Positions 1-64,000 of a stretch of 64,000 nucleotides of DNA are shown here, in pieces. Position numbers and translations under genes: made by a program. The stretch is from a virus: positions 30,281 to 94,280 of IMG/VR virus record IMGVR_UViG_3300031952_000008; one strand, 5' to 3'. Position 1 is the stretch's first letter. Each line of letters starts with the position of its first letter. The notes beneath the pieces were generated by a model. It was not told where the DNA came from, did not search any database, and saw nothing but the letters and a program-made list of their open reading frames with translations.

Positions 1-3000
1 CTTCTATATAAGCTAAACTACTTGTTCTACTAGTCGAACTACCATTATCACTATGATAAAAGTCTGACCCAGATTCATTAAATTTATTAACACTAGAACT
101 GGTAGTAGAAATCATACCTGATAAGTTAATATCTACATAACCATCATCACCTATATCAATAGTTAAATCTTCAGGATATGTAATATAACTTAAACGTATA
201 ATGAAATCACTAAAAGTAATATTTCCTCCAGTAGTTACACTAATATTAAATGGGAAAGTATATATTCCATCAGTAACGGTTATGTTACCATTAGTTATCC
301 AATTATTTAAATAACTTTCGTCCAAAACTATAGTTATAGAAGGCTGTAAATAGTTTTCTGAATTATAAATAGTAAGAGAATTTGTAATATTAGGAATAGT
401 TACCGAAATATTATAAGCACTACTAGATTGTACCATAAATTGAATACTAGCAAACTTTATATATTGAGTATTACCAGTTCCAGATTGTTGCCTTTTATCT
501 CTAAGAGTTAAATTAAAAATCATACTTCCATTATCTGTAAAATTATAAGTTTTTGAAGTAACCTCGTTATTATACATATCATCCCAACCAAAAAGAGTTT
601 GGTCGGAGTTCAATCCTGAAACATCTAAACTTGCCGAAGTAATAGTAATATAATTAGGCAACTCTACATAAAATGCTTCATAATTATATAATCTATATTT
701 AAGTAATATACTGGTTGAATTATCCGAAAATTCATTAATCTTATTAGTATTAATAAGAGAAAGGTCATAACTGGCATTAAAAGTAGTATTTGAAACTCCG
801 ATAAAATAATCTATTCCTTTACCTACCATATAAACATCTGAACCTACACTTAAATTATCCGAATTAACACTAACAATACTAACATTAGCAGTAGTACCAT
901 ACTCATAAGTTCTATTAGCAAACAAACCATCTAAATTAAGATAAACATTTCTATCTAAAACACCTATATAAAACGTTCTATTCTCTCCCCAACCAACGCT
1001 ATTATTAGTTCCGATAGTACAACTTGCTGTACCGTTATAATTAAGTGCTGAATGTAATATTAATACATTTTTTATGTCCCAATTCATAGCCTCTTCATAA
1101 AGGGAAGAGTATGCTTCTTCATTATCAACCGTCGAACTCCATAAACTCTCATTATGTTTAGCTCCAGTTGTCCAATCAGCATCCCATATTTTTGAAGAGG
1201 ACGCACTACTAGTTTGTGTACCAAAACTAGCACCATAAACCAAAGGAGCAACAGTTTCCCAAGTACTTCCATTCCAACAATCTCCCCTAGAACTAGGAGA
1301 AACATAAGTAATATTATTTAATTTCATTGTTGCTGTTGAACTACAAAAAGCGGCACCATTAGTGATTCTACTAGCATAGGCTGATGTTTTTACAAAAATA
1401 TTTCCGGTTAATGAACTAATATCAACGTTTCCAGAACTTATCCCCGAATAATTATAGTACCAATGGGTAGAATTAAGTTTTTCTATAATAAAATTATTAC
1501 CTGCGTGAGAATATGAAGCACCGCCATCACATTCCGCAACTATACCATCAGTATAAATAGTAACATCATTAGTTAGATTTGTGAAGATTATTCTTGTATA
1601 GATATTTGTAGATTCGCTGTGAGCACAAGCACCACATTGACCTGACATACTAAGGTTGTATAAAGTAATCTTAGATTTTAAAGCTATTTTTAAAGGGTCT
1701 ATTGTACCATTTGTATAAATATCCATTTGACCATATTCATTAGTTCTACCAGTATCCATATAGGCACCAGCATCTAATTGAAGATAACCATTTACAATAT
1801 AACTACCGGAACCATAAGTTGATTGGGCGGAATAATTATAAAACTTACTCAAATTAAGAGTTGAAGGTATAAAATTATCAAAAAGGAAAGGAGTTATACT
1901 AGAATAAAACCTATATTGTAAATTATTTTGTGACCAACAATCGGAAGGTATTGAAAAGTTTTTATCTATAGCCTGTCCACTAGATATATTATATCCATAT
2001 TTTACACGCCACGAACTAGTACTCATACTATTGATTAGTTTAGAATAATTAATATAAACATAGGAATCTGTATTAGTCGAATAATAATTTCCGGTACTTA
2101 ATCCACCACAAACAGTAGATACATTAGCAGTTTCTTGATAACAAATATTAGGAGAATCTACTCCCAAAATTTCACAATCTACCTGGCTGGTATTTTCGGC
2201 CTGGATACTGAAAATAAACTCATTAGTTACTGGAGCAGTAACGTAATCTGAAAGATTAGTAATGTAAGTATAACTATTAAAGTTTTCCATTAAAGTAATA
2301 TTCGAAATATTAACTACCCAAACCGGAACATCATTTACATATATAACATTTATACCAAGAGTTTGGTTAAGTCCATTAGCTCCTATGCTATCATTAACAC
2401 CAATAATACAAGTTGCGTTACCATACCAACCAAAAAAAGGAGATAATATAAGATTATTACCTGTTATATTACAATCTACCTGGCTAGTATTCTCGGATTT
2501 AATACTAAAAGTGGTACTATATCCGCCAGTATCATTAACATAACTAGAAAGGTTAGTAAGATAAGTGATGGTTGAACTATATTCATTAACTGAAATATTA
2601 GAAATGTTATAAAGCCAATCTATTTTAACATAAGTAAAATTAAGACAACCACTACTAGTATCTATATTTTGGTCGGCATAATTGACGCAATGTACATAAA
2701 GACAGTGATTGCCACCAGTATAAGTATCAAAAACTGTGTAAGCATGAGAAGTAGTAGTTGTTGTGGCGAATTTATAATTGGGATTAGTAGCGACAGCGGT
2801 AGAATAATTAAGGTTGGTATCTACTACTCCGGAACAATTAGCATTTTGACCAGTAGTTAAAGTAAGACTAAGAGTGTTACTATTTATAATAACATTTCCG
2901 TTACTATTCCAAAGAGTTCTATTTCCTTCACTAAATACTGAACTTGTAATATTATAATTAGATATATTAGTATATGGGTGAATAGTTAAAGTAAAATTAG

Positions 3001-4807
3001 CTGGAGCTTGAAAACAAAAACCAAGTATGTCACAAACTTCTACATTCCAATACCAAAGGTTGTTATCAGAAAGTGTTGCCTCAATTAAGTTAGCCGAGTT
3101 ATTAACAACAGCACTAGCATTAACTACATCTCCATGCCCACTCCAGATATGAAGTGTGGCATTAGAAATATTATTAACATAAGATTTAGGAGTATAACTA
3201 AAATTTAAAGTAATATTAGAAGTATAAGTTGTATTTGCTGGACTATTAAGAGTTACACTTATGTTTCCAGAAGCTCCACTTCCTACTGTGAAAGTATAAT
3301 AGTTTCCACTGTTATTATTCAAAGCCGAGTCCCAACAACTAACATTATAATAATACTGACCATTGGAGAGACTAACTGCCTGACTAACATTACTCGCATT
3401 ATAACTTTTATAATTGAATTGTGTAGTATTACCACTATCATAAACCCAAGAAACAGATTGAGGGTTATTATTTGTTGGAGTTCCTGTCTTAGTATAGTTT
3501 ATACTTATCATGTTCCATGCTGATGCATGAGGTGCTCCTGAGTATATTCCTTTTAACCAAGTAATTGAACCATTGGTGAAAGGAAATCCTGAAGCTAAAT
3601 TAGAATATGTGCAAGAACCCTCAGCTACCACTGGCATATCTAAAGAAAGATTTGTATTTGCTGGAAGATTAAAACTTCCTACAGCACTCGTTCCACTTCT
3701 TGTCCAATTAATAGGGTTAGTTCCATTATCATAAATAAATCTTTGAGTAGTCCTACCTAAGTTTTGCTCACCGCCACCAACAATATCATAAAATATACCT
3801 GTTATAGTAATATTTTCAGTGGCTCTTATTTTAATACCGCAAGAACCACCTCCAGAAGGGTCTCCCCAATCTAAATTTACACCATGAATAGCGGTTTCAT
3901 TAACATAAGTAGTAACATTATTCCAATTAACTATGCTACAATTTCCTCCAGCTTCATCAAGAGATAAATTAATAGCATTAACAGGAGAGCTTGTTGAACC
4001 ATTGGCTGGAACAAAAGTTGTGATGTTTGGTGGTGTTATATCCCATCCATTTCCGCCACCATACAATGTTGCTATATCTCCTCCACAAATAGCATCTAAT
4101 GAACAACTTGCATCATTTATAGAATTATTAAAAAAATAATATTCATCAATGCTGACATTACCACTACCACTAGTTCCAGCACCTTGTCTATTAACACTTA
4201 AAAAGGTAGTTCCAACATTTTTAGCGTGAGCCCAAGATTCTCTATAAACACCATCTATGTATAAATATCCAATATTCGAACCCCATCTTAAAACTAAATG
4301 ATGCCATTTTCCATCACTAAATTCTGTTGTAAGTGATTCATCTGTTTGCCAATCATTACCTCCACCATAACCAGAGATTATAACATTATTAGAACTATCA
4401 AACCCAAATTGCACAAGTTGATTTGTTGTATAAGTTCCAAAAGCAGTAAAATAACCATAATTATCTGCTGTTTGAAAAGGTCCATTGAACCACAATGATA
4501 CTGTCCAATTACTTGCTCCTGAAGGTAAACCTGTTGGAGAAGCTTTGTTTGCATAATTAGTAATTCCACTACTAAAATTAACTGCTTTCCCACCACCAAC
4601 ACCAGTTATTTGATAAGTTGGAGAACCATACGCAGTTAAATTATTAATTCCATATTTCCCAGTTCCGTAATCTGTTATATTGCCACTGGTATCATTAAAT
4701 GCCCAATAAGCTACTATATTCGCATTAGTTAAAGCACTAACCATACTTGCCATCACAAGTGATAAGATAAACATTAATCCAATTAAAAAAAATGATTTAA
4801 ACTTCAT
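1..4807 (-). CDS. Giant secreted LamG/Ig-like adhesin (partial)
   Basis: Start ATG is at 4807; the frame stays open to the left edge, so the C-terminus is missing and at least 1600 residues are present. Residues 1-25 are a signal peptide (hydrophobic core LIGLMFILSLVM, then VSA). Residues 30-220 form a LamG/concanavalin-type jelly roll (VAYWAFNDTSGN near the start, then DGKWHHLVLRWG and IGYLYIDGV). Further on are beta-rich Ig/cadherin-like modules; two copies of ENTSQVDC lie about 99 residues apart (+ strand 2174-2195 and 2471-2490). Asn-X-Ser/Thr sites are dense. It overlaps the 3' end of the membrane-anchored gene at 5783. Inferred role: receptor binding or tail-tip/host-surface attachment. 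A virally carried S-layer-like protein is the alternative. Confidence 0.85.
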   Translation of the reverse strand, partial: MKFKSFFLIGLMFILSLVMASMVSALTNANIVAYWAFNDTSGNITDYGTGKYGINNLTAYGSPTYQITGVGGGKAVNFSSGITNYANKASPTGLPSGASNWTVSLWFNGPFQTADNYGYFTAFGTYTTNQLVQFGFDSSNNVIISGYGGGNDWQTDESLTTEFSDGKWHHLVLRWGSNIGYLYIDGVYRESWAHAKNVGTTFLSVNRQGAGTSGSGNVSIDEYYFFNNSINDASCSLDAICGGDIATLYGGGNGWDITPPNITTFVPANGSTSSPVNAINLSLDEAGGNCSIVNWNNVTTYVNETAIHGVNLDWGDPSGGGSCGIKIRATENITITGIFYDIVGGGEQNLGRTTQRFIYDNGTNPINWTRSGTSAVGSFNLPANTNLSLDMPVVAEGSCTYSNLASGFPFTNGSITWLKGIYSGAPHASAWNMISINYTKTGTPTNNNPQSVSWVYDSGNTTQFNYKSYNASNVSQAVSLSNGQYYYNVSCWDSALNNNSGNYYTFTVGSGASGNISVTLNSPANTTYTSNITLNFSYTPKSYVNNISNATLHIWSGHGDVVNASAVVNNSANLIEATLSDNNLWYWNVEVCDILGFCFQAPANFTLTIHPYTNISNYNITSSVFSEGNRTLWNSNGNVIINSNTLSLTLTTGQNANCSGVVDTNLNYSTAVATNPNYKFATTTTTSHAYTVFDTYTGGNHCLYVHCVNYADQNIDTSSGCLNFTYVKIDWLYNISNISVNEYSSTITYLTNLSSYVNDTGGYSTTFSIKSENTSQVDCNITGNNLILSPFFGWYGNATCIIGVNDSIGANGLNQTLGINVIYVNDVPVWVVNISNITLMENFNSYTYITNLSDYVTAPVTNEFIFSIQAENTSQVDCEILGVDSPNICYQETANVSTVCGGLSTGNYYSTNTDSYVYINYSKLINSMSTSSWRVKYGYNISSGQAIDKNFSIPSDCWSQNNLQYRFYSSITPFLFDNFIPSTLNLSKFYNYSAQSTYGSGSYIVNGYLQLDAGAYMDTGRTNEYGQMDIYTNGTIDPLKIALKSKITLYNLSMSGQCGACAHSESTNIYTRIIFTNLTNDVTIYTDGIVAECDGGASYSHAGNNFIIEKLNSTHWYYNYSGISSGNVDISSLTGNIFVKTSAYASRITNGAAFCSSTATMKLNNITYVSPSSRGDCWNGSTWETVAPLVYGASFGTQTSSASSSKIWDADWTTGAKHNESLWSSTVDNEEAYSSLYEEAMNWDIKNVLILHSALNYNGTASCTIGTNNSVGWGENRTFYIGVLDRNVYLNLDGLFANRTYEYGTTANVSIVSVNSDNLSVGSDVYMVGKGIDYFIGVSNTTFNASYDLSLINTNKINEFSDNSTSILLKYRLYNYEAFYVELPNYITITSASLDVSGLNSDQTLFGWDDMYNNEVTSKTYNFTDNGSMIFNLTLRDKRQQSGTGNTQYIKFASIQFMVQSSSAYNISVTIPNITNSLTIYNSENYLQPSITIVLDESYLNNWITNGNITVTDGIYTFPFNISVTTGGNITFSDFIIRLSYITYPEDLTIDIGDDGYVDINLSGMISTTSSSVNKFNESGSDFYHSDNGSSTSRTSSLAYIE

Positions 4808-5783
4808 TAGTAACACCAAAAGCTATCTTATCAAGACTGGTAAGTTTAGAAACTCCTTTATCTATTTCATATTGTCTAAAAGGATACTCTATCCAATTAC
4901 GGTCTCCTACTGGTACAGACATTTCATTTAATGTATTATTAAAAATGTTTATATTAGGATTAATAATAGTTTTATTTCCGATAATCACTCCAGTTTTAAG
5001 TTTTGAAGTGTCTGAAACCACTTCCGAAACTATACTCTTTTCTTCCACAACCTTAATTATAGTAACGTTCTTAATATCATAATGGTCGATTTGTGAGATA
5101 ATATAATCATAACATTTAAGAACGGTTTTGTTAATGGTACAATCATAACAATGCATAGAAACGTTCTTGGATTGGTCAATACTACAAATATTAGTTAAAG
5201 TAACATTTTTATAAACCGGAGTAGAATCTATAGAGGTTTCGGTAACGTTCTTATAAGTAATTACTTCCCTCTCCACAGTCTTGTTAGTAAACGTGTACGA
5301 CCAACTCGCCCATAAGGGGTCCACAGATACTTTACTAACTACAAAGCTCCACTTATAATATGCAGGTTGTGTGGCGTGTCCTACTAATTTGTTCAAATTA
5401 TTCTTCCCACTCCAACAATAACCATCATAGATAATTGTCCAATTCTTACTAAGCGAACCTGTCTTAGCTTTTTTAACATACCAATCTACAGTAATATTAG
5501 GGTTAGTACTAACTATATTAGATATTTTATTTAAATTAACCCAAACAGTAGTACTGTAAGGTTTTTTATATAAGTAATTACTGTTATTAGAGTATTCAAA
5601 ACAAATTTTGGAAGAAGTATTTACCGTAACAAACGCTTCACAAGTTAACCCATTACAAACCACGTCACCACTACTTATAAACTTAACCCCAGTAAGTAGG
5701 AAAAGGAAAGCAAATAATCCAACCAAGCCAACTGTAGCCCCTCCAGCTAACATCTGTTTATTTATAGTGCTATAAGTAGCCAT
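4797..5783 (-). CDS. Membrane-anchored or virion surface glycoprotein-like protein
   Basis: 328 residues. One hydrophobic segment near residues 13-35 (ATVGLVGLFAFLFLLTGV) is followed by a long extracytoplasmic region with about eight cysteines and many NxS/T sequons, indicating a type II membrane or virion-spike protein. No family is recognised. It sits between a tail protein (start overlaps the stop of the 6175 gene) and the giant adhesin, whose start it overlaps by about 10 bases, so it probably assembles at the tail tip or anchors the adhesin. Cys pairs such as CYDC near residue 215 could be disulphides or a metal site. Confidence 0.6.
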   Translation of the reverse strand: MATYSTINKQMLAGGATVGLVGLFAFLFLLTGVKFISSGDVVCNGLTCEAFVTVNTSSKICFEYSNNSNYLYKKPYSTTVWVNLNKISNIVSTNPNITVDWYVKKAKTGSLSKNWTIIYDGYCWSGKNNLNKLVGHATQPAYYKWSFVVSKVSVDPLWASWSYTFTNKTVEREVITYKNVTETSIDSTPVYKNVTLTNICSIDQSKNVSMHCYDCTINKTVLKCYDYIISQIDHYDIKNVTIIKVVEEKSIVSEVVSDTSKLKTGVIIGNKTIINPNINIFNNTLNEMSVPVGDRNWIEYPFRQYEIDKGVSKLTSLDKIAFGVTNEV

Positions 5784-6175
5784 TAGTCACCGGACCATTC
5801 TATCAAACTTAAGGAAAATTGAAAATGATTGAATACTCTATCTGCTGAATCGTCAAACGTTAAACCTTCGTTTTCTACGCAAAAACTCCCAACAATCCTA
5901 CCATCATTGTAGTCGTGCTTCTTTCCATCTTGTAAACTTTCTAGTTTCTCCCTAATCTGTTCTTTAGTAGTAGCACCAGTAGAATAAATTATTCCATTTA
6001 ACTGTATTCTCCAATCTAAAGCATCCATGCCAGGAATCTCATGTTTCGCTATCCTTTTACCTAAGGTTTGTTTAATAGTAGCAGTAACCTTAACAGGAGA
6101 GATACCAGTGACTAGCAATCCAACGGTTCCAAATAAAACTTCATTAACATCATCATAAGACGCAATCGTAATCAC
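5783..6175 (-). CDS. Putative distal tail/baseplate protein
   Basis: 130 residues, directly downstream of the tape measure (3 bases apart), the usual place of distal-tail or baseplate hub components. The C-terminal part (FNHFQFSLSLIEW) resembles the beta-strand ending seen in several tail-tip proteins, where a small beta-barrel domain is common. No catalytic motif. Assigned by position and secondary-structure feel, so the exact role is uncertain. Confidence 0.5.
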   Translation of the reverse strand: MITIASYDDVNEVLFGTVGLLVTGISPVKVTATIKQTLGKRIAKHEIPGMDALDWRIQLNGIIYSTGATTKEQIREKLESLQDGKKHDYNDGRIVGSFCVENEGLTFDDSADRVFNHFQFSLSLIEWSGD

Positions 6176-6178
6176 CCA

Positions 6179-9100
6179 TTAATAAGATTGTAATTCTTTC
6201 CTAATCTGCCTAGCTATCTCGTTCGCCGAAACATTAGACCCACTTACATTAACAGTAACATTAATATTATTACCCATTTTACCTAGTTTACTTAATGGAA
6301 TAACAGCTTCCGGACCTTTTTCGCCAATCATAGCACGAGTAGGACCATTAACTATTCCTCCTTCAGCAAAACCAAAAAAGCTTCTTATAAAATTAGGAAC
6401 AATAGTGTCCATAACATTGGTACCCATATTCTTTAAAAAATCTGTAGGACCCATAATTTGAAACCCCGGTTGCGTTTCTTTTCTATTAGCAATTTCATTA
6501 GCAGCCTGAAAATTATTCATATCGAAAGGATTATAAAAAGGAACACTATTAACAACGCCAGGTCCCGCTGGAGTAGTATAATTAACACCAGTATTTTGTA
6601 TAACAGCATTATCTATTACGCCTTCAGCTATTGTTTTTTTATCTTCTAATTTATTAATATCTTTCTCTTTTTTATCAACTTGTATTGCTTTTTTATCTTC
6701 ATACTCTCTTCTTTCCTGTTCTAACGTAGCTTCTTCCGTTCTTAATTTAGCCACTTCAGCAGCCGCACTAGCATAAGCGGCCATTTCAGTTTTTAATAAT
6801 TCAACAACTTGAGACGAATTAACTGTAATCTGGTTAGTTTTATCCTCTTCTTCCATCATAAAACCTTTAACATTATTATGCATGTCCCCATAATATACAT
6901 CATAAGCTAACTGTAATTTATTAACGAACTGAGATTGAGTACTGGTATTACCACCACCCATATTAAGATTATTAATACCTAAAAGAGCAGTTTGCCAAGT
7001 CTTAACTCTATCAGTAACATCAGCATTAAGAGACTCCCCAGCAGAAACCTCAGCTTTAATAGCTGTTTCTATAGTAGTTTTCCAAGCATCATAAGCATTA
7101 GCACTATCTTCGGAATTTTCAATAACCGTTTCCTGTTGGGCTATTAAATCATCAAAACTATCTCCCACTCTACTAAGTTGGGATTGAATAAATGCACCAG
7201 CATCAGCTATACCAAGTTCTAAAAGCTTCTGTTTCTTCATCCAAATATCTACTTTATCAAGTAACCCTAAAATAACTGTTTCACCAGTAAATCTTTGGGT
7301 GGATAGTGTAGAAATATTCTTTTGTGCATCAGAAGCCGCTCTACCAAAATCTTCTAAAGAAGACCTTACATCTCTTAATTGATTAGCATTATCTTTTAAA
7401 GTATCATTCCATTTTTCATTAATATCTTTAAGATTTTGTTGTTCAGTTACTAACTGGTCGTCTATATTAACTATTGAAATTTTAGCATTTGTAACACTTT
7501 CTAAAAGTTTAAGTTGTTGTTGATAAACAAGATTATCCCTAATTCTAACATCTATAGATTCAAAAGTAGAAGTAATAAGTTCTTTTTGAGCATCAGCCTC
7601 TTCATTAATAGCTTTTATTCTAGTAATTAAAGAAGGATTACCTTTTTCTGTCCAATCAACTAAAGATTTAAGAGAATCAGTAGATTTTCTATTAGCAATA
7701 TCAATCGCAGTTTGTGTTACAAATAAATCTTGATTATTTTTAATATTAGTTCCAGAAACTCCAGATTCCATAGGTGCTTTAAATAAATCGGTTACCATCT
7801 GATAAGCTTTTTCTGTATCCTTCATCAATTCAGGAATCCACCAAAAAGGATTGACTAAATCTGCTAAATCTAATAAAGCAGAATAAGCAACTACACTCCA
7901 ACGACCAACATCTCTTAAAAACGAACCAATTTCTTCATGATGAACTTGAATATTTTTTGCCGAACCACTCATACTAATCGAAAACTTGTCAAGAGTTCCA
8001 CTAGCACCTTCTATACCTTTAGTCATATCGGAAATGGCTCCATTATTAAGTAAAATCTTTTCAGTAGCTAAAGCAACCGAGGTAGCGACTCTTCTTTCAA
8101 AAATATCACCCATAGCTTCTAATTTAGTACTCATATCACCTTGACCTAAGGAAATAGCTAATTGAGTAAAAACATCATTTAAACCAACAAAATCGCCATT
8201 AGAATCATAAATAGCAACTCCTAATCTTTCCATTTGTTCTCTAGCTTTTGGAGATTCATTAGTAACAGCGGCTAATATACCTCTAATAGCTGTACCTGCC
8301 ATCTCTCCTCTAATACCTGCATCAGATAACATGGCAATAGTTGATAATAGTTCTTCAAACCCAACACCAGCCGCATAAGCTGTTGGACCAGCATATTTCA
8401 TAGCTTCGGCTATAGTATCCATACTTGCCGCACTATTAATATCGGCATAAGTAAGTTTATCAGCAACCTCAGCCGCTCTTTCGGCAGTCATATTAAACTG
8501 ATTCAAAACCATTGTAACAACATCGGTAGCAGAAGATAATTCTACTTGTGAAAATGTAGCTAATTTAGTAGAAGTAGCCATTATCTTATCAGATTCGGCC
8601 TTATCGAAACCTCTTTTAGTAACATCCAAATAAGCTTCTGCAATTTGGTCTAAACTATAAATAGTTCCTTGTTGTAATCTATTGATAGCTTCAAGAGAAG
8701 CACCTGAAGAAGTTTGAGTAACTGCGGCAATACGAGCAATAGTCATTTCATACTTAACAGCAGGTTCTATTAATCTACTCCAAACCATACCACCTAAATT
8801 AATAACTAAAAAAGCATTAACTAATGCCCACCTAAAATGGGTCATTTTACCTAAGAAAGAATCTATTGCACTCTCCGATTTTTTAATTTGTTCAGGAAAT
8901 TTAACACCAATTTCTTGTCCGGCATTTTTAACATTTTCAGTAATCTCACTTTTTAAAACTCTAGCAAAAGTACCAAAAGAAGCGGCTTGTTCAATAGGTT
9001 TAAGTTTTGCAAACTCAGCACTCATTCTTTGAGCTTCAACACTATTTTTTCTAGCGGCCAATGCCAATTCATTAAATTTTTGAGCCAAATCTACTGTAGA

Positions 9101-9241
9101 TTTAGAAGTTTTAACACTTTCTGCTTGAAGATTTCTAGTCTGGGCTCTAACGGCATTTAAATCAGTATCTAACTTTTTAAGTTCAGCACTAGCTTCATTA
9201 AGTACCGAAACAACAATTCGAAGTTCACCGATGTCTGACAT
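6179..9241 (-). CDS. Tail tape measure protein (TP901-type)
   Basis: 1020 residues. Residues 1-100 are heptad-rich coiled coil; residues about 150-400 are the conserved TP901 tape-measure core (YEMTIARIAAVTQTSS, then GFEELLSTIAMLSDAG and GTAIRGILAAVTN). A hydrophobic helix lies at about 135-155. Residues 540-850 are long helices and coiled coil. The C-terminus (GEKGPEAVIPLSKLG, then a V-rich strand) is the typical tape-measure tail-tip end. In this family the protein sets tail length and may reach the host membrane; roughly 1.5 A per residue would give a tail near 150 nm. It follows the two chaperone-like genes, as in siphoviruses. Confidence 0.95.
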   Translation of the reverse strand: MSDIGELRIVVSVLNEASAELKKLDTDLNAVRAQTRNLQAESVKTSKSTVDLAQKFNELALAARKNSVEAQRMSAEFAKLKPIEQAASFGTFARVLKSEITENVKNAGQEIGVKFPEQIKKSESAIDSFLGKMTHFRWALVNAFLVINLGGMVWSRLIEPAVKYEMTIARIAAVTQTSSGASLEAINRLQQGTIYSLDQIAEAYLDVTKRGFDKAESDKIMATSTKLATFSQVELSSATDVVTMVLNQFNMTAERAAEVADKLTYADINSAASMDTIAEAMKYAGPTAYAAGVGFEELLSTIAMLSDAGIRGEMAGTAIRGILAAVTNESPKAREQMERLGVAIYDSNGDFVGLNDVFTQLAISLGQGDMSTKLEAMGDIFERRVATSVALATEKILLNNGAISDMTKGIEGASGTLDKFSISMSGSAKNIQVHHEEIGSFLRDVGRWSVVAYSALLDLADLVNPFWWIPELMKDTEKAYQMVTDLFKAPMESGVSGTNIKNNQDLFVTQTAIDIANRKSTDSLKSLVDWTEKGNPSLITRIKAINEEADAQKELITSTFESIDVRIRDNLVYQQQLKLLESVTNAKISIVNIDDQLVTEQQNLKDINEKWNDTLKDNANQLRDVRSSLEDFGRAASDAQKNISTLSTQRFTGETVILGLLDKVDIWMKKQKLLELGIADAGAFIQSQLSRVGDSFDDLIAQQETVIENSEDSANAYDAWKTTIETAIKAEVSAGESLNADVTDRVKTWQTALLGINNLNMGGGNTSTQSQFVNKLQLAYDVYYGDMHNNVKGFMMEEEDKTNQITVNSSQVVELLKTEMAAYASAAAEVAKLRTEEATLEQERREYEDKKAIQVDKKEKDINKLEDKKTIAEGVIDNAVIQNTGVNYTTPAGPGVVNSVPFYNPFDMNNFQAANEIANRKETQPGFQIMGPTDFLKNMGTNVMDTIVPNFIRSFFGFAEGGIVNGPTRAMIGEKGPEAVIPLSKLGKMGNNINVTVNVSGSNVSANEIARQIRKELQSY

Positions 9242-9242
9242 A

Positions 9243-9767
9243 TTAAGTTTTAAATCCCTTGCTTTCTACTTTTCTTTTTTCTTCCCTTGCATTATAACAC
9301 TCTACAATCCAATTAATCTCCCATACAGTAAGATTATTTACATTATAAAAATTGTAACCAAGTTCGTGAAGGAAAAGCAACATATCGCCTTCTTTCCTTC
9401 TTTCTCTTAACTTCCTTAAATGTTTTCCAAACTCATCATCTTTCTCAAACTGCTTACTTCTTTCTTTCTTCTTCTCTGTCTTTACTCCGGAAATATCAAA
9501 TACTTTATCAACCAACGCAGTTGCGAACTCAGGTCTTACAAGATTAAAATCCTTTCCTATATCAGGAACCTTAACATTGTTCCCAAGGATATAATCATCA
9601 TAATCCACATTATCGCCAGACAGTATGCGTTTCAGTTCTCCCCTAGTAAGAGGAATGAGCTTAACCTTGTGCTCCTCTCCTTTCACTACTATACAAAACT
9701 CTTGAGGTATAAGGTTTCCCTTATTATCTCTATCAAAATACAAATCATCACTTAACCCTTGAACCAT
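9243..9767 (-). CDS. Tail assembly chaperone-like protein 2
   Basis: 174 residues, located immediately before the tape measure. Its first 60 residues align by eye with those of the next gene upstream (N-G-N-L-I-P-Q-E near the start, then KLIPLTRGELKRI against KIIPITRKEMKEI), so the two are paralogues. The C-terminus is basic and helical (RKLRERRKEG, then a Trp/Tyr-rich end). In tailed phages this position holds the G/GT chaperones that bind the tape measure; here there are two separate genes rather than an obvious frameshift product. Confidence 0.6.
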   Translation of the reverse strand: MVQGLSDDLYFDRDNKGNLIPQEFCIVVKGEEHKVKLIPLTRGELKRILSGDNVDYDDYILGNNVKVPDIGKDFNLVRPEFATALVDKVFDISGVKTEKKKERSKQFEKDDEFGKHLRKLRERRKEGDMLLFLHELGYNFYNVNNLTVWEINWIVECYNAREEKRKVESKGFKT

Positions 9768-9768
9768 A

Positions 9769-10239
9769 TTACTTAAGTTCTAACTTCGACACTTTTTCGG
9801 ATAGTTCTTTGATTTTCTTTTCATACTCTTCCATCAAAAGTAATTCGTGTCTTGTTCTTCCCATTAAAATTAATGAATTAAATGTTGGATTTAAAACAAT
9901 TAATCTTTTTATAATATCTGGTTTCTCAAAGTCTCTTACAATACTAAAATCAAAGATAGTCTGAGCAATGTTTTTAACAAAGGTAGGCTTCATAACTCTA
10001 ATTTCTTCATCCGAAAATGAAGGCTCTTTGCAATATTTCTTAACAATTAAAGCATCCGAATCCTCATCTGTCTCTCCTTTATCTTTATTCTTTTCAAAAA
10101 TCTCTTTCATTTCCTTACGAGTAATAGGTATTATTTTAATAGTTTCTACCTTATCATCTACTCGTTCCTGTAATTCGACATCTTGTGGAACTAATTCTCC
10201 ATCCTTATTATCGAATAATGCCTTATCTTTTGATAACAT
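9769..10239 (-). CDS. Tail assembly chaperone-like protein 1
   Basis: 156 residues; paralogue of the next gene over the N-terminal 60-110 residues, with a different C-terminal coiled coil (EEYEKKIKELSEKVSKLELK). Its stop and the next ATG are one base apart (TAA-T-ATG), allowing translational coupling. Ribosome site GAGGG precedes the start. The position between tail tube and tape measure supports a tail-assembly chaperone; the first gene would correspond to G and the second to the T-domain partner. Confidence 0.6.
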   Translation of the reverse strand: MLSKDKALFDNKDGELVPQDVELQERVDDKVETIKIIPITRKEMKEIFEKNKDKGETDEDSDALIVKKYCKEPSFSDEEIRVMKPTFVKNIAQTIFDFSIVRDFEKPDIIKRLIVLNPTFNSLILMGRTRHELLLMEEYEKKIKELSEKVSKLELK

Positions 10240-10283
10240 ATAAATCCCTCGCTTAAATATAATATACTTTACTCTAAATTTAC

Positions 10284-11420
10284 TTAGCTTTTATATGAAG
10301 GGTCGTTATCTACGACAAAGAACTTAATTCCTTTAACGAATACGTTCGTGTCGTTACCAACAATGTCCTCAGGGCCACCATTGATTGCCATATCGTCGAA
10401 GACGACTGAACCAGCAACCATTCTTATATAGTCTGGTGAGGATACTGGGCTACTAACGCTACCTATTTCTCCACCCCTTACGAAGTCTAGTACTACTTGA
10501 GGCTTTGTAAATGTAGGTTGGTCTGCGGTAGCTCCAAGAGCACCTAAGAACCTTTCATACATTTCCCTATCTTGGTAATGCATACCAAGTCTCAAAGAGT
10601 AATCTCTTCCTTTAGGATAGATTGCTTTTGCCGACCTTATACTATCATAACTAGTTGTAGTTCCACAAATATACCAGACTGCTTCACAGTTGTTATTAAC
10701 AGTTAATTCAAAACTATTAACTAAAACAAGCTGGTCACTTGCTAAATCTCCACTAGCATCTCCCACTGTTGCCTCTCCTGTAGTCATATAAATTGCTCCT
10801 TGGTAGAAGACAAATGGGTCTTGAGCTATCTCTGTTGAATAGGTTTCATCAGATGTTCCTACAATAACTCTTTTAGCCAACCAATCAACTGCAACCTTTA
10901 CAGGTTCGTCAATATTAGCAGAAAGGGTTAATCTATTAACTCTGCAACCTACATATGTTCTTTTCAAATTTAACTTTTTAGTTTCATCACTTGTAACACT
11001 TGAATCCTCGTAATCAGTAAATTCTAACTGAAAACTAGGAAAGTCGTTAATTCCAGGTGAGTTTGCACTACCCATGATATGTTTACACATACCTGCTGTT
11101 GCACTAGGGTAAAGAAGTTTTGCTCCAGAATCTATTGTATCTGTTGAAGCTGTATCTTCTCCTATTGCCTGCCTAAGGAAAGCACATCCTTGCAAGTAAT
11201 ATTCCATTGCTCCTGTAACTTCGAATTTTCCAGGAATGATTGTGTAGTAATCTCTTGTACCACCAAGTGTTTTAATTTTAAACAAATTGTTCTTTTCGCC
11301 AGGCGTGATAGATTGAACTAGTCCTAATGATTGGTCCATCGTTGAAAGATAGGAACCATATTGGTAATCAGGGACTTCGCATCTCCATCTGACGCTCTGT
11401 TTATATCCAGTTGCCGCCAT
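10284..11420 (-). CDS. Major tail tube protein
   Basis: 378 residues, beta-rich, no membrane segment. Features fitting tail-tube subunits: an N-terminal strand-loop region, the segment GGTRDYYTIIPGKFEVTGAM, a repeated two-barrel feel and a C-terminal strand pair (VFVKGIKFFVVDND). It lies between the head-tail joining genes and the chaperone/tape-measure set, the expected place. A single tube gene with no sheath gene beside it argues for a non-contractile tail. Confidence 0.8.
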   Translation of the reverse strand: MAATGYKQSVRWRCEVPDYQYGSYLSTMDQSLGLVQSITPGEKNNLFKIKTLGGTRDYYTIIPGKFEVTGAMEYYLQGCAFLRQAIGEDTASTDTIDSGAKLLYPSATAGMCKHIMGSANSPGINDFPSFQLEFTDYEDSSVTSDETKKLNLKRTYVGCRVNRLTLSANIDEPVKVAVDWLAKRVIVGTSDETYSTEIAQDPFVFYQGAIYMTTGEATVGDASGDLASDQLVLVNSFELTVNNNCEAVWYICGTTTSYDSIRSAKAIYPKGRDYSLRLGMHYQDREMYERFLGALGATADQPTFTKPQVVLDFVRGGEIGSVSSPVSSPDYIRMVAGSVVFDDMAINGGPEDIVGNDTNVFVKGIKFFVVDNDPSYKS

Positions 11421-11438
11421 AAATAATCATCTCTTTTA

Positions 11439-11639
11439 TTAGTAACTTTTCTTTTTACTTTTAATTTCCGCTTTAACTTCTTCTACTTTCTTAATTTCTT
11501 CAACAAACTCAAACTTGCCAGTACTAACTAAGTTACCAGCAACCTTATCATTAGTTTCATAAATTCCTCCCTTAACAACACCACAACCCAGTTTCTTATC
11601 GTACCCGGGAACTCCATCCTTATACATTATTTTTACCAT
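11439..11639 (-). CDS. Small virion-module protein
   Basis: 66 residues. The N-terminal half (GVVKGGIYETNDKVAGNLVSTGKFEFVEE) matches a small beta domain often seen next to head/tail joining genes, and the C-terminus is a Lys/Glu-rich helix ending KSKKKSY. It lies 10 bases after the gp10-like gene and 18 before the tail tube. A role in tail or connector assembly is inferred only from place. Confidence 0.55.
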   Translation of the reverse strand: MVKIMYKDGVPGYDKKLGCGVVKGGIYETNDKVAGNLVSTGKFEFVEEIKKVEEVKAEIKSKKKSY

Positions 11640-11649
11640 TAAATCACCT

Positions 11650-12078
11650 TTATAATCTTATTTTGGAAAGACTTATTTGAATGTTTTCGGCCATAGTATC
11701 TTTAATATTAAGTAAAGCCATCTGGTAAGCCTGTTCCATAAAATGATAACCTTCAAAACTTTGATGTCCAAACTCAACATATTTAGCATAAGGAGCCTTA
11801 TTTTCGTCAATAAATACAAAAAATGTGTTTTCTATACCCTTAGATGCTCTATGTATATCAACCATTATACTTGCCGAAAGATTACCTGTTCTACTAATAG
11901 GACCCTTAGGATTATAAGTATTCATACTTTCCATAAGATTAATCTCAGCCGATTCGGCAATTCTTTTAGTTTCTTCAATCGCACCATCAACTATACCATT
12001 AGCTATAGCATTTTGAACAGCAATCAATCCTTTGGAAAGAGTATCCTTTTCTACCTTAAAACTTATTCCAAAAGCCAT
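11650..12078 (-). CDS. HK97 gp10-like head-tail joining protein
   Basis: 142 residues. The pattern TGNLSASI ... APYAKYVEFGHQSFEGYHFMEQA is the hallmark of the HK97 gp10/tail-completion family: an Arg/Thr-Gly-Leu-Ser segment, then PYA.YVEFG, then a C-terminal helix. These proteins act at the head-tail interface or tail proximal end. Its start directly abuts the stop of the tail-terminator gene. Confidence 0.8.
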   Translation of the reverse strand: MAFGISFKVEKDTLSKGLIAVQNAIANGIVDGAIEETKRIAESAEINLMESMNTYNPKGPISRTGNLSASIMVDIHRASKGIENTFFVFIDENKAPYAKYVEFGHQSFEGYHFMEQAYQMALLNIKDTMAENIQISLSKIRL

Positions 12079-13293
12079 TTATATCGCCTGCGTGAAATAA
12101 AAATACCTAACTGTTATAAAACCATGATAAAGTTTAGTGTCCGGGTCAAAAATAATTTTACTAGTACCCAACATTTTAAATCCATCTATATATAAAGCTT
12201 GTGTAATACTCTGGTGCTCCTTTAATGCGTTCTTTATTTCCTTAAAATAATGGGAAACCAAGGTCTCATCTTGAACACTAACCCTAACACCATTAAGTCT
12301 AGTAGTAAGTTTAAAATCTTTCATTGTATAAAAATGGATGTTATAATAACAATAAGTTAGTTCGGAATAATTAGTTCCGAGGGAGATAATATCATTAGTA
12401 CCAGGAAGTTGCTCTATTTGTATTCTAGGATAGGTAGCATCTGTTCTAGGCTTATCAAAATGGCACCAAGTTGAACGAGTAGTACCACCTGCTAAAGCAC
12501 GAGGGTCAGTAAGATAAGTATTCAAAATATCTTTTATCTCAATAGCAATAGCGGCCTCATCAACATTATTACTATAATTAGCGGTAAAAGTCCAATTAGT
12601 ATTATTACCACCATCTACATTAGTATCATCATCTGCGGTTATTACAAATCCCGAAACATAACAATCTGTAGGATTGGTATAAGTAACGGTAATAGCATTA
12701 GGAATAGCAAAAATATATTGTGTTCCTAGAGTGCTGGATACGAAAGCATTAACTAATCCATAAGCTCCATTCCAATTACTTGCAGTAAGATTAGTAAAAG
12801 TAAAGGTTTGTCCAGCTCCAAACGTACCAGTAATACCATCAGTTCCGAAAACTAATCTGGAAATTGTACAAGCACCATTAATACTAAAATTACTGGTAAA
12901 AGTGCATTGAGGTAAAGCTTTAGTATTAGTAGTAATTACAGCACCATCTTTACTAAAAGCGTAAGTAGTACTAGAATTAGTAGTATGAGTACAAGTGGCG
13001 GAAAGAGTTAAGTTACCGGAAGAAACAAGAGCTGTTCCACTAAAATCTAAAACAACAGCACCTACTATTGTAATATCTCCTACCGTAAGGGTAGTAGCTC
13101 CGAAGGTTATAGTTCCTGTATAATCAGCAGTTGTAGTAATACCTGCAACAGTTATACCAGTAGAAAAAGTACAGTTTACATTACTTGTAGTATCGAATAT
13201 AAGGGTATCTGTGGCACTAAGAACTCCTAACGACCAGTTAGTTCCTAAATTTCCGTTTTCGGAACTGGAACTACTCCAAATATTGTTAACGAT
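12079..13293 (-). CDS. Tail terminator-like protein with long beta-rich N-terminal domain; non-AUG start
   Basis: The C-terminal 165 residues look like a tail terminator (VDEAAIAIEIKDIL, TDPRALAGG, YPRIQIEQLPG), in the right place between connector and gp10-like gene. The frame continues upstream without a stop for about 255 more codons, to a TAA at 13297-13299. This extension is Thr/Asn/Gly-rich and repetitive (ATDTLIFDTTSNVNCTF, TITFGATTLTVGDI), like a beta-solenoid fibre domain. No ATG, GTG or TTG occurs in frame before the TTG at 12525; the likely initiator is ATC at 13293, 8 bases after an AAGGGG ribosome site. Alternatives: a lost start codon, or a separate domain gene read through. Confidence 0.6.
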   Translation of the reverse strand: MVNNIWSSSSSENGNLGTNWSLGVLSATDTLIFDTTSNVNCTFSTGITVAGITTTADYTGTITFGATTLTVGDITIVGAVVLDFSGTALVSSGNLTLSATCTHTTNSSTTYAFSKDGAVITTNTKALPQCTFTSNFSINGACTISRLVFGTDGITGTFGAGQTFTFTNLTASNWNGAYGLVNAFVSSTLGTQYIFAIPNAITVTYTNPTDCYVSGFVITADDDTNVDGGNNTNWTFTANYSNNVDEAAIAIEIKDILNTYLTDPRALAGGTTRSTWCHFDKPRTDATYPRIQIEQLPGTNDIISLGTNYSELTYCYYNIHFYTMKDFKLTTRLNGVRVSVQDETLVSHYFKEIKNALKEHQSITQALYIDGFKMLGTSKIIFDPDTKLYHGFITVRYFYFTQAI

Positions 13294-13337
13294 TTTTTAT
13301 TCCCCTTGGACTATTAATATGCCACTTGGCACAGAAC

Positions 13338-13511
13338 TCAACAATTCTTTTTCTTTTTAGCTAAAATATCAACATTTAAATCGGTTAACATAGTAGTTCT
13401 ATGTCTGCATCCTATATCTTCTATAGGTGTTTCCCTAAATTGCTCATCCAAATTACCGATTACTTTATCTTTGCTCATCGAGCTTTTTTTATTTAAATCA
13501 GATTTGACCAT
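13338..13511 (-). CDS. Small basic protein, unknown
   Basis: 57 residues from ATG 13511, with GGTGA five bases upstream. Sequence begins MVKSDLNKKS and ends AKKKKNC; a Cys-His pair (GCRHR) sits near residue 35. It fills the gap between the head-tail connector and the beta-rich terminator gene. No family recognised; the good ribosome site and compact fit support it as real. Confidence 0.6.
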   Translation of the reverse strand: MVKSDLNKKSSMSKDKVIGNLDEQFRETPIEDIGCRHRTTMLTDLNVDILAKKKKNC

Positions 13512-13545
13512 TATTTTTCACCTTAAAGATATTATTTATAATATC

Positions 13546-14181
13546 TCAAACAGTTGATAAGTATTTATTTCTTTGGAATTGTTGAGTTAAACTAAACATA
13601 TTAGTATCGTAATCCTCGTCCCAATCAAGATATTTGTCAGTTAATTGCATTTCTATCTTTTGACGGATAAGGTCTTCATATTCCTTACGCCTATCCTTTA
13701 TAACTTGTAATTCCTTACTTGTTTTATCCCCACTCATAGTGTCGGATTTTTCAAGTAATTTCTCGGCTGTTCTAATAGCACAAAGCTTTTTGTAAGGCAT
13801 ACCAGCAAACCAAATAATAACTTCTGAATCATCTGCGATTGCAACCCCACCTAAAGTGGTAGAGCTTTGCATTTTAACAATTCCAGCCCCAGTGGCAACC
13901 ACATAATCCGTGGAAGATTCTAACTCAGTTTTGGTCGCAGTACCCATATAAACTTTGTCCACTCTTTCTATAGACCTTTCTCCTAAATAAAATTTAGTAT
14001 AATAATCATTAGTAGTATCATCTCTATCCACTTCTGATATAATGGATTGTAATGGATTACCATATTCATCATAAATATATTGTGTTTGTTCGGCTATTTC
14101 ATAACCTATATCAGTAGTTCCATACCTACCTACACAGTCTATAATTCTCATAACGTCCGTTGTGCTACAAAGGTCTTGCAT
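13546..14181 (-). CDS. Head-tail connector (gp6-like adaptor)
   Basis: 211 residues. The N-terminal part reads like connector proteins of the gp6/gp15 type (CSTTDVMRIIDCVG start, a central beta region with TDYVVATGAGIVKM, then helices AIRTAEKLLEKSDTMSGDKTSKEL). Such proteins dock on the portal and start the neck. Position after capsid genes and before terminator fits. A short helix-rich C-terminus ends QRNKYLSTV. Confidence 0.7.
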   Translation of the reverse strand: MQDLCSTTDVMRIIDCVGRYGTTDIGYEIAEQTQYIYDEYGNPLQSIISEVDRDDTTNDYYTKFYLGERSIERVDKVYMGTATKTELESSTDYVVATGAGIVKMQSSTTLGGVAIADDSEVIIWFAGMPYKKLCAIRTAEKLLEKSDTMSGDKTSKELQVIKDRRKEYEDLIRQKIEMQLTDKYLDWDEDYDTNMFSLTQQFQRNKYLSTV

Positions 14182-14232
14182 TGTTGTTACCCAATAGTAA
14201 TAATAGATGTTCTAGTATATAAACATATCTAT

Positions 14233-14340
14233 TTAATCTTTATAAGGACTACCCTTACTTTTCTCATAATCCCCTATATCTCCCTCTACAACATCCTTCT
14301 CTTCTACATTTCCAAATACATTCTTTCTAGTTTTAGCCAT
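14233..14340 (-). CDS. 35-residue charged protein
   Basis: Begins MAKTRKNVFGNVEEKD and ends KGSPYKD, acidic in the middle. GGTGA lies five bases before the ATG at 14340, as for most genes of this virus. No function can be suggested. Confidence 0.5.
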   Translation of the reverse strand: MAKTRKNVFGNVEEKDVVEGDIGDYEKSKGSPYKD

Positions 14341-14350
14341 AATAGTCACC

Positions 14351-14584
14351 TTAAAAAAATAATATCTTTATAAATATACTAAAAAAAGCAGTAGCAATAG
14401 TACCACCTATAATCCTAATCCAATAAATATCCTTAGCATTCTTAACATGACACTCAGATAGTTCAATGGTTTTATCGTGGATTTTATCTACTTTACTACA
14501 AAGATACATTAACATATCACGGTCTGTATAACCTGAGTTTCCATTAACTCGCTTAAATTCACTAACTTCAGCTTTTAAAGTCAT
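14351..14584 (-). CDS. Small membrane protein, holin-like
   Basis: 77 residues from ATG 14584 (or 82 from the in-frame ATG 14599, which overlaps the previous stop). The first 50 residues are hydrophilic and coiled-coil-like with Cys/His (YLCSKVDKIHDKTIELSECH); the last 22 are one transmembrane helix (IRIIGGTIATAFFSIFIKILFF). This layout resembles XhlA/hemolysin-type phage membrane proteins that assist lysis. Lysis function is an inference. Confidence 0.55.
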   Translation of the reverse strand: MTLKAEVSEFKRVNGNSGYTDRDMLMYLCSKVDKIHDKTIELSECHVKNAKDIYWIRIIGGTIATAFFSIFIKILFF

Positions 14585-14585
14585 T

Positions 14586-14927
14586 TTAGTCAGGGTCATA
14601 CTTGCTATATGTTATGTTAAAATCAAATGTCTCACAACTTGAAACGTTATAAACCACTACATTCATAGGAGAACCATTTGCTGCCCAACCAGTCCTATCT
14701 GCATAATACCCTGTCTGTTGTGCTGTTAATAAATTAGTCAACCCAGCTTTATCAACAACTTTAACAATAAACTTATTTGTTGGTATACTTGCTTTTATAT
14801 TAAACTGTTTTATATCTCCACATATACCCGAAACAATTACCGAACTAACACTGCTTCCTGCAAAGGAGGCAATAGTTGCCGTAGTAAGTTTACTAGGATA
14901 TGTCGCCATAATGCTATTATCTGCCAT
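14586..14927 (-). CDS. Virion-module protein, unknown
   Basis: 113 residues from ATG 14927, preceded by AAAGGTG. Beta-rich and soluble (TYPSKLTTATIASFAGSS, then IPTNKFIVKVVDKAG, ending FDFNITYSKYDPD). It could be a head decoration or minor structural protein given its place among head genes, but no family is recognised. Confidence 0.6.
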   Translation of the reverse strand: MADNSIMATYPSKLTTATIASFAGSSVSSVIVSGICGDIKQFNIKASIPTNKFIVKVVDKAGLTNLLTAQQTGYYADRTGWAANGSPMNVVVYNVSSCETFDFNITYSKYDPD

Positions 14928-14954
14928 AAATGACACCTTTTTATTATTTAAAAA

Positions 14955-15983
14955 TTATAACTCTTCAGGCTTTAATTCATAACTCCCCTGTTCTAAAAAA
15001 TCAATAAATCTATTTTTACACTGTTCATGTGAATAGTATTCAACCTTTTCCTGTGCGGTTTCTATAACCTTCTTTCTAAACTCAGGGTCATTTAAAACCT
15101 TTTTCAAAAGTTCTCTACCAGCCTTGACATCCAATGGGTCAAATGTAGTATAAGGATAGCATCTTCTACAACTTTCTACCCTTTCACTTCCGATAACTGG
15201 AACTCCCATAGCGGCACAATCAATAGTAGTCCTACCATGACTTGTAAGAGTGAACGGTTCTATTACCACTAATGATTCTTGAAGTTCGTCGCAAAAATCT
15301 AAATAATTTGTAGCTCCCAACATCTCATCAAAATAGGTAGATGTACAAAACTTTTTTCTATCGGCATTTTCTTCATAACCAATTAATCTTATCTTATATC
15401 CTAAATCTTTAGGAATAAGTGAAGGTAGCATTGAAAATGTATCATATCTATGCCAAACAATCGTTATAACTGGCAAAGTTCTTTTTGGCTTTAACGATTT
15501 AAGTCTTTTAGTATGACAAGGATGAGGAGTGGTATGCACTTTCCTTCCTATCATTAATTCCAAAGCATTACTCATATGATGTTCTGTTCCGAAAATCATA
15601 TCAGCTCCTTTAAGCCCATCTTTTAAGGCCTGAAGGTAGTCAAAACTTGTTTGCCAAAGCTCAACAGTATAATCAAGGTTGGCTACTATTTTAGTATGTG
15701 TATTACCAGCCTTATTAAGCATTTCTCTAATTCGATTAACTAAGTGCCAATCTTGAACGCTTAAGTTAACCTGTATAACATCGTAATCGGTAGCTAATTT
15801 ATCTTTTACTTCATTGAAAAGAGCGACTTCGCCTTTCCAAACTTGTGCCCACTGGTAACTTCCTGTTCTTAAATAAAATTCTTGCTCAACAAGTCTTTGA
15901 TGACGATACCAAGTGCATTGTACCCAACGTAATGTACCATCCATTGCTTTCTCCCTTAACGTCTTTTCGTTATTTACATCCAT
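14955..15983 (-). CDS. Glycosyltransferase-like protein (GT-B fold)
   Basis: 342 residues. The C-terminal half looks like a GT4-type donor domain: SHGRTTIDCAAMGVPVIGSE is the usual glycine/proline loop after the catalytic Glu region, followed by a helix-rich end with DPEFRKKVIE. The N-terminal half contains an HRYDTFSML segment and an H-rich GTEHHMSNALE. It lies inside the structural module, sharing TAATG with the upstream homing endonuclease, so it may glycosylate virion proteins. It has no close paralogue in the 26-37 kb sugar block. Confidence 0.7.
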   Translation of the reverse strand: MDVNNEKTLREKAMDGTLRWVQCTWYRHQRLVEQEFYLRTGSYQWAQVWKGEVALFNEVKDKLATDYDVIQVNLSVQDWHLVNRIREMLNKAGNTHTKIVANLDYTVELWQTSFDYLQALKDGLKGADMIFGTEHHMSNALELMIGRKVHTTPHPCHTKRLKSLKPKRTLPVITIVWHRYDTFSMLPSLIPKDLGYKIRLIGYEENADRKKFCTSTYFDEMLGATNYLDFCDELQESLVVIEPFTLTSHGRTTIDCAAMGVPVIGSERVESCRRCYPYTTFDPLDVKAGRELLKKVLNDPEFRKKVIETAQEKVEYYSHEQCKNRFIDFLEQGSYELKPEEL

Positions 15984-16630
15984 TATTCATCACCTTTAAC
16001 TAACAACCATTTACTCCATTTTCTTTCTAAACTTATACATCCTGGTTGATATAACCACTCACATAACTTCCTTATACTATCCTTCTTAATATATTCTAAT
16101 ATATAAATGCTTGTATTTTTTCTAAACTTACCATCAATACCTAACTTTTCTTTAATTAATTCCTTAATTCTTTTTATGAATTGCTCATTACCAACCATAT
16201 TTAGATAAAATAATGGTTTTTTATATCTTTTATCATTTAAAAAATATAAACTTCCATCTCCATCAATATATCCTCGGATATAATCTTTAATATACTCATC
16301 CGGAATTATTGTAGGAAAATTGAGTGTGAATGTTTTTCTTGGAGTTATTCCATAACCGATTAACAATTCTACTAATTCTTTTGAATTACAACTATATTTA
16401 ATAGCTTTAATTCCTTTATATTCATCTTCCGAAATAGGAGATAAACATAGTTTTTCTCTTAACTTATTAAGATGTTCCTTATCTTTCGGATTTAAATGTA
16501 GTGATAATCTATAACAAGTATATTTTTCTTTTTCATACTGAACACATCCATCCGCACTTATAAATCCTAACCAATAACAGCTTTCGGATGTTAAGTTCCT
16601 AAAAAAGTCAATATTAACTTCATATTTAAT
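15983..16630 (-). CDS. LAGLIDADG homing endonuclease, ATT start
   Basis: 215 residues with both dodecapeptide-like motifs: YWLGFISADGCVQ near residue 20 and YIRGYIDGDGSL near residue 118, each carrying the catalytic Asp. This is the monomeric two-motif form. The frame has no ATG/GTG/TTG at its 5' end before an internal ATG at 16366, which would delete motif 1; an ATT at 16630 sits seven bases after GGAAGGTG. It is free-standing between a structural gene and the glycosyltransferase. Members of the family cut a specific site and spread by copying. Confidence 0.8.
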   Translation of the reverse strand: MKYEVNIDFFRNLTSESCYWLGFISADGCVQYEKEKYTCYRLSLHLNPKDKEHLNKLREKLCLSPISEDEYKGIKAIKYSCNSKELVELLIGYGITPRKTFTLNFPTIIPDEYIKDYIRGYIDGDGSLYFLNDKRYKKPLFYLNMVGNEQFIKRIKELIKEKLGIDGKFRKNTSIYILEYIKKDSIRKLCEWLYQPGCISLERKWSKWLLVKGDE

Positions 16631-16683
16631 AAAACAACACCTTCCTATTTAATAATCTTTACAAAACTTTACAATGACTTTAC

Positions 16684-17334
16684 TTAGTTATTTTGTCCAC
16701 CAATACTATATTTGGTCTTATACTTTATCCTTAAAGTTATTGCATCTTCCATTAGTGTTGGATGTATGGTATTATAACCATTTGAACCGACTGGAATAGC
16801 TGTTGTTCCACATGCTGTTCCTTGGGTAAAGGTTATTATATCATCACTTGTTGCAATAGGGTAAGGTAACCCGATTATATCTCCCCAACTAAGTCCTATA
16901 TCACTGCTAGAACTTGCACTACCAACTCTCTGTGAGATTGTTGATATAAATGCAAATGCTTGTCTTGTTGATGTAGTAGCATCTGAAACGCTAGGTACAT
17001 ACAAAGTTTCCTGAATATGGTTTCCCATAGCATTATATCCTTTAAAAGTCAATGGGTCATGGTCTGCATCTGTATGTCCTGTTTCTGCTCCATTTGCACA
17101 AACAACTAAGTTAAGTGCGTAAGGAGGCTGTTTCGCAAATGACGAACAAGTCATTGCACTAATATCTGCCGTTCCAATTCCTTTTAAAACATATCCTGTT
17201 AGGATTGCTCCTGTACTAACTGCGGAAGCTTGTAGTATTGAATATTCAACTACTGCATTTGGCTCTCCACTTTCATCAGCGATTGTTAGTTTTTTAACAA
17301 CCAAACCACCATCCCTATATCCATAATTCGCCAT
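16684..17334 (-). CDS. Putative capsid decoration/minor head protein
   Basis: 216 residues, Ser/Thr/Gly-rich and beta-strand-rich (MANYGYRDGGLVVKKLTIAD, then YALNLVVCANGAETGHTDADHDPL, TLRIKYKTKYSIGG at the end). No enzyme motif. It is one of the first genes after the capsid terminator hairpin, where decoration or cement proteins are often encoded. Good GGTGAATA site before the ATG. Confidence 0.55.
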   Translation of the reverse strand: MANYGYRDGGLVVKKLTIADESGEPNAVVEYSILQASAVSTGAILTGYVLKGIGTADISAMTCSSFAKQPPYALNLVVCANGAETGHTDADHDPLTFKGYNAMGNHIQETLYVPSVSDATTSTRQAFAFISTISQRVGSASSSSDIGLSWGDIIGLPYPIATSDDIITFTQGTACGTTAIPVGSNGYNTIHPTLMEDAITLRIKYKTKYSIGGQNN

Positions 17335-17395
17335 TATTATTCACCTGTTTTAACGGTCTAACGACCGTTGCATTGCAACGTTAAAACGTTAATTA

Positions 17396-17617
17396 TTACT
17401 TCTTCTTTACTTTTTTAATTACTTCTTTCACTTTTTCCAAAACAGCAACTTTTTCAACTGGTTTTTCAACCTTTTTCTCAACGACAACTTCTTGTTTTTG
17501 AGGGATTTCTTCATTTTTTACCTCTCTAATAAAAATAGGGTCTAACCTTCTTTGTTGATACAAAGATAACTTATCCCATTCTTCTTTTGTTATTCTTATC
17601 TTCTCATATAATCTCAT
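17396..17617 (-). CDS. Small Lys/Val-rich protein
   Basis: 73 residues from ATG 17617, preceded by AGGTGATTGTT. The first 40 residues are folded-looking (LYEKIRITKEEWDKLSLYQQRRLDP), the rest is a Lys/Glu/Val repeat that would form a charged helix (VEKKVEKPVEKVAV). It follows the capsid terminator. Comparable small proteins with such tails occur near capsid genes; function unknown. Confidence 0.6.
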   Translation of the reverse strand: MRLYEKIRITKEEWDKLSLYQQRRLDPIFIREVKNEEIPQKQEVVVEKKVEKPVEKVAVLEKVKEVIKKVKKK

Positions 17618-17624
17618 AACAATC

Positions 17625-17655
17625 ACCTAAAAATAAAAAGGAGGCCGAAGCCTCC
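17625..17655 (-). terminator. UUCG hairpin terminator after the capsid gene
   Basis: On the minus strand GGAGGC-TTCG-GCCTCC (17655-17640) is followed by TTTTTATTTTT. It lies 21 bases past the capsid stop and before the next ribosome site. It would cap the abundant head transcript and reduce reading into downstream genes. Confidence 0.85.
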
Positions 17656-17676
17656 CAAAAAAGACTTACTCTTTAT

Positions 17677-18708
17677 TTAAGCATCTGAAAAACATCCAAA
17701 ACAAATTGCACATGCATTTATTCTAGACATTTTATACCAAGCGTCCAATAGAACCTTGTGAACTCTCTCATCATCCCAAGTTTCTACTTTGACCTTAGCT
17801 TTCTCTTTCCAAACAATACAAGCAGCAGCAGTAGGGTCTATCATGTAACTGACGTGACCTGTTGCTCCCCAAGCGTCACAGCTAGAGTTTGTTGTGAACA
17901 ATGTGCTTGTTGATATAAGTGTTGAAACTTCTATCTTACAACCTACATATGTTTCAATAACTCCTGACTGAACGATTCCACCTGCACCATACTCAGCAGC
18001 GTTTGTGAACTGAGATGATTTAAGCAAGTACTTGTACTGGGTTGGATGTACAAAAAGTACAGCCTGTCCTGGTCTTTTTGCAAAGTTCTTTTTTTGCAAT
18101 TCGATTTTCATATCGACTACTTTATCAACAGTGATAACATCTCCTGTTGCTAGTTCATCTGTGTCAGCAGCGTCTCCACCATAAACTTCTGAAGCTCCTG
18201 TAGTTCCTCTTCCTGACCATGCTCCTTCTAGACATTTGTTAGCATCTGTTTCTATAGTTTCTAGATACTGTTGAACAAGCATCCTGTGTGCCATTTCAAC
18301 TAGTGAAACTCTTGTACCACTTGCTGTCTCGAATGATATACCGCATCCACCTAGTTTAACATCCCTAGCTGTTAGATAAACGGTTACGTTATCAGCAGTG
18401 TCGAAATTAACTAGTGTTCTTGTCTTACCTTCTGTGTAAGCTGTTCTTCCACCCATTAGGTCTACATCTCCTATTTTAGGCAATACGAATGTTAGGTCGT
18501 TATTTCCCATTAGGTCTGTAAACTCAAGGAAGTACTTTGACAAAACTCTATCAGGCTGAGCATCAAATATGATTCTCTCAGACCATGTTTTTCCCATGAT
18601 GGATGAGATACCTGTGGTAAGACCACTAGCTACTCCGCCTACCCATGGACCAAAACCAGAACCGATATCGGTTACTGGTGATATGTCTAATTGTTCTTTA
18701 GATGGCAT
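17677..18708 (-). CDS. Major capsid protein (HK97 fold likely)
   Basis: 343 residues, preceded by scaffold and protease genes and followed by a strong terminator, the classic setting. Typical capsid features: N-terminal arm, E-loop-like segment (YFLEFTDLMGNNDLTFVLP), a long spine helix (LVEMAHRMLVQQYLETIETDANKCL), and an A-domain-like stretch RPGQAVLFVHPTQYKYLLKS. The last residues are Cys-rich (NACAICFGCFSDA), which could crosslink subunits. It reads as an N4-gp56/HK97-like coat protein. Confidence 0.85.
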   Translation of the reverse strand: MPSKEQLDISPVTDIGSGFGPWVGGVASGLTTGISSIMGKTWSERIIFDAQPDRVLSKYFLEFTDLMGNNDLTFVLPKIGDVDLMGGRTAYTEGKTRTLVNFDTADNVTVYLTARDVKLGGCGISFETASGTRVSLVEMAHRMLVQQYLETIETDANKCLEGAWSGRGTTGASEVYGGDAADTDELATGDVITVDKVVDMKIELQKKNFAKRPGQAVLFVHPTQYKYLLKSSQFTNAAEYGAGGIVQSGVIETYVGCKIEVSTLISTSTLFTTNSSCDAWGATGHVSYMIDPTAAACIVWKEKAKVKVETWDDERVHKVLLDAWYKMSRINACAICFGCFSDA

Positions 18709-18726
18709 ATTAATTACCTCGTATAT

Positions 18727-19521
18727 TTAGTAAACTCGTACGGATTTATTTCCGAAAACTCCTTCTTTACCTTGCTGTTTAGCCATTTCATCACAAATTT
18801 CTGTGAAGAAAGGTTTTGGTTTTACTAATGCTTCTGGTTTCTTCTCTTCTAGTTTTTCAGTTGCCACAGCCTGTGAAGGATGTGTTATTGTTTCTCCAAG
18901 TTTCTCATTTTGTCTCTTAGCACTCAAACCTGCATTTACCACTTGTTCAAACTCTGAAATCATTGCCACTGGCAACGCTTTTAATTGTTCTACACTCTTA
19001 TCTTGTCCAAGTTGTTTAAAACTAGCACTTAGTTTCTCCAGTCTCTTACATAGTTCAGTTTCTTCAATTTTTGCTAATTTCTCTTGAGATTCTTTCAGTT
19101 GTGCCGAAAGTGTCTCTTTTTCTTTGGAAAAGGTATCTACCTTACTAAGCAATTCAGTATTAGAATTTTTAAGTTCTGAAGACTCCTTACCCAACTTTTC
19201 CATATCAACATAAACTTTTGCAAGTTCTTCCCTTGTTTCTTTTATTATGGAAAGTTGTTCCTTAAGTTTTTCAATAGATAATTGTTCCTTTGCAGGTTCA
19301 ACTACTGGTTCTACCTTAAGAACTTCTTTAGGAGCTTCCACTACTTTCTCAGATAATTGTTCAGTTTTTACTTCTTCAACCTTAATAGCAGAATTTTGTT
19401 CTACCTTTACTTCTGCCGTGATAGGTTGAACAACAATAGTTTCATTATTCATAATTCCACCCATATTTTCATCCTTAACGCCAGAAGCATCAAGAATATC
19501 CAATTTACCATCACTATTCAT
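18727..19521 (-). CDS. Scaffold protein
   Basis: 264 residues, highly charged, with a long coiled coil at about 80-185 (KETREELAKVYVDMEKLGKESSE and on). The N-terminus has a dockerin/EF-hand-like loop (DGKLDILDASG). It sits directly upstream of the capsid gene, after protease and ChaB-like genes. Length and composition match capsid scaffolds that are removed by the prohead protease. Confidence 0.75.
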   Translation of the reverse strand: MNSDGKLDILDASGVKDENMGGIMNNETIVVQPITAEVKVEQNSAIKVEEVKTEQLSEKVVEAPKEVLKVEPVVEPAKEQLSIEKLKEQLSIIKETREELAKVYVDMEKLGKESSELKNSNTELLSKVDTFSKEKETLSAQLKESQEKLAKIEETELCKRLEKLSASFKQLGQDKSVEQLKALPVAMISEFEQVVNAGLSAKRQNEKLGETITHPSQAVATEKLEEKKPEALVKPKPFFTEICDEMAKQQGKEGVFGNKSVRVY

Positions 19522-19522
19522 T

Positions 19523-19828
19523 TTACTTACCCCTTAAAAAAGAATCTAACTTAGATTTAAAATCTTCTTTATGTTTAAAATCTATCGGTTTAACTTTTTC
19601 ATCTTTTAAAAAGTTTTGAACGTTATTATCTAAATCGCCTTCAATAACTTCAGCACTATGACTCTCCCTATATTTTTTTACAGCCGCATTAGCAGTAGCA
19701 AAAGATTTACCTTCATCACCATTATATTCTTTATAAGCGGCATTAAAAGCACTCATCCAAATTCTTTTAAGATTTGATGGCAACTTCTTAACGAATGGAG
19801 GTAGCTCACTCTCATTTGTATATGGCAT
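19523..19828 (-). CDS. ChaB-like protein
   Basis: 101 residues. The first 60 follow the ChaB pattern: MPYTNESELPPFVKKLPSNL, then IWMSAFNAAYKEY, then A..AAVKKY. ChaB-like domains are common next to head genes of tailed viruses; their role there is not established. The C-terminal 40 residues are charged and may be unstructured. It overlaps nothing and is 1 base from the scaffold start. Confidence 0.85.
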   Translation of the reverse strand: MPYTNESELPPFVKKLPSNLKRIWMSAFNAAYKEYNGDEGKSFATANAAVKKYRESHSAEVIEGDLDNNVQNFLKDEKVKPIDFKHKEDFKSKLDSFLRGK

Positions 19829-19841
19829 AATAAATCACCTT

Positions 19842-20456
19842 TTATTTTAAATCTACTTCGATTTTGTTACCAGTAACGGCACCATGAATAACTGTAGATA
19901 GTTCAGTAAAAGTAAGACCTTTACCAACTAATCCTCTTGCAGGGTCCATATATTCTTGTTCGCTATAAACACTTGCACTAACTTCATTGATTAAACCATC
20001 AAGAATATTTCTTGCTGTAGTTTCATCATTAATATGTCCCCACCATCTTATTCCGGCCTTTAATCCGTTAGGTGTTGGTATACCATTGTCAAAAGCTATC
20101 TTATCAACAACTCCGACAATAACAGAAGTTTCTTCATCTCTATGGTCAGAAATGATTGGAAATCTTTGGTTAACAGGATTATCTACTGCTTTAAGCATTT
20201 CTTCCTTTGTATAAAACCTTCTTTGAGGTCTTCCTTCTACCAAGAATATTCCTTTAACTTTAAGAGGTAGTTTAAATCCGCTAGATAAAGATTCTGCTGT
20301 TTCAAAATCTGTAGATAACTTTTCAGGTATATTATTTTTTATAACTTGTTCTGCCATATCCAATTTTAACATCATACTGGCTCGTAGTAATTCCTGAGAC
20401 AACCTAAGTTGTTCCATTATTAGTTCTTCTTCCTTTTTATATAATTTTTCTATCAT
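19842..20456 (-). CDS. Prohead maturation protease
   Basis: 204 residues. An N-terminal helix precedes a core with PIISDHRDEETSVIVGVVDKI, giving the catalytic-type His, and INEVSASVYSE, giving the Ser; then GLTFTELSTVIHGA. This is the arrangement of herpesvirus/HK97-type prohead serine proteases, which cleave scaffold and the capsid N-arm. Its ATG overlaps the preceding stop (ATGA type). Confidence 0.8.
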   Translation of the reverse strand: MIEKLYKKEEELIMEQLRLSQELLRASMMLKLDMAEQVIKNNIPEKLSTDFETAESLSSGFKLPLKVKGIFLVEGRPQRRFYTKEEMLKAVDNPVNQRFPIISDHRDEETSVIVGVVDKIAFDNGIPTPNGLKAGIRWWGHINDETTARNILDGLINEVSASVYSEQEYMDPARGLVGKGLTFTELSTVIHGAVTGNKIEVDLK

Positions 20457-20770
20457 TGAACATCAAGCCTATCAAAATTTTTATGGTTACTTAACTTTCC
20501 CTTTACTTCCTTATGTAATCTAACGATATCCTCCCTAGATAATTTTTCACAGTTTCCTGAACTGTAAAAGAGATGTAACATTGTGTGCAACATTCTCAAT
20601 TTCTCCATGGGATATATTTCCAAATCTGTATTTGGAGTAATAACCCCAAGAGTGTTTTTCAACTCTTGGGGAGTGTTAGTTTTGGAGGGAGCGGTTTCTT
20701 GGGGCAATACTGCCTCAATAAGCCTCTCAAAAGACAATAATTCTTCATCTAATTTCTTTAAGTTATTCAT
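20453..20770 (-). CDS. Helical protein between portal and protease
   Basis: 105 residues, helical (KLDEELLSFERLIEAVLP, then MEKLRMLHTMLHLFYSSG and LSREDIVRLHKEVKG). It overlaps the portal stop and the protease start by four bases on each side, so it is translationally coupled to both. No family recognised; a head-morphogenesis role is inferred from place. Confidence 0.6.
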   Translation of the reverse strand: MNNLKKLDEELLSFERLIEAVLPQETAPSKTNTPQELKNTLGVITPNTDLEIYPMEKLRMLHTMLHLFYSSGNCEKLSREDIVRLHKEVKGKLSNHKNFDRLDVQ

Positions 20771-22212
20771 TTTATGTTAGGCAATCCTTCTCCTTTAAAA
20801 CTTGAATCTTGACTAGATTTCATCTTCGTTTTATTTCCAGATTGGCTACCAGCTGGTGAACCTGGTTCGTATGGATGCCAAGATTCCATATCTTGGTTCT
20901 TTATTTCCTTAGAAGTGCCATCAATAGATACTTTAGATGACCCACCTAATGAAAGTCCTATCATTGTTCTTGCCTCTTCCCTGTCTATCAAACCTGCTTG
21001 GAACAGTTCCACCGCTCTTTGTCCTGTAGCGTCTGCGTCTTCGGCAACGTCTCTGAAAACAAATTTTGGAGCTTTGAAACCTGAAAGGTCTGCGTATTGT
21101 TGGAAAAGTTCATTTATTCCTGTTTCGAAAATCAATTGGTTATCTCGCATGGCACGATAGAAGTGTTTGGAAAGCGTTATAGTTTCTGCCCTGTTATCCC
21201 CACCACTACCTAAAAGGATAGATTTTGGAACTCCAGTATCGGAAACTACTGCATCTAAGAAATAATCTGCGTAATCATTAAAATTTTGCCTTCCAGGAGA
21301 AAGAAACTCAATAGTTTGGTCCTCTCCTAAAGAAATCTCTTGTTGGCCATTTAATTTACCAATGGTTTTCATCCATTTTCCAAGAATTAAAGGACTTTTT
21401 GCATTAGTTTTAAGAACCATTAATGGATTAGCTGTTTTAATAGCTGCCAAAGCAGCCGCCTTTTCCATGTTCATAAGCCTAATTAAAGTATCATAACCTG
21501 GTTGAAGAGTTGATATACCACTAAACTCATCACCAAAAGTATTATATTTGATGTGAGTTATTTTATCCTTTGGAACATCCACTAATATTTCTGTTCCCAG
21601 TTCAGGGTCAAAGACCTTTTGGGCATACATTAATGGAGTTTTATCGTCACCAAAAATTATGGTATGTGTAACTTCGTCATATTTGAATCCAAATGTTAAA
21701 GGATGAACTTGTCTAAGAAGTAAAATGTCTTTCCCTCCTTGAGAAAGAATGTGTTCCCAGTAATTATTACCAAAAACATCAGCGTTTATGCTAGATTGTC
21801 TTAAGAAAGATTCTCCACCTGAGTTCTTTATTAAGTCACTGCATTTTTTAACTCCTTCCGAATCTTCACCAATAATATCATATCCTCTACTTACCATTTC
21901 GGAAGCTCGGATATTTACTGCTCTAAATATAAATTGATTTCTTAAATAAAGAGATTGAAAACATCTTAAATCTACCCTTCTACTCATTTCATTCATTATG
22001 TCAGTTAATTGTCTTTGGTCTGAGGCTATAGCACTAGGGTTAGTGGTTTGACTATCCACTCCTAATTCTTCTAGAAGTCTATTGGAAGCTAATAGTTCAG
22101 ATTCTCTCTGTTCTAGTTGTTCCTTTAATTTTTGATGTTGCCCTCTATAGTCTTTTGATAGAAATTTGAATATTCCCAAAGAAAATCCTTGTTTTTCTGT
22201 TTGTTCCGCCAT
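20767..22212 (-). CDS. Portal protein
   Basis: 481 residues. The central part has portal hallmarks: FRAVNIRASEMVSRGYDI, a beta region with LLLRQVHPLTFGF, KDKITHIKYNTFGDEFSGIS, and the long helix with GVPKSILLGSGGDNRAET. N-terminus basic/coiled, C-terminus disordered and Ser/Lys-rich. First gene of the leftward virion operon, 85 bases after its TATA box. Forms the dodecameric DNA gate that binds terminase. Confidence 0.92.
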   Translation of the reverse strand: MAEQTEKQGFSLGIFKFLSKDYRGQHQKLKEQLEQRESELLASNRLLEELGVDSQTTNPSAIASDQRQLTDIMNEMSRRVDLRCFQSLYLRNQFIFRAVNIRASEMVSRGYDIIGEDSEGVKKCSDLIKNSGGESFLRQSSINADVFGNNYWEHILSQGGKDILLLRQVHPLTFGFKYDEVTHTIIFGDDKTPLMYAQKVFDPELGTEILVDVPKDKITHIKYNTFGDEFSGISTLQPGYDTLIRLMNMEKAAALAAIKTANPLMVLKTNAKSPLILGKWMKTIGKLNGQQEISLGEDQTIEFLSPGRQNFNDYADYFLDAVVSDTGVPKSILLGSGGDNRAETITLSKHFYRAMRDNQLIFETGINELFQQYADLSGFKAPKFVFRDVAEDADATGQRAVELFQAGLIDREEARTMIGLSLGGSSKVSIDGTSKEIKNQDMESWHPYEPGSPAGSQSGNKTKMKSSQDSSFKGEGLPNIK

Positions 22213-22296
22213 TTTATATAAAATCTTAATAAATTTATAAATAATCTTAACACTATATAAAAAATAAGTCTCTACATAGTATATATAATCTTCCAG

Positions 22297-22312
22297 TATA
22301 TAAATGTTTCGA
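22297..22312 (-). promoter_or_regulatory. Archaeal promoter of the virion operon
   Basis: On the minus strand TCGAAACA-TTTATATA: BRE-like purine/A stretch directly followed by a TATA box. It lies about 85 bases before the portal ATG. The near-identical CGAAACATTTAAATA occurs at 39801 on the plus strand. Confidence 0.75.
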
Positions 22313-22424
22313 TTTTACTTAGTCTACCCTAGTATAATTTGAACTAAATAACGTCGTCTATTTAAAAAAATAACCCTAATACAATACATACATTTTTATA
22401 CTATTACAACAATGGCATATAAAA

Positions 22425-22439
22425 CCTTCGTTTTAAAAA
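22425..22439. promoter_or_regulatory. Palindrome in the divergent promoter region
   Basis: TCGTTTT-A-AAAACGA, a perfect 7+1+7 inverted repeat just upstream of the rightward TATA box and between the two divergent promoters. It is a candidate operator for a switch between the arms. The remaining bases of 22213-22499 show nothing else. Confidence 0.5.
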
Positions 22440-22454
22440 CGATAGATTTATATA
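22438..22454 (+). promoter_or_regulatory. Archaeal promoter of the rightward operon
   Basis: ACGATAGA-TTTATATA at 22438-22454. Transcription would begin near 22480, giving a short leader before ATG 22500. Confidence 0.7.
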
Positions 22455-22499
22455 GTAGAACATTCATATGATATATTAGATATAAAATATTTGTGTAAT

Positions 22500-22892
22500 A
22501 TGGTAAAGGAACGAATGATTCGGAAACGAAACAAGAGCTTTTTCACCAAAGCTAAGAAAGGCGTTAAGTTTGTTGAGGAAATTTATACAAAATATGAAAA
22601 AATCTATAACTTCTATTGTCCCAAGTGCAGAACTAAATTTGATACAGATACTTATAAATACACAATTACTGTATATTCCACATTAAACTTAATAACTAGG
22701 CACACTTGTGGAATTAGGTGTCATAGGTTTATAAAAACAGATTATGATATTGTAGAAAAACTGTTTTTAGAAAGTAATAAAACCCCAACATATTATCCCA
22801 AACATAAAAAAATCAGGGAAGGATTTAAAAAGAGAATGTATGTTAAACAATCAAAACATAAAATTAATGATAAAGATGAATTCGAGGTGTAA
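22500..22892 (+). CDS. Basic zinc-finger protein
   Basis: 130 residues from ATG 22500. Very basic ends flank a CPKC ... C...C cluster (FYCPKCRTKFDTD near residue 40, then RHTCGIRCHRF), suggesting a zinc-binding nucleic-acid-binding domain. First gene of the rightward operon and therefore an early regulator candidate. No named family recognised. Confidence 0.7.
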   Translation: MVKERMIRKRNKSFFTKAKKGVKFVEEIYTKYEKIYNFYCPKCRTKFDTDTYKYTITVYSTLNLITRHTCGIRCHRFIKTDYDIVEKLFLESNKTPTYYPKHKKIREGFKKRMYVKQSKHKINDKDEFEV

Positions 22893-22895
22893 AAC

Positions 22896-23324
22896 ATGGT
22901 TAAAAATGGATTGAAAATCCGCTATAAAGGCAACGATGCCTTGTCCACTCAAAAAATAAATCATATAGTATATGGAAAGTTACATAAAGTAAAAGGGAAT
23001 TGTATGAACTATACCCCAGGTATACTACATGCGGTAGAATATGTTAAACTTTATAATGGTTGTTATTTCATTCCAGACCAAGTATTTCATATTCAATCAG
23101 GACTAGGAAGTTCACCAACTCCTATGGAAGATTTAGAAAAAAACATAAGGGAATCCATCGGAACGTTATGTTTTGACTTATTAATCGAGAAATTCGAGCT
23201 TCCGGAAGATGAACATTTCAAAAAGTATGTTTTCAAAAATGGTTTTAATTATTGGAAAGATTACACAAGAGACTTAGGGAGAGTGTTTAAATGCAAGGGG
23301 AAATTCAATCTGGAACTGGTGTAG
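22896..23324 (+). CDS. Conserved-looking protein, unknown
   Basis: 142 residues, alpha/beta, no membrane segment. Starts MVKNGLKIRYKGNDAL; the middle GSSPTPMEDLEKNIRES could be a linker and helix. GAGGTG ribosome site overlaps the previous stop. Its 3' end overlaps the start of the next gene by 34 bases. Function unknown. Confidence 0.6.
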   Translation: MVKNGLKIRYKGNDALSTQKINHIVYGKLHKVKGNCMNYTPGILHAVEYVKLYNGCYFIPDQVFHIQSGLGSSPTPMEDLEKNIRESIGTLCFDLLIEKFELPEDEHFKKYVFKNGFNYWKDYTRDLGRVFKCKGKFNLELV

Positions 23325-23857
23325 AAACACCAATTAAGGAGAAAGAAACTAAATATAAAACTTCTGGAGTTAAAGATAGGGCTCTGGAACTTTACGAGAA
23401 TGGAATGAATCCTTCCGAAATAACTAAAAAATTAACTGAGGAAGGATTTGAATGTAGTGATGAAGGAATTAGACAGATGTTACTTAATAATTCAAAAGTT
23501 AGAAAGAACGTGATTTCAGATATTCAATTAACAAAGAAATTCAAAGATATGGTCTTGGATTATGAAAAGGAACTCAAAACTATCTTTGATGAAATAAACG
23601 AAGTTAAAGCTATGGCCAAAAATGAAAAGGAGTACAATGCTTACTCGGCTTTAGTAGGACGAATGTTACAAGGCATAGAATTGTTTTCCAAGATAGCAGG
23701 AGACTTTAAAGAACAAAAAATAGATATTAATGTAATTATTGGCGAGATAGATAATAGAGTTAGAGCAAGTAAAGGAATATTTGAAGAACCTATAGATATT
23801 AATGCTGTTATTATCGAAGACGATAAACGAATAGCAAAATCTAAAGAAGAACAATGA
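23291..23857 (+). CDS. Putative terminase small subunit
   Basis: 188 residues. Residues 25-70 form a helix-turn-helix (RALELYENGMNPSEITKKLTEEGF), followed by long helices with VGRMLQGIELFSKIAGDF, an oligomerisation-core pattern found in small terminases. It binds DNA and would present it to TerL, encoded 13.6 kb downstream at 37493; the separation is unusual. A simple HTH regulator is the alternative. Confidence 0.55.
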   Translation: MQGEIQSGTGVETPIKEKETKYKTSGVKDRALELYENGMNPSEITKKLTEEGFECSDEGIRQMLLNNSKVRKNVISDIQLTKKFKDMVLDYEKELKTIFDEINEVKAMAKNEKEYNAYSALVGRMLQGIELFSKIAGDFKEQKIDINVIIGEIDNRVRASKGIFEEPIDINAVIIEDDKRIAKSKEEQ

Positions 23858-24207
23858 AAGTTGGTATTGTAGGTAGTAGGAAACGAATAGATAAGAGTAA
23901 TGTTATAAAGTTAGTAGATTCATTAAATAAAAAAGATATTGTAGTATCGGGTGGATGTAAAGGAGTAGATACTTGGGCTATTGAAAGAGCTAAAGAAAGA
24001 AAAATGAATACTATTATAATACTACCAGAAAAACCTACTATCGAAACTACTTACTTTGATGCTGTTAAAAGATTTTATAAACGAAATGAAGCAATAGCTA
24101 AAGAAGCTGACATAATTTATGCTTTTGTATCCTTTGATAGAAAAGGTGGAACGGAAAATACTATTAAACATGCCAAAAAGTTAGGTAAGGAGGTTGTTAT
24201 ATTATGA
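23854..24207 (+). CDS. SLOG/DprA-like Rossmann protein
   Basis: 117 residues. MKVGIVGSRKR at the start, IVVSGGCKGVDTWAIERAK near residue 30 and YKRNEAIAKEADIIYAF at 75 are the nucleotide-binding features of the SLOG superfamily (DprA/YspA-like). Such proteins bind nucleotides or nucleotide-derived signals. Overlaps neighbours by ATGA. Possibly senses or makes a ligand in the modified-sugar pathway or in defence; not resolvable here. Confidence 0.75.
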   Translation: MKVGIVGSRKRIDKSNVIKLVDSLNKKDIVVSGGCKGVDTWAIERAKERKMNTIIILPEKPTIETTYFDAVKRFYKRNEAIAKEADIIYAFVSFDRKGGTENTIKHAKKLGKEVVIL

Positions 24208-24941
24208 AAATAGTGAATTTAGGATTAGGCCAGGTTGGAAAGCCTTTAAAGGAAATATGTGAAAAGAATGGTCATCAAACATTTACAATAGAACTAGATT
24301 ATCAAGATGTTATACCAGAAGATATAGATATTATGATGGTTAACATTCCTTACAACAATAAATTTATTGATATAGTAACTAAAAGGATAGAAGAAGTTAA
24401 ACCTAAAATAGTTATTATAAATTCCACAGTTGATATGGGAACTACTAGAAGTATTGAAGAAATATCTGGAATCCCATGTACACACTCTCCTATAAGAGGA
24501 GTACATCCTTACCTAAAAGAAGGTATTATGACATTTGTTAAATATGTAGGTGCCACAAATATGGAAGTAATGGATAAGGTTGTAGAGTTCTTTGAAAAGA
24601 TGGGAATAGATACTAAAGCATTTAATTCGCCAGAAGAAACAGAACTTGCTAAACTACTTTGCACCACCACCTATGGCGAATATATTGCTTGGGCAACAGA
24701 AGTTAAAAGGATATGTGATAAACATGGTTTAAATTTTGATAATGTTTATACAGACTGGAACCTAACTTATAATGTAGGTTTTATGGAATTAGGTATGCCT
24801 CATGTGGTGAGACCAATACTAAAACCAAATAAAGGGGGGTTTTTAGGCCACTGCGTTTTTGAAAATTCCCAAATATTAGATAAAGAACTATCTAAAGACT
24901 GGAAACATATTAAAAAAATAGGGAAGTGGGTTCAAGAATGA
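24204..24941 (+). CDS. UDP-glucose/GDP-mannose dehydrogenase-like protein
   Basis: 245 residues. N-terminal NAD-binding motif NLGLGQVGKPL, then IINSTVDMGTT and, in the middle, SPEETELAKLLCTTTYG with the Lys expected in the dehydrogenase central helix, and GGFLGHCVFEN holding the Cys equivalent to the catalytic one. It is shorter than the family's usual 400+ residues and seems to lack the C-terminal UDP-binding domain. Likely oxidises or binds a nucleotide sugar, feeding the glycosyltransferase block. Confidence 0.65.
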   Translation: MKIVNLGLGQVGKPLKEICEKNGHQTFTIELDYQDVIPEDIDIMMVNIPYNNKFIDIVTKRIEEVKPKIVIINSTVDMGTTRSIEEISGIPCTHSPIRGVHPYLKEGIMTFVKYVGATNMEVMDKVVEFFEKMGIDTKAFNSPEETELAKLLCTTTYGEYIAWATEVKRICDKHGLNFDNVYTDWNLTYNVGFMELGMPHVVRPILKPNKGGFLGHCVFENSQILDKELSKDWKHIKKIGKWVQE

Positions 24942-25177
24942 TAAGCAAAGGAATAATTGATAGCATAGAAAAATACTCTTTCGTGACTAAAGTAACTGTT
25001 TCCAAAGATTTTTATATTACAGTATTTTATAAAACTAATGGTAAAGAAAGGCATAAATCTATAAGTAGAAGGGCTAATCATAACGAACTGGTTGAATTTT
25101 TGACCAAGATAAGAATGGAAGCAGATAAGCCAATGCTTCCTGAATTTAAAGATGATTTGCCTATCGAAATAGTTTAA
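24938..25177 (+). CDS. Small protein, unknown
   Basis: 79 residues from ATG 24938, overlapping the preceding TGA. Alpha/beta with a basic stretch (KERHKSISRRANHNELVEFL). Nothing recognised. Confidence 0.55.
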   Translation: MISKGIIDSIEKYSFVTKVTVSKDFYITVFYKTNGKERHKSISRRANHNELVEFLTKIRMEADKPMLPEFKDDLPIEIV

Positions 25178-25189
25178 GGAGGGATAATA

Positions 25190-25927
25190 ATTAAATATTG
25201 TAAAGATTGTGGTATACAAATTTGTGTTGGAGCCAAACAATGGTGCCGAAAGTGTTATTGGAAATCTTTAAAAGGTAGAAAAGTAATATTTACGGAAGAA
25301 CATAAAAATAATATAAGTAAATCTTTAACTGGTAAGAAATTAACACCTATACACATAGAGAATTGTAGAAAATCACATCTAGGTTCGATACCATGGAATA
25401 GAGGAAAAGTGGGAGTCTATTCGGAAGAAACCCTAGAACTATTTAAAAAAACACATCTCGGTAAAATAGCCTCTACAGAAACAAGAAAAAAGATGTCTTT
25501 ATCGCATATAGGTTTTAAACACCCACCAAGAACAGAAGAATGGAAAATAAAACAAAGAAAAGCACATTTAGGTAGAACTGGAAAACTAGCAAGTAATTGG
25601 CAAGGTGGCAAAACAGAAGCTACTAAATTAATTAGAAATAGTATAGAATATAAAGAATGGCGAAACCAAGTATTCAAACGAGATGATTATACTTGTCGAT
25701 TTTGTAAAGTAAAAGGAAAGGATTTAGAGGCACATCATATATATCCTATTCATAAAAGTATAAAATTTATCTATGATGTTGATAACGGAATAACACTTTG
25801 TAAATTTTGTCATGGTTTTATAGATAAAAAAAGAAGAATAAAGGAGGAAAGAAAATGGTACATCTCGTGCACATGGCAGTCATCGGTTCCGACCGTTATG
25901 ACATTGAAAAATTGGGTAATGCTTTAA
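25190..25927 (+). CDS. HNH homing endonuclease with NUMOD3 repeats, non-AUG start
   Basis: 245 residues. N-terminal zinc ribbon (YCKDCGIQIC ... WCRKCYW), then several NUMOD3 repeats (KNNISKSLTGKK, KKTHLGKIAS, KKMSLSHIGFK, KQRKAHLGRTGK) and a C-terminal HNH: YTCRFCKVKGKDLEAHHI ... NGITLCKFCH. No ATG precedes the zinc ribbon; GGAGGG is followed by ATA-ATA-ATT in frame, ATT-AAA-TAT being the same start context as the LAGLIDADG gene. It ends 73 bases inside the next gene, whose ATG has its own GGAGG. Confidence 0.85.
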   Translation: MKYCKDCGIQICVGAKQWCRKCYWKSLKGRKVIFTEEHKNNISKSLTGKKLTPIHIENCRKSHLGSIPWNRGKVGVYSEETLELFKKTHLGKIASTETRKKMSLSHIGFKHPPRTEEWKIKQRKAHLGRTGKLASNWQGGKTEATKLIRNSIEYKEWRNQVFKRDDYTCRFCKVKGKDLEAHHIYPIHKSIKFIYDVDNGITLCKFCHGFIDKKRRIKEERKWYISCTWQSSVPTVMTLKNWVML

Positions 25928-26091
25928 AGAAAGTAAAAGATTCATTGGGTGGAGAGTTTGAATTTTTAATAACTAACGATAGAATTACCGTTAGAGACCC
26001 AGAAATGTTATTTAAAGAATATAGGGCTTTACTAGATTCCATGCAAGAACTATATTTAAAATATAAAGATAAAGAAAAAAAGGAATTATAA
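25855..26091 (+). CDS. Small helical protein, unknown
   Basis: 78 residues, GGAGGAAAGAAA before the ATG. MVHLVHMAVIGSDRYDIEKL then an amphipathic helix to the C-terminus (EYRALLDSMQELYLKYKDKEKK). Stop overlaps the next ATG. The homing gene was probably inserted just before it. Confidence 0.55.
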   Translation: MVHLVHMAVIGSDRYDIEKLGNALKKVKDSLGGEFEFLITNDRITVRDPEMLFKEYRALLDSMQELYLKYKDKEKKEL

Positions 26092-27110
26092 TGAAAATAG
26101 CACTACTTGCTCAAAATTGGGGGTTTGGAAGAGGCGTTGCCTACAACGCTTTAGCTTATGTTAAAGCCTTACTTGCTTTAGGACACGAAGTTACTGTATT
26201 ACGATTTGGTCAATTAGATGAGAACGCTCCAGAATTTGACCTTCCGATTAAAAAGATAGACTCTCCAGACTTTTGGCAAGTGGATGGAACCTTTTTTAAA
26301 ACCATATTGGATTTAGAAAAACCTGATTATTGCTTATTTTTCGAATACGACCAGTGGGTAGTTAATAAAGATAACTTAATCGAAATCTGTTGGGAAAAAG
26401 GAGTTAAACCAATAGGTGCTTGGATTGCTTGGGAGAAACTATTTAATACATCAGTTCCTAAATTTAAAAGGTTTCATAAAATATTCAGTCATACTAAAGA
26501 ACAGGTTAAGATATTTCGAAGATTTGGTTTAACTAATACCTATTTAGTTCCTTTTGGGTTAGATTTAAAAGAATATGAAGGAGAAAAGTTTCCTCATAGC
26601 AAATTTGTATTCTTACACACATCAGGATTTGGAGGAGTTAAAGGAAGAAGAAATACGGAACTAGTAGTAGAAGCATTTAAGAAACTTAATGACCCAAACA
26701 CCTCACTTATTTTAACTAGTCAAAAAGTTGCTAACTTACCATATTCCGAGATTAAGAAACTATATAAAAAAGCAGATTGTTATCTTTGTCCAAGTAAATG
26801 GGAAGGATTAGGAATACCAAACATAGAAGCAATAATAAGTGGAACGCCAGTAATAACAACAAACTATCCTCCAATGAATGAAATAGTAAAGGATAGGGTT
26901 AGTGGATTATTAGTAGATGCTGATGATTATATAGAAACTAAAGAAATAGGTGTTGCACAACAAATAATAGAAGTAGATGATTTGATTGAAAAAATGAAGT
27001 TAGTTATGAATCCAGAAATACACGAAATACTAGTAAAAGGCTGTCAAATTGAAAAAGAACGATTTAGCCAAGAGAAAATGATGGAGGCTTTAAAAAAGGA
27101 GTTGATGTAA
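26091..27110 (+). CDS. GT4-family glycosyltransferase
   Basis: 339 residues, two Rossmann halves. The donor half has FGLDLKEYEGEKF, then LCPSKWEGLGIPNIEAIISGTPVITTN, the typical E-x7-E region of GT4 retaining enzymes, and VSGLLVDADD. The acceptor half begins with a glycine-rich GFGRGVAYN. First transferase of the sugar block. Confidence 0.85.
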   Translation: MKIALLAQNWGFGRGVAYNALAYVKALLALGHEVTVLRFGQLDENAPEFDLPIKKIDSPDFWQVDGTFFKTILDLEKPDYCLFFEYDQWVVNKDNLIEICWEKGVKPIGAWIAWEKLFNTSVPKFKRFHKIFSHTKEQVKIFRRFGLTNTYLVPFGLDLKEYEGEKFPHSKFVFLHTSGFGGVKGRRNTELVVEAFKKLNDPNTSLILTSQKVANLPYSEIKKLYKKADCYLCPSKWEGLGIPNIEAIISGTPVITTNYPPMNEIVKDRVSGLLVDADDYIETKEIGVAQQIIEVDDLIEKMKLVMNPEIHEILVKGCQIEKERFSQEKMMEALKKELM

Positions 27111-27112
27111 AT

Positions 27113-27205
27113 ATGGGAGATGAAGATTATGAAGGCGGATTCGAAGATGATGATGAAGATGTTTTCAATGATGGTCACGATGATGCTATTATAGAAGATG
27201 AATAG
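27113..27205 (+). CDS. 30-residue highly acidic peptide
   Basis: MGDEDYEGGFEDDDEDVFND, then GHDDAIIEDE; about half Asp/Glu. It starts two bases after the GT4 stop and ends before GGAGGGG of the next gene. It may be a DNA mimic or merely a coupling ORF; no evidence either way. Confidence 0.4.
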   Translation: MGDEDYEGGFEDDDEDVFNDGHDDAIIEDE

Positions 27206-27217
27206 GAGGGGTTATTA

Positions 27218-28348
27218 ATGAAATTTAAGGTCGGAGATTTTAAAACCACTACAGCATTTAGGGATGCAATAAATGATGTACTTGGTAGTAATCATATTAC
27301 AGAAGGTAGATATGTTAAACTATTCGAAAGAGAAGTAGAAAAAATACTACATGTAAGACACGCTATTGCTATTTGTAATGGAACAATATCCCTTCAGATA
27401 ATAGCATATTATTTAAAAACTCAAAAGATTAAAAAAGATAAGCCAGTAGTTTGCGTTCCAGCAACTACATTCCCTGCCACTCTTAATGCTTTCCTAATGA
27501 TAGGTTACGAACCTATACTTTGTGATATTAACGAAAACGATTTATGTATTAATATAGATAATTTAACAGAGGATGAGAAGAAAAGGATAGATGTAATAGT
27601 TCCAGTATCTATATTAGGTTATACTCCTGATATGGATAAAATAATGTTAGAAGCTAAAAAATATGGCTGGTTTGTAGTAGAAGACTTCGCCGAAGCTTTC
27701 GGAAGTAAGTATGATGGGAAATATTTAGGAAGCATAGGAGATTTTGGTAGTTCTTCATTCTTCGTAAGTCACGTCATTCAAGCAGGAGAAATGGGAGTAA
27801 TAACTACTAACGATGATAATTATGCGGAAGCTATTAGAAAAATGAAAAATCATGGTAGAGATGGAGACCCTATGAAGTTTGAACATGGTCTAGTAGGTAC
27901 TAATGGTAAAACAACAGAATTTTGTGCCGCAATAGCTTTTGAACAACTAAAAGATTTTGAAAGAATAGTAAAAAATAGACAAGAAATAGCTAAAACATAC
28001 TATCTTGGTATAAAAAATACTAATTTAATTGCTATGCCATGGGGAGTTAATTATAGTATGTTAGGATATCCTATAATAGCTAAATCTAAACAACAAAAAG
28101 AATTCGCTATTAAAAAACTTCATGATGGTGATGTAGAAACACGAGGAATGTTTCCTTGTTTGGCCAACCAAAAAGCTTATCAAGAACTTGACGAAAATGG
28201 TAAGGTTAAAAAGTATTTATTGGGAGAACCTAGCAAATATCCTATATCGGTTAAAATGGAAGAGAATGGATTCTATATAGGTGTTCATCAATATATAACT
28301 CCTATTGCGGCAGAAAAAATAGCACAAATACTTAACGTATCAAAATGA
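27218..28348 (+). CDS. DegT/DnrJ/EryC1-type PLP enzyme, Lys replaced by His
   Basis: 376 residues, full-length fold type I enzyme of nucleotide-sugar metabolism (CVPATTFPATLNAFLMIGYEP, VVEDFAEAFGSKYDGKYLGSIGDFG). At the Schiff-base position the sequence is SSFFVSHVIQAGEMG with His185 instead of Lys. The same exchange is known in ColD and RfbH/E1, which are PLP- or PMP-dependent 3-dehydratases rather than aminotransferases. So a sugar C-3 deoxygenation step is likely; inactive paralogue is the alternative. Confidence 0.8.
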   Translation: MKFKVGDFKTTTAFRDAINDVLGSNHITEGRYVKLFEREVEKILHVRHAIAICNGTISLQIIAYYLKTQKIKKDKPVVCVPATTFPATLNAFLMIGYEPILCDINENDLCINIDNLTEDEKKRIDVIVPVSILGYTPDMDKIMLEAKKYGWFVVEDFAEAFGSKYDGKYLGSIGDFGSSSFFVSHVIQAGEMGVITTNDDNYAEAIRKMKNHGRDGDPMKFEHGLVGTNGKTTEFCAAIAFEQLKDFERIVKNRQEIAKTYYLGIKNTNLIAMPWGVNYSMLGYPIIAKSKQQKEFAIKKLHDGDVETRGMFPCLANQKAYQELDENGKVKKYLLGEPSKYPISVKMEENGFYIGVHQYITPIAAEKIAQILNVSK

Positions 28349-28692
28349 AACTAGAACATTTCATGGATGGAAGAGGAATATTAATTTGGGTAAGTCCAAA
28401 AATACTCAAATTTGACTACAAATACTTACTCATGGGAAGTATAATGCCCGGAGAAACAAGGGGGAATCATTACCATAAACGAATATTTGAGAAAATACTT
28501 TGTATAAAAGGAACTATATTAGTAAGGGTAGGACTTAAAGAGTATGAAATTACAGATGGGGAGATAGTAGATATAATAACTGGCGAATTACATAGCGTAA
28601 CTAATATAGGAGAGGAAGAAGCATTTTTTATAGAATTTAAAAGTGAAGAACTAAATGAGGCGGATAGAGATACTCACAAACCAAATAATTGA
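28345..28692 (+). CDS. FdtA/WxcM-like cupin (sugar isomerase or epimerase)
   Basis: 115 residues, single cupin barrel: MPGETRGNHYHKRIFEKILCIKGTILVRVG has the His-rich metal/base motif, followed by ITGELHSVTNIGEEEAFFIEF. Close in pattern to dTDP-4-keto-sugar 3,4-ketoisomerases (FdtA/WxcM). It overlaps the DegT enzyme and the acyltransferase, giving an FdtA-FdtC-like order. Confidence 0.7.
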   Translation: MKLEHFMDGRGILIWVSPKILKFDYKYLLMGSIMPGETRGNHYHKRIFEKILCIKGTILVRVGLKEYEITDGEIVDIITGELHSVTNIGEEEAFFIEFKSEELNEADRDTHKPNN

Positions 28693-29128
28693 TAAGGTAA
28701 TCATAGGTAAAAGATGTAAGATATGGTACTTTGTTAATTTATACAACTCTATAATAGGAGACGATGTTAATATTGGAGCATTTGTAGAAATACAAAAAGC
28801 TAAAATAGGAAATAGGTGTAGGATAGCCAATGGGTCGTTTATTCCTAATGGTGTTATAATAGGCGATGATTGTTTTATCGGCCCAAAAGTTTGTTTTACC
28901 ACAGATAAATATCCTTCCGTTAAGAAGGCTATGACTCAGAAACAATTTTGGCCAGAAAAACTTACGGTAGTAGGTAATAGAGTAATTATAGGAGCTAATA
29001 CTACCATCTTACCAGGTATAAGTATAGAAGAAGGAGCAATAATAGGAGCAGGAAGTTTAGTAACTAAAGATATAGGTAAAAATGAAGTATGGTATGGTTC
29101 ACCAGCAGTTTGTGTGAGGAAATTATGA
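28655..29128 (+). CDS. Hexapeptide-repeat acyltransferase
   Basis: 157 residues with left-handed beta-helix repeats (IIGDDVNIGAFVEI, KIGNRCRIANGSFI, VIIGDDCFIGPKV, VIIGANTTILPGI, IIGAGSLVTKDI). Such WbbJ/FdtC-like enzymes acetylate an amino sugar on a nucleotide carrier. The start ATG lies inside the cupin gene; no ribosome site is obvious, suggesting coupled translation. Confidence 0.8.
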   Translation: MRRIEILTNQIIDKVIIGKRCKIWYFVNLYNSIIGDDVNIGAFVEIQKAKIGNRCRIANGSFIPNGVIIGDDCFIGPKVCFTTDKYPSVKKAMTQKQFWPEKLTVVGNRVIIGANTTILPGISIEEGAIIGAGSLVTKDIGKNEVWYGSPAVCVRKL

Positions 29129-30237
29129 AAATTATTGTAATAACCCCAGTACATACAGGAGTATATAAAGACGATACTCAAATGTTCTGTGATGGATTAG
29201 AAAAATATTTTGGTCATGAAATAGTTAGGGCAGAAATTTGGTATGACCAAGGTAATGTATGTTGTAGGTATGGTAATACGATGGATACTGAAAAATTTAA
29301 AGGAGCGGATGTTGTTTGGGCACCTTATGAACCTTTAATACCTGTAGCTCTTTGGATAAGAGAAGAATGTAAAATACCAGTATTAGGTCATTTTGAAGTT
29401 ATTCCTCCAGGAAGATTTAGTATGGAAGCAATTGATAAATACTGGTTTTATAATGAAGAAATGCCAGATTTAGAAAGTAAAACATTTAACGAGTATGCAA
29501 AATATAGATATTTGGCAATAGCATTTGCTAATTGTGATATTAAAACAATTATAGGATTAGAACAAAAATATAAAATAGAAAAACTATTGGGTTGTCAATT
29601 AGATAGAGAATTATTCATTAAACCCTATCCTTTAGATGAAGAATTATTAGATAAATATAGAGACCCTAGTATTAAAGAAAAAAGGCAGATATTGAGTATA
29701 TTAAGCCTTCAACCTCATAAAAGAACTGCTCATGTTATTAGAGCATTATCTTTAATTAAAAATCCTCCAGAATTAATAATAATAGGTGGTTGTAAAAAAA
29801 ATAAAGAAGGAAAGAAAAAAGAACTAGAAAAATTAACTAAATTAGCAAATAAATATAATGTAAAAGTTACATTTAAAGAAATAGTAACTGATGAAGAAAA
29901 ATGTAGGTTAATTCAAGAATCTATATTTACAGTGCACCCATGGGCGTGTCTACCCGTAACAGAAGTGGCATACTTTAAGAAAGCTTCTATTTGTTATGAT
30001 GACCCAGTACTTAGGGATAGATTAGCAGATTTACCTTTTTATGTTTTAGATAATAATATTGTAGAAATGGCACAAGCAATAGATTACTTTGATAAGAATC
30101 CAGAATTTAGAAAGAAATGGGGAGAAAAAGCTTATAACGACCTTATAAGTAATAAAACACACACTCACTTACTTAAAGAAGCCTGTAAGCAAGTTAATGA
30201 AACACTAATTTTGGCAAGTAAGGTGAAGGTAGAATGA
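29125..30237 (+). CDS. GT-B glycosyltransferase, tandem copy 1
   Basis: 370 residues from ATG 29125 (TTATGAA overlap). MKIIVITPVHTGVYKDDTQMFCDGLE, then GADVVWAPYEPLIPVALWIREE, and a donor-half segment ILSLQPHKRTAHVIRALSLIKNPPELIIIGG. Closely similar along its length to the next gene, so it is a tandem duplicate. The usual GT4 Glu motif is replaced by ACLPVTEVAYFKKASICYDD. Confidence 0.75.
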   Translation: MKIIVITPVHTGVYKDDTQMFCDGLEKYFGHEIVRAEIWYDQGNVCCRYGNTMDTEKFKGADVVWAPYEPLIPVALWIREECKIPVLGHFEVIPPGRFSMEAIDKYWFYNEEMPDLESKTFNEYAKYRYLAIAFANCDIKTIIGLEQKYKIEKLLGCQLDRELFIKPYPLDEELLDKYRDPSIKEKRQILSILSLQPHKRTAHVIRALSLIKNPPELIIIGGCKKNKEGKKKELEKLTKLANKYNVKVTFKEIVTDEEKCRLIQESIFTVHPWACLPVTEVAYFKKASICYDDPVLRDRLADLPFYVLDNNIVEMAQAIDYFDKNPEFRKKWGEKAYNDLISNKTHTHLLKEACKQVNETLILASKVKVE

Positions 30238-31298
30238 AAATAATAGTTATATGCCCTATTAAAAAAGATTATAAAGATGATACAGATATGTTTTGTGAAG
30301 GGTTTGAAAAATTAGGACATAAAGTTATTAGAATATATATGTGGATAGAAAACGGAAAGATATTTTCTGATACTATTATAGATAAAGAAGATTGCGAAAC
30401 CGCAGATGTTATATGGGCGCCATATGAACCATTAATATATCCAGCATTAAAACTTAAAGAAGACCTTAAGATACCAGTAGTTGGTCATCTTGAAATTATC
30501 CCTCAACAAAAATATAATTTAGAAAACTACGACAATCACTGGTATACCCACATATCTCCTCCAACAGATAATAATTATAGGGAACTTGAAAGGTTGCTTA
30601 AAGACTTTTTAAAGTGCGATGTTAAATCTATTACGGGACCAGAAGTTAAGTATAGAATGGAACGATTCTTAGGAAGAATATTACCACTAAATTTTTATAT
30701 AAAACCATATCCTTTAGATAGTGAAATGTTAGAGAAGTATAAAAAAGAACTTCCTTTAAAAAATCAGATACTTACAATAGACACTTTAGTGCCTTATAAA
30801 AGAATACAGCATATAGTAATTGCCCTATCTTTACTTAAAAATCCTCCAAAATATATAATAGTAGGTAAGTATCATACTGATGTTAAACAAAAGATAATGG
30901 AATTTGCCAAAACTTATAAATTAGATATAGAACTTAAAGGAATTATAGGAGATGAAGAAAAGTGCCACCTTATTCAGGAATCACTATTCCTTGTAGAACC
31001 AATGTCTTGTTTAACCGTAACAGAAGGAGCGTATTATAAAAAGGCATCAATTTGTTATGACGAACACATTATGCATGAAAGATTAGCAGATATGCCATTT
31101 TATACACCTGCTAATGATATCCCTAAACTAGCTAATTCTATCAAAATATTAGTAGAAGGAGAAATATTTAGGGATAATATAGGAAATAAAGCATATTCTT
31201 TACTTATGACTGATAAAACCAATACTCATACTTTAGAAAAAGCTTGTAAAATAGTAGAAGTAATGTTTAAAGAAGCTGTTGAGAGGTATAAAAAATGA
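30234..31298 (+). CDS. GT-B glycosyltransferase, tandem copy 2
   Basis: 354 residues, paralogue of the previous gene: shared MKIIVI-P start, DDTDMFCEGFEKLGH, DVIWAPYEPLIYPALKLKED, LVPYKRIQHIVIALSLLKNPPK, CLTVTEGAYYKKASICYDE. ATGA overlap. The pair may add two successive sugars of one chain. Confidence 0.75.
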   Translation: MKIIVICPIKKDYKDDTDMFCEGFEKLGHKVIRIYMWIENGKIFSDTIIDKEDCETADVIWAPYEPLIYPALKLKEDLKIPVVGHLEIIPQQKYNLENYDNHWYTHISPPTDNNYRELERLLKDFLKCDVKSITGPEVKYRMERFLGRILPLNFYIKPYPLDSEMLEKYKKELPLKNQILTIDTLVPYKRIQHIVIALSLLKNPPKYIIVGKYHTDVKQKIMEFAKTYKLDIELKGIIGDEEKCHLIQESLFLVEPMSCLTVTEGAYYKKASICYDEHIMHERLADMPFYTPANDIPKLANSIKILVEGEIFRDNIGNKAYSLLMTDKTNTHTLEKACKIVEVMFKEAVERYKK

Positions 31299-32083
31299 TG
31301 TTTCATAAAAGTGCACAATTCTATGATGATTTTTATAATGCCAAATATGATGGTAGGTCTGATAAAGAGGTAAAATACTTAGAAAGTATTATAAAAAAAT
31401 ATAAGGCTAAAAAAATACTTGATTTAGGATGTGGAACAGGAAGACATACACTTGCACTTGCTAAAAAAGGATATGATATTATAGGTGTAGATATTTCGGA
31501 AGATATGATTGATATTGCATTATTAAAAAAGAATAATGCGGATATAAATACTTGGTTAAATACAACTTTTGTAGTGGGAGATATGAGAAATACCTATTGT
31601 GGAAGCAATTTTGACCTAATTTATTCAATGTTTCAATCAATGAACTATCTATTGACGGATTCGAATTTAAGAGATACTCTTTATAATGTAAATACTCAAT
31701 TAAAAAAAGGAGGAATATTCGTTTTCGACTGCTGGTATGGTCCCTCTATTGAAAAATATGGTTGTCCTAAAAAATCTTTCTCTATCAATAAAGGAGATTA
31801 TAAGATATTTAGGGATAGTATAAGTACAATACATTATGGAACCAGAACTGTAGATGTAGAACAATATTTTACTTTATTAAATACCAAAAGTTTACTACAT
31901 AGATTGTTTTTAAGTTATCATTTTAAAGAAAAACATACTATGCGTTTTCACTACTTGACAGATATAGCACCTTTAATACAGGATGCAGGATTTGAGATAG
32001 TAAAGATAGAAGAATGGATAACTAAAAAGAAACCTTCTCCAGATACTTGGGCTATTACTTTTATATGTAAAAAGGTGAGATAA
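31295..32083 (+). CDS. Class I SAM-dependent methyltransferase
   Basis: 262 residues. Motif I KILDLGCGTGRHTLAL at about residue 40 and GVDISEDMIDIA after it; then FDLIYSMFQSMNYLL. The C-terminal part has a beta-sheet extension typical of small-molecule or sugar methyltransferases. It lies between two sugar genes, so O- or N-methylation of a sugar is the simplest reading. Confidence 0.85.
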   Translation: MMFHKSAQFYDDFYNAKYDGRSDKEVKYLESIIKKYKAKKILDLGCGTGRHTLALAKKGYDIIGVDISEDMIDIALLKKNNADINTWLNTTFVVGDMRNTYCGSNFDLIYSMFQSMNYLLTDSNLRDTLYNVNTQLKKGGIFVFDCWYGPSIEKYGCPKKSFSINKGDYKIFRDSISTIHYGTRTVDVEQYFTLLNTKSLLHRLFLSYHFKEKHTMRFHYLTDIAPLIQDAGFEIVKIEEWITKKKPSPDTWAITFICKKVR

Positions 32084-33231
32084 TGAAAACTATTCCAGTT
32101 TGTGAGCCTACTCTTATAGGAAATGAAAAGAAATATGTTAATGAGTGTTTAGATACTAACTGGATTGGTTCTCAAGGTAGATTTATTAAAGAATTCGAAA
32201 CAAAGTTCGCCGAGTTCTGTAAAACAAAATATGCTGTTACTTGTTCTAATGGAACAACAGCTTTACACTTGGCTTTACTAGCTTTAGACATTAAAGAAGG
32301 AGATGAAGTTATAGTACCAACATTTTCTTTTATAGCAAGTTCTAATGCTATAGTTTATGTAGGAGCTAAACCTATATTTATAGACTCCGAACCTATTACT
32401 TATAATATGGATATATCTAAAATAGAGGAAAGAATAACAGAAAAAACCAAGGCTATAATGGTAGTTCATATATTTGGTCAGCCTATGGATATGGATAGGG
32501 TTGTTGAAATTGCCAAAAAACATAACCTTTATATAATAGAAGATTGTGCCGAAGCACACGGGGCCGATTATAAAGGAGACCCTGTAGGAACTATAGGAGA
32601 TGTAGGATGTTTCAGTTTTTATGGAAATAAAATAATTACCACAGGAGAGGGCGGTATGTGCGTTACTAATAACGAAATTCTTTATAAAAGAATGGATTTC
32701 CTTAAAAATCAAGCTTTTGGCGAAATAAGATTTATACATAACGCAGTAGGTTATAATTATAGAATGACTAACATACAAGCCGCTATTGGTTTAGCTCAAT
32801 TAGAAAAGGCCGAAATTCTTATTAGAGGAAGGATAGAGAACGCTTTATTTTATAATAAAGAACTTAAAGATGTAGAAGGAATAACTACCCCATCAGAATA
32901 CGAGCATGGTAGACAAGTATATTGGATGTATGGAATTACTATAGATGAAAAAAAGTTTGGGTTGAATAGAAGTATTATTCAAAAAGAACTAGAAAAGTAT
33001 GGTATAGAAACAAGGTCTTTCTTCTTTCCATTAAATCTACAACCTGCATATATAAACTATGGAATAGATTATATAAAATGTCCAATAGCAGAAGAACTTT
33101 GGAATACAGGATTTTATCTTCCTTCATCAAGTCAATTAGCAGTTGAAGATATACATTATATATGTAATACTATCAAAAATATTAAAACTAATGCTAAAAA
33201 GATTAAAAAGAAGTATGAAGAACTAGAATGA
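32083..33231 (+). CDS. DegT-family sugar aminotransferase
   Basis: 382 residues with full catalytic set: NGTTALHLALLALDI, VHIFGQPMDMD, EDCAEAHGADYKG and Lys183 in SFYGNKIITTGEGG that carries PLP. Most like perosamine/FdtB-type 3- or 4-aminotransferases. With the cupin and hexapeptide acyltransferase this forms an FdtA-B-C-like route to an N-acetylated 3-amino sugar. Confidence 0.88.
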   Translation: MKTIPVCEPTLIGNEKKYVNECLDTNWIGSQGRFIKEFETKFAEFCKTKYAVTCSNGTTALHLALLALDIKEGDEVIVPTFSFIASSNAIVYVGAKPIFIDSEPITYNMDISKIEERITEKTKAIMVVHIFGQPMDMDRVVEIAKKHNLYIIEDCAEAHGADYKGDPVGTIGDVGCFSFYGNKIITTGEGGMCVTNNEILYKRMDFLKNQAFGEIRFIHNAVGYNYRMTNIQAAIGLAQLEKAEILIRGRIENALFYNKELKDVEGITTPSEYEHGRQVYWMYGITIDEKKFGLNRSIIQKELEKYGIETRSFFFPLNLQPAYINYGIDYIKCPIAEELWNTGFYLPSSSQLAVEDIHYICNTIKNIKTNAKKIKKKYEELE

Positions 33232-34289
33232 TAACTCCCAAACTATACGGATTAACTGTAGAAGTCACTAATATATGTAATCTACATTGTAGTATATGCT
33301 TTAAACGAGGATTAGAAAAGATGAAACCTCAACATCTTAAATTAGAAACATTTAAAAAGCTTTTAAATGAAGCAAACCCTACAAATACTATTTGTTTTGT
33401 TGGATTGGGAGAACCACTTTTGAATCCGGATTTTTATAAGATATTAAAAGAATCCGATAATAGGCATTTAGCTATCAATATGGTTACTAATGGTGTTTTG
33501 ATGGATGAAACTTGGTGTAGAAAAATAGTAGACCTTAGAGTTAGTAAAATAAGTATCTCCCTTGATGCGGCTACTAAAGAAACATATGATAAGATACGAT
33601 TAGGCTCGGATTGGGATAAAGTTATTAAAAATATTAAAACCTTAGTTAAGTTAAGGAATGAATCCGTAACTAAATATCCTCATATTAGAATTGATATGGT
33701 TATGACCAAACAAAACGTTCACGAATTACCTTTATTAGTTAAATTAGGTAAGGAATTAGGAGTAGATTCGGTAAGTACATTACATCCACAATGTTTATTA
33801 AAAGGATTAGAAAAAGAACACATTATCGAAATAGACTTAAACGATACTGTAGATTATTACAAAAAATCAATACTTTTATCTAAAGAACTAGATATAGGGT
33901 TAAAACTTAGACCATTAATAATTAATCTTACAAAATGTAAATCTCCTTGGCTTGATAGTTATATGGATGTTTATGGAGATATATATCCCTGTTGTCTTAT
34001 TGGTTGTATAAAAAGTAGAGCAATAGAGCATTTTAAAGATGTTCCCATGAATTTAGATTTTTCGGACATGGTAATGGGTAATATTCATAAAGATAATTTT
34101 ATGGATATATTTAATAGTAAAAAATATAATGATTTCCGAAACGATACCTTACTAACTTTTATGGAACAAGACATGGCTAACGAAAAAACTAAATTTACTA
34201 TGGAAGATTATATTAAATTAAGGAAGGAAAACAAGGTATGTAAGAATTATTGTAACGTTTGTGGCGTAAGATTTGGGATGGTGTGTTAA
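33228..34289 (+). CDS. Radical SAM/SPASM-type enzyme
   Basis: 353 residues. The [4Fe-4S]-SAM motif is CNLHCSIC at residues 17-24; then GLGEPLLNPDF (the GGEP-like motif) and SISLDAATKETYDKIRLG. Cysteines near the C-terminus (CKSPWLDSYMDVYGDIYPCCL and VCKNYCNVCG) fit a SPASM-like second cluster. Substrate unknown; in this setting a sugar or peptide modification. Confidence 0.85.
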   Translation: MITPKLYGLTVEVTNICNLHCSICFKRGLEKMKPQHLKLETFKKLLNEANPTNTICFVGLGEPLLNPDFYKILKESDNRHLAINMVTNGVLMDETWCRKIVDLRVSKISISLDAATKETYDKIRLGSDWDKVIKNIKTLVKLRNESVTKYPHIRIDMVMTKQNVHELPLLVKLGKELGVDSVSTLHPQCLLKGLEKEHIIEIDLNDTVDYYKKSILLSKELDIGLKLRPLIINLTKCKSPWLDSYMDVYGDIYPCCLIGCIKSRAIEHFKDVPMNLDFSDMVMGNIHKDNFMDIFNSKKYNDFRNDTLLTFMEQDMANEKTKFTMEDYIKLRKENKVCKNYCNVCGVRFGMVC

Positions 34290-34290
34290 A

Positions 34291-35382
34291 ATGCGTGTAC
34301 TTTACTTAGCTATGGAGAGTGCGAATTGGATTTTAAATTTGTGCAATGAAATATGCAAAAAAGGGCACGAGGTTACTTGTGTAGTTCAGGGAGTAGATGA
34401 GTACGATAAAGAACATCCTATCATACCCCACGAAAATTTAGAAATTATCTATTGTCCTTATAGAACATTTACAACTCCTTTAGAATTTCAGAAATCGGAT
34501 GTTATGAGAAAACTGATACCTCAAAAATTTGACATAGTGTTCGGTTCCCACGTTCAAGTAAGTCCTGTTACCAAAATGGTTGCTGAAACATTCGGTCTTC
34601 CTTGGGGAATAATGTTATTGGATATACCTACACATCTTATGAAAGTTCAAAGAGGTAGAATGATGGATTGGGTATATTATTTTGACGTAATGAAGTTTGC
34701 TAATGTAATACTTTTTAATACCCACATCGCAAGGGATGAATATTATAAATATACTCATCAATGGTTTGATGACCCTTGTGTTATAACTTATGGAATTAAC
34801 ATGAACGAAGAATACTTTAAAAGTGGATTGGATACTAAAGGAGATTATGTACTTTCTGTGTGTAGAATGAACGAACAAAAGAATTGTAATCTTATACCAA
34901 GAGCATTAGGACTTATTACCGGAATAAAAAAGTATATAGCAGTAGGTTGGGATGATGGAGATTTGGAACTGACTAAAAGACTTTGTGAAGTTAATGGAAT
35001 AGAATTTGAACATTATGAAAATCTTAGTGAAGAAAATAAATTTAAACTAATTAGGGATTGTGCCATGTTAATCTATCCTCAAAAAACAGAATATATAGGA
35101 GGTCTTAGTCCTTGGGAAGGACTGTATGCTAGTAAGCCTGTATTAGTCCCTAAATTAAAAGTTTTGCACGACCTTTATAAAAGTCATGCCATTTATTTTG
35201 AAAACGATAACTCCGTATCCTTAGCAAGAGAAATTTCTTTTACTAATGATATAAGACCTGAAATAACAAGACCTCTTAGGGAACAAGGTGCAGATTTTGC
35301 CAAGATAGAATCTAGTTTTGAAACAATGGCTAGTAGAATGTTACATATATTTGATTCAATAATAAGGAACGTGCAAAAATGA
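34291..35382 (+). CDS. GT4-like glycosyltransferase
   Basis: 363 residues from ATG 34291, one base after the previous stop, with GGATGGTGTG upstream. MRVLYLAMESANWILNLCNEICKKGHEVTCVV is the acceptor-half start; GDYVLSVCRMNEQKNCNLIPRALGLITG and YPQKTEYIGGLSPWEGLYASKPVLVP the donor half. Ends with a helix. Third GT-B type in the block. Confidence 0.75.
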   Translation: MRVLYLAMESANWILNLCNEICKKGHEVTCVVQGVDEYDKEHPIIPHENLEIIYCPYRTFTTPLEFQKSDVMRKLIPQKFDIVFGSHVQVSPVTKMVAETFGLPWGIMLLDIPTHLMKVQRGRMMDWVYYFDVMKFANVILFNTHIARDEYYKYTHQWFDDPCVITYGINMNEEYFKSGLDTKGDYVLSVCRMNEQKNCNLIPRALGLITGIKKYIAVGWDDGDLELTKRLCEVNGIEFEHYENLSEENKFKLIRDCAMLIYPQKTEYIGGLSPWEGLYASKPVLVPKLKVLHDLYKSHAIYFENDNSVSLAREISFTNDIRPEITRPLREQGADFAKIESSFETMASRMLHIFDSIIRNVQK

Positions 35383-36077
35383 AACAGATACCAAATTATT
35401 TTATAAATGCAGTAAAAGAATGTTATGGAATAGATAGGGATGATTTTATAAAAATATTAGAAGACCCTGCTACAAATCAAAAAGCTTGTAATGATGAATG
35501 GGAACATAGAGAAACAAACGATTCCTTTTATCAACATTCTAAAAATTATGTATTTGGGTTAATAGGATTTAATAATCATACTAGAGTATTTAAAGTATTA
35601 TGCCCTATTATGGAAGCGGAAAATAAGAAAATACTTGATTTTGGTGGCGGGATTGGAGAATTAGGTATGCAAATGACTGAAGGTAATGATGTTTACTATT
35701 ATGATTTAGATGGGGAGATACAAAACTTTGCTAAATACTTATCTGCTATGACTAATAGACCTATGACCTTTCTTAAAGAAACAGAAGTTTTTGAACAAAA
35801 ATATGATATTATATTAATTATGGATGTATTAGAGCACTTAGAAGACCCTGTAGGAATACTTAAAAAGTTAATAGATTGTTTAACCCCTAGAGGAATTATA
35901 ATAACTAGTGGTTATAATTTTGTAATTAAAAAAGAATTCCCTATGCATTTGCCTAAAAATAAGGAAGCGAGACAAGGAATATCTGATTTGATGTCTAAAA
36001 ATTTTGATTCATTCTATACTCATTATACAAAAGATGAGACTATATTTGGTATTTATAAAAGGGAGGAGATAAAATGA
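35379..36077 (+). CDS. Class I SAM-dependent methyltransferase
   Basis: 232 residues. Motif I KILDFGGGIGELGMQM, acidic loop YYYDLDGEIQNFAK, and post-I IILIMDVLEHLEDPVGILKKL. An N-terminal extension of about 70 residues precedes the core. ATGA overlaps on both sides. Target probably a sugar or surface molecule. Confidence 0.8.
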   Translation: MKQIPNYFINAVKECYGIDRDDFIKILEDPATNQKACNDEWEHRETNDSFYQHSKNYVFGLIGFNNHTRVFKVLCPIMEAENKKILDFGGGIGELGMQMTEGNDVYYYDLDGEIQNFAKYLSAMTNRPMTFLKETEVFEQKYDIILIMDVLEHLEDPVGILKKLIDCLTPRGIIITSGYNFVIKKEFPMHLPKNKEARQGISDLMSKNFDSFYTHYTKDETIFGIYKREEIK

Positions 36078-37063
36078 AACGAGTATTTTTAATAGCACCG
36101 TTAGAGGATAATCAGACTGGGTATTACGTTTATGATGCATTTAGGGAACTAGGTTGGGCTGTTGCCATATTAGACCCTAGAGAAGTTGCTAAAAAAGTTG
36201 GGTTGGAGAAGTTACAGACTTTAATAGTTCAACAAATAGACCACTTAAATCCTAAACCTGACTTATTGCTCGTTTTAAAAGGGTTAGAAGTATCTACTGA
36301 GGTTATAGAGTATGCTAAACGACAAGGTATTAAAACCGCTTGTTGGATTTATGATGCCACACTCAATGGAGTTCCTTTACATGAATGTAAACAATATATA
36401 GAACAAATGAAACACTACGATACATTCTATACTTATTGCGATAATGTAGATGAACTATTTGAAGCCGGACTTACTAATGTTAAATTCTTAGCAGAAGGAT
36501 ATGACCCTGTTAGGAACGGAGAGCAGATTATTAATTATTACTTAGAGAAAAAGTTCGGAAGCGATATTCTTTTTATAGGCTCGATGGATAATATACATCC
36601 TTGTAGGGAAGACTTTTTGGAAAGGGTAATTGATGAAGGTTTTGAACTTAAAATTTATGGAGAGATTAAAAAGAAGATTAGTCCTAAAATACATAGTAAA
36701 CATCAAAAGGTTGCTTTAATTAATGAATTTCACAGTTACGCCAGTCAAGCAAGTAAAATTTGTTTAGGAGGACTAGATAGCGATTTTATGACCAAAAGGT
36801 CTCACTCTGCTAGGGTTTATAGAACTCTTGCTTGTGGTGGTTTTTATCTTTGTAGAAGAACTGCTGAGATAGAAAAAGATTTTACTATCGGAGTTCACTT
36901 AGATGTATTCGATACCCCGGACGAAATGGTTGAAAAAATAGTTTATTACTTAAACCATCCTGAAGAGAGGAAGAGAATAGCGGATGCTGGAAAGGAAAAG
37001 GTTAAGGAATATACTTTTGAAAAAAGACTACTGGGAGAATTCGGAAGAGGAGATGTAGAATGA
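36074..37063 (+). CDS. CgeB-like glycosyltransferase
   Basis: 329 residues. RVFLIAPLEDNQTGYYVYDAFRELGWAV at the start, DLLLVLKGLEVSTEVIEYAKRQGI, and the C-terminal FMTKRSHSARVYRTLACGGFYLCRR ... EMVEKIVYYLNHPEERKRIADAGKE typical of the CgeB/GT family. Last transferase of the block. Confidence 0.8.
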   Translation: MKRVFLIAPLEDNQTGYYVYDAFRELGWAVAILDPREVAKKVGLEKLQTLIVQQIDHLNPKPDLLLVLKGLEVSTEVIEYAKRQGIKTACWIYDATLNGVPLHECKQYIEQMKHYDTFYTYCDNVDELFEAGLTNVKFLAEGYDPVRNGEQIINYYLEKKFGSDILFIGSMDNIHPCREDFLERVIDEGFELKIYGEIKKKISPKIHSKHQKVALINEFHSYASQASKICLGGLDSDFMTKRSHSARVYRTLACGGFYLCRRTAEIEKDFTIGVHLDVFDTPDEMVEKIVYYLNHPEERKRIADAGKEKVKEYTFEKRLLGEFGRGDVE

Positions 37064-37218
37064 GTACTTTTAAAATAAATAAAGACCTTTTGCATAAAGT
37101 TAATAAAAGAGGGTATTGTCTTTGTAGTATAAATAAAGCAGATACTTGCCCTTGTAATTTTTTTTTAGAAACCGATAATTGTAGGTGCGGAGTTTATATA
37201 AAAATAGAGGAGGATTAA
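37060..37218 (+). CDS. Mini ferredoxin-thioredoxin-reductase-like protein
   Basis: 52 residues, starting inside the stop of the previous gene. The cysteine pattern GYCLCS-x6-TCPC-x8-NCRCG matches the C-x-C ... C-P-C ... C-x-C arrangement of the catalytic FTR chain that holds a [4Fe-4S] cluster next to a redox disulphide. At 52 residues it is much shorter than plant/archaeal FTR. A cluster-bearing or disulphide-reducing protein is likely; it could serve the radical SAM enzyme two genes upstream. Confidence 0.7.
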   Translation: MSTFKINKDLLHKVNKRGYCLCSINKADTCPCNFFLETDNCRCGVYIKIEED

Positions 37219-37518
37219 ATGGAAAAACGAAATCATGCATGGGGGTATGAGCTAATCCTTTGGAAAGACAAAAAGTTTACAGTAAAACTTATACATATAG
37301 ACAATAGTTGTGAAACCGAAGTACATAAGCATATGTATAAGAAAGAATTATTAGTAGATGAGGGACTAAATACAATTTTCGTGGACACTCAACAACTTCA
37401 TGCATTAGTTTGTGAAAAAGGTAGAAATTTTACAGAATTTATAGAGGTTAGTAAAAACGATAGTGACTTTGATAATATAAAGGTAAACATTTATGAGAAC
37501 AATAAAGGAAATAGTTAG
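37219..37518 (+). CDS. Cupin-domain protein, mannose isomerase-like
   Basis: 99 residues, one cupin: WGYELILWKDKKFTVKLIHIDNS, HKHMYKKELLVDEG, then TQQLHALVCEKG. Resembles the C-terminal cupin of type II mannose-6-phosphate isomerase/GDP-mannose pyrophosphorylase. Overlaps the terminase start by 26 bases. Likely an accessory of the sugar block. Confidence 0.65.
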   Translation: MEKRNHAWGYELILWKDKKFTVKLIHIDNSCETEVHKHMYKKELLVDEGLNTIFVDTQQLHALVCEKGRNFTEFIEVSKNDSDFDNIKVNIYENNKGNS

Positions 37519-39148
37519 TGATTTTGTAAAATTTTATTCATACTTTAACGAGGACTATAAAAACATTAACCTAGATGACCCTATACAGTTTTCCGTGGTC
37601 TTTCAAAAACTTATTTCCAAAGTTTATGAAGAAAAAAATGGTTGTTTTTACTTTAAAAAGTTCATTTTAGGTCCTATGGAAGAGACTGGAAGTGGTGGAA
37701 TACGATGGAATAGTCTATTCCAACGATGGTTTGATATTCAAAGACGTAATAAAGGTAAGTATTTATCTCTATTATGTAGTAGAAGTCATGGTAAAACCAC
37801 GTTTTTTAGCATAATTATGACGATTTATAAAGCTTATATTCATAAAAACTATCAACAAGTCATCATTTCCGCCTCATCCACGCAATCTGACCTTATAATC
37901 CGAGATATTAGAACTATTATTGAAAATAACGAGCTTTTGTTCAAATTAGTCGATTTTAAGCATTGGAGCACTGAATTTCTTGCTTTTAATGGTGGATTCA
38001 TCATTTCTCGAGGTATCGGAGCAGAAATTAGAGGATTACACCCTCATAGAGTAATTTTGGATGATATACTTAGGTCTGATGAGAAACTTTCTAAGGATAA
38101 GATAGAAAGTTATGTATTCGAAGACATTATTCCAGCTATATCTCCCAAAAATGGAGACTTAGTTATAGTAGGAACTAAAAAAGATGCTACTGATATATTC
38201 AGTTGTATAGGGGAAATGATAAAAGATGGTGCTACTAAATGGAAGTTTTATAAGTTCCCAGGTATTTTAGACTTTGAAAAGAAAATTACTTTAGCTCCTG
38301 ACCTTAAGAGTTTTGATGAATTAATGGAAATGAAGAAAACCATGGGCACTCTTAGGTTTAATAAGGAAATATTGTGTGAGGCCATCGCTGAGGGGTCTAG
38401 AATTTTTGATGAAAACCTACTTGAATTAGCTAAGGATAAAACTTTAACTTACGAAGATACTCCAGAAAAGGGAGCAAGTTACTATGCTGGAGCCGATTTA
38501 GCTAGGAGCGGTAGTGCTAGTGCAGATTTTACTGCTGTAGTTTTCCTTAAATTTATAGAAGCTTATAATTATATGGTAGTGGCGGATGTTTATCATAAGA
38601 AAGGAATTAAAATAAGGAACCAAGTTAAAGATGTTAGTTTATTATGTGAAAAATTTAATGGAGCCATTATATTAGTAGAGGAGAACAATTTCGGAAAAGA
38701 TTTCATTGACTTAATGGCTGAAGAATACAATACCGCAGTTGAGCCTATAAGAACCACGGATAAAACCAAAGAAGATATAGTAAGGATATTAATAACTTCT
38801 TTTGAACAAGAAAAGATTAAGTTTCCTTACATGACTGAGGGAGATAGAAGGCTTACTGAATTAGTGCTTGATGAACTTAGAAATTATGTTGTCAAACTAA
38901 CCCCGGCAGGGAATGAAAAACTTGAAAGTTCCGGGGGCAAACATGATGACTTAGTTGATGCTTTAGGTTTTGCTCTTAAATGTAGCAGGATTAGCGGTGC
39001 AGAACCGGGACCTCTTGCTAAAGGAAGTAATGATAGAGGTAGTGAATTAGAGAACATGATAGATATGGGAATGATTCCCGAAAGAGAAAGCATGGATGGG
39101 TTAGATATGCCCACAATATTTTTTAACAATAGGAGGAACACAAGATGA
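37493..39148 (+). CDS. Large terminase subunit
   Basis: 551 residues. ATPase: Walker A SRSHGKTTFF (Lys101) and Walker B VILDDI near residue 190, with the coupling-type motif VIVGTKKD. Nuclease (RNase H fold): YYAGADLARSGSA.ADF near residue 330, ILVEENNFG, and KHDDLVDALGFALK near 485 giving the acidic cluster. Packages DNA through the portal. Its distance from portal (15 kb, opposite strand) is unusual for tailed viruses. Confidence 0.93.
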   Translation: MRTIKEIVSDFVKFYSYFNEDYKNINLDDPIQFSVVFQKLISKVYEEKNGCFYFKKFILGPMEETGSGGIRWNSLFQRWFDIQRRNKGKYLSLLCSRSHGKTTFFSIIMTIYKAYIHKNYQQVIISASSTQSDLIIRDIRTIIENNELLFKLVDFKHWSTEFLAFNGGFIISRGIGAEIRGLHPHRVILDDILRSDEKLSKDKIESYVFEDIIPAISPKNGDLVIVGTKKDATDIFSCIGEMIKDGATKWKFYKFPGILDFEKKITLAPDLKSFDELMEMKKTMGTLRFNKEILCEAIAEGSRIFDENLLELAKDKTLTYEDTPEKGASYYAGADLARSGSASADFTAVVFLKFIEAYNYMVVADVYHKKGIKIRNQVKDVSLLCEKFNGAIILVEENNFGKDFIDLMAEEYNTAVEPIRTTDKTKEDIVRILITSFEQEKIKFPYMTEGDRRLTELVLDELRNYVVKLTPAGNEKLESSGGKHDDLVDALGFALKCSRISGAEPGPLAKGSNDRGSELENMIDMGMIPERESMDGLDMPTIFFNNRRNTR

Positions 39149-39552
39149 AAACAACTATAATAGCTTTATTAGCAATGCTTTTACTAAGCATGGTAGTAAT
39201 TGCTTCGGAAGATAGCGAACCTAACCTTATTTCCGAACAAAATAAGGTAGATAAGATAGATAGGTTGGCTGGAATTGCTAATGCAATTACTAGAGGAAAT
39301 AAGAGTGAAGAAACAATTCAGAAACTAACCGAGGTCTTGAACAAGATAGAAGATAAAAGGTTAGAAGTTATACAGAAACTTGAAGACTTAAAGATAGACA
39401 TGAATAAGACCAAAGACAAGGTATTAATAGAAGGAGAGAAAGAGGGTAAGTTCTTAGGTTTATTTAAGGCTAGACATACTGAAATGTATGAAGTAAGTGA
39501 GGATGGTTCCGTTAAGGAGAAAGGTTGGTTTAAGTGGCTATGGAAGGATTAA
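39145..39552 (+). CDS. Secreted or membrane-tethered coiled-coil protein
   Basis: 135 residues. Residues 1-20 are a signal/anchor (TTIIALLAMLLLSMVVIAS), followed by a long coiled coil (IQKLTEVLNKIEDKRLEVIQKLEDLKIDM) and a Trp-rich end (GWFKWLWKD). ATGA overlap with terminase. Could be a lysis or surface-exclusion protein; unproven. Confidence 0.6.
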   Translation: MKTTIIALLAMLLLSMVVIASEDSEPNLISEQNKVDKIDRLAGIANAITRGNKSEETIQKLTEVLNKIEDKRLEVIQKLEDLKIDMNKTKDKVLIEGEKEGKFLGLFKARHTEMYEVSEDGSVKEKGWFKWLWKD

Positions 39553-39561
39553 AGTTAGAAA

Positions 39562-39798
39562 ATAGATTATCCGAAACCAGATAGTTATTCTGGTGAAATA
39601 AAGGTTTTACCAACTTTACCAAAGTATAGTTATGTATTCAGTTGCCCAAAGTGTGGAAGTCACAACTTTATAGACTTCGTGGACACTGATTGTCCAACAT
39701 TTTGGGACAAGGATGATGTAAAAAGAATATGTGCTTGGTGTTATGAAGGCGGCTTGGATGAAAAGGAAAGTGGATGTTATGGTAAAACCGAACAATAA
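39562..39798 (+). CDS. Zinc-ribbon protein with no canonical start
   Basis: 78 residues if read from ATA 39562. Two cysteine pairs, SCPKCGSHNF and ICAWCYEGG, give a clear four-Cys zinc ribbon, and the frame is open with a normal stop. The first in-frame stop upstream is only six bases earlier, and no ATG/GTG/TTG occurs before the first Cys pair other than codons inside the ribbon. Ribosome site weak. Confidence 0.5.
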   Translation: MDYPKPDSYSGEIKVLPTLPKYSYVFSCPKCGSHNFIDFVDTDCPTFWDKDDVKRICAWCYEGGLDEKESGCYGKTEQ

Positions 39799-39800
39799 TT

Positions 39801-39858
39801 CGAAACATTTAAATAGTTGAACATACATTACTATATATACCTCTAAGATTTTTATATA
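39801..39858 (+). promoter_or_regulatory. Archaeal promoters before 39900
   Basis: CGAAACA-TTTAAATA at 39801-39815 and a second TATA (TTTTTATATAAA) at 39848-39858. The second is about 45 bases before ATG 39900, allowing a short leader of about 20 bases. Confidence 0.65.
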
Positions 39859-39899
39859 AAATTTATAAAGTTTATAAGAATTCTTAGTTTATCTTAAAA

Positions 39900-40346
39900 A
39901 TGTTTAAAACAAGTATGCCTAAAGATTTAGAAGAACGCCTTAAAAGTTTCTCTATAGTATTTAAGGAAAACGATAAGGTTCCTGATAGCATTAATAGTAT
40001 CAACTATGTTATTAAAGATTACATTAGTAATTATTGGAAAGACTTGGAAAAGATTAGGGACTTAAATGACCAAAACTTTATTGCTTTCGAATCCTCCCTC
40101 TACTCTTATCTTAGGAAATATTATATTGGTAAAACTCCTTTAACTAGTAAGGTCTTGGATGTGGCGGATTATTTTGTGGGGTTAGAACATGTTCAAGCAC
40201 CGATTGATAAGATTAGGGAAATGGTTAAGGTGTACATGGTTAGTAAGGACTTGTATGAAGGTAAACTGGCTGGGTTGGATAGTGAAAGCTTTCGTCAAGT
40301 TCGTACAGATGTTTACCAAGTTCTAAAGCGTGTCTATAAACGCTGA
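39900..40346 (+). CDS. All-helical protein, unknown
   Basis: 148 residues with its own promoter and no strong ribosome site. Starts FKTSMPKDLEERLKSF; helices continue to the end, which is basic (RQVRTDVYQVLKRVYKR). Could be DNA-binding or a regulator; not recognised. Confidence 0.6.
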   Translation: MFKTSMPKDLEERLKSFSIVFKENDKVPDSINSINYVIKDYISNYWKDLEKIRDLNDQNFIAFESSLYSYLRKYYIGKTPLTSKVLDVADYFVGLEHVQAPIDKIREMVKVYMVSKDLYEGKLAGLDSESFRQVRTDVYQVLKRVYKR

Positions 40347-40407
40347 ACACAAAACTTTTGAGTTATTATATTCATAATAACTTTATGTTTTTATATGGTA
40401 AATTATT

Positions 40408-40602
40408 ATGCCAAAAAATTCCCAAGAGTCATTTTATCAAAATGACACAAAAGACATCTTTCTAAACCAGAACGGTTGGAAAATAACAATACTACCACCA
40501 CTACCCACCTATTTCTCATACAACTGCCCCAAGTGCGGCGTATCCCTAAGATTCGGCAAAACAGTAACCGCCACAACAACATTCTGTAATACGTGCCAAT
40601 AA
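40408..40602 (+). CDS. Zinc-ribbon protein
   Basis: 64 residues. A C-terminal ribbon YNCPKCGVSLRFG ... FCNTCQ with four Cys. A T-rich TATA-like element (TTTTTATATGG) lies 15 bases before ATG. The C-terminal half of the ribbon ends the protein. Confidence 0.55.
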   Translation: MPKNSQESFYQNDTKDIFLNQNGWKITILPPLPTYFSYNCPKCGVSLRFGKTVTATTTFCNTCQ

Positions 40603-40725
40603 GGGAATAGTAGATGTAACAATAGCAATACCCCAAATTCTTTACGAAGTTAGTTTTTCTAAAAATATACCCCGCTGGCAGAGGAGTAGAGCTATAGAGT
40701 TATCTTGCTTGTTTAGACTATTCTT

Positions 40726-40758
40726 GTCACTACTAAGTATTAACTACTATATAGTGAC
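40726..40758. promoter_or_regulatory. GTCACTA...TAGTGAC operator-like site 1
   Basis: GTCACTA (40726-40732) and TAGTGAC (40752-40758) form a perfect inverted repeat enclosing ACTATATAGT. Related sites are at 44001, 44173, 44231 and 45775. It lies 40 bases upstream of a TATA box. The rest of 40603-40883 holds only the promoter below and one GCCGTGCC. Confidence 0.6.
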
Positions 40759-40774
40759 GATTTTTATTTGTTTC

Positions 40775-40782
40775 GCCGTGCC
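40775..40782. repeat. GCCGTGCC repeat, copy 1
   Basis: First of seven exact copies; the extended form here is GCCGTGCCTTGTA. It lies between operator site 1 and the next TATA box. Confidence 0.6.
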
Positions 40783-40790
40783 TTGTATTT

Positions 40791-40806
40791 ACGAAAGATT
40801 TATATA
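40791..40806 (+). promoter_or_regulatory. Archaeal promoter before 40884
   Basis: ACGAAAGA-TTTATATA (BRE then TATA). The same CGAAAGATTTATATA occurs at 45809 and almost so at 41488. Predicted start of RNA near 40830. Confidence 0.75.
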
Positions 40807-40883
40807 CTTGTTCTACTTAATAGCTTTTATTTCGTAATTAATAGTTACGAAAGATTAGTTAAACATTAGTGAGCGTGAATAAA

Positions 40884-41180
40884 ATGAGCGAAAAACAAAC
40901 AGAACATAAACAAGCAGAACAATTTGTGTTAGATATGTCAGCAATTAAGACAAAACAGCAAGAAGCGTCAGCAGAAGCAGTAAGCGTCTTTTTTTGTAAG
41001 AAAGACAGCACAGATTTAATAAGCAAAAATCTGTCAGAAACTAAAGCGTATCTTGAAAAGCACGAAACTGCTTTTTTGAATAGTCTTATTGCTATGAATA
41101 GTAATAAGAAATTAACTACTGACACGTTTCATTTGTTTTTGTCAGCAATAATTAAGCAAAAAGTTTTTGCTAAGCAGTAA
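40884..41180 (+). CDS. Paralogous protein A, unknown
   Basis: 98 residues from ATG 40884, preceded by GAGCGTGA. Shares with the 41573 gene the blocks SVFFCKKDSTDLISKNLSE, TKAYLEKHE and NKKLTTDTFH, and an IKQKVF end. Helical, one Cys. Each copy has its own promoter and a T-tract end, as for strongly and separately controlled small early proteins. Confidence 0.65.
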   Translation: MSEKQTEHKQAEQFVLDMSAIKTKQQEASAEAVSVFFCKKDSTDLISKNLSETKAYLEKHETAFLNSLIAMNSNKKLTTDTFHLFLSAIIKQKVFAKQ

Positions 41181-41181
41181 A

Positions 41182-41240
41182 AAAATACTGCTTCTTTTTC
41201 TTTTTTTTTTCTTTATTTCTTTTCTATTTCTTAATTACTT
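41182..41240 (+). terminator. T-rich terminator
   Basis: After the stop come CTTCTTTTTCTTTTTTTTTTC and more T-runs, a typical archaeal terminator without needed hairpin. A similar run follows the sister gene at 41842-41875. Confidence 0.55.
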
Positions 41241-41334
41241 TTAATACTACTTGAAACAATACTCTTTATTCTATTGATTAAACTACAAGACACGATACAA
41301 CATTAAACGGCGTTAATGTGGCACGCCTAATTGT

Positions 41335-41447
41335 TCGGATTTTCCTGTTTAGTAAATCAGTATAAGAATACAGCACACGCCACGCCACATCCACGCCACT
41401 CAATTGTTCTTCCGTGGTTATCTGAAAAACTCGGTTTACGCCGTGCC
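41335..41447. repeat. GC-rich dispersed repeat, copy 2
   Basis: CACGCCACGCCAC, CACGCCACTCAATTGTTCTTCCGTGG and TCTGAAAAACTCGGTTTACGCCGTGCC lie in a row. Related blocks at 41936, 44050 and 45340 suggest a common element about 70 bases long: CAC-x-CC-x-CT-x-AATT, then GAAAAC-x-CGG, then GCCGTGCC. Non-coding. Confidence 0.6.
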
Positions 41448-41487
41448 ATTCCATACAATAGTCCTAACCCCTTATAAAGGGATAATA

Positions 41488-41501
41488 GAAAGATTTATAT
41501 A
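41488..41501 (+). promoter_or_regulatory. Archaeal promoter before 41573
   Basis: AGAAAGA-TTTATATA. An inverted repeat CCCTT-ATA-AAGGG is 20 bases upstream (41468-41480). Confidence 0.7.
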
Positions 41502-41572
41502 TTAGTCTTACTTCCTAACCTTTAAACTTCAGTATTTAACTTCTAAAGTTAATAAATACTGATTTAAGAAAA

Positions 41573-41839
41573 ATGTCAAATACCGAATTTAGTTTAGATT
41601 TAACGCAAGTTAAAGCAAAACAATTAGAGCAAAGTGCCGAACCTGTTAGTGCTTTCTTTTGTAAGAAAGATAACTCGGATTTAATAAGTAAGAATATGTC
41701 CGAGACTAAAGCCTATCTTGAAAAGCACGAGCCTGTTTTTATGAAAGCATTAGTAAGTTTGAACGATAACAAAAAACTTACCACAGATACTTTCCACACT
41801 CTTTTAAGTGCTGTAATAAAACAGAAAGTCTTTAAATAA
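41573..41839 (+). CDS. Paralogous protein B, unknown
   Basis: 88 residues; SAFFCKKDNSDLISKNMSE, TKAYLEKHEPVFMKAL, NKKLTTDTFHTLLSAVIKQKVF. Clear duplicate of the 40884 gene with a shorter N-terminus. No family recognised. Confidence 0.65.
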   Translation: MSNTEFSLDLTQVKAKQLEQSAEPVSAFFCKKDNSDLISKNMSETKAYLEKHEPVFMKALVSLNDNKKLTTDTFHTLLSAVIKQKVFK

Positions 41840-41935
41840 GACTTTTTCTTTTTCTTTATTTTTTTAATCTTTTTCTCGGATTCTATCATTAAAGTCTATA
41901 AACACTATCCTTTAAAAACGAAGTGCCACGGCACA

Positions 41936-42013
41936 TTCACACCACTCAATTCTTTGTGTTTGGTTATTTAAAAACCGAGCCGTGAAATACCATAACTGAA
42001 CCGAGGCCGTGCC
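41936..42013. repeat. GC-rich dispersed repeat, copy 3
   Basis: CACACCACTCAATTC, then TTTAAAAACCGAGCCGTG and GAGGCCGTGCCTCTTAAT. Same order of blocks as copy 2. 41840-42079 otherwise holds a T-tract and AT-rich DNA. Confidence 0.6.
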
Positions 42014-42079
42014 TCTTAATTTTATATAAATCCGTGATTAACTTATAAATGACAACACGCTTTATATAAATGTTAAGAA

Positions 42080-42087
42080 TTTATATA
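42080..42087 (+). promoter_or_regulatory. TATA box before 42174
   Basis: AGAA-TTTATATAA, with a second TTTATATAAA at 42061. The RNA would start near 42112 and carry genes 42174-43676. Confidence 0.55.
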
Positions 42088-42173
42088 ATTTATTAGCACA
42101 ACATATATATAGTAAGACTGCTTTACTACTTGTTAAAATGTGTTATAAATCAATAAAATCGGAGCGTGAAATT

Positions 42174-42359
42174 ATGAAAAATGTAGAAGCAGAAGAATTT
42201 GAAAATGACGAGCCACACGCAGAAAACTGCGAGTGTGCCGAATGTAAGAGTTTGATGTATATACAAGAAGTTAATAGTGTTGCCGATAAACTTAGCAAAT
42301 ACGAAATCAGTTTTTTATCCGATGTTCTAAAAACATTAAAATCAAGAGTGAAACAATGA
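42174..42359 (+). CDS. Small acidic Cys-containing protein
   Basis: 61 residues from ATG 42174 after GGAGCGTGA. An HAENCECAECKSL segment near residue 20 could bind zinc (one His, three Cys). The rest is helical. Confidence 0.55.
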   Translation: MKNVEAEEFENDEPHAENCECAECKSLMYIQEVNSVADKLSKYEISFLSDVLKTLKSRVKQ

Positions 42360-42571
42360 TTAAAGTCCTAATAGAACCGGAAAATAAGATAGTAGAAACA
42401 CAGCAAATAATACTCACAGAAAAAAGTTATCCTTCAGATAACCTTAAAATTTCTTTAAAGAACGGAAAATTGATGTTTAGAGTTCATATTGATGACCTCG
42501 GAAATACATTCAAATGTGATGTTTCCGAGTTCATAGATAGTTTAAAACAAATTGGAGCGTGGAATGTATGA
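42356..42571 (+). CDS. Small beta-rich protein, unknown
   Basis: 71 residues, ATGA overlap with the previous gene. Beta strands predicted by eye (KVLIEPENKIVETQQIIL, LKISLKNGKLMFRVHI). No recognised family. Confidence 0.5.
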   Translation: MIKVLIEPENKIVETQQIILTEKSYPSDNLKISLKNGKLMFRVHIDDLGNTFKCDVSEFIDSLKQIGAWNV

Positions 42572-42837
42572 GCGTAAAAGAAAATAAGTTAAGACAAAAA
42601 ATAGAGATTAGTGTGGAAAAGAGTGATACGGACTTTAATCCGATAATCACTTTTGTTAAGACAATAGCAGAAATGAACGGACAAAAGGTGGAAGGAACTA
42701 TTGAATCCTTTAATATTGAGGCATCAACCGATTGGTGTTCCAAACAAATAGAAAGGATTAATATAAACATCAAAACCGTCACCGAAGACCGTTTGTGCTT
42801 ACTTGATAGTAAGACAATAGAAATTAAGGGGAAGTAA
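42568..42837 (+). CDS. Small protein, unknown
   Basis: 89 residues from ATG 42568, with GGAGCGTGG just before, the same odd ribosome-site variant as at 42174. Mixed alpha/beta; Trp-Cys in the centre (STDWCSKQIERININIKTV). A T-rich tract (42845-42862) follows it. Confidence 0.5.
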   Translation: MSVKENKLRQKIEISVEKSDTDFNPIITFVKTIAEMNGQKVEGTIESFNIEASTDWCSKQIERININIKTVTEDRLCLLDSKTIEIKGK

Positions 42838-42886
42838 AATTCCTCATTTTTTTTATTTTTTATAATCATAATTGGAGGTTATTAAA

Positions 42887-43036
42887 ATGGAAGAATTGAA
42901 GATAGAGAATGTTAAGCAAGGAATTTGTAAGATTTCACAATTAGAAACAGGATTCGGAGAAAAACCTGATGTAATTGTGTTAGACATACAAGACTGGAAA
43001 AGGATAGGGAAAGTAATGCGGTGGGAACAATGGTAA
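42887..43036 (+). CDS. 49-residue protein
   Basis: MEELKIENVKQGICKIS, DVIVLDIQDWKRIGKV, ending RWEQW. GGAGG 10 bases before ATG. Its TGGTAA end overlaps the next ATG. Confidence 0.5.
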   Translation: MEELKIENVKQGICKISQLETGFGEKPDVIVLDIQDWKRIGKVMRWEQW

Positions 43037-43236
43037 AAGCAAAAATAGGAGACCATTTAACAAATGGTCTTGACTATAATCGTTCCGAGAATTGTAGTAT
43101 GAGTAAAGAACAAATAGTTAAATTAGTGGAAGACATTCTCGGAAAGAAACTTGTAGAACCTAAACTTAGCCGCTGGGGACTACGATGGAGCGGTATTAGT
43201 ATTAATGAACAAGAATTGGAGGAGGAACTAATATGA
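43030..43236 (+). CDS. Small protein, unknown
   Basis: 68 residues from ATG 43030. MSKEQIVKLVEDILGKKL then SRWGLRWSGISINE. Overlaps neighbours on both ends. Confidence 0.5.
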   Translation: MVKAKIGDHLTNGLDYNRSENCSMSKEQIVKLVEDILGKKLVEPKLSRWGLRWSGISINEQELEEELI

Positions 43237-43364
43237 GAAAGAATCCATTAAAAGGAAAAATGTCTATACATCAGTTTAGTGGTGATAGAACAAACGAAGA
43301 AAAAAGGATAGGTAACAATTACTTAAATTGTAACTACGAAGAGGTAGAACAAAATGAAAATTGA
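43233..43364 (+). CDS. 43-residue protein
   Basis: MRKNPLKGKMSIHQFSGDR, ending EEVEQNEN; overlaps the previous stop (ATGA) and has GGAGGAA upstream. No function seen. Confidence 0.4.
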   Translation: MRKNPLKGKMSIHQFSGDRTNEEKRIGNNYLNCNYEEVEQNEN

Positions 43365-43488
43365 AGTAAGATTTTTGACCGAAAGGAAAGGAAGACCAGT
43401 TCGTAAAGAACTGAACAAGGTAGGCTCCGTAATTGTCAGATTTATTGCTGACATTACAAAAAAAAGGCGAGATGTATGTCCAAAATAG
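43354..43488 (+). CDS. 44-residue basic protein
   Basis: MKIEVRFLTERKGRPVRKEL, ending KKRRDVCPK. Strongly basic. Overlaps both neighbours by about 10 bases. Confidence 0.4.
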   Translation: MKIEVRFLTERKGRPVRKELNKVGSVIVRFIADITKKRRDVCPK

Positions 43489-43676
43489 AAAACCTTGGAC
43501 ATGGAGTAGAACGATTAGTGTTCAAAGTAGAACCTTTGGACGCACTCGTTTTAAAAGTAATCCAAGCAGATGTGGAACGCTTAAACATTATAAAAGATGT
43601 TACTAGTGTTCCGGAACCGGAAGTTCAGGAATTATATCCTGGAACTCCTTACTCTTGCGATTACTTAAAAGATTGA
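43476..43676 (+). CDS. Small protein, unknown
   Basis: 66 residues; MSKIENLGHGVERLVFKVEP, then ALVLKVIQADVERLN, ending in a Cys-containing segment. Last gene before the hairpin terminator at 43701. Confidence 0.5.
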   Translation: MSKIENLGHGVERLVFKVEPLDALVLKVIQADVERLNIIKDVTSVPEPEVQELYPGTPYSCDYLKD

Positions 43677-43700
43677 TTGTTCTATAAAGGAACTACACCT

Positions 43701-43752
43701 CGGAAGGAAGGTATGGGTGGTCACGCTCTTCATACTTTCCTTCCGCCTTTTT
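43701..43752 (+). terminator. Long hairpin terminator
   Basis: CGGAAGGAAGGTATG (43701-43715) pairs with CATACTTTCCTTCCG (43731-43745), 15 bp with one G-U, then CCTTTTTC. Ends the 42.1-43.7 kb transcript. Confidence 0.8.
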
Positions 43753-43756
43753 CTTA

Positions 43757-43778
43757 AGACCTTTTACTTAAAAGGTCT
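43757..43778 (+). terminator. Second perfect hairpin
   Basis: AGACCTTTT-ACTT-AAAAGGTCT, 9 bp stem, right after the first hairpin. May be a back-up terminator or an RNA-end structure. Confidence 0.6.
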
Positions 43779-43799
43779 CATTTAGATTATTGAAACGCT

Positions 43800-44160
43800 G
43801 TTCTTTAGTGCTGTTTGACTGCTGACATCAGAGTAATGAACGCAAACACGCACATCCTACAGCGAGATGAGCCACGGCCCCTACTATAAGATAGACTATA
43901 TTGAGTGGTGATAGTGTGTGCCGTGCCTTGTAAGAAGATTGTGGCGAACACGCACAGCACGGGGCCGTGCCTCGTAACTGATACGCCATACGGAGTAGTG
44001 TTACTACTGGAGAGTAGTTTATACTTTTTACTCCTGAATAGTAGTTACATTCACACCGCTTAATTCTTCCATGGGGGCTGTTTGAAAACTGGGCCGTGCC
44101 TTTTAAGGTTTCAAGGCTCTAAAAGTGGTGATTTTAGCCGCCGCCAGCCGTGCCTCTTAA
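43800..44160. repeat. Repeat-rich non-coding region, GCCGTGCC copies 4-7
   Basis: Four exact GCCGTGCC octamers at 43920, 43964, 44093 and 44147, most continuing CTT(G/T)TAA or CTC(G/T)TAA. CACACCGCTTAATTCTTCC at 44051 and TTTGAAAACTGGGCCGTGCC repeat the block order of copies 2 and 3. GC is clearly higher than in the flanks. No ORF of believable quality. Candidate replication origin or regulatory hub. Confidence 0.55.
44001..44018. promoter_or_regulatory. Operator-like site 2
   Basis: TTACTACT-GGAG-type site with ACTACT (44003-44008) and AGTAGT (44013-44018) as a perfect inverted repeat. Another half-site pair follows at 44030-44046. Confidence 0.5.
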
Positions 44161-44172
44161 GTTATCTCGGAT

Positions 44173-44191
44173 GTTACTACTACATAGTGAC
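44173..44191. promoter_or_regulatory. Operator-like site 3
   Basis: GTTACTA-CTACA-TAGTGAC, differing from site 1 in one base of each arm. Confidence 0.5.
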
Positions 44192-44230
44192 TAAAAGAGT
44201 GTTGCCTCTATTAAGTAGTAAAATATTGTT

Positions 44231-44275
44231 GTTACTTTCAAGTGACAACTCCCGCAAAATCGCAACATTTATATA
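44231..44275 (+). promoter_or_regulatory. Operator-like site 4 plus promoter before 44372
   Basis: GTTACTT-TC-AAGTGAC at 44231-44246, then CGCAACA-TTTATATA at 44261-44275. Site-to-TATA spacing (about 20 bases) is the same as at 45775-45823. Leader of about 70 bases. Confidence 0.65.
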
Positions 44276-44371
44276 GTAGTTATACTTAATGAATAGCGTA
44301 TTTATAAACCAGCGTTCAAAAGCGGTTTTATAGAATACCAAGAGAATTTAAACAAACCGAGGTGGTTTGAA

Positions 44372-44878
44372 ATGAGTAAAGGCAAAGAAAAGGAAGTAGT
44401 AGAGGTTGGTGTTGAGGAAGTTGTTGATATAAAATCAGCAACCAATCCAAAAAAAGGCAAAGTGGCTTTAACTTTGGATAACAAAGCAGTAGTCAATGTA
44501 GGAAGTAGCAAAGAAATTAGTGGTGGCGAAACCATTTTGGTCTCGGATTGGAATCCAGGACAGGCACCACACTTCAGTATTCCATTTGGCGTATTGACTG
44601 AATTAGTCAAAGCAGGAAAACTGATTCCTTTGGGAAAATATGGGGATGTGGATGTTGTTGATGCCGACGATGCTTTGGATATTGTAAAGTCCGCTGTTGA
44701 AAAGCAGTATGGAATAGAGTGGAAAGCAGGAAAGAGTGGAGCAACCAAGGCATACAAGGAAACCGCTGAGGCAGCCATTAAAATGGTTATGGACATGGCT
44801 AAGTGCGACAGAGCAGCCGCTTTGGAAAGGTTGAAGTCCTTTAAAGCAATAGGAAAAGAACTTCCAGAAGAGGAGTAA
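44372..44878 (+). CDS. Single-gene unit protein, unknown
   Basis: 168 residues; own promoter, GAGGTGG ribosome site and strong terminator, as for a highly expressed product. Less AT-rich than its neighbours. N-terminus acidic (KEKEVVEVGVEEVVDIKSA), middle beta-rich (KGKVALTLDNKAVVNVG, GGETILVSDWNPG), C-terminal helices (AIKMVMDMAKCDRAAALERL) that could bind nucleic acid. No family recognised. Its regulation and isolation recall virus single-strand DNA-binding or decoy proteins, but nothing proves this. Confidence 0.65.
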   Translation: MSKGKEKEVVEVGVEEVVDIKSATNPKKGKVALTLDNKAVVNVGSSKEISGGETILVSDWNPGQAPHFSIPFGVLTELVKAGKLIPLGKYGDVDVVDADDALDIVKSAVEKQYGIEWKAGKSGATKAYKETAEAAIKMVMDMAKCDRAAALERLKSFKAIGKELPEEE

Positions 44879-44899
44879 ATACTCCTCAATTTTTTTTTC
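44870..44899 (+). terminator. Hairpin and T-tract terminator
   Basis: GAGGAGT-AAAT-ACTCCTC followed by AATTTTTTTTTC; overlaps the stop codon region of the 44372 gene. Confidence 0.85.
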
Positions 44900-44930
44900 T
44901 TTAAACCCAGAGCCGTGTTATGGCTCGGGT

Positions 44931-45242
44931 TTATACATTATTTGCCGAAACAAATCCTGAATTCTTTACCATTAACTGGTTTAAATAAGTATCTAATTCT
45001 TTTTTAATCGTCGCCCAAATGGCATTAGCATAAGGTTCTACCATTTTCTCTGCCAGTTGTTGCGCCCTAAAATCTAAATCCTTCTTAACAGATTGTAACC
45101 TTGCCTCCACACTTTCCGGGTCAATAATACACAATTTCAAACCAACATATTTCTTATTAAGCCGTATATGACCACTATTTCCACACTTCTCAACCATGTA
45201 ATGGTCTTCCGTATTTCTAAAGTCTTCATATAAGTTTTCCAT
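44931..45242 (-). CDS. AbrB/DUF2080-type DNA-binding protein
   Basis: 103 residues from ATG 45242, GAGGTGG upstream. The N-terminal part KCGNSGHIRLNKKYVGLKLCII matches the swapped-hairpin AbrB/MazE-like fold of the DUF2080 kind (GNSG-I-L-K-x-x-G-K-x). A helical C-terminal region would oligomerise (RLQSVKKDLDFRAQQLAEKM). Only minus-strand gene in the right arm. Inverted repeats around its own promoter suggest autoregulation. Confidence 0.7.
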   Translation of the reverse strand: MENLYEDFRNTEDHYMVEKCGNSGHIRLNKKYVGLKLCIIDPESVEARLQSVKKDLDFRAQQLAEKMVEPYANAIWATIKKELDTYLNQLMVKNSGFVSANNV

Positions 45243-45254
45243 AATCCACCACCT

Positions 45255-45318
45255 CAATGTACTACATTGTCCTTAATTAAGTACATTGTAATACATAATG
45301 TAAGTTCCGATATATAAA
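45255..45318 (-). promoter_or_regulatory. Promoter with operator palindromes of the AbrB-like gene
   Basis: Minus-strand TATA box TTTATATA at 45318-45311. Between it and the ATG: CAATGTA-C-TACATTG (45255-45269, perfect) and TACATT-x9-AATGTA (45282-45302 region). ACAATGTAGTAC at 45454-45465 is an exact inverted copy of GTACTACATTGT at 45259-45270, so a loop or cooperative binding is possible. Confidence 0.65.
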
Positions 45319-45334
45319 TGCTTGTATTACACGC

Positions 45335-45495
45335 CACGCCGCACTGCCGCCAGTTAATTCTCATTATTCGCCTGTTTAATAACCGTGGCTCGTAATGTAG
45401 GTTCCGAACGTACGCCGAGCCGTGAAATAACTGGCCGAGCCGTGTAATGTCATACAATGTAGTACCAGCGACGACGAACTAGGCCGTGGAATGAC
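45335..45495. repeat. GC-rich dispersed repeat, copy 8 (diverged)
   Basis: CACGCCACGCCGCACTGCCG, AGTTAATTCTC, then GAGCCGTG twice (45419 and 45437 areas) and GGCCGTGGAATGAC. Same vocabulary as the 41-44 kb repeats but without an exact GCCGTGCC. Confidence 0.5.
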
Positions 45496-45498
45496 ATT

Positions 45499-45705
45499 AT
45501 GACACCACAACCGAAACAATATATGTTCCTTATACAGAAGAAAAGACCAGCGGAACAGGCACAGATACTACCTTATGACCTACCTTATGACTATTATTTT
45601 ACCTTATACCTGTTTAATACCTTATATTACTTGGTATTCCTATATATATGGTATTTTTTATTGTGTTGCGGAAAGTTCCGAAGTTCCGAACCTTTTCCTG
45701 ATTAA
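45499..45705 (+). CDS. Possible small membrane protein
   Basis: 68 residues with one long hydrophobic, Tyr/Leu-rich segment (TLYLFNTLYYLVFLYIWYFLLCC). No promoter or good ribosome site; the DNA has short ACCTTAT repeats, so it may be chance. Reported as doubtful. Confidence 0.25.
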   Translation: MTPQPKQYMFLIQKKRPAEQAQILPYDLPYDYYFTLYLFNTLYYLVFLYIWYFLLCCGKFRSSEPFPD

Positions 45706-45774
45706 TAGGAAAGAGGAATAAGTTGTTCAATAGTGGGTTTTGTTGTTTGGAAATCGTAAAATCCTTGTTTGGAT

Positions 45775-45823
45775 GTTACTACTCAATAGTAATAGAACTT
45801 AACAAAAACGAAAGATTTATATA
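45775..45823 (+). promoter_or_regulatory. Operator-like site 5 plus promoter before 45913
   Basis: GTTACTACTCAATAGTAA (45775-45792) followed by CGAAAGA-TTTATATA (45809-45823). This is the first promoter of the long 46-60 kb operon. Confidence 0.75.
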
Positions 45824-45912
45824 CTCAAGACACTCAGATATTAGTATAGTGTTTCGGAAGAAAAGAAAGAGGGAAATCACGAAAGAGGTGATTTCTTAAA
45901 GAGGTTAGTTTG

Positions 45913-46038
45913 ATGGTAAAAGTGAAGAGGATATCATCTTATAGGTTAAATGACTGGCTTGTGGAAGCCATATTCTCTTTAATTATTCTATCCTTATTTT
46001 TGGTAAAAGAAGTTGAGGTGATTTTATATGGTATGTGA
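45913..46038 (+). CDS. 41-residue single-pass membrane protein
   Basis: MVKVKRISSYRLNDWLVEA then a hydrophobic helix IFSLIILSLFLV. Its GAGGTGATTTT region doubles as ribosome site of the next gene, which it overlaps. Confidence 0.5.
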   Translation: MVKVKRISSYRLNDWLVEAIFSLIILSLFLVKEVEVILYGM

Positions 46039-46252
46039 ATGGTGCGGAAATGTAAAGGCAGAAATGTTCTGCGATAGTAATTGTGCCTATAACCTACTGG
46101 TTATCCTTAGGCAGTTAGCAAAATACCGGAATATGGTTCCTTTAAGTGATAAGGACTCTAAAATGTTGGAGTTACTGGAACAAGTTAATCCTCGTCCCAC
46201 TTTCAAAAGAGGCGATGGAACGGTTAATGAAGTGGTGGTTGAAAATGGATAA
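46028..46252 (+). CDS. Zinc-ribbon protein
   Basis: 74 residues. CEWCGNVKAEMFCDSNCAY gives a treble-clef/ribbon-like four-Cys site at the N-terminus; the rest is helical. Confidence 0.6.
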   Translation: MVCEWCGNVKAEMFCDSNCAYNLLVILRQLAKYRNMVPLSDKDSKMLELLEQVNPRPTFKRGDGTVNEVVVENG

Positions 46253-46436
46253 TTGTCCTAAATGTAAAACATCCTTGTTTCCCAAAGATATTGTTATGAG
46301 AGTAAGGTGTATTATAGGCTTAAAAGATTATAATTTTCTGGGTATTTTACCATTAACTAAAGGAATTTTTCGTTGTGAGATATGGTATAGATGTCCTAAA
46401 TGTTTTAAGGTAATTAAGGAACGGTGGAACGAATGA
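46245..46436 (+). CDS. Zinc-ribbon protein
   Basis: 63 residues from ATG 46245. DNCPKCKTSLF and YRCPKCFKVI at the two ends form one ribbon, separated by a hydrophobic stretch. Overlaps both neighbours. Confidence 0.6.
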   Translation: MDNCPKCKTSLFPKDIVMRVRCIIGLKDYNFLGILPLTKGIFRCEIWYRCPKCFKVIKERWNE

Positions 46437-46786
46437 AATACAAGGATGGTATGCGAGACCACTTTATCAAAGTAGCACACTTGGAAACTATCAAGGTTAT
46501 CAAGGATAAAATCACACCTAAAGTTGTAGATTATATCTTGACCACGCCCATATACCAGCCGCCAGAGATACAAATGCCTTTAATGGATTATATCCTGGCG
46601 GTTTATGATAATTCAATAATGGGTTGGAAGTTGTATAAGGAAGTGTTCAGCCAACGGATAGGAGATTACTTAATAGGGCTACCAATTCCTATAATAAAGA
46701 CCGTGGGTTCCAGTCATATTCCAATTCAGGCACGTAGACCGTTTGGAACTATAATAAATAAGGATGGAATAAAGGTTAGTAGTTAA
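46433..46786 (+). CDS. Protein, unknown
   Basis: 117 residues, ATGA overlap. Resembles no family I know: KYKDGMRDHFIKVAHLETIK, PIYQPPEIQMPLMDYILAVYD, and a Pro-rich strand region near the end. The internal PLMDYI is not the LMDL tail. Confidence 0.5.
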   Translation: MKYKDGMRDHFIKVAHLETIKVIKDKITPKVVDYILTTPIYQPPEIQMPLMDYILAVYDNSIMGWKLYKEVFSQRIGDYLIGLPIPIIKTVGSSHIPIQARRPFGTIINKDGIKVSS

Positions 46787-46797
46787 AAATCTTGTAT

Positions 46798-46836
46798 GGA
46801 GAAGTTATTCTCCTAAAGCCATTATTCATAATGGCT
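46798..46836 (+). other. Two adjacent perfect RNA hairpins
   Basis: GGAGAA-GTTA-TTCTCC (46798-46813) and AGCCATTA-TTCA-TAATGGCT (46817-46836) lie in the 113-base gap between genes. Without a T-tract they look like processing or regulatory structures rather than terminators. Confidence 0.6.
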
Positions 46837-46899
46837 AAATTGGCTTATTTCTGTTGTTTAGAAATCCTTGTTTTCAATTTAAGGATTCGGTGAGATAAT

Positions 46900-47055
46900 A
46901 TGGGTATGAAAATAAAAAAATGTTGTAAAATAATAGGGAATATACATTCAACCATCACTCCTAATGGTGTGATGCTTTTTGATACTGATGGTTTAAGCAA
47001 TTTTAAATATTGTCCTTTTTGTGGAAGTAGAATAAAGATTAAGGTGAGAAAATGA
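46900..47055 (+). CDS. 51-residue Cys-rich protein
   Basis: Ribbon-like KKCCKII near the start and YCPFCGSRI at the end; GGTGAGA before ATG and AAGGTGAGAAA for the next gene inside its end. Confidence 0.55.
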   Translation: MGMKIKKCCKIIGNIHSTITPNGVMLFDTDGLSNFKYCPFCGSRIKIKVRK

Positions 47056-47240
47056 AATTCAAGTATTATTTTTATTCCTATGATAGAAAAAGAAAACTAA
47101 AAATAGGAGATAGAATAAAAAACGGAGAAGATGTATTGTTTTATAAAGAAAGTGAAGGCTATTTAAGTTTAGGAAACGATAATCTTATACCACAAATATT
47201 AAAAGGCAATAAAATAGTTACAGATGAGGTGAGAAAATGA
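47052..47240 (+). CDS. Small beta-rich protein
   Basis: 62 residues; KFKYYFYSYDRKRKLKIGDRI then short strands. Possibly SH3-like (KIGDRIKNGEDVLF). No LMDL tail. Confidence 0.5.
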   Translation: MKFKYYFYSYDRKRKLKIGDRIKNGEDVLFYKESEGYLSLGNDNLIPQILKGNKIVTDEVRK

Positions 47241-47569
47241 CAAAATTTACCTGTAATTGTATAAGTTTCCAAAGACATAAAACCTGTAAGCATATCAAAA
47301 TAGCGGAACTAAATATGCCAGACTTTTTAAAAAACAAGAAGGAATACAAAATCATAGTATCGGAAGTAGTAACAAAACAAGTAAAACCACTAACTTCATT
47401 AGAAAGGGTATTAGTTGACCTTCCATTTATGTTATTATTAACAATAATTGTTTTATGTTATTTTCTAAGTGGTTATGAAAAATGGTATGGTTTTCTTCTT
47501 GGATTTTCATTTATATCCGTTATGAGATGGTATCATAATTCAATAAATAAAATGGAGAGGAGGGCTTAA
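47237..47569 (+). CDS. SWIM-type zinc finger membrane protein
   Basis: 110 residues. Residues 6-20 CNCISFQRHKTCKHI match the SWIM pattern CxCx(n)CxH. Two transmembrane helices follow (LPFMLLLTIIVLCYFLS and GFLLGFSFISVM). Unusual pairing of a DNA/protein-binding finger with a membrane anchor. Confidence 0.65.
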   Translation: MTKFTCNCISFQRHKTCKHIKIAELNMPDFLKNKKEYKIIVSEVVTKQVKPLTSLERVLVDLPFMLLLTIIVLCYFLSGYEKWYGFLLGFSFISVMRWYHNSINKMERRA

Positions 47570-47570
47570 A

Positions 47571-48284
47571 ATGAAAGATTTTAATGGTAATGAACTAAGG
47601 GTTGGGGATAGGGTAGAGAAGGCAAGAGAATATAAACCATATTTTTATTGTAGATTTGGTGGTGGAGCAACCGAGGTTCCGATAGGAAGTAGAGGAACGA
47701 TAGAAAAGATATACGCCGATGAAACTCTTTGGGTTAGGTTTGATAATAAAAAGTGTTGGCAGATTGATAGAGATGAACTAAACCGTGTTTATACCGAACA
47801 AGATTTCAAGAAAGACCTTGATTATGTTTTGGATAGTGTAGGTAATAAAATAAGGGCTGGGGATATGGTGGAAAGAATAAATAGTCATCATGGAAGATAT
47901 GGAAGAGGTGACATATTTAAGGTTAAACTATTAAATCCTCATGATAGTTGCCCAATAATAGATGATGAAAATTACAGCCACGAAATTGCTAACATAAGAT
48001 TAGTGGTAAAAAACACTATTGTTAAAGGTGATGTGGTGCCAAATAATGTTTGTAAATACATAAATTTAACGGAGGGAACTAAGATGGAATTGAAAGACAT
48101 GAAAAAGGATAACATAAAGGAAGCAAAGAAGAAGTTTCAGGAAGAAACAACCAATGCAGAAATAGAAGAGGCTAAAAGTAAGTTGCGGTATGCGACGGAT
48201 AGCATACTAGCCATAGACCGAGATATTAAAAGGTTGGAAGACTCTAAAAAGCCGCACCTAGAAATTTTGGAACATTTTAAATAA
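47571..48284 (+). CDS. Double SH3/KOW-like protein with coiled coil
   Basis: 237 residues. Two SH3-like repeats: ELRVGDRVEKAREYKPYF...IGSRGTIEKIYADETLWVRFDN at 8-60 and KIRAGDMVERINSHHGRY...GDIFKVK at 90-130; then a coiled coil to the end. The domain is the same type as in the LMDL-tailed proteins, but no tail is present. Repeat 1 is closest to the 49611 protein. Confidence 0.6.
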   Translation: MKDFNGNELRVGDRVEKAREYKPYFYCRFGGGATEVPIGSRGTIEKIYADETLWVRFDNKKCWQIDRDELNRVYTEQDFKKDLDYVLDSVGNKIRAGDMVERINSHHGRYGRGDIFKVKLLNPHDSCPIIDDENYSHEIANIRLVVKNTIVKGDVVPNNVCKYINLTEGTKMELKDMKKDNIKEAKKKFQEETTNAEIEEAKSKLRYATDSILAIDRDIKRLEDSKKPHLEILEHFK

Positions 48285-48311
48285 ACGTGTTCCTTTTTTT
48301 TTCTTTTTTTA
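48285..48311 (+). terminator. T-tract terminator
   Basis: GTTCCTTTTTTTTTCTTTTTTT directly after the stop. No hairpin. Partial termination expected since the operon goes on. Confidence 0.55.
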
Positions 48312-48330
48312 ATGTAGTTTGGAGGCTAAA

Positions 48331-48801
48331 ATGATAACAGACCCAGTATTAAAAGAAATAGTAAGTAAAGCCCTTAAAGAAGGTAATTTTGGAACACCAA
48401 CATTCACAGCCACTTATAAAGGAAAAGAAAAACGTGAAGGCAAATGCTTGGTTACTTTCTATAAAGGAAGTCGTTATGCCTCATTTCAAAAAGGTGATGA
48501 TTACACGGTTTTCAAAATAAGCTGTTTCGTAACGGATAAGATAGTAATTAGTGGAAAACGATGTGTTGGAAGAACATGGGTTAAACTGGACGAAGAAGAT
48601 GTGGTTAATGCTAAACTGGTTAAAATCCTAAGGAGCATACGAAAACAAGATTTTTGGACTTGGATGAGCAAATGGAAAGAACCCGAAGAGGTAATTAAGG
48701 AAATACAAACCTGGGACCTTTCCACTAAAAGAGATGCTATTAAGGAATTGGGTCAGTATGTTCAAAAGAGGCACGAGTATGGAATTCTCACTATCCGTTA
48801 A
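48331..48801 (+). CDS. Protein, unknown
   Basis: 156 residues from ATG 48331 with TTGGAGG upstream. Beta-rich first half (TATYKGKEKREGKCLVTFYK), helices later with WTWMSKWKEPEEVIKEI. Soluble. No family. Confidence 0.55.
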   Translation: MITDPVLKEIVSKALKEGNFGTPTFTATYKGKEKREGKCLVTFYKGSRYASFQKGDDYTVFKISCFVTDKIVISGKRCVGRTWVKLDEEDVVNAKLVKILRSIRKQDFWTWMSKWKEPEEVIKEIQTWDLSTKRDAIKELGQYVQKRHEYGILTIR

Positions 48802-48937
48802 ACTTAAACCAAAGAAAAAGAAGGAATTTATTTCCAAAAAAGAGGTAAAGGTTTCTAAAGGAATTGGAAAGATTATGCCGTTTAGAAAACCAAGTATGAG
48901 AATTAAGGATTCGGTAATAAACAAGTTACCTAGTTAG
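48779..48937 (+). CDS. 52-residue basic protein
   Basis: From ATG 48779 (GAGGCACGAGT upstream): MEFSLSVKLKPKKKKEFIS, many Lys/Arg. Overlaps the previous end by 23 bases. Confidence 0.5.
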   Translation: MEFSLSVKLKPKKKKEFISKKEVKVSKGIGKIMPFRKPSMRIKDSVINKLPS

Positions 48938-48969
48938 TCTGATAAAATGAAAGAGTATGGTGTATCATA

Positions 48970-49254
48970 ATGGAACAAATAGAGTTTAAATTGTCGGATT
49001 TTGAAAAAGAAGGTATAGAAAAGAGATTATTACCTTTTATTGATGTATTACATTCAAAGGCATCAGGGTTTAAGAATGGAACTGATGGCTATAAGAAATG
49101 TTATAAAGATGAGGATACTTTTGTTACCAAACATATTAAGTCAAAAGGAATAAAAGATGAGGAAGAAATGGTAACTTCTATAATAGTCAATTATGATAAA
49201 GAAGGTTTAAAAATGATTCAAGAAGCCGCAAAAGAGGTAGAAAATAGTGGTTAA
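48970..49254 (+). CDS. Protein, unknown
   Basis: 94 residues, helical: IEFKLSDFEKEGIEKRLLPF, then charged regions and a C-terminal helix MIQEAAKEVENSG. Overlaps the GTG start of the next gene. Confidence 0.55.
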   Translation: MEQIEFKLSDFEKEGIEKRLLPFIDVLHSKASGFKNGTDGYKKCYKDEDTFVTKHIKSKGIKDEEEMVTSIIVNYDKEGLKMIQEAAKEVENSG

Positions 49255-49504
49255 GTTAGAAAATATAAAAATTGGACAAAAATATAAAGTAACAGGGTCT
49301 ATTGGAGAATGTTGGGCCAATAAGAAATGCAAGGATTGTTCGCCCTTCAAAGAAGGAGTAGTTGCTGAAAAAATAAATCCAGGACATGATACCTATAGCA
49401 ATAGAATAGTTTTTTGTAAAGGCATTACTGGTGGTCAATGTCATTTTAATCCTTTAGATTTAGAACCTTTTAATAAAAAATTGTTTGATTTGGAGATAAA
49501 ATGA
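49247..49504 (+). CDS. Beta-barrel small protein with variant LMDL tail (LFDL)
   Basis: 85 residues, GTG start overlapping the previous stop. KIGQKYKVTGSIGECWAN..C..C then a C-terminal FNKKLFDLEIK, where LFDL replaces LMDL. Four Cys in the first half may bind zinc. Earliest gene of the tail family in the operon. Confidence 0.55.
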   Translation: MVKLENIKIGQKYKVTGSIGECWANKKCKDCSPFKEGVVAEKINPGHDTYSNRIVFCKGITGGQCHFNPLDLEPFNKKLFDLEIK

Positions 49505-49614
49505 AAAACATAATTACATTACCATTTAGATTTATTAAAGGATTAATATTTAACTATGATATTTATGAAACCTTTAAATGGAATTGTAAATGTGTTTGGA
49601 ATGGTATAAAATGA
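49501..49614 (+). CDS. 37-residue protein
   Basis: MKNIITLPFRFIKGLIFNYD, ending KCVWNGIK; hydrophobic/basic. ATGA overlaps on both ends. Confidence 0.4.
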   Translation: MKNIITLPFRFIKGLIFNYDIYETFKWNCKCVWNGIK

Positions 49615-49925
49615 GTTTCAAAAAAGGAGATAGGGTTATTAAAGCAAGACCTTTTAGGAAGGATAAGTATTGTAAATGGGGAGGAGATAAAGCATATGTT
49701 CCTATAGGAACTAAAGGAACAATAACCCAAATTTCCGATATAAATGATGCCAAAGTTAGTTTTGATAATGGACTACGTTGGAGTGTTAGTCAGGAAGAAC
49801 TTGACCCATATAAAAGTAGTTTAATGGATTTAGAATATAAAGAGACCCCAAAAGTTCCAGAAATAAATTATTCGGATGATGAAGATGAAGAAGAACCAGA
49901 AGAAGAATGGCATGATGAAGACTAA
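49611..49925 (+). CDS. SH3-like protein, LMDL motif followed by acidic tail
   Basis: 104 residues from ATG 49611. SFKKGDRVIKARPF...VPIGTKGTITQISDINDAKVSF is close to repeat 1 of the 47571 protein. SSLMDLEYK at residues 71-79 matches the family tail, but a 25-residue Asp/Glu run follows. It is the only member with the motif clearly internal. Confidence 0.6.
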   Translation: MSFKKGDRVIKARPFRKDKYCKWGGDKAYVPIGTKGTITQISDINDAKVSFDNGLRWSVSQEELDPYKSSLMDLEYKETPKVPEINYSDDEDEEEPEEEWHDED

Positions 49926-50061
49926 TAGTTGCCCAAGAGGAATGGAAGTTAAAAGCTGTGGCGATTGCCCATTATATATGGATAGTTGTAGGGGTAATGA
50001 AGCACAATGGGAATTAGAAGAATTGGAGGAGATTAATAATGGCCCGTTTATTGCAGGATGA
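49912..50061 (+). CDS. 49-residue four-Cys protein
   Basis: MMKTNSCPRGMEVKSCGDCPLYMDSC then an acidic end. Overlaps neighbours on both sides. Zinc- or cluster-binding. Confidence 0.5.
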   Translation: MMKTNSCPRGMEVKSCGDCPLYMDSCRGNEAQWELEELEEINNGPFIAG

Positions 50062-50287
50062 AAAAGTTAATGTAGGAGATAAGGTTATGCTAATAGATGA
50101 TGAACCTAACCAAAATCTTATAAAAAGAATATACGGGTTAAACCCTGTCATTGTTTTTAATACAATATATACCATTAAAGGATTTGATGATACTCTTATA
50201 CTTACAGAACCTAATATAGATGGTTATCTTTGTAAAATCAGATTTAGAAAGGCATTAATTAACCTAATGGATTTGGTAATAAAATGA
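50039..50287 (+). CDS. SH3-like LMDL-tail protein
   Basis: 82 residues, GGAGGAGATTAATA upstream. NVGDKVMLIDDEPNQNL...FNTIYTIKGFDDTLIL barrel, then NLMDLVIK at the C-terminus (codons CTA ATG GAT TTG). Confidence 0.65.
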   Translation: MARLLQDEKVNVGDKVMLIDDEPNQNLIKRIYGLNPVIVFNTIYTIKGFDDTLILTEPNIDGYLCKIRFRKALINLMDLVIK

Positions 50288-50565
50288 TAGAAATTAAAGA
50301 TACCAAGATAAGAGTTAAGGATAGTAAAGAAAGTGCTCTTGTCCAGAAAAAGTTATTTAGTTTAGGATGTAGATGGGATAATAGAATAGAACAAGAACAA
50401 CGGTTAAAATTTTTAAGTTGTCCTTTCCTTTATATATCTAACGATTTAAGTTTAGGATATACAGACCATGGTAGTGACCATTTCTTTAGTATCCATAGAA
50501 ATAAAGAAATAACGGTTAAAGATTTATTATGTCCTAAGACATTAATGGATTTAGAGGTGAAATAA
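50284..50565 (+). CDS. LMDL-tail protein with a different fold
   Basis: 93 residues. The N-terminus DTKIRVKDSKESALVQKKLFSLGCRWD is an alpha/beta domain also common in phage accessory proteins, not SH3-like, yet it ends CPKTLMDLEVK. Important evidence that the tail is portable. Confidence 0.65.
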   Translation: MIEIKDTKIRVKDSKESALVQKKLFSLGCRWDNRIEQEQRLKFLSCPFLYISNDLSLGYTDHGSDHFFSIHRNKEITVKDLLCPKTLMDLEVK

Positions 50566-50566
50566 T

Positions 50567-50857
50567 ATGACTTGGTTATGCTTGGCTTGTGGAAACAAAG
50601 AAGAATTTAAAGGATATTGTAACGGAACCTGTAGTTATACTGAAAGGGCTTACTTTGATGGAGAAGGAAGTGTTACAGAAACCACCGATTGCGATTATGA
50701 TAATTATGATGGTAATGATAGTGAGGTTGAAGAATGTGGTGTTTGTGGTAGTTGTGATATTCAATGTTTTGATACCAAAGAAGAAGCAGATGAGGCTTAT
50801 AAACTAAATAAGAAACCAAAGACTTTAATGAGTTTAGAGGTTAAAGATGACTCCTGA
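50567..50857 (+). CDS. Zinc-finger protein with LMSL tail variant
   Basis: 96 residues. Cys pairs LCLACGN, GYCNGTC, ECGVCGSCDIQC; acidic middle. Ends KPKTLMSLEVKDDS, i.e. Asp to Ser plus three extra residues. Third fold type with this tail. Confidence 0.65.
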   Translation: MTWLCLACGNKEEFKGYCNGTCSYTERAYFDGEGSVTETTDCDYDNYDGNDSEVEECGVCGSCDIQCFDTKEEADEAYKLNKKPKTLMSLEVKDDS

Positions 50858-51083
50858 AGAATTTAAAAATCTTAAGATAGGGGACGAATTAGTCTCCGTA
50901 AATGATGTTCCTTTCTTTACAAGAGGGATTAGAGTGGTAGTTAAAAGTATTAGTGAATGGGGACCACGAATTGAAGGAATAAAAAATGGTAAAGTATATG
51001 ATAAAGGTATTCCAGATGTGTATATGGATTATTATGAATTGATAAAAAAGAGACCTAAAACGTTGATGGACTTAAAAGTATGA
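50847..51083 (+). CDS. SH3-like LMDL-tail protein
   Basis: 78 residues; LKIGDELVSVNDVPFFTRGIRVVVKSI, then YYELIKKRPKTLMDLKV. ATG overlaps the previous end by 11 bases. Confidence 0.65.
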   Translation: MTPEEFKNLKIGDELVSVNDVPFFTRGIRVVVKSISEWGPRIEGIKNGKVYDKGIPDVYMDYYELIKKRPKTLMDLKV

Positions 51084-51400
51084 AATACCTTAAAACAGAA
51101 GGAGGATACCTTGTAGAAAGTGAGAGTAAAGAAGGAACTTTTTACAATGTAAGTTTGGATTTCAAATCCTGTACCTGTCCTGCTTTTAAATACTTCCTTC
51201 ATTGTAAAGGAATGTGTAAGCATATGAGTGCGGTTGCTAATAAGGAAAAGAAGGATTTAACTAAAGAAACAAAGGACATAACATTTACTGATGGTAGTGA
51301 AGCCTTTGAGTTTGTTGATAAATACGGAGAAGAGAAACTTAATTTCCTTAAAAAAATAGGAGAAGTTTATGAACAAAATGGTAAACTATTCAAGATGTAA
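51080..51400 (+). CDS. SWIM zinc-finger protein
   Basis: 106 residues. CTCPAFKYFLHCKGMCKHM at about residues 32-50 is a clear SWIM finger (CxC-x(n)-CxH). Helical C-terminus. SWIM proteins bind DNA or proteins. No tail motif. Confidence 0.75.
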   Translation: MKYLKTEGGYLVESESKEGTFYNVSLDFKSCTCPAFKYFLHCKGMCKHMSAVANKEKKDLTKETKDITFTDGSEAFEFVDKYGEEKLNFLKKIGEVYEQNGKLFKM

Positions 51401-51503
51401 GAGGAAAAATAAAGATAAAAATATTTTTTGTAAAGGATTTAAGAATGGATGTAATTGTATCCTCTGTTGGGATAGAGCAATAAAATCTATAAAACTAGGG
51501 TGA
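51369..51503 (+). CDS. 44-residue Cys-rich protein
   Basis: MNKMVNYSRCKRKNKDKNIFCKG...CNCILCWD; five Cys. Starts inside the SWIM gene. Confidence 0.45.
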   Translation: MNKMVNYSRCKRKNKDKNIFCKGFKNGCNCILCWDRAIKSIKLG

Positions 51504-51507
51504 TAAA

Positions 51508-51852
51508 ATGAAATTCGAGGAAGCATGGGATAAAATGATGAAAGGAAAGATAGCAATATATACACCGATGGATTGGAAGTATCGTATCCATAATTATAAA
51601 TTACAATTTCAAGAAGATGGTAGATGGATTAATGAATGGGTTAATGATAAGTTCGTTGATATGATAATGAATGGTAATTGGAAGATGGATAAAGAACCAT
51701 TATATAATAAATCTAATTGTAATGGTAGTTATGAAGAAGAAGATATTGTGGAAGCATTAAAGAAGTATTTTGATTGGGAAGACGATGGTAACCAAAAAGT
51801 TTCTCATAAAACCAAATATGATAAAAGGAAAGAAATATTTGGCTGGTCATAA
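51508..51852 (+). CDS. Trp-rich protein, DUF2829/Tad2-like by eye only
   Basis: 114 residues; MKFEEAWDKMMKGKIAIYTP then Trp/Asn-rich strands. The opening (FEEA-x-x-x-MMKGK) recalls DUF2829 phage proteins, some of which sequester signalling nucleotides, but the family's Trp pattern is not clear. Treat as unknown. Confidence 0.5.
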   Translation: MKFEEAWDKMMKGKIAIYTPMDWKYRIHNYKLQFQEDGRWINEWVNDKFVDMIMNGNWKMDKEPLYNKSNCNGSYEEEDIVEALKKYFDWEDDGNQKVSHKTKYDKRKEIFGWS

Positions 51853-51857
51853 TCATT

Positions 51858-51936
51858 TAGGCAGAGAAGTTCAATAGAACAACCAAAATTATTGAACCTT
51901 TTGGGAGGTTGTCAGTTCAAATCTGACCTCTGCCTA
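51858..51936 (+). ncRNA. tRNA-like structure
   Basis: TAGGCAGAG (51858-51866) pairs perfectly with CTCTGCCTA (51928-51936). Next to the 3' strand is a perfect T-arm GTCAG-TTCAAAT-CTGAC (51911-51927) with a canonical T loop. Between them the middle does not make a normal D and anticodon arm: GTTC-AATA-GAAC, CCAAAA-x10-TTTTGG and AACC...GGTT compete. No encoded CCA. Acceptor plus T-arm only, as in tRNA mimics; a degenerate tRNA is the other reading. Confidence 0.45.
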
Positions 51937-51945
51937 CCCCTCACA

Positions 51946-52190
51946 ATCATACCTTATGGAAATGGCTGTGATAGCCAAGGGAAGTCCTCTGGTAGAGGGT
52001 GGATAAGGCGTTCAATTCGCTATTTCGCTTCCTTATCACAATTCATAAGGTATGATATTTATAATCATATCCCTACGAAAGGGAATGGCGAATTAATCGG
52101 TATCTTCTAATAAAGATAACTGAAATATGTTGAATTGTGGACTGGAATACGCCACCTACCGATATTATCACCCCGTAATAGGGATATGAT
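51946..52190 (+). ncRNA. Large structured RNA before the modifier gene
   Basis: No ORF of quality in 51853-52265. ATCATACCTTATG (51946-51958) pairs with CATAAGGTATGAT (52044-52056), 13 bp; ATCATATCCCTA (52064-52075) pairs with TAGGGATATGAT (52179-52190), 12 bp. Inside are small hairpins GGCT-x5-AGCC (51964), CCTCT-GGT-AGAGG (51986-51998) and TATCTT-x6-AAGATA (52101-52118). It looks like a two-domain leader or an independent RNA. I checked for group I intron and RNase P cores and saw no convincing match. Confidence 0.55.
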
Positions 52191-52265
52191 AACTCATATT
52201 TACCCCAAGACTCAGTGGGTTTTAAGAAGGAGTCAATAGTAAAGTATTATTGGAGGTGGCTTAAT

Positions 52266-52580
52266 ATGCCTACTAAGAGACAGATTGCCGCACGAAAGGC
52301 TGTGGCTACAAGGAGAGCAAGAGCAGGTGTTGAAGCACCAGCAAGAGCAACAGGTGGAGCAATAGAAGTGAAGTATGGAAGGATGGGAATCAACGGTGTT
52401 AAAACCGCTTTGGTCGCTCCTGGCACAACTCACGAGGCTGCACTTAAACAAGCAGGAGTTGAACTAAACCCTGCTAAAGAGGGCATCCAAGACAAGAAGA
52501 CAGGAAACACGGTGATGTTTGCTGATGTTGTCGTGGAAGGCACATATATTGTGGCCCAAGGTATCAATTCAAGTATGTAA
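52266..52580 (+). CDS. Ubiquitin-like modifier (beta-grasp)
   Basis: 104 residues from ATG 52266, with GGAGGTGG nine bases upstream; an ORF reading from 52215 is less likely. Residues 1-30 are a basic tail (KRQIAARKAVATRRARAG). Residues 32-104 read as beta-grasp: strand AIEVKYGRMG, strand VKTALVAPG, helix TTHEAALKQAGV, then GIQDKKTGNTV and ADVVVEGTYIVAQG, as in ThiS/MoaD/phage Ubl proteins of the PRTRC kind. It lacks a terminal Gly-Gly; the last Gly is followed by INSSM, so trimming at AQG may be needed. Followed by the E2-, JAB- and E1-like genes. Confidence 0.7.
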   Translation: MPTKRQIAARKAVATRRARAGVEAPARATGGAIEVKYGRMGINGVKTALVAPGTTHEAALKQAGVELNPAKEGIQDKKTGNTVMFADVVVEGTYIVAQGINSSM

Positions 52581-52590
52581 ATTGAACCTA

Positions 52591-52634
52591 AAAGTTTTTT
52601 AAGGCATTTTTTTGTTTTTTGCCTAACATTTTTT
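52591..52634 (+). terminator. Terminator after the modifier gene
   Basis: AGGCA (52602-52606) / TGCCT (52620-52624) with a T-rich loop and several T-runs on both sides. Would raise the modifier over downstream enzymes. Confidence 0.6.
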
Positions 52635-52654
52635 AACCAATGAGGTGAGAAACT

Positions 52655-54139
52655 ATGATGAAATTAAAGGTTGATGAAAAGAACATTTTCCTATTCAATA
52701 AGTTATTGAAGTTAGGAAAGAAGAAAGATGATAATACGGTTGTAATTTCTACTCCTTTTAAGATAACAATAGAAGGAATAATGAAGGATGATAATATTGT
52801 AGAAATTCAGATAACTGCGGCAACAAAGCCAGGAGAGAAGTTCGTCCAAGATATGTTGGATAATTTAAGTTTTGTAACCGCTAAGGATATTGAAAAGACT
52901 GGGTTAACTTTGGATAATCTTAAGACAGCAGAGTATGACATGGTTTATTATGACCGAACCGAATTTCTTAGGAGAAAAGATTTGATTACCAAATTGGCTC
53001 CTGGGGTAGAATTCAATAAAGCTCTTACTGAGGGGTTCATTTATGATGAGATAACCATGAGTTTTAACCCAAAAATCAACAAAGTCTTCGGTGATGAGAA
53101 GGATACCGAGATACAAACAGAGTGGGATAAGGATAAACGAATGGTTTATTTACCAATTAACGATACTTCCGCAGATAAGAACGTGGTTGATACAAAAAAC
53201 AATATTATAGGAAAGTATTACAGAAATAGGAACACTATTGTATTAATGGTTAATCCCTTTAAGAACACGGATGAAGTAGTTAATGCCATAATAACAGGGT
53301 TAAGTGCTTTTGAAGTTAAGAAGGAAGACACGGAAAAGTTCAAGATGATTAATCTGGCTAAAACATTTACTAAGGACATATCAGTAAGATTAGCCGATAA
53401 AGAAAAACGAAAAACTAATATGGAGAAAGAGGTTAAAGATTACCAACAAGCAATAATGGATAAGTTTACAACTATCCAAATGGATAGTGAGGAAATAATT
53501 GCTTTAAAAAATATGAAGGATAACTTCAAGGAATCTTTCTTTAAAGAACTTAAAGCCACTAAAGAATTACAATTTATTAAAGATGTGGGATTTACACCAA
53601 CCGAAGTTCTTTTAACTTACAAACCTACTTGTATTACTGAACCTAATTTTATAAGGACAAGTAAAGAGTATGGTAAAAGAAGTATGTATGTTGGGGAGGT
53701 AATCATTAAAGTAGGAGCCGGACAAATTAAGATAGGTAATACTTTGGATTTAGAAATTTATAAAACACAAAACGACCCAAGTTCAGGAGTTGCTTATAAG
53801 TTTCCTCACCCACACGCTCACGATAATGGAGAATGTTGTTTAGGAAAAGAAGCAACCAAGGACACCATTTATATGCTAAAGAGTCAACTTAAATTCTCCG
53901 ATTTGGCAATTTATCTTTGTATGTTCGTTAGAAACTTTGGAACAGATGGTGGATTTATGGGTAAGCATAATTTGTATGATTTCTGTTTAATGAATGGCTA
54001 CCCAGTTTTTGATGAAAAAGGAAAACAAATATACATTAATGACCCTGAAAAAATAAAGAGTGGAGAACAAGTAGAAATGAAGAAGGCAAAGAACTGGGAA
54101 GAGAATGTTGCTAAATTTAAAGACTTTAAACCAAACTGA
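52655..54139 (+). CDS. E2-like ubiquitin-conjugating-type protein
   Basis: 494 residues. A long N-terminal region of about 300 residues has no clear match (beta-rich, then helical with DKEKRKTNMEKEVKDYQQ). The C-terminal domain, about 300-450, has YKFPHPHAHDNGECCLG with His385/His387/His389 and Cys394-Cys395, followed by two helices (LKSQLKFSDLAIYLCMFVRNF). This HPH...CLG arrangement matches the E2-like proteins of phage and PRTRC-type Ub systems, Cys being the thioester acceptor. Which of the two Cys acts is open. GAGGTGAGA before ATG. Confidence 0.7.
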   Translation: MMKLKVDEKNIFLFNKLLKLGKKKDDNTVVISTPFKITIEGIMKDDNIVEIQITAATKPGEKFVQDMLDNLSFVTAKDIEKTGLTLDNLKTAEYDMVYYDRTEFLRRKDLITKLAPGVEFNKALTEGFIYDEITMSFNPKINKVFGDEKDTEIQTEWDKDKRMVYLPINDTSADKNVVDTKNNIIGKYYRNRNTIVLMVNPFKNTDEVVNAIITGLSAFEVKKEDTEKFKMINLAKTFTKDISVRLADKEKRKTNMEKEVKDYQQAIMDKFTTIQMDSEEIIALKNMKDNFKESFFKELKATKELQFIKDVGFTPTEVLLTYKPTCITEPNFIRTSKEYGKRSMYVGEVIIKVGAGQIKIGNTLDLEIYKTQNDPSSGVAYKFPHPHAHDNGECCLGKEATKDTIYMLKSQLKFSDLAIYLCMFVRNFGTDGGFMGKHNLYDFCLMNGYPVFDEKGKQIYINDPEKIKSGEQVEMKKAKNWEENVAKFKDFKPN

Positions 54140-54165
54140 TTATCGCCAGTTAAAAGGTGAATAGT

Positions 54166-54423
54166 ATGAAATACACGGACATAAAAGAAGGTATGTTAAT
54201 CAAATTGGTTAATGTAGGTTGTGAAGAGGATGATGAAGCATATACTGGTGCCTATGAAGGAGAGATTTTTAAGGTAGGAAAAATAAATAATAACTATGCC
54301 AATATTACAAGAGTTAGTGATGGTTGGGATAATTATTGTATTCCTGGCGAACCAGCAACTTATTGTGAGTGTTGGGAGCCAGTAATTGTTAAACCTAAAA
54401 CGTTAATGGAGTTGAAATTTTGA
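54166..54423 (+). CDS. SH3-like LMEL-tail protein
   Basis: 85 residues from ATG 54166. MKYTDIKEGMLIKLVNVGC...GEIFKVGKINNNYANI barrel; ends KPKTLMELKF, Glu for Asp. Lies between E2- and JAB-like genes. Confidence 0.65.
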   Translation: MKYTDIKEGMLIKLVNVGCEEDDEAYTGAYEGEIFKVGKINNNYANITRVSDGWDNYCIPGEPATYCECWEPVIVKPKTLMELKF

Positions 54424-54683
54424 AACTAGAAGATATTAAACCCGGAATGAAAATAAGATTAGTAACCCAAGAAGTAGGAGGTCATAAAGATTATTATAAT
54501 TATGATTGGAAAATTGGTGATATAATGCAGGTATTAGATATTGGGTTAACTTTATATAATCTTAGAACAAAACAAAAAAATTATTGTATACCAGAAGTTC
54601 GTATTCCTTGTATGGCAAACGAACATTATTATTCCGAGTTTTTTGAACCATTAAAAAAGACGCTTATGGACTTGAAAATATGA
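54420..54683 (+). CDS. SH3-like LMDL-tail protein
   Basis: 87 residues; MKLEDIKPGMKIRLVTQ, WKIGDIMQVLDIG, then a Cys/His stretch and FEPLKKTLMDLKI. Strong paralogue of its two neighbours. Confidence 0.7.
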   Translation: MKLEDIKPGMKIRLVTQEVGGHKDYYNYDWKIGDIMQVLDIGLTLYNLRTKQKNYCIPEVRIPCMANEHYYSEFFEPLKKTLMDLKI

Positions 54684-54910
54684 AATGGGAAGATATTAAA
54701 ATAGGTATGTTAATAAAACTTATTGATAACCCAGCCAATTTTTATATAGGTTGTAATATTGGTGATATTTTTAAGGTAAAAAGAATGATGGACGCTCCTG
54801 ATTGGTATATTATTGAAGGCGTAAATAATGATGGAGTAAAAGGTTTAGGTAAAGATTATCTTAAATTTTGGGATTATTGTAATAGGAATCTTATGGATTT
54901 AAAAATATAA
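54680..54910 (+). CDS. SH3-like LMDL-tail protein
   Basis: 76 residues; MKWEDIKIGMLIKLIDNPA, CNIGDIFKVKRMMD, ending CNRNLMDLKI. Third consecutive member; tail codons CTT ATG GAT TTA. Confidence 0.7.
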   Translation: MKWEDIKIGMLIKLIDNPANFYIGCNIGDIFKVKRMMDAPDWYIIEGVNNDGVKGLGKDYLKFWDYCNRNLMDLKI

Positions 54911-54967
54911 AATATGACCAAAAGGGAAGAAGAATATGGAATAGAATAGTAAAGGAGGAGGAAAAAC

Positions 54968-56089
54968 ATGACCAAGTATCGTGGAACTATCGTTTTGAAA
55001 AAGAAGCCATATAAGATAATAGAATGGCTAACAATGAACTTTGATAAGGAAATAGGTGCCATTGGAATAGGGCAAGTAGAAGATGGTATCTTGTATGTTG
55101 AGAAACTATTCTTCCCAAAACAAGAAGTTACAGCCGCCCATATTCACATAGACCCTGCTGGATTCGGGGACATAATTAGAGAACTGAGCATGGAAGACCT
55201 TGGTAGAATTAATTTTTACTGGCATAAACATCCTGATGGATATGCTGGACATAGTGGAGGAGATGAAGAGGAAACCATTGATGTATTCATGGATGAAAGT
55301 TATGGTAGGAAAATCATGGGATTTCTTGTAACTTCTAATTACAGCGGAACTATGAAACAGGATTGTCGAATTGAAATTAGAGACCCAGTTTGGGCAAGTA
55401 TAGAAAGTCAAGCAATTTCTGAGGAAGACACGGCTGTAGAGGAAGAGTGTAGAAAAATTCTTGAAAAATGTATCATTAAACCAGTAGAAAGAAAGGAAAC
55501 TCCAGAATTTGCTAAGTGGAAAGATAAATTATTACAAACAGGTCATAATTGTACTAGAACAGACCAAGGGCTCTTAAGAGATTGTGGAATAGATAGGACA
55601 CTTAATTACAACAATACCTGTGGAGAAACTGGCGACCTTAAATTATCTGATATGATTGGAAATATGGTCAGGAACAAGAAGAAACTTACCAGGTTTGTTA
55701 GTAAAGATGAGGACTTGAATGAGGAAATAGAAATATTAGTAGGAAATGGTATGGGCTTTGTGGTTGCTTACGCTAAATACCAACCTATTCTTGCTGATTT
55801 CTTCAAGGATGCTATGGATTTGTTTAGTGATATTGTAACCGTAGAAAAAGATGGTTTAGTTAAATACAATTTAGTTCCTAAGGCTAAAATGTATGATAAA
55901 ATGAAGGAAGAACTTAAGAAATTATATTCCTTAATAGACCAGGAAAAGAAAAGATTAAAAACGGATGAGATAGTAGCAGGAGCCAAAGTAGAAACTCCAG
56001 CACCAAAATCGGATAAAGATATTGTAATGAAAGGCTATCCTGATATGACTGGTATGACTAAAGGACAACGTGACTTTTATTTCGGATGA
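54968..56089 (+). CDS. JAB/JAMM-domain metalloprotease (deubiquitinase-like)
   Basis: 373 residues, GGAGGAGG before ATG. Residues 1-150 are a JAB domain: Glu28 (DKEIGAIGIGQV), then HKHPDGYAGHSGGDE with His86, His88, Ser96 and Asp99, an exact H-x-H-x7-S-x2-D zinc site. It would remove or trim the modifier. The C-terminal 220 residues include a Cys-rich stretch (KCIIKPVE, HNCTRTDQG, CGIDRTLN) and helices, ending MTKGQRDFYFG; perhaps substrate binding. Confidence 0.88.
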   Translation: MTKYRGTIVLKKKPYKIIEWLTMNFDKEIGAIGIGQVEDGILYVEKLFFPKQEVTAAHIHIDPAGFGDIIRELSMEDLGRINFYWHKHPDGYAGHSGGDEEETIDVFMDESYGRKIMGFLVTSNYSGTMKQDCRIEIRDPVWASIESQAISEEDTAVEEECRKILEKCIIKPVERKETPEFAKWKDKLLQTGHNCTRTDQGLLRDCGIDRTLNYNNTCGETGDLKLSDMIGNMVRNKKKLTRFVSKDEDLNEEIEILVGNGMGFVVAYAKYQPILADFFKDAMDLFSDIVTVEKDGLVKYNLVPKAKMYDKMKEELKKLYSLIDQEKKRLKTDEIVAGAKVETPAPKSDKDIVMKGYPDMTGMTKGQRDFYFG

Positions 56090-56164
56090 AATAATTATAT
56101 TTATAATTATTTAAGGGAATTAGAGGTGAAAGAGAGGTGATAGATATTTTCAAGGTGAATCTCT

Positions 56165-56281
56165 ATGGATAAAGAGGAAAAGTATGTTTGTGAGGATTGT
56201 GGTAATTGGTTTTTTAGGCATACTTTTATTGAAAGATGTCCTTATTGTTATTCGGAAAATATTGTTAAGGTGAAATTATGA
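56165..56281 (+). CDS. 38-residue zinc ribbon
   Basis: KYVCEDCGNWFF ... RCPYCYSENI, a minimal two-knuckle ribbon. Overlaps the next ATG. Confidence 0.6.
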   Translation: MDKEEKYVCEDCGNWFFRHTFIERCPYCYSENIVKVKL

Positions 56282-56448
56282 GTATGTTTAAAAAATTTGC
56301 TTCAGGTAGAGCTACCTGTAAGAAATGTAACACCAAAATCGAAAAAGGAGAAACAGATATTGGTTACAAAAGCATAGCGGGCCCTCGAAGTGAGGAAAGA
56401 CATTACCATTTAAAATGTATTCTTAGTATGCCAATACAGGAGAAATAA
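56278..56448 (+). CDS. PARP-type zinc-finger-like protein
   Basis: 56 residues. ASGRATCKKCNTKIEKGETDIGYKS ... RHYHLKCIL fits the CxxC-x(n)-HxxC PARP-type finger (C14, C17, H45, C48 by position) that recognises DNA breaks. Single-domain form. Suggests a DNA-damage or nick-binding role near the modifier system. Confidence 0.7.
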   Translation: MSMFKKFASGRATCKKCNTKIEKGETDIGYKSIAGPRSEERHYHLKCILSMPIQEK

Positions 56449-56450
56449 TT

Positions 56451-56705
56451 ATGAAACTATCCGATTTTAAAGAAGGTATGAAAGTAAGATTTGCTAAAAA
56501 CTTCGGTCCCAAACACCAAGATTATACTTTTAAAATAGGAGATATAATAGAAATAACAAGGATAGGTATGGGTTCAATATCTCTTTTTAACCCAAGAACT
56601 AAGGAAGACCAATATGGTATTCCTTTAAATCATAAAGATACTAATGAATTTTTAAACCAGTTTGAACCGATTAGAACTTGTTTAATGGATTTAACGATGA
56701 GGTGA
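56451..56705 (+). CDS. SH3-like LMDL-tail protein
   Basis: 84 residues; MKLSDFKEGMKVRFAKNFG, FKIGDIIEITRIG, ends RTCLMDLTMR. Its last codons provide GAGGTGA for the next gene. Confidence 0.68.
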   Translation: MKLSDFKEGMKVRFAKNFGPKHQDYTFKIGDIIEITRIGMGSISLFNPRTKEDQYGIPLNHKDTNEFLNQFEPIRTCLMDLTMR

Positions 56706-56710
56706 AAATA

Positions 56711-56920
56711 ATGAATTGTATTATTGATGGTTGGAAACATAGATTTGATGCTTTAGGTAAATGTATCCTTTGCGATAAACAATTTTGTTGTGTTAGTAAG
56801 CATCATGGATTGGCGGCTTGTGAGGTAGTTTCAGAGAACGGCTCCACTATTGATTTTGTTTGTCCGGAATGTTTAAAAAGGTATAAAAAACGAGGTTGGA
56901 AAGTGAAAAAATGGATATGA
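56711..56920 (+). CDS. Zinc-binding protein
   Basis: 69 residues from ATG 56711. CILCDKQFCC, then CEVV and FVCPECLKRY; a zinc finger. Basic end overlapping the next ATG. Confidence 0.6.
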   Translation: MNCIIDGWKHRFDALGKCILCDKQFCCVSKHHGLAACEVVSENGSTIDFVCPECLKRYKKRGWKVKKWI

Positions 56921-57072
56921 ATTATCATTGTATTGGTAGATTTAAAAGTAGAGAAGAATGTTTAAGAAGATTACAACCTTTTAAAGAAAAAGGTTTTGAA
57001 ATAAAAACGGTTTTGCGTGGTAAAAGATATAACCCAAATAAATTATATGCGGCTGTTTATATAACTAAATAA
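56911..57072 (+). CDS. 53-residue basic protein
   Basis: MDMNYHCIGRFKSREECLRR, later KTVLRGKRYNPNKLYAAVYIT, an RRM/ferredoxin-like beta-alpha-beta look. Overlaps the previous stop; GAGGTGA for the E1-like gene follows it. Confidence 0.5.
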   Translation: MDMNYHCIGRFKSREECLRRLQPFKEKGFEIKTVLRGKRYNPNKLYAAVYITK

Positions 57073-57085
57073 TGAGGTGAAAAAC

Positions 57086-57850
57086 ATGGCTTTGAATTTA
57101 AGCAAACAGGCACTTCTTATTGATGATGCCAAAGTAAAAAAATATACGGTACATATATTTGGATTGGGTAGCATAGGTAGTCATTTGGGTAGAGCACTTT
57201 GTAAAACGGGTTTCGTTAATATAGTAGGTTATGATTTTGATACCGTTGACGAAGATAATATTCCTGCCCAAGCGTTCAGTCCTAAACATATTGGTATGAA
57301 AAAGACCGAAGCGTTTAAACAAATGTTAATAGAGGAGACAGGGATAGAACCAATAGTTTATGATGGTAAAGTTGATGAAAAGACCGAGATTAAAATAGAG
57401 GCTAATTCTATATACTTTGTGGCTTTTGATAGTATCCCTGCTAGAAAACTTGTTTGGGATAAAGTAAAGAACTTCCCAGTTCCTTATGGAGAGACTAGGA
57501 TTGGAATGTTTGATTATCGTTTCTATTTTGTAGTGCCAGGGAAGACTCCTATGGATTGGAAGTTCGGGTATGAGAAATTACTTGACCCTAATCAACCAAT
57601 GACCGAACTTAAATGTGGAGAGAAATGTAGTTTCGGTCCCAACACTTACTTGGTATCCTTAGTATTAAGGCAGATGCTTAACATAATAGAGGAGAAAGAC
57701 CTTATATATTCTTACATAGGTAATTGGCTTACTCCAGATAACATAATTATTAAATCAACTTGGTTAGATAAACAACAGGAAGAAGAAAAAGAAGAAGTTG
57801 AACTATCCGAGTTTGAGAAAGACCTCAAAATCGTTGAGGAAATTATTTAG
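57086..57850 (+). CDS. ThiF/MoeB/E1-like adenylyltransferase
   Basis: 254 residues from ATG 57086. Rossmann ATP site FGLGSIGSHLGRAL (G26-x-G28-x2-G31), then YDFDTVDEDNIPAQAFSPKHIGMKKTEA with the acid D50/D52, N58, Q62 and Lys72/73. The Arg usual before that Gln (N-x-x-R-Q) is Ala61 here. Cys pairs ELKCGEKCSFG near residue 190 are candidate catalytic or zinc residues. It would adenylate the modifier's C-terminus. C-terminal tail acidic. Confidence 0.85.
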   Translation: MALNLSKQALLIDDAKVKKYTVHIFGLGSIGSHLGRALCKTGFVNIVGYDFDTVDEDNIPAQAFSPKHIGMKKTEAFKQMLIEETGIEPIVYDGKVDEKTEIKIEANSIYFVAFDSIPARKLVWDKVKNFPVPYGETRIGMFDYRFYFVVPGKTPMDWKFGYEKLLDPNQPMTELKCGEKCSFGPNTYLVSLVLRQMLNIIEEKDLIYSYIGNWLTPDNIIIKSTWLDKQQEEEKEEVELSEFEKDLKIVEEII

Positions 57851-57885
57851 GCTGGTCGCATTAACGCCAGTTAGAGGTGATTAGT

Positions 57886-58146
57886 ATGACAGATATTGAC
57901 CCAGAAGATGATTGGCCATATGATGCCATAGAATTAAGAATAGGAGAGTTTATAGAGTTTGATGATGGTCTAATAGGAGAAATCATAGAGGTAGATGTAG
58001 AGTTTAATAATGTATTAGTTAGATTACCAGAACAATATTTGGATTTCAACACAGACCCTACAACAGAAGATATAGAAGATATGGTAGAAAATGGTTTTTG
58101 GAGTGCTGATGTTAAAATGATAAGGAACATGGTGGAGTATGTATAA
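57886..58146 (+). CDS. Acidic SH3-like protein without tail
   Basis: 86 residues from ATG 57886, GAGGTGATTA upstream. ELRIGEFIEFDDGLIGEIIEVDVEFNNVL barrel; acidic. Ends MIRNMVEYV; overlaps the next ATG. Confidence 0.55.
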   Translation: MTDIDPEDDWPYDAIELRIGEFIEFDDGLIGEIIEVDVEFNNVLVRLPEQYLDFNTDPTTEDIEDMVENGFWSADVKMIRNMVEYV

Positions 58147-58383
58147 ATTCAAAGTAGGAGAGACTTGGTAGAATTTATAGATGACGCACTTCCTGATGTA
58201 TTATTAAAAGGAAAAATAGTAATGGATGCCAAAGATAAAACATTTTATTTAGAAATTCTTTATCCTAAAGGATTTGGTTGGACTGGTTCCGGATTTAAAA
58301 ATGATAATGGTAATAAATATTGGTGTGTAAGTAAAAGAAGGCTTAGATTAACAAAGAAAAACCTTATGGACTTGGTAATATGA
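58139..58383 (+). CDS. LMDL-tail protein interrupted by a frameshift
   Basis: Starts at ATG 58139 with MYKFKVGETW, the usual beginning of the family, and meets TAG at 58169. In the -1 frame the sense continues as VEFIDDALPDVLLKGKIVMDA to KKNLMDLVI at 58383. A one-base loss at TGG-TAG, a sequencing error, or -1 recoding would explain it. Without it, translation could start at TTG 58165. Confidence 0.6.
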
Positions 58384-58943
58384 GCAAACAATTCAATTAT
58401 AGCAGGGCAAGAACCATCAATAAAAAGGATGTTAATTCCGAATATATTGAAATAATCAAGGATTTGGATTGTAAAGAAGGTAACCACCTAATTTTAGATA
58501 GCCGTTTCAAAAATACTACTAAGGCTCTTAATTCAATAAAGATACCTATACGAAACATTTATATTCCTAATCCATACGAAAAAGTGGATGCTCCAAATTG
58601 GTCTAACCAGTTTGTGGGCGACTTCTTAAATTCTTGGACGGGTGGAGCGTTCCGGACGGTATACTTAGACTATTGTTGTACCCTTGAAGGAAATGCGGAA
58701 ACTCGTCCGAGATTTGATATTCAAAAGTTAATGGAAAAACGATTGGTAAATGGAGTATTAGGAATTGAACTGAATAGGAGAGACCCAAGAAAAAGTGGAG
58801 GAGTTCGTAGTTGGGGTGACATTTGTGACCTTATTAATTACGTTGAAAACCTTGCCTATGAAAACCATTACACTTATCAAGTAATAGATGGATGGACATA
58901 CGGACAAATGTTCGTGGTGTTCTTCAATTTGGTGAAAGGATGA
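58380..58943 (+). CDS. Unknown protein, possibly methyltransferase-like
   Basis: 187 residues, ATGA overlap. Trp/Cys-rich core: FLNSWTGGAFRTVYLDYCCTLEGN, then VNGVLGIELNRRDPRK and YTYQVIDGWTYGQMFVVFF. The strand-turn-strand end looks like a class I SAM fold but the glycine motif is not visible. Function open. Confidence 0.55.
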   Translation: MSKQFNYSRARTINKKDVNSEYIEIIKDLDCKEGNHLILDSRFKNTTKALNSIKIPIRNIYIPNPYEKVDAPNWSNQFVGDFLNSWTGGAFRTVYLDYCCTLEGNAETRPRFDIQKLMEKRLVNGVLGIELNRRDPRKSGGVRSWGDICDLINYVENLAYENHYTYQVIDGWTYGQMFVVFFNLVKG

Positions 58944-59197
58944 TTAAAGAATTTAAATCAGGAAAATGGTATAGACTTAACCCGCAAGGAGTAAAATACG
59001 TTAGTTGGAATAATAAAGGCGATATGAATTTCCTTAAAGATTTTAAATATCATCAATGTAATAGAGGACATGATTATTTTGCCTCTTTTTATGATTGTAA
59101 AATTCCTAGTTATGGTTGGAGTTTTAATAACTCCTTAGAGTTCTTTGATGAAAGAGATAATGGTAAGATGAACCTTATGGATTTGGTGATAAAATGA
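58940..59197 (+). CDS. LMDL-tail protein
   Basis: 85 residues from ATG 58940, GGTGAAAGG upstream. SGKWYRLNPQGVKYVSWNNKG and aromatic strands; ends GKMNLMDLVIK, whose last codons (TTGGTGATAAAA) are the next ribosome site. Confidence 0.65.
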   Translation: MIKEFKSGKWYRLNPQGVKYVSWNNKGDMNFLKDFKYHQCNRGHDYFASFYDCKIPSYGWSFNNSLEFFDERDNGKMNLMDLVIK

Positions 59198-59451
59198 CTA
59201 AAAAAGATTTAAAAATAGGTGATAAAGTAAGATTTAAATACGAAGGGCTTGACTCCATAGGAACTATTTTCAAAGATAGAGGAACTAATTATTATTTAAT
59301 TAAATTATTACCTGAACATGAAAAAGATGGTGGCTGGCCCGAAAAAGATGGAAGAATAGAAAATAACCTACCTATTGGTAAATATTGGAATGTTCCTGGA
59401 AGACATATTGAATCATTAGTTCCTAAATCATTGATGGACTTAGTATTATAA
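59194..59451 (+). CDS. SH3-like LMDL-tail protein
   Basis: 85 residues; DLKIGDKVRFKYEGLDSIGTIFKDRG barrel, ends VPKSLMDLVL. Tail codons TTG ATG GAC TTA. Confidence 0.68.
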   Translation: MTKKDLKIGDKVRFKYEGLDSIGTIFKDRGTNYYLIKLLPEHEKDGGWPEKDGRIENNLPIGKYWNVPGRHIESLVPKSLMDLVL

Positions 59452-59485
59452 TCATTCGCCTTTAAAAAGACGGTGATGGCATTTC

Positions 59486-59584
59486 GGTCATTTTGGCCGT
59501 TAAAAATGACCACTAAGGGTGCTGGGTTGAGTAACACGCCTATAGAACTTAACCCAGATACTCAATACTTATCATAGGTGTTAT
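59486..59584 (+). promoter_or_regulatory. Candidate pseudoknot riboswitch-like leader
   Basis: GGTCATTTT (59486-59494) / AAAATGACC (59503-59511) hairpin; then CTGGGTTGAGT (59522-59532) / ACTTAACCCAG (59547-59557). The loop of the second, AACAC-GC-CTAT (59533-59543), can pair with ATAGGTGTT (59574-59582), which contains the ribosome site of ATG 59586. This is an H-type pseudoknot hiding the AGGTG. Only structured leader inside the tail-gene operon. Confidence 0.55.
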
Positions 59585-59585
59585 T

Positions 59586-59810
59586 ATGGAATTTAAAGTT
59601 GGAGATAAAGTTAAAGTAGTTCACATGCCAAGCGAGTGTGATGGAGGCTTTCCTAAAGAAATGTTGGGTAAAATTGTAACAATAGATGATGTTTGGTTAG
59701 ATTTACTTGGTGTTATTTATACAATTAATAAAAATAGGTGGTGTTCTAATTTTATAGAATCCGATTTAGAACATATAAGAAAGAACTTAATGGATTTGGA
59801 AGTGAAATAA
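59586..59810 (+). CDS. SH3-like LMDL-tail protein
   Basis: 74 residues; MEFKVGDKVKVVHMPSECDGG, MLGKIVTIDDVWLDL, ends RKNLMDLEVK. Controlled by the leader described at 59486. Confidence 0.7.
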   Translation: MEFKVGDKVKVVHMPSECDGGFPKEMLGKIVTIDDVWLDLLGVIYTINKNRWCSNFIESDLEHIRKNLMDLEVK

Positions 59811-59812
59811 AA

Positions 59813-60028
59813 ATGTTTAAAAAAGGAGATAAGGTCACTTTAAAAGACGGAACAGAATTTAAGCACCAACAAGGAACTGCTAAGTTTGGAACTATCTTAA
59901 ATGATGAATCCCTCACAATGTGGATTAAAGTAAGATGGGGAAAAGGATGTGAAAGGAGAGAAGATGTTTATCCTATTAAAGATTTGTTACTTTTAAAACC
60001 TCAAAAGTTAATGGATTTAGTATTTTAG
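59813..60028 (+). CDS. SH3-like LMDL-tail protein
   Basis: 71 residues; MFKKGDKVTLKDGTEFKHQQG, TMWIKVRWGKG, ends KPQKLMDLVF. Confidence 0.7.
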   Translation: MFKKGDKVTLKDGTEFKHQQGTAKFGTILNDESLTMWIKVRWGKGCERREDVYPIKDLLLLKPQKLMDLVF

Positions 60029-60033
60029 ATAAG

Positions 60034-60041
60034 TTTAAATA
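60034..60041 (+). promoter_or_regulatory. TATA box before the nuclease gene
   Basis: AAG-TTTAAATA-CC; RNA start expected near 60066, 25 bases before ATG 60091. Confidence 0.55.
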
Positions 60042-60090
60042 CCAGAACATTCATAATAATTATTGAAAGAAACACTTTCGGAGTTGCGTT

Positions 60091-60957
60091 ATGGAAACAT
60101 TAAGTAAGGTAGATGATATAATGTATTTATCACCCAGCAGTATTAACGACTATTTTCGTTGCCCCTATTTTTTCTTTAAAAGCCATATAGAAAAGGTTCC
60201 TATCAAAAAGACCATTCACTTAGTTAAAGGAACCGTTGTTCATAATTCATTAGAGAAATGGTTTATGGAATACACGGATGACTTAGTTAAAGGAATGGAA
60301 GATATTTTTAATAGAGAGTGGGAAATCAATCCTGAACTTAAAGACCTTAAACTTCCTGATGAAGAATTGGTTATGCATAAAAAGGATGCTTGGAATATTG
60401 TTACTAAATTTGTAACAAGACACCTTGATAAAATAGAGGGTATTATTGATGCTGGTAAGGCTGAGAATTATAGACACGCTTGGTATCTTTTAAGACCTAA
60501 ACTTAACGAGGTTAAACTAGAAGTTCCCGAAATGAAAGTTAGGGGTAAAGCAGATAGGGTTTATGAAAACTTTGATGGATTAGTAACTCTTGGAGATTAC
60601 AAAACCAGTAATAGGTATGGTATCGGAATTACTGAAGACCAAAGGCGACAAATAGCCATTTATGCTCTTATGTATCTGGAACAAGAAAAGAAACCTTTAC
60701 ATTTCGTGTCCATAATCTTCCTTAGATTTGGAGAGGAACCAATGTTAGAAGTAACACCTGACCTTATTAAGTTTGGAAGAGATACGGTATTATATGTAAG
60801 GGAGAAAACAATGAGTAGGAACATTGATGACTATCCTAAGAAACTTAGTTCTAATTGCCAGAATTGTGCTCTTTTAGAACTTTGTAGTGGGGCGGAAGAA
60901 TTCGTATCTAAACTTAGGAAGGAAAAGTTTAAAAAGTTAGCGGAGAAACTTAAATGA
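60091..60957 (+). CDS. Cas4/RecB-like PD-(D/E)XK nuclease
   Basis: 288 residues. N-terminal SPSSINDYFRCPYFFF with the first cluster Cys; VRGKADRVYENFDGLVTLGDYKTSN gives the Asp ... Asp-x-Lys (GKADR, DYKTS); QRRQIAIYALMYLEQ follows; C-terminal NCQNCALLELC supplies three Cys for a [4Fe-4S] cluster. This is the Cas4/AddB-like form. Likely 5'-end processing in recombination-dependent replication. Confidence 0.9.
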   Translation: METLSKVDDIMYLSPSSINDYFRCPYFFFKSHIEKVPIKKTIHLVKGTVVHNSLEKWFMEYTDDLVKGMEDIFNREWEINPELKDLKLPDEELVMHKKDAWNIVTKFVTRHLDKIEGIIDAGKAENYRHAWYLLRPKLNEVKLEVPEMKVRGKADRVYENFDGLVTLGDYKTSNRYGIGITEDQRRQIAIYALMYLEQEKKPLHFVSIIFLRFGEEPMLEVTPDLIKFGRDTVLYVREKTMSRNIDDYPKKLSSNCQNCALLELCSGAEEFVSKLRKEKFKKLAEKLK

Positions 60958-61178
60958 AAAAGGAAGATTTCAAGGTTGGAATGAAGATAGAACTATTCTC
61001 TAAAATAGGTGAGAAACATTGTTCTGGCTTAAATCTTGGAGAAGTTTATACGGTTAATAATATAGAAGATAAACGGGTATATATAATATCTTCCTACGAA
61101 GAACACTTAACCATTTGGAACTGTTGTTTTAGATACGTTAAAAAGGTAAAATCTACATTGATGGATTTGAAAATATGA
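60954..61178 (+). CDS. SH3-like LMDL-tail protein
   Basis: 74 residues; DFKVGMKIELFSKIG, NLGEVYTVNNIEDKRVYI, ends VKSTLMDLKI. ATGA overlap with the nuclease. Confidence 0.68.
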   Translation: MKKEDFKVGMKIELFSKIGEKHCSGLNLGEVYTVNNIEDKRVYIISSYEEHLTIWNCCFRYVKKVKSTLMDLKI

Positions 61179-61399
61179 ACGAAAAAGAACGGGAACAATT
61201 TCCTAGTGGAATCGTTACTATGATTCTTAATAGGAACTTTAATGATTGTAAAAAGGGAGATAAAGTTGATATGTTTAAACTTCCATACACTAATGAGTTT
61301 TGGGTACAAAATTCAAAAAAAGAAACATTTAAAGTATATGGTAAAGATTATCAATGGTTTGATTATCCCAAAAAAACTTTGATGGATTTACAATGGTGA
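61175..61399 (+). CDS. LMDL-tail protein
   Basis: 74 residues; less typical barrel (VTMILNRNFNDCKKGDKVDMFKLP), ends PKKTLMDLQW, an unusual Gln-Trp after the motif. Confidence 0.65.
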   Translation: MNEKEREQFPSGIVTMILNRNFNDCKKGDKVDMFKLPYTNEFWVQNSKKETFKVYGKDYQWFDYPKKTLMDLQW

Positions 61400-61644
61400 A
61401 ATGGAAAGAGATTAGAAAAGGTATGAAACTTAGATTAATGAAAAGACCAAGAACGCATCCGGAGAATGGTTATAACCCTTTAGAAATTGGAGATATTGTA
61501 ACGGTAACTAAAAAAAATAAGGAAGGATACTGGGACATAGTAAATGATAAATATGATGTTGTTTTTGGGTTATCTAACGATAAAGATTGGTTAGCGGTTT
61601 GGGAACTTGTTTATCCCAAGTGTTTGATGGATTTAAAAATGTAA
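61393..61644 (+). CDS. SH3-like LMDL-tail protein
   Basis: 83 residues; WKEIRKGMKLRLMKRP, LEIGDIVTVTKKNKEGYWDIV, ends YPKCLMDLKM. Starts inside the TGG-TGA of the previous gene. Confidence 0.68.
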   Translation: MVKWKEIRKGMKLRLMKRPRTHPENGYNPLEIGDIVTVTKKNKEGYWDIVNDKYDVVFGLSNDKDWLAVWELVYPKCLMDLKM

Positions 61645-61655
61645 AGGTGTTACGA

Positions 61656-61913
61656 ATGGTAGATATTGAAGTATTGAAAGAATTTATTAAGTTAAAATTA
61701 AAAGAAATAGGAATATTATTATGTTTTATCATAGGTATAATTGGGTTATGTCTTATTACGGCATTCTTAATACATATTATACCACAATTTTGGTTAACAA
61801 TACTAAAATATTTTGTAGTAATAATATTTATTTTAATGATATTGGTTAGTTTGGTTGTTTGGTTAAAAGATAATTGGGACCAAGCACAGATGAATATTTA
61901 TTTAAGAAGGTGA
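61656..61913 (+). CDS. Two-helix membrane protein
   Basis: 85 residues from ATG 61656 (AAAGGTGTTACGA upstream). Two hydrophobic helices (IGILLCFIIGIIGLCLITAFLI and ILKYFVVIIFILMILVSLVVW). Could be a holin or a membrane anchor for replication. No tail. Confidence 0.55.
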   Translation: MVDIEVLKEFIKLKLKEIGILLCFIIGIIGLCLITAFLIHIIPQFWLTILKYFVVIIFILMILVSLVVWLKDNWDQAQMNIYLRR

Positions 61914-61917
61914 AATC

Positions 61918-62082
61918 ATGGCAAAACTTAAAAAGGTTTGTATAGTAAATTTAGATGGAGATAGTATTATAACAGATATGGTTAATAGAGAAAGGCTTAT
62001 AGCATTATTATCTCCACACTTTGATTTGGCTGACGAAGGAGATAGAATTGAAGTTTTTGAAAGAGGTGAACAAAATGGATGA
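61918..62082 (+). CDS. 54-residue protein
   Basis: MAKLKKVCIVNLDGDSIITD, MVNRERLIALLSPHF; beta-alpha form. GGTGAAATC upstream; overlaps next ATG. Confidence 0.5.
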   Translation: MAKLKKVCIVNLDGDSIITDMVNRERLIALLSPHFDLADEGDRIEVFERGEQNG

Positions 62083-62380
62083 TATACTTTTTAAAGGACT
62101 AAAAGTGGGAATTAAGAAGGGAGAACCTAACTACATTCCTCCTTCAATACCTTTATCTACAAAAATATGTTCTAATTGTGGCGGAGTTATGGAACTTAGA
62201 CCATTAGATTGTTATTGGATAAAAGGAGAAGAAGGATATTATATCGTGGGTAGAAATTCTAAGAATGAATTATTCCTCAAAAGTGAGATGGTTAATAAAC
62301 TTCTTTATGGTTGTAAAACTTGTACCTTTGCTGAAACCGTTAATGTAAAGCCTATGGAAGAAGAGATAGTGGTGGTTTAA
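62075..62380 (+). CDS. Zinc-ribbon protein
   Basis: 101 residues from ATG 62075. KICSNCGGVMEL ... YGCKTCTFAET four-Cys ribbon around a beta region. Acidic C-terminus. Confidence 0.6.
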   Translation: MDDILFKGLKVGIKKGEPNYIPPSIPLSTKICSNCGGVMELRPLDCYWIKGEEGYYIVGRNSKNELFLKSEMVNKLLYGCKTCTFAETVNVKPMEEEIVVV

Positions 62381-62381
62381 A

Positions 62382-62492
62382 ACGAAACCCAATTATAAAA
62401 AAGGATACTTTATATTAATGGAGTATTGGGATAGTTTACCAGATGAACAAAAGGAAGATATACATAAAGAATTAGTAGAGTGTGGGTTATGA
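62382..62492 (+). CDS. Short conserved-looking protein, ACG start candidate
   Basis: 36 residues if started at ACG 62382, six bases after GGTGG. Sequence (M)KPNYKKGYFILMEYWDSLPD then ELVECGL reads as one folded piece; the only ATG in frame (62418) would cut it to 24 residues and lose KKGYFIL. In-frame stop at 62367. Confidence 0.45.
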   Translation, partial: TKPNYKKGYFILMEYWDSLPDEQKEDIHKELVECGL

Positions 62493-62701
62493 AATGTCTT
62501 TGTATAAAAGATGGGTTTACAGATGGTGGTAAACAATTTGCTTATAAGGGAAAGAGTTATGAATATATTGGTGAAGGAACACATATGCAACTTAAGACCG
62601 AAGGCATGGATGATTTTAAACATTATATTGGAGATATGAAATGGTTTAATAAATATTTTACTTTAGCCCCTAAAAATTTAATGGATTTGGTAATGATATG
62701 A
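62489..62701 (+). CDS. SH3-like LMDL-tail protein
   Basis: 70 residues from ATG 62489. MKCLCIKDGFTDGGKQFAYKGKSYEYI, then Trp/Phe strand, ends APKNLMDLVMI. ATGA overlaps on both sides. Confidence 0.65.
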   Translation: MKCLCIKDGFTDGGKQFAYKGKSYEYIGEGTHMQLKTEGMDDFKHYIGDMKWFNKYFTLAPKNLMDLVMI

Positions 62702-62961
62702 AAAAACTTAAAGTTGGAATGGTTTGTAAGTATAGAAACATAATGACAATGTTTCCTACCGAAATATGGAGAAAAAAGATTTTAAAGGTCAAAATTGTAG
62801 AAATCAAAGATAGAGAATATACTATCCAATTCTTACATTATCCTGATATTGGTCATGGTACGAGAGAACAAGATGGTGTACAATTTAAAGGTTACTGGTT
62901 TGTTCAGAAAGAGGACTTAGAATATTTGGGTCCAAGTTGTTTGATGGATTTGAAAATATGA
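62698..62961 (+). CDS. SH3-like LMDL-tail protein
   Basis: 87 residues; LKVGMVCKYRNIMTMFP, ILKVKIVEIKDREYTIQFL, ends GPSCLMDLKI. Last member of the family in the window. Confidence 0.65.
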   Translation: MKKLKVGMVCKYRNIMTMFPTEIWRKKILKVKIVEIKDREYTIQFLHYPDIGHGTREQDGVQFKGYWFVQKEDLEYLGPSCLMDLKI

Positions 62962-63143
62962 TAATCGAAACTTATTATTGTAGTAAGAAAAAAATGTATA
63001 TATGTAAATGTGGGGACTTAGATGTCCCTTGTGAACACTTTAAAGAGGGTAAATGCTTATACGCTGAGGGGTCGGTCGAGGGTTCGGCTGGCCCTTCTTC
63101 AAAGGTTTCGGAGGAAGTAAAAGATGAGGAAATTAAAATTTAG
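62958..63143 (+). CDS. Cys-rich small protein
   Basis: 61 residues from ATG 62958. YYCSKKKMYICKCGDLDVPCEHF: five Cys and one His; then a Gly/Ser/Glu-rich disordered end. Overlaps the next gene by 20 bases. Confidence 0.55.
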   Translation: MIIETYYCSKKKMYICKCGDLDVPCEHFKEGKCLYAEGSVEGSAGPSSKVSEEVKDEEIKI

Positions 63144-63519
63144 GTGTTGGAATAGAAGTTGTAAAAGAATGTATTATCCAGACTTATTGATATTAAGAGA
63201 TTTAAAAGGTAAAGAAAGAATTGAAACACTTGGGTTGATAAGTAATCATCCTACAGAACCAATTATGCAATATACGGGATTAAAAGATAAAAATGCTAAA
63301 GAAATTTATGAAGGGGATATTGTTGAAGTTAGTGAATTTATCAAAGAGCATAAATTAACAAGAAAAATATATGAAGTTATTGAATGGATTACACCAAATT
63401 TTTGGAGAGTTACATTAGATAAAGAAATGCCAGAACACGCTAAGGCACAATATCTTTATGAAGATGAAGAGTATATTATTATAGGTAATATTTATGAAAA
63501 TCCAGAACTATTAAAATGA
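63124..63519 (+). CDS. YopX-family protein
   Basis: 131 residues. LKFRCWNRSCKRMYY at the start and IMQYTGLKDKNAKEIYEGDIVEV in the middle are diagnostic of the YopX family, a beta-structured group common in phages of Gram-positive hosts; function unknown. ATGA overlap with the primase. Confidence 0.9.
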   Translation: MRKLKFRCWNRSCKRMYYPDLLILRDLKGKERIETLGLISNHPTEPIMQYTGLKDKNAKEIYEGDIVEVSEFIKEHKLTRKIYEVIEWITPNFWRVTLDKEMPEHAKAQYLYEDEEYIIIGNIYENPELLK

Positions 63520-64000
63520 TAAACTTTCCTAACCAATTAAAGAATGGAGATTTCAGGTTTATAAAGATAAGACCAGAATCTAAACTACCCGCTGAAAAGG
63601 GATGGAATAAGACCAAGAATTATCCTTATACTAGCGTTATACTGGCTAAGTATATGGTAGAAGATAACATATATGGTGTAGCAACCGGAACAGGAAATCT
63701 TATAGTATTAGATTGTGACCTTAGATTAATGGAAAGAATTGCCATTGAAAAGTTACCACCAACATTTAAAGTTAGAACTCCAGGAAATGGTTGCCATCTT
63801 TACTATATTTGTCCAGATTTCCCAAAGACTAAATTACTTAAGCATCCTATTATTGAAGATTTAAAAGGTGCCCCTTTACATTTGGGTGAAATTAGAAGTA
63901 TAGGGTCGGAAGTTGTGGGTCCTGGTTCGTTTAATGCTAAAAAAGGAAAGTATTACTTAGTGGAAGACAATATAGAAATTGCCCAGATTAACACCAAACA
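63516..64000 (+). CDS. Prim-pol type primase-polymerase (partial)
   Basis: First 161 residues visible; C-terminus beyond the edge. Bifunctional DNA primase/polymerase N-terminal (AEP) features: GVATGTGNLIVLDCDLR with the Asp-x-Asp metal site and RTPGNGCHLYYICP with the catalytic-type His, then GAPLHLGEIRSIGSEVVGPGS. Probably fused to a helicase further right. Starts the replication module with the Cas4-like nuclease. Confidence 0.88.
   Translation, partial: MINFPNQLKNGDFRFIKIRPESKLPAEKGWNKTKNYPYTSVILAKYMVEDNIYGVATGTGNLIVLDCDLRLMERIAIEKLPPTFKVRTPGNGCHLYYICPDFPKTKLLKHPIIEDLKGAPLHLGEIRSIGSEVVGPGSFNAKKGKYYLVEDNIEIAQINTK

What the first reader, a model, noticed from the sequence alone, without database searches (positions are those of the whole stretch)
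52266..57850. Complete virus-encoded ubiquitin-like conjugation set (modifier, E2-like, JAB, E1-like)
Seen: a beta-grasp-like 104-residue protein, then a protein with HPHAHDNGECCLG, a JAMM protein with an exact E...H-x-H-x7-S-x2-D site, and a ThiF-type protein, all on one strand within 5.6 kb. Known: combinations of these families define prokaryotic Ub-like systems (PRTRC and related phage clusters). Here the four genes are not adjacent but interleaved with SH3-like small proteins and zinc fingers. Inferred: the virus tags host or virion proteins with its own modifier. A full E1-E2-modifier-protease set in a tailed virus with archaeal promoters would be notable.
Basis: partly seen in the sequence, partly recalled or inferred. 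Interest (0 to 1): 0.93.

Follow-up and report, generated by a model that had tools for sequence, protein, structure and literature searches.

The report
Virus-borne ubiquitin-like tagging system
A virus that probably infects archaea carries its own kit for attaching a small protein tag to other proteins, as our cells do with ubiquitin; the same four-gene kit turns up in many gut, water and crAss-like viruses, some of them in culture, so what viruses use it for can now be tested.

Summary
The four genes lie where stated. The E1-like protein is a ThiF-fold enzyme (Pfam 1.7e-14). The JAB protein keeps all five metal-site residues. The HPH...CCLG protein aligns with an E2 profile from other viruses, and that profile's 60 best PDB matches include 59 ubiquitin-conjugating enzymes (best E 0.026). 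The 104-aa modifier is the weakest part: it sits where the modifier sits elsewhere and ends G99-INSSM, but its predicted fold (pLDDT 67) matched nothing significantly.

The order modifier - E2 - JAB - E1 recurs in most of 80 viral loci found by an E1 profile, including cultured crAss-like phages. A reverse transcriptase follows the E1 in 26 of 57. No Pfam model covers these viral E2s, and I found no paper describing the set.

New here: 18 small, SH3-like proteins around the four genes end in a near-identical tail (LMDL core). Four other lineages carrying the set show the same design with different tails (CESLL, IEELI, IEAMI, LLDLLS); none of 118 control loci does.

I read it as a conjugation system. 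Docking of the tailed proteins onto it is a hypothesis. Nothing biochemical is shown.

The parts
52266..52580 (+). candidate ubiquitin-like modifier, 104 aa, basic N-terminal extension; C-terminus ...YIVAQG99-INSSM
   Evidence: immediately upstream of the E2-like gene as in viral relatives; weak profile match to viral modifiers; AF2 pLDDT 67, order b-b-a-b-b-b; no significant PDB fold match
52655..54139 (+). E2-like protein, 494 aa; UBC-like core about residues 290-450, H385-P-H...C395-L-G397
   Evidence: HMM 20.7 bits vs best control 9.4; H385, C395, G397 invariant; profile hits UBC enzymes in PDB; AF2 of low confidence, pLDDT 40.6
54968..56089 (+). JAB/JAMM isopeptidase-like protein, 373 aa; E28, H86-x-H88-x7-S96-x2-D99
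   Evidence: motif residues conserved among 61 aligned proteins; phmmer to L025 JAB 8.5e-10
57077..57850 (+). E1-like ThiF-fold adenylyltransferase, 257 aa, candidate catalytic C180
   Evidence: Pfam ThiF 1.7e-14; C180 conserved in 100% of 66 E1s; groups with viral E1s, 100/100
54157..54423 (+). small protein with tail ...KPKTLMELKF, between E2 and JAB genes
54420..54683 (+). small SH3-like protein with tail ...KKTLMDLKI, between E2 and JAB genes
54680..54910 (+). small protein with tail ...NRNLMDLKI, between E2 and JAB genes
56278..56448 (+). zf-PARP-like zinc finger, 56 aa, between JAB and E1 genes
   Evidence: Pfam zf-PARP 1.1e-8, 36.2 bits vs cut-off 39.3
56451..56705 (+). small SH3-like protein with tail ...RTCLMDLTMR, between JAB and E1 genes
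49247..49504 (+). small protein with tail ...KKLFDLEIK
49590..49925 (+). SH3-like protein (DUF4314) with SLMDLEYKE followed by an acidic extension
   Evidence: Pfam DUF4314 5.6e-5; sequence
50039..50287 (+). small protein with tail ...NLMDLVIK
50284..50565 (+). small protein with tail ...KTLMDLEVK
50567..50857 (+). small protein ending KTLMSLEVKDDS (variant tail)
50847..51083 (+). small protein with tail ...PKTLMDLKV
58165..58383 (+). small protein with tail ...KKNLMDLVI
58892..59197 (+). small protein with tail ...MNLMDLVIK
59194..59451 (+). small SH3-like protein with tail ...PKSLMDLVL
59586..59810 (+). small protein with tail ...RKNLMDLEVK
59813..60028 (+). small protein with tail ...PQKLMDLVF
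60954..61178 (+). small protein with tail ...KSTLMDLKI
61175..61399 (+). small protein with tail ...KKTLMDLQW
61393..61644 (+). small protein with tail ...PKCLMDLKM
62480..62701 (+). small protein with tail ...PKNLMDLVMI
62698..62961 (+). small protein with tail ...PSCLMDLKI

Best explanation
The locus encodes a complete virus-borne ubiquitin-like conjugation system. Most likely steps: the JAB trims the modifier after G99; the E1-like protein adenylates the new C-terminus and takes it as a thioester on C180; the E2-like protein receives it on C395 and passes it to target proteins; the JAB can remove it again. Shown by computation: the enzyme families, their intact active-site residues, the conserved gene order, and membership of a widespread viral module. 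Inferred from family knowledge: the order of reactions, the trimming site, and that targets are proteins rather than a sulfur acceptor. Unknown: the targets. My working guess is that the conjugation acts on the host or on competing viruses, and that the small tailed proteins around the four genes are partners of the system (substrates or target-choosing adaptors).
For: E1. JAB. E2: (59 of the 60 best PDB hits are ubiquitin-conjugating enzymes, aligned through HPN..G.ICL). An E2-like gene and a JAB gene precede the E1 in 57 modules collected from the 80 E1-bearing viral loci and two phage records, including cultured crAss-like Kehishuvirus. In relatives the modifier is conserved up to a small residue, followed by 0-4 variable residues (DGG-LN, DNA-TSK), a longer tail (KTGG-RIISVWSV) or a fused second domain (VVKADNA-ATVTV, TKSG-ALDRK), which is what a precursor trimmed by a JAB would look like.
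Against: The modifier is not confirmed: E-values near 1 against viral modifiers, no significant fold match, only one terminal glycine. AF2 of the E2 is of low confidence, and the individual UBC matches are weak (0.026 at best). The E1 lacks the R of the usual N-x-x-R-Q motif (NIPAQ), as do the two phage relatives aligned with it. No conjugate has been shown for any virus with this set, as far as I found.
Confidence: 0.75

Rival explanations
1. Sulfur-carrier pathway: the modifier is a ThiS/MoaD-like carrier, the E1 makes a thiocarboxylate, the JAB releases it, and the product thiolates RNA or another metabolite; nothing is conjugated to proteins.
For: E1 matches ThiF models best among curated families (PRK08644 1.2e-16); JAB with E1 also occurs in sulfur-assimilation operons (PMC1779556).
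Against: An E2-like gene with conserved His and Cys lies directly before the JAB gene in most viral modules, which sulfur pathways lack; no rhodanese or sulfur-metabolism gene was seen nearby (by reading); viral E1s form their own clade apart from the cellular ThiF-family set sampled.
Confidence: 0.12
2. Phage-carried immunity: like Bil, the set marks structural proteins of competing viruses in the same cell, excluding superinfection.
For: Same four functions, in the order of the BilABCD names (PMC11354881); window E1 matches the BilD model weakly (1.4e-4); in many gut phages a reverse transcriptase related to defence RTs follows.
Against: Bil E1 has an inactive plus an active adenylation domain and a Cys domain, and BilA has two Ubl domains; here the E1 is one 257-aa domain and the modifier one ~75-aa domain. 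In this virus no RT is present.
Confidence: 0.25
3. The shared C-terminal tail has nothing to do with the conjugation set: it is a C-degron, a docking peptide for another hub (clamp, polymerase), or a trace of recent duplication in an early-gene array.
For: Tail families were detected in only about 5 lineages among 87 module-bearing loci; tailed genes sit in arrays of small early-type genes, which could lie near the set by position alone; my tail patterns for other genomes were chosen from the neighbourhood of the set.
Against: 0 of 118 control loci had such a family (Fisher 0.005-0.012); tailed genes lie between module genes in the window and in L041; bodies are 26% identical on average while tails are near-invariant with varying synonymous codons, so the peptide itself is selected.
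Confidence: 0.45

Closest known systems
PRTRC-type clusters (operon type 6d of Iyer et al. 2006, PMC1779556; the equation of type 6d with PRTRC is from memory)
   Same: Separate Ubl, E2-like, JAB and E1-like genes
   Different: E1 scores 28 bits against the PRTRC_ThiF cut-off of 144.75; type 6d E2s lack the classical active-site His upstream of the Cys, which is present here as H385; no other PRTRC protein was recognised among the four
Bil (BilABCD) anti-phage system
   Same: Ubl, E2, JAB and E1, in the order of the BilABCD names
   Different: BilD has two adenylation domains and a Cys domain and BilA has two Ubl domains (PMC11354881); here single-domain E1 and modifier; carried by viruses
CBASS type II Cap2/Cap3 and 6A-MBL systems
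   Same: ThiF-fold E1 with E2 and JAB functions; window E1 matches PADLOC E1-E2 models at up to 8.6e-10
   Different: There E2 and E1 are fused in one protein; here they are separate proteins, with a dedicated modifier gene
Ubl-E2-JAB-E1 module of crAss-like phages (Kehishuvirus, annotated as hypothetical, metalloprotease and thiamine biosynthesis proteins)
   Same: Same four functions and order; E1 about 23% identical, catalytic residues shared
   Different: The crAss modifier is fused to a second domain; the enzyme genes are adjacent; no tailed small proteins detected nearby

Membership tests
E1/ThiF superfamily | Pfam ThiF above gathering score, GxGxxG and conserved Asp/Lys | tested here: met
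   54 bits vs 28.1; G29, G31, G34, D53, D55, N61, K76, D118
E1/ThiF superfamily | Arg of the N-x-x-R-Q motif usual in ThiF/MoeB/E1 | tested here: not met
   NIPAQ in window; absent in the two phage relatives aligned too. Membership is kept because the Pfam score is well over the cut-off; the motif is usual, not defining
UBC/E2 superfamily | catalytic Cys with upstream HPN/HPH-type His, invariant in the family | tested here: met
   H385, C395, G397 invariant in 9 viral E2s; H and C invariant in 17
UBC/E2 superfamily | UBC fold | tested here: inconclusive
   59 of 60 best PDB profile hits are UBC enzymes but E only 0.026-0.33; AF2 pLDDT 40.6 with helix, strands, active site, helices in UBC order; no Pfam E2 model matched
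JAB/JAMM metalloproteases | E...HxHx7Sx2D | tested here: met
   E28, H86, H88, S96, D99; H, H, S, D invariant among 61 aligned proteins
Ubiquitin-like modifiers | beta-grasp fold | tested here: inconclusive
   AF2 pLDDT 67, b-b-a-b-b-b; no PDB match at E<=0.001, best 0.92
Ubiquitin-like modifiers | C-terminal Gly, or small residue, exposed after processing | tested here: inconclusive
   G99 followed by INSSM; relatives conserved to GG/GA/NA/SG
PRTRC | PRTRC ThiF equivalog score | tested here: not met
   28 bits vs 144.75
PRTRC | E2 without upstream His but with His downstream of Cys | tested here: not met
   type 6d description in PMC1779556; window has H385 upstream
Bil | two-domain E1 with Cys domain | tested here: not met
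   257-aa protein with one ThiF match; definition in PMC11354881
Bil | defence activity against phages | not testable with these tools
   needs infection assays

The most novel reading that the evidence does not exclude
The roughly 20 tailed small SH3-like proteins are a viral repertoire of interchangeable target-choosing adaptors (E3-equivalents): diverse bodies bind different host proteins and the common, virus-specific C-terminal tail docks each onto the virus's own E2 or E1, so that a virus widens its targets by adding cassettes. The same design with different tails would have arisen in at least five viral lineages.
Probability: 0.2. Interest if true: 0.95.

Novelty: new variant of a known kind. 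Interest (0 to 1): 0.78.

Why it matters
Bacterial ubiquitin-like conjugation is known so far as a predicted plasmid or chromosomal system or as a weapon against phages. Here complete E1-E2-JAB-modifier sets sit in viruses themselves, across gut, water and crAss-like phages and a probable archaeal virus. Because cultured crAss-like phages carry it, the open question of what prokaryotic ubiquitin-like systems do outside immunity becomes testable in a laboratory phage-host pair. If the tailed small proteins dock on it, viruses would have evolved a modular ligase system.

Tried and rejected
Direct hmmscan of E2 and modifier against Pfam, PHROGs and NCBIfam: nothing useful; the phrog_20884 hit to the modifier (0.0015) covers its basic N-terminus and part of the core and was not taken as homology. 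Close-relative scan with the E2 protein: none; tblastn of E2, JAB and modifier in phages: none. MAFFT alignments A2 and A4 placed the modifier's C-terminus wrongly by eye, so A5 was chosen from 120 random subsets; that choice favours the expected alignment and weakens the AF2 result. Idea that the LMDL tail is only the next gene's Shine-Dalgarno sequence: rejected, since Leu and Asp codons vary and tails also occur where no gene follows at once. Idea that it is a PCNA-binding (PIP) box: unlikely, because no aromatic residue occurs at the key position. SSB-based matched control scan gave one locus only. Rfam in 46-64 kb: nothing. tRNAs: none.
Full report
What was checked. The window is bases 30281-94280 of a 94,280-base virus record. 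The four ORFs exist exactly as described, on the + strand. No similar DNA was found among phage records.

E1. The 57077-57850 product is a ThiF-fold protein (Pfam 1.7e-14) with PDB matches to MccB, UBA5 and SUMO/NEDD8 E1 subunits. In an alignment of 66 E1s (the window's and 65 from related loci) the nucleotide-binding residues and one cysteine, C180 of the window protein, are conserved. A tree puts it with viral E1s, apart from 19 cellular ThiF-family proteins, with 100/100 support; its own branch is very long, the cellular set is narrow, and Bil, CBASS and PRTRC E1s were not included.

JAB. The 54968-56089 product is too divergent for Pfam (0.16) but carries E28 and H86-x-H88-x7-S96-x2-D99; these H, H, S and D are invariant among 61 aligned proteins. 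The relatives were picked by that same motif next to the E1, so the invariance is partly by construction; the similarity beyond the motif (phmmer 8.5e-10 to L025) is not.

E2. The 52655-54139 product has no useful direct family hit. I searched viral contigs for the PHPHx4Gx2CLG motif and built a profile from the domains found there and from E2-like genes of other modules. It scores the window protein at 20.7 bits; the best of 2103 control ORFs reaches 9.4. In the alignments H385, C395 and G397 are invariant, which names C395 rather than C394 as nucleophile. A profile of eight viral domains (one of them the window's) searched against all PDB sequences returns ubiquitin-conjugating enzymes for 59 of the 60 best hits, aligned through HPN..G.ICL; single E-values are weak (0.026 at best), so the weight lies in their consistency. 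AF2 was of low confidence (pLDDT 40.6). None of 17 viral E2-like proteins matches any Pfam E2 model.

Modifier. The 52266-52580 product lies directly upstream of the E2 gene, as modifiers do in relatives. Sequence similarity to those modifiers is at noise level. AF2 on a selected alignment gives pLDDT 67 with strand-strand-helix-strands order; Foldseek finds no significant structure. I regard it as the probable, unproven modifier. In relatives the modifier's last strand is followed by a conserved stretch ending in a small residue (GG, GA, NA, SG), then 0-4 variable residues, a longer tail or a fused second domain; this is the pattern expected of precursors cut by the JAB. The window protein ends in G99-INSSM.

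How common. A scan with an E1 profile gave 80 viral loci. In 57 modules, from these loci and two phage records, an E2-like gene and a JAB gene precede the E1, with a small or fused modifier before the E2 where one could be called. They fall into three main E2 clusters: one with the faecal phage contig MT835544, one with crAss-like phages, and one that I call marine or freshwater by its contigs without having checked the habitat. Cultured crAss-like phages of Bacteroides intestinalis have the set annotated as hypothetical proteins, a metalloprotease and a thiamine biosynthesis protein. Related E1s in cellular genome contigs come from Oscillospiraceae, Ruminococcus, a flavobacterium, an archaeal MAG and others. 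In 26 of 57 modules a reverse transcriptase of about 380 aa lies within 2.5 kb downstream of the E1, related to defence-type RTs; none is found in this virus.

Host. The left arm of the record encodes a RadA above archaeal equivalog cut-offs, a family B polymerase, a PAN-like AAA ATPase and an anaerobic ribonucleotide reductase. TTTAWATA occurs 59 times against 42.6 +/- 6.7 expected. TATA-like boxes precede 14% of genes against 6% of random sites. An archaeal host is likely, not proven.

The tails. In the window 18 small proteins end in LMDL (or LFDL, LMEL) plus two or three residues; two more carry a variant or internal copy. All lie at 49.2-63.0 kb, around and between the four genes; counted on one gene set, 18 of 32 small genes there against 0 of 59 elsewhere in the window. 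One more occurs in the left arm of the record. Bodies are 26% identical on average (maximum 45%), while the tail is near-constant with varying synonymous codons, so the peptide is selected. The same design, with other tails, appears in MT835544 and its relative L048 (ECxCESLL), L041 (NIEELI), L045 (DIEAMI) and L225 (ENELLDLLS), with weaker cases in L046, L037, L038 and L061. Counted with one fixed rule, 5 of 86 module loci plus the window have a family of four or more against 0 of 118 control loci (Fisher 0.005, or 0.012 with the two near-identical loci merged). Control loci are shorter on average and come from unmatched viruses. In six genomes the tailed genes concentrate within 12 kb of the E1 (p 0.0007 to 0.075), but those patterns were chosen near the E1, so this test is biased.

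What it does. The best reading is a reversible protein conjugation system run by the virus. What is tagged and why is unknown. The tailed proteins may be substrates or adaptors; this is the most novel reading and I give it 0.2. Rivals are a sulfur carrier pathway, an exclusion system like Bil, and a tail with an unrelated role.

Known or new. Operons with these four functions were predicted in 2006 (PMC1779556) and Bil-type sets act against phages (PMC11354881; PMC10097602 for CBASS). By tested features this set is neither PRTRC nor Bil. The searches of the open-access library found no paper describing such a set in viruses, and two crAss-like phage papers do not mention ubiquitin. The library lacks subscription papers and preprints, so priority cannot be claimed.

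Noticed in passing
window 49247-62961: Eighteen to twenty small proteins share a near-identical C-terminal tail (LMDL core) on divergent SH3-like bodies; comparable families with other tails occur in other viruses carrying the four-gene set.
   Followed up: yes
L014 6900-8237; L031 and other viral loci, directly or closely downstream of E1: A reverse transcriptase of about 380 aa (YADD, LPQG; best PADLOC match RT_II-A for the two tested) follows the Ubl module in 26 of 57 viral modules.
   Followed up: partly
L012 1814-2857 and 2811-3983: Two E2-like genes in tandem with C-terminal cysteine-rich, RING or treble-clef-like extensions, suggesting E2-E3-like fusions in a viral contig.
   Followed up: no
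L037 7034-7711, L049 7107-7715, L055 7119-7763: The modifier is fused to a second ~130-aa protein that is a separate neighbouring gene in other phages (L020, L036), with DNA/ENA at the junction, as in ubiquitin precursor fusions.
   Followed up: partly
L016 7789-9033 (left arm of the record): AAA ATPase with its best matches to proteasome-activating nucleotidase (2.9e-17, below cut-off), in the same virus as the conjugation set.
   Followed up: no
window 60091-60957: Cas4-like nuclease (TIGR00372 5.8e-11, below cut-off) next to the tailed genes.
   Followed up: no
window 26091-37063: Long run of glycosyltransferase, DegT-type aminotransferase, radical SAM and methyltransferase-like genes: a sugar-modification island in the virus, judged from the sequences only.
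   Followed up: no
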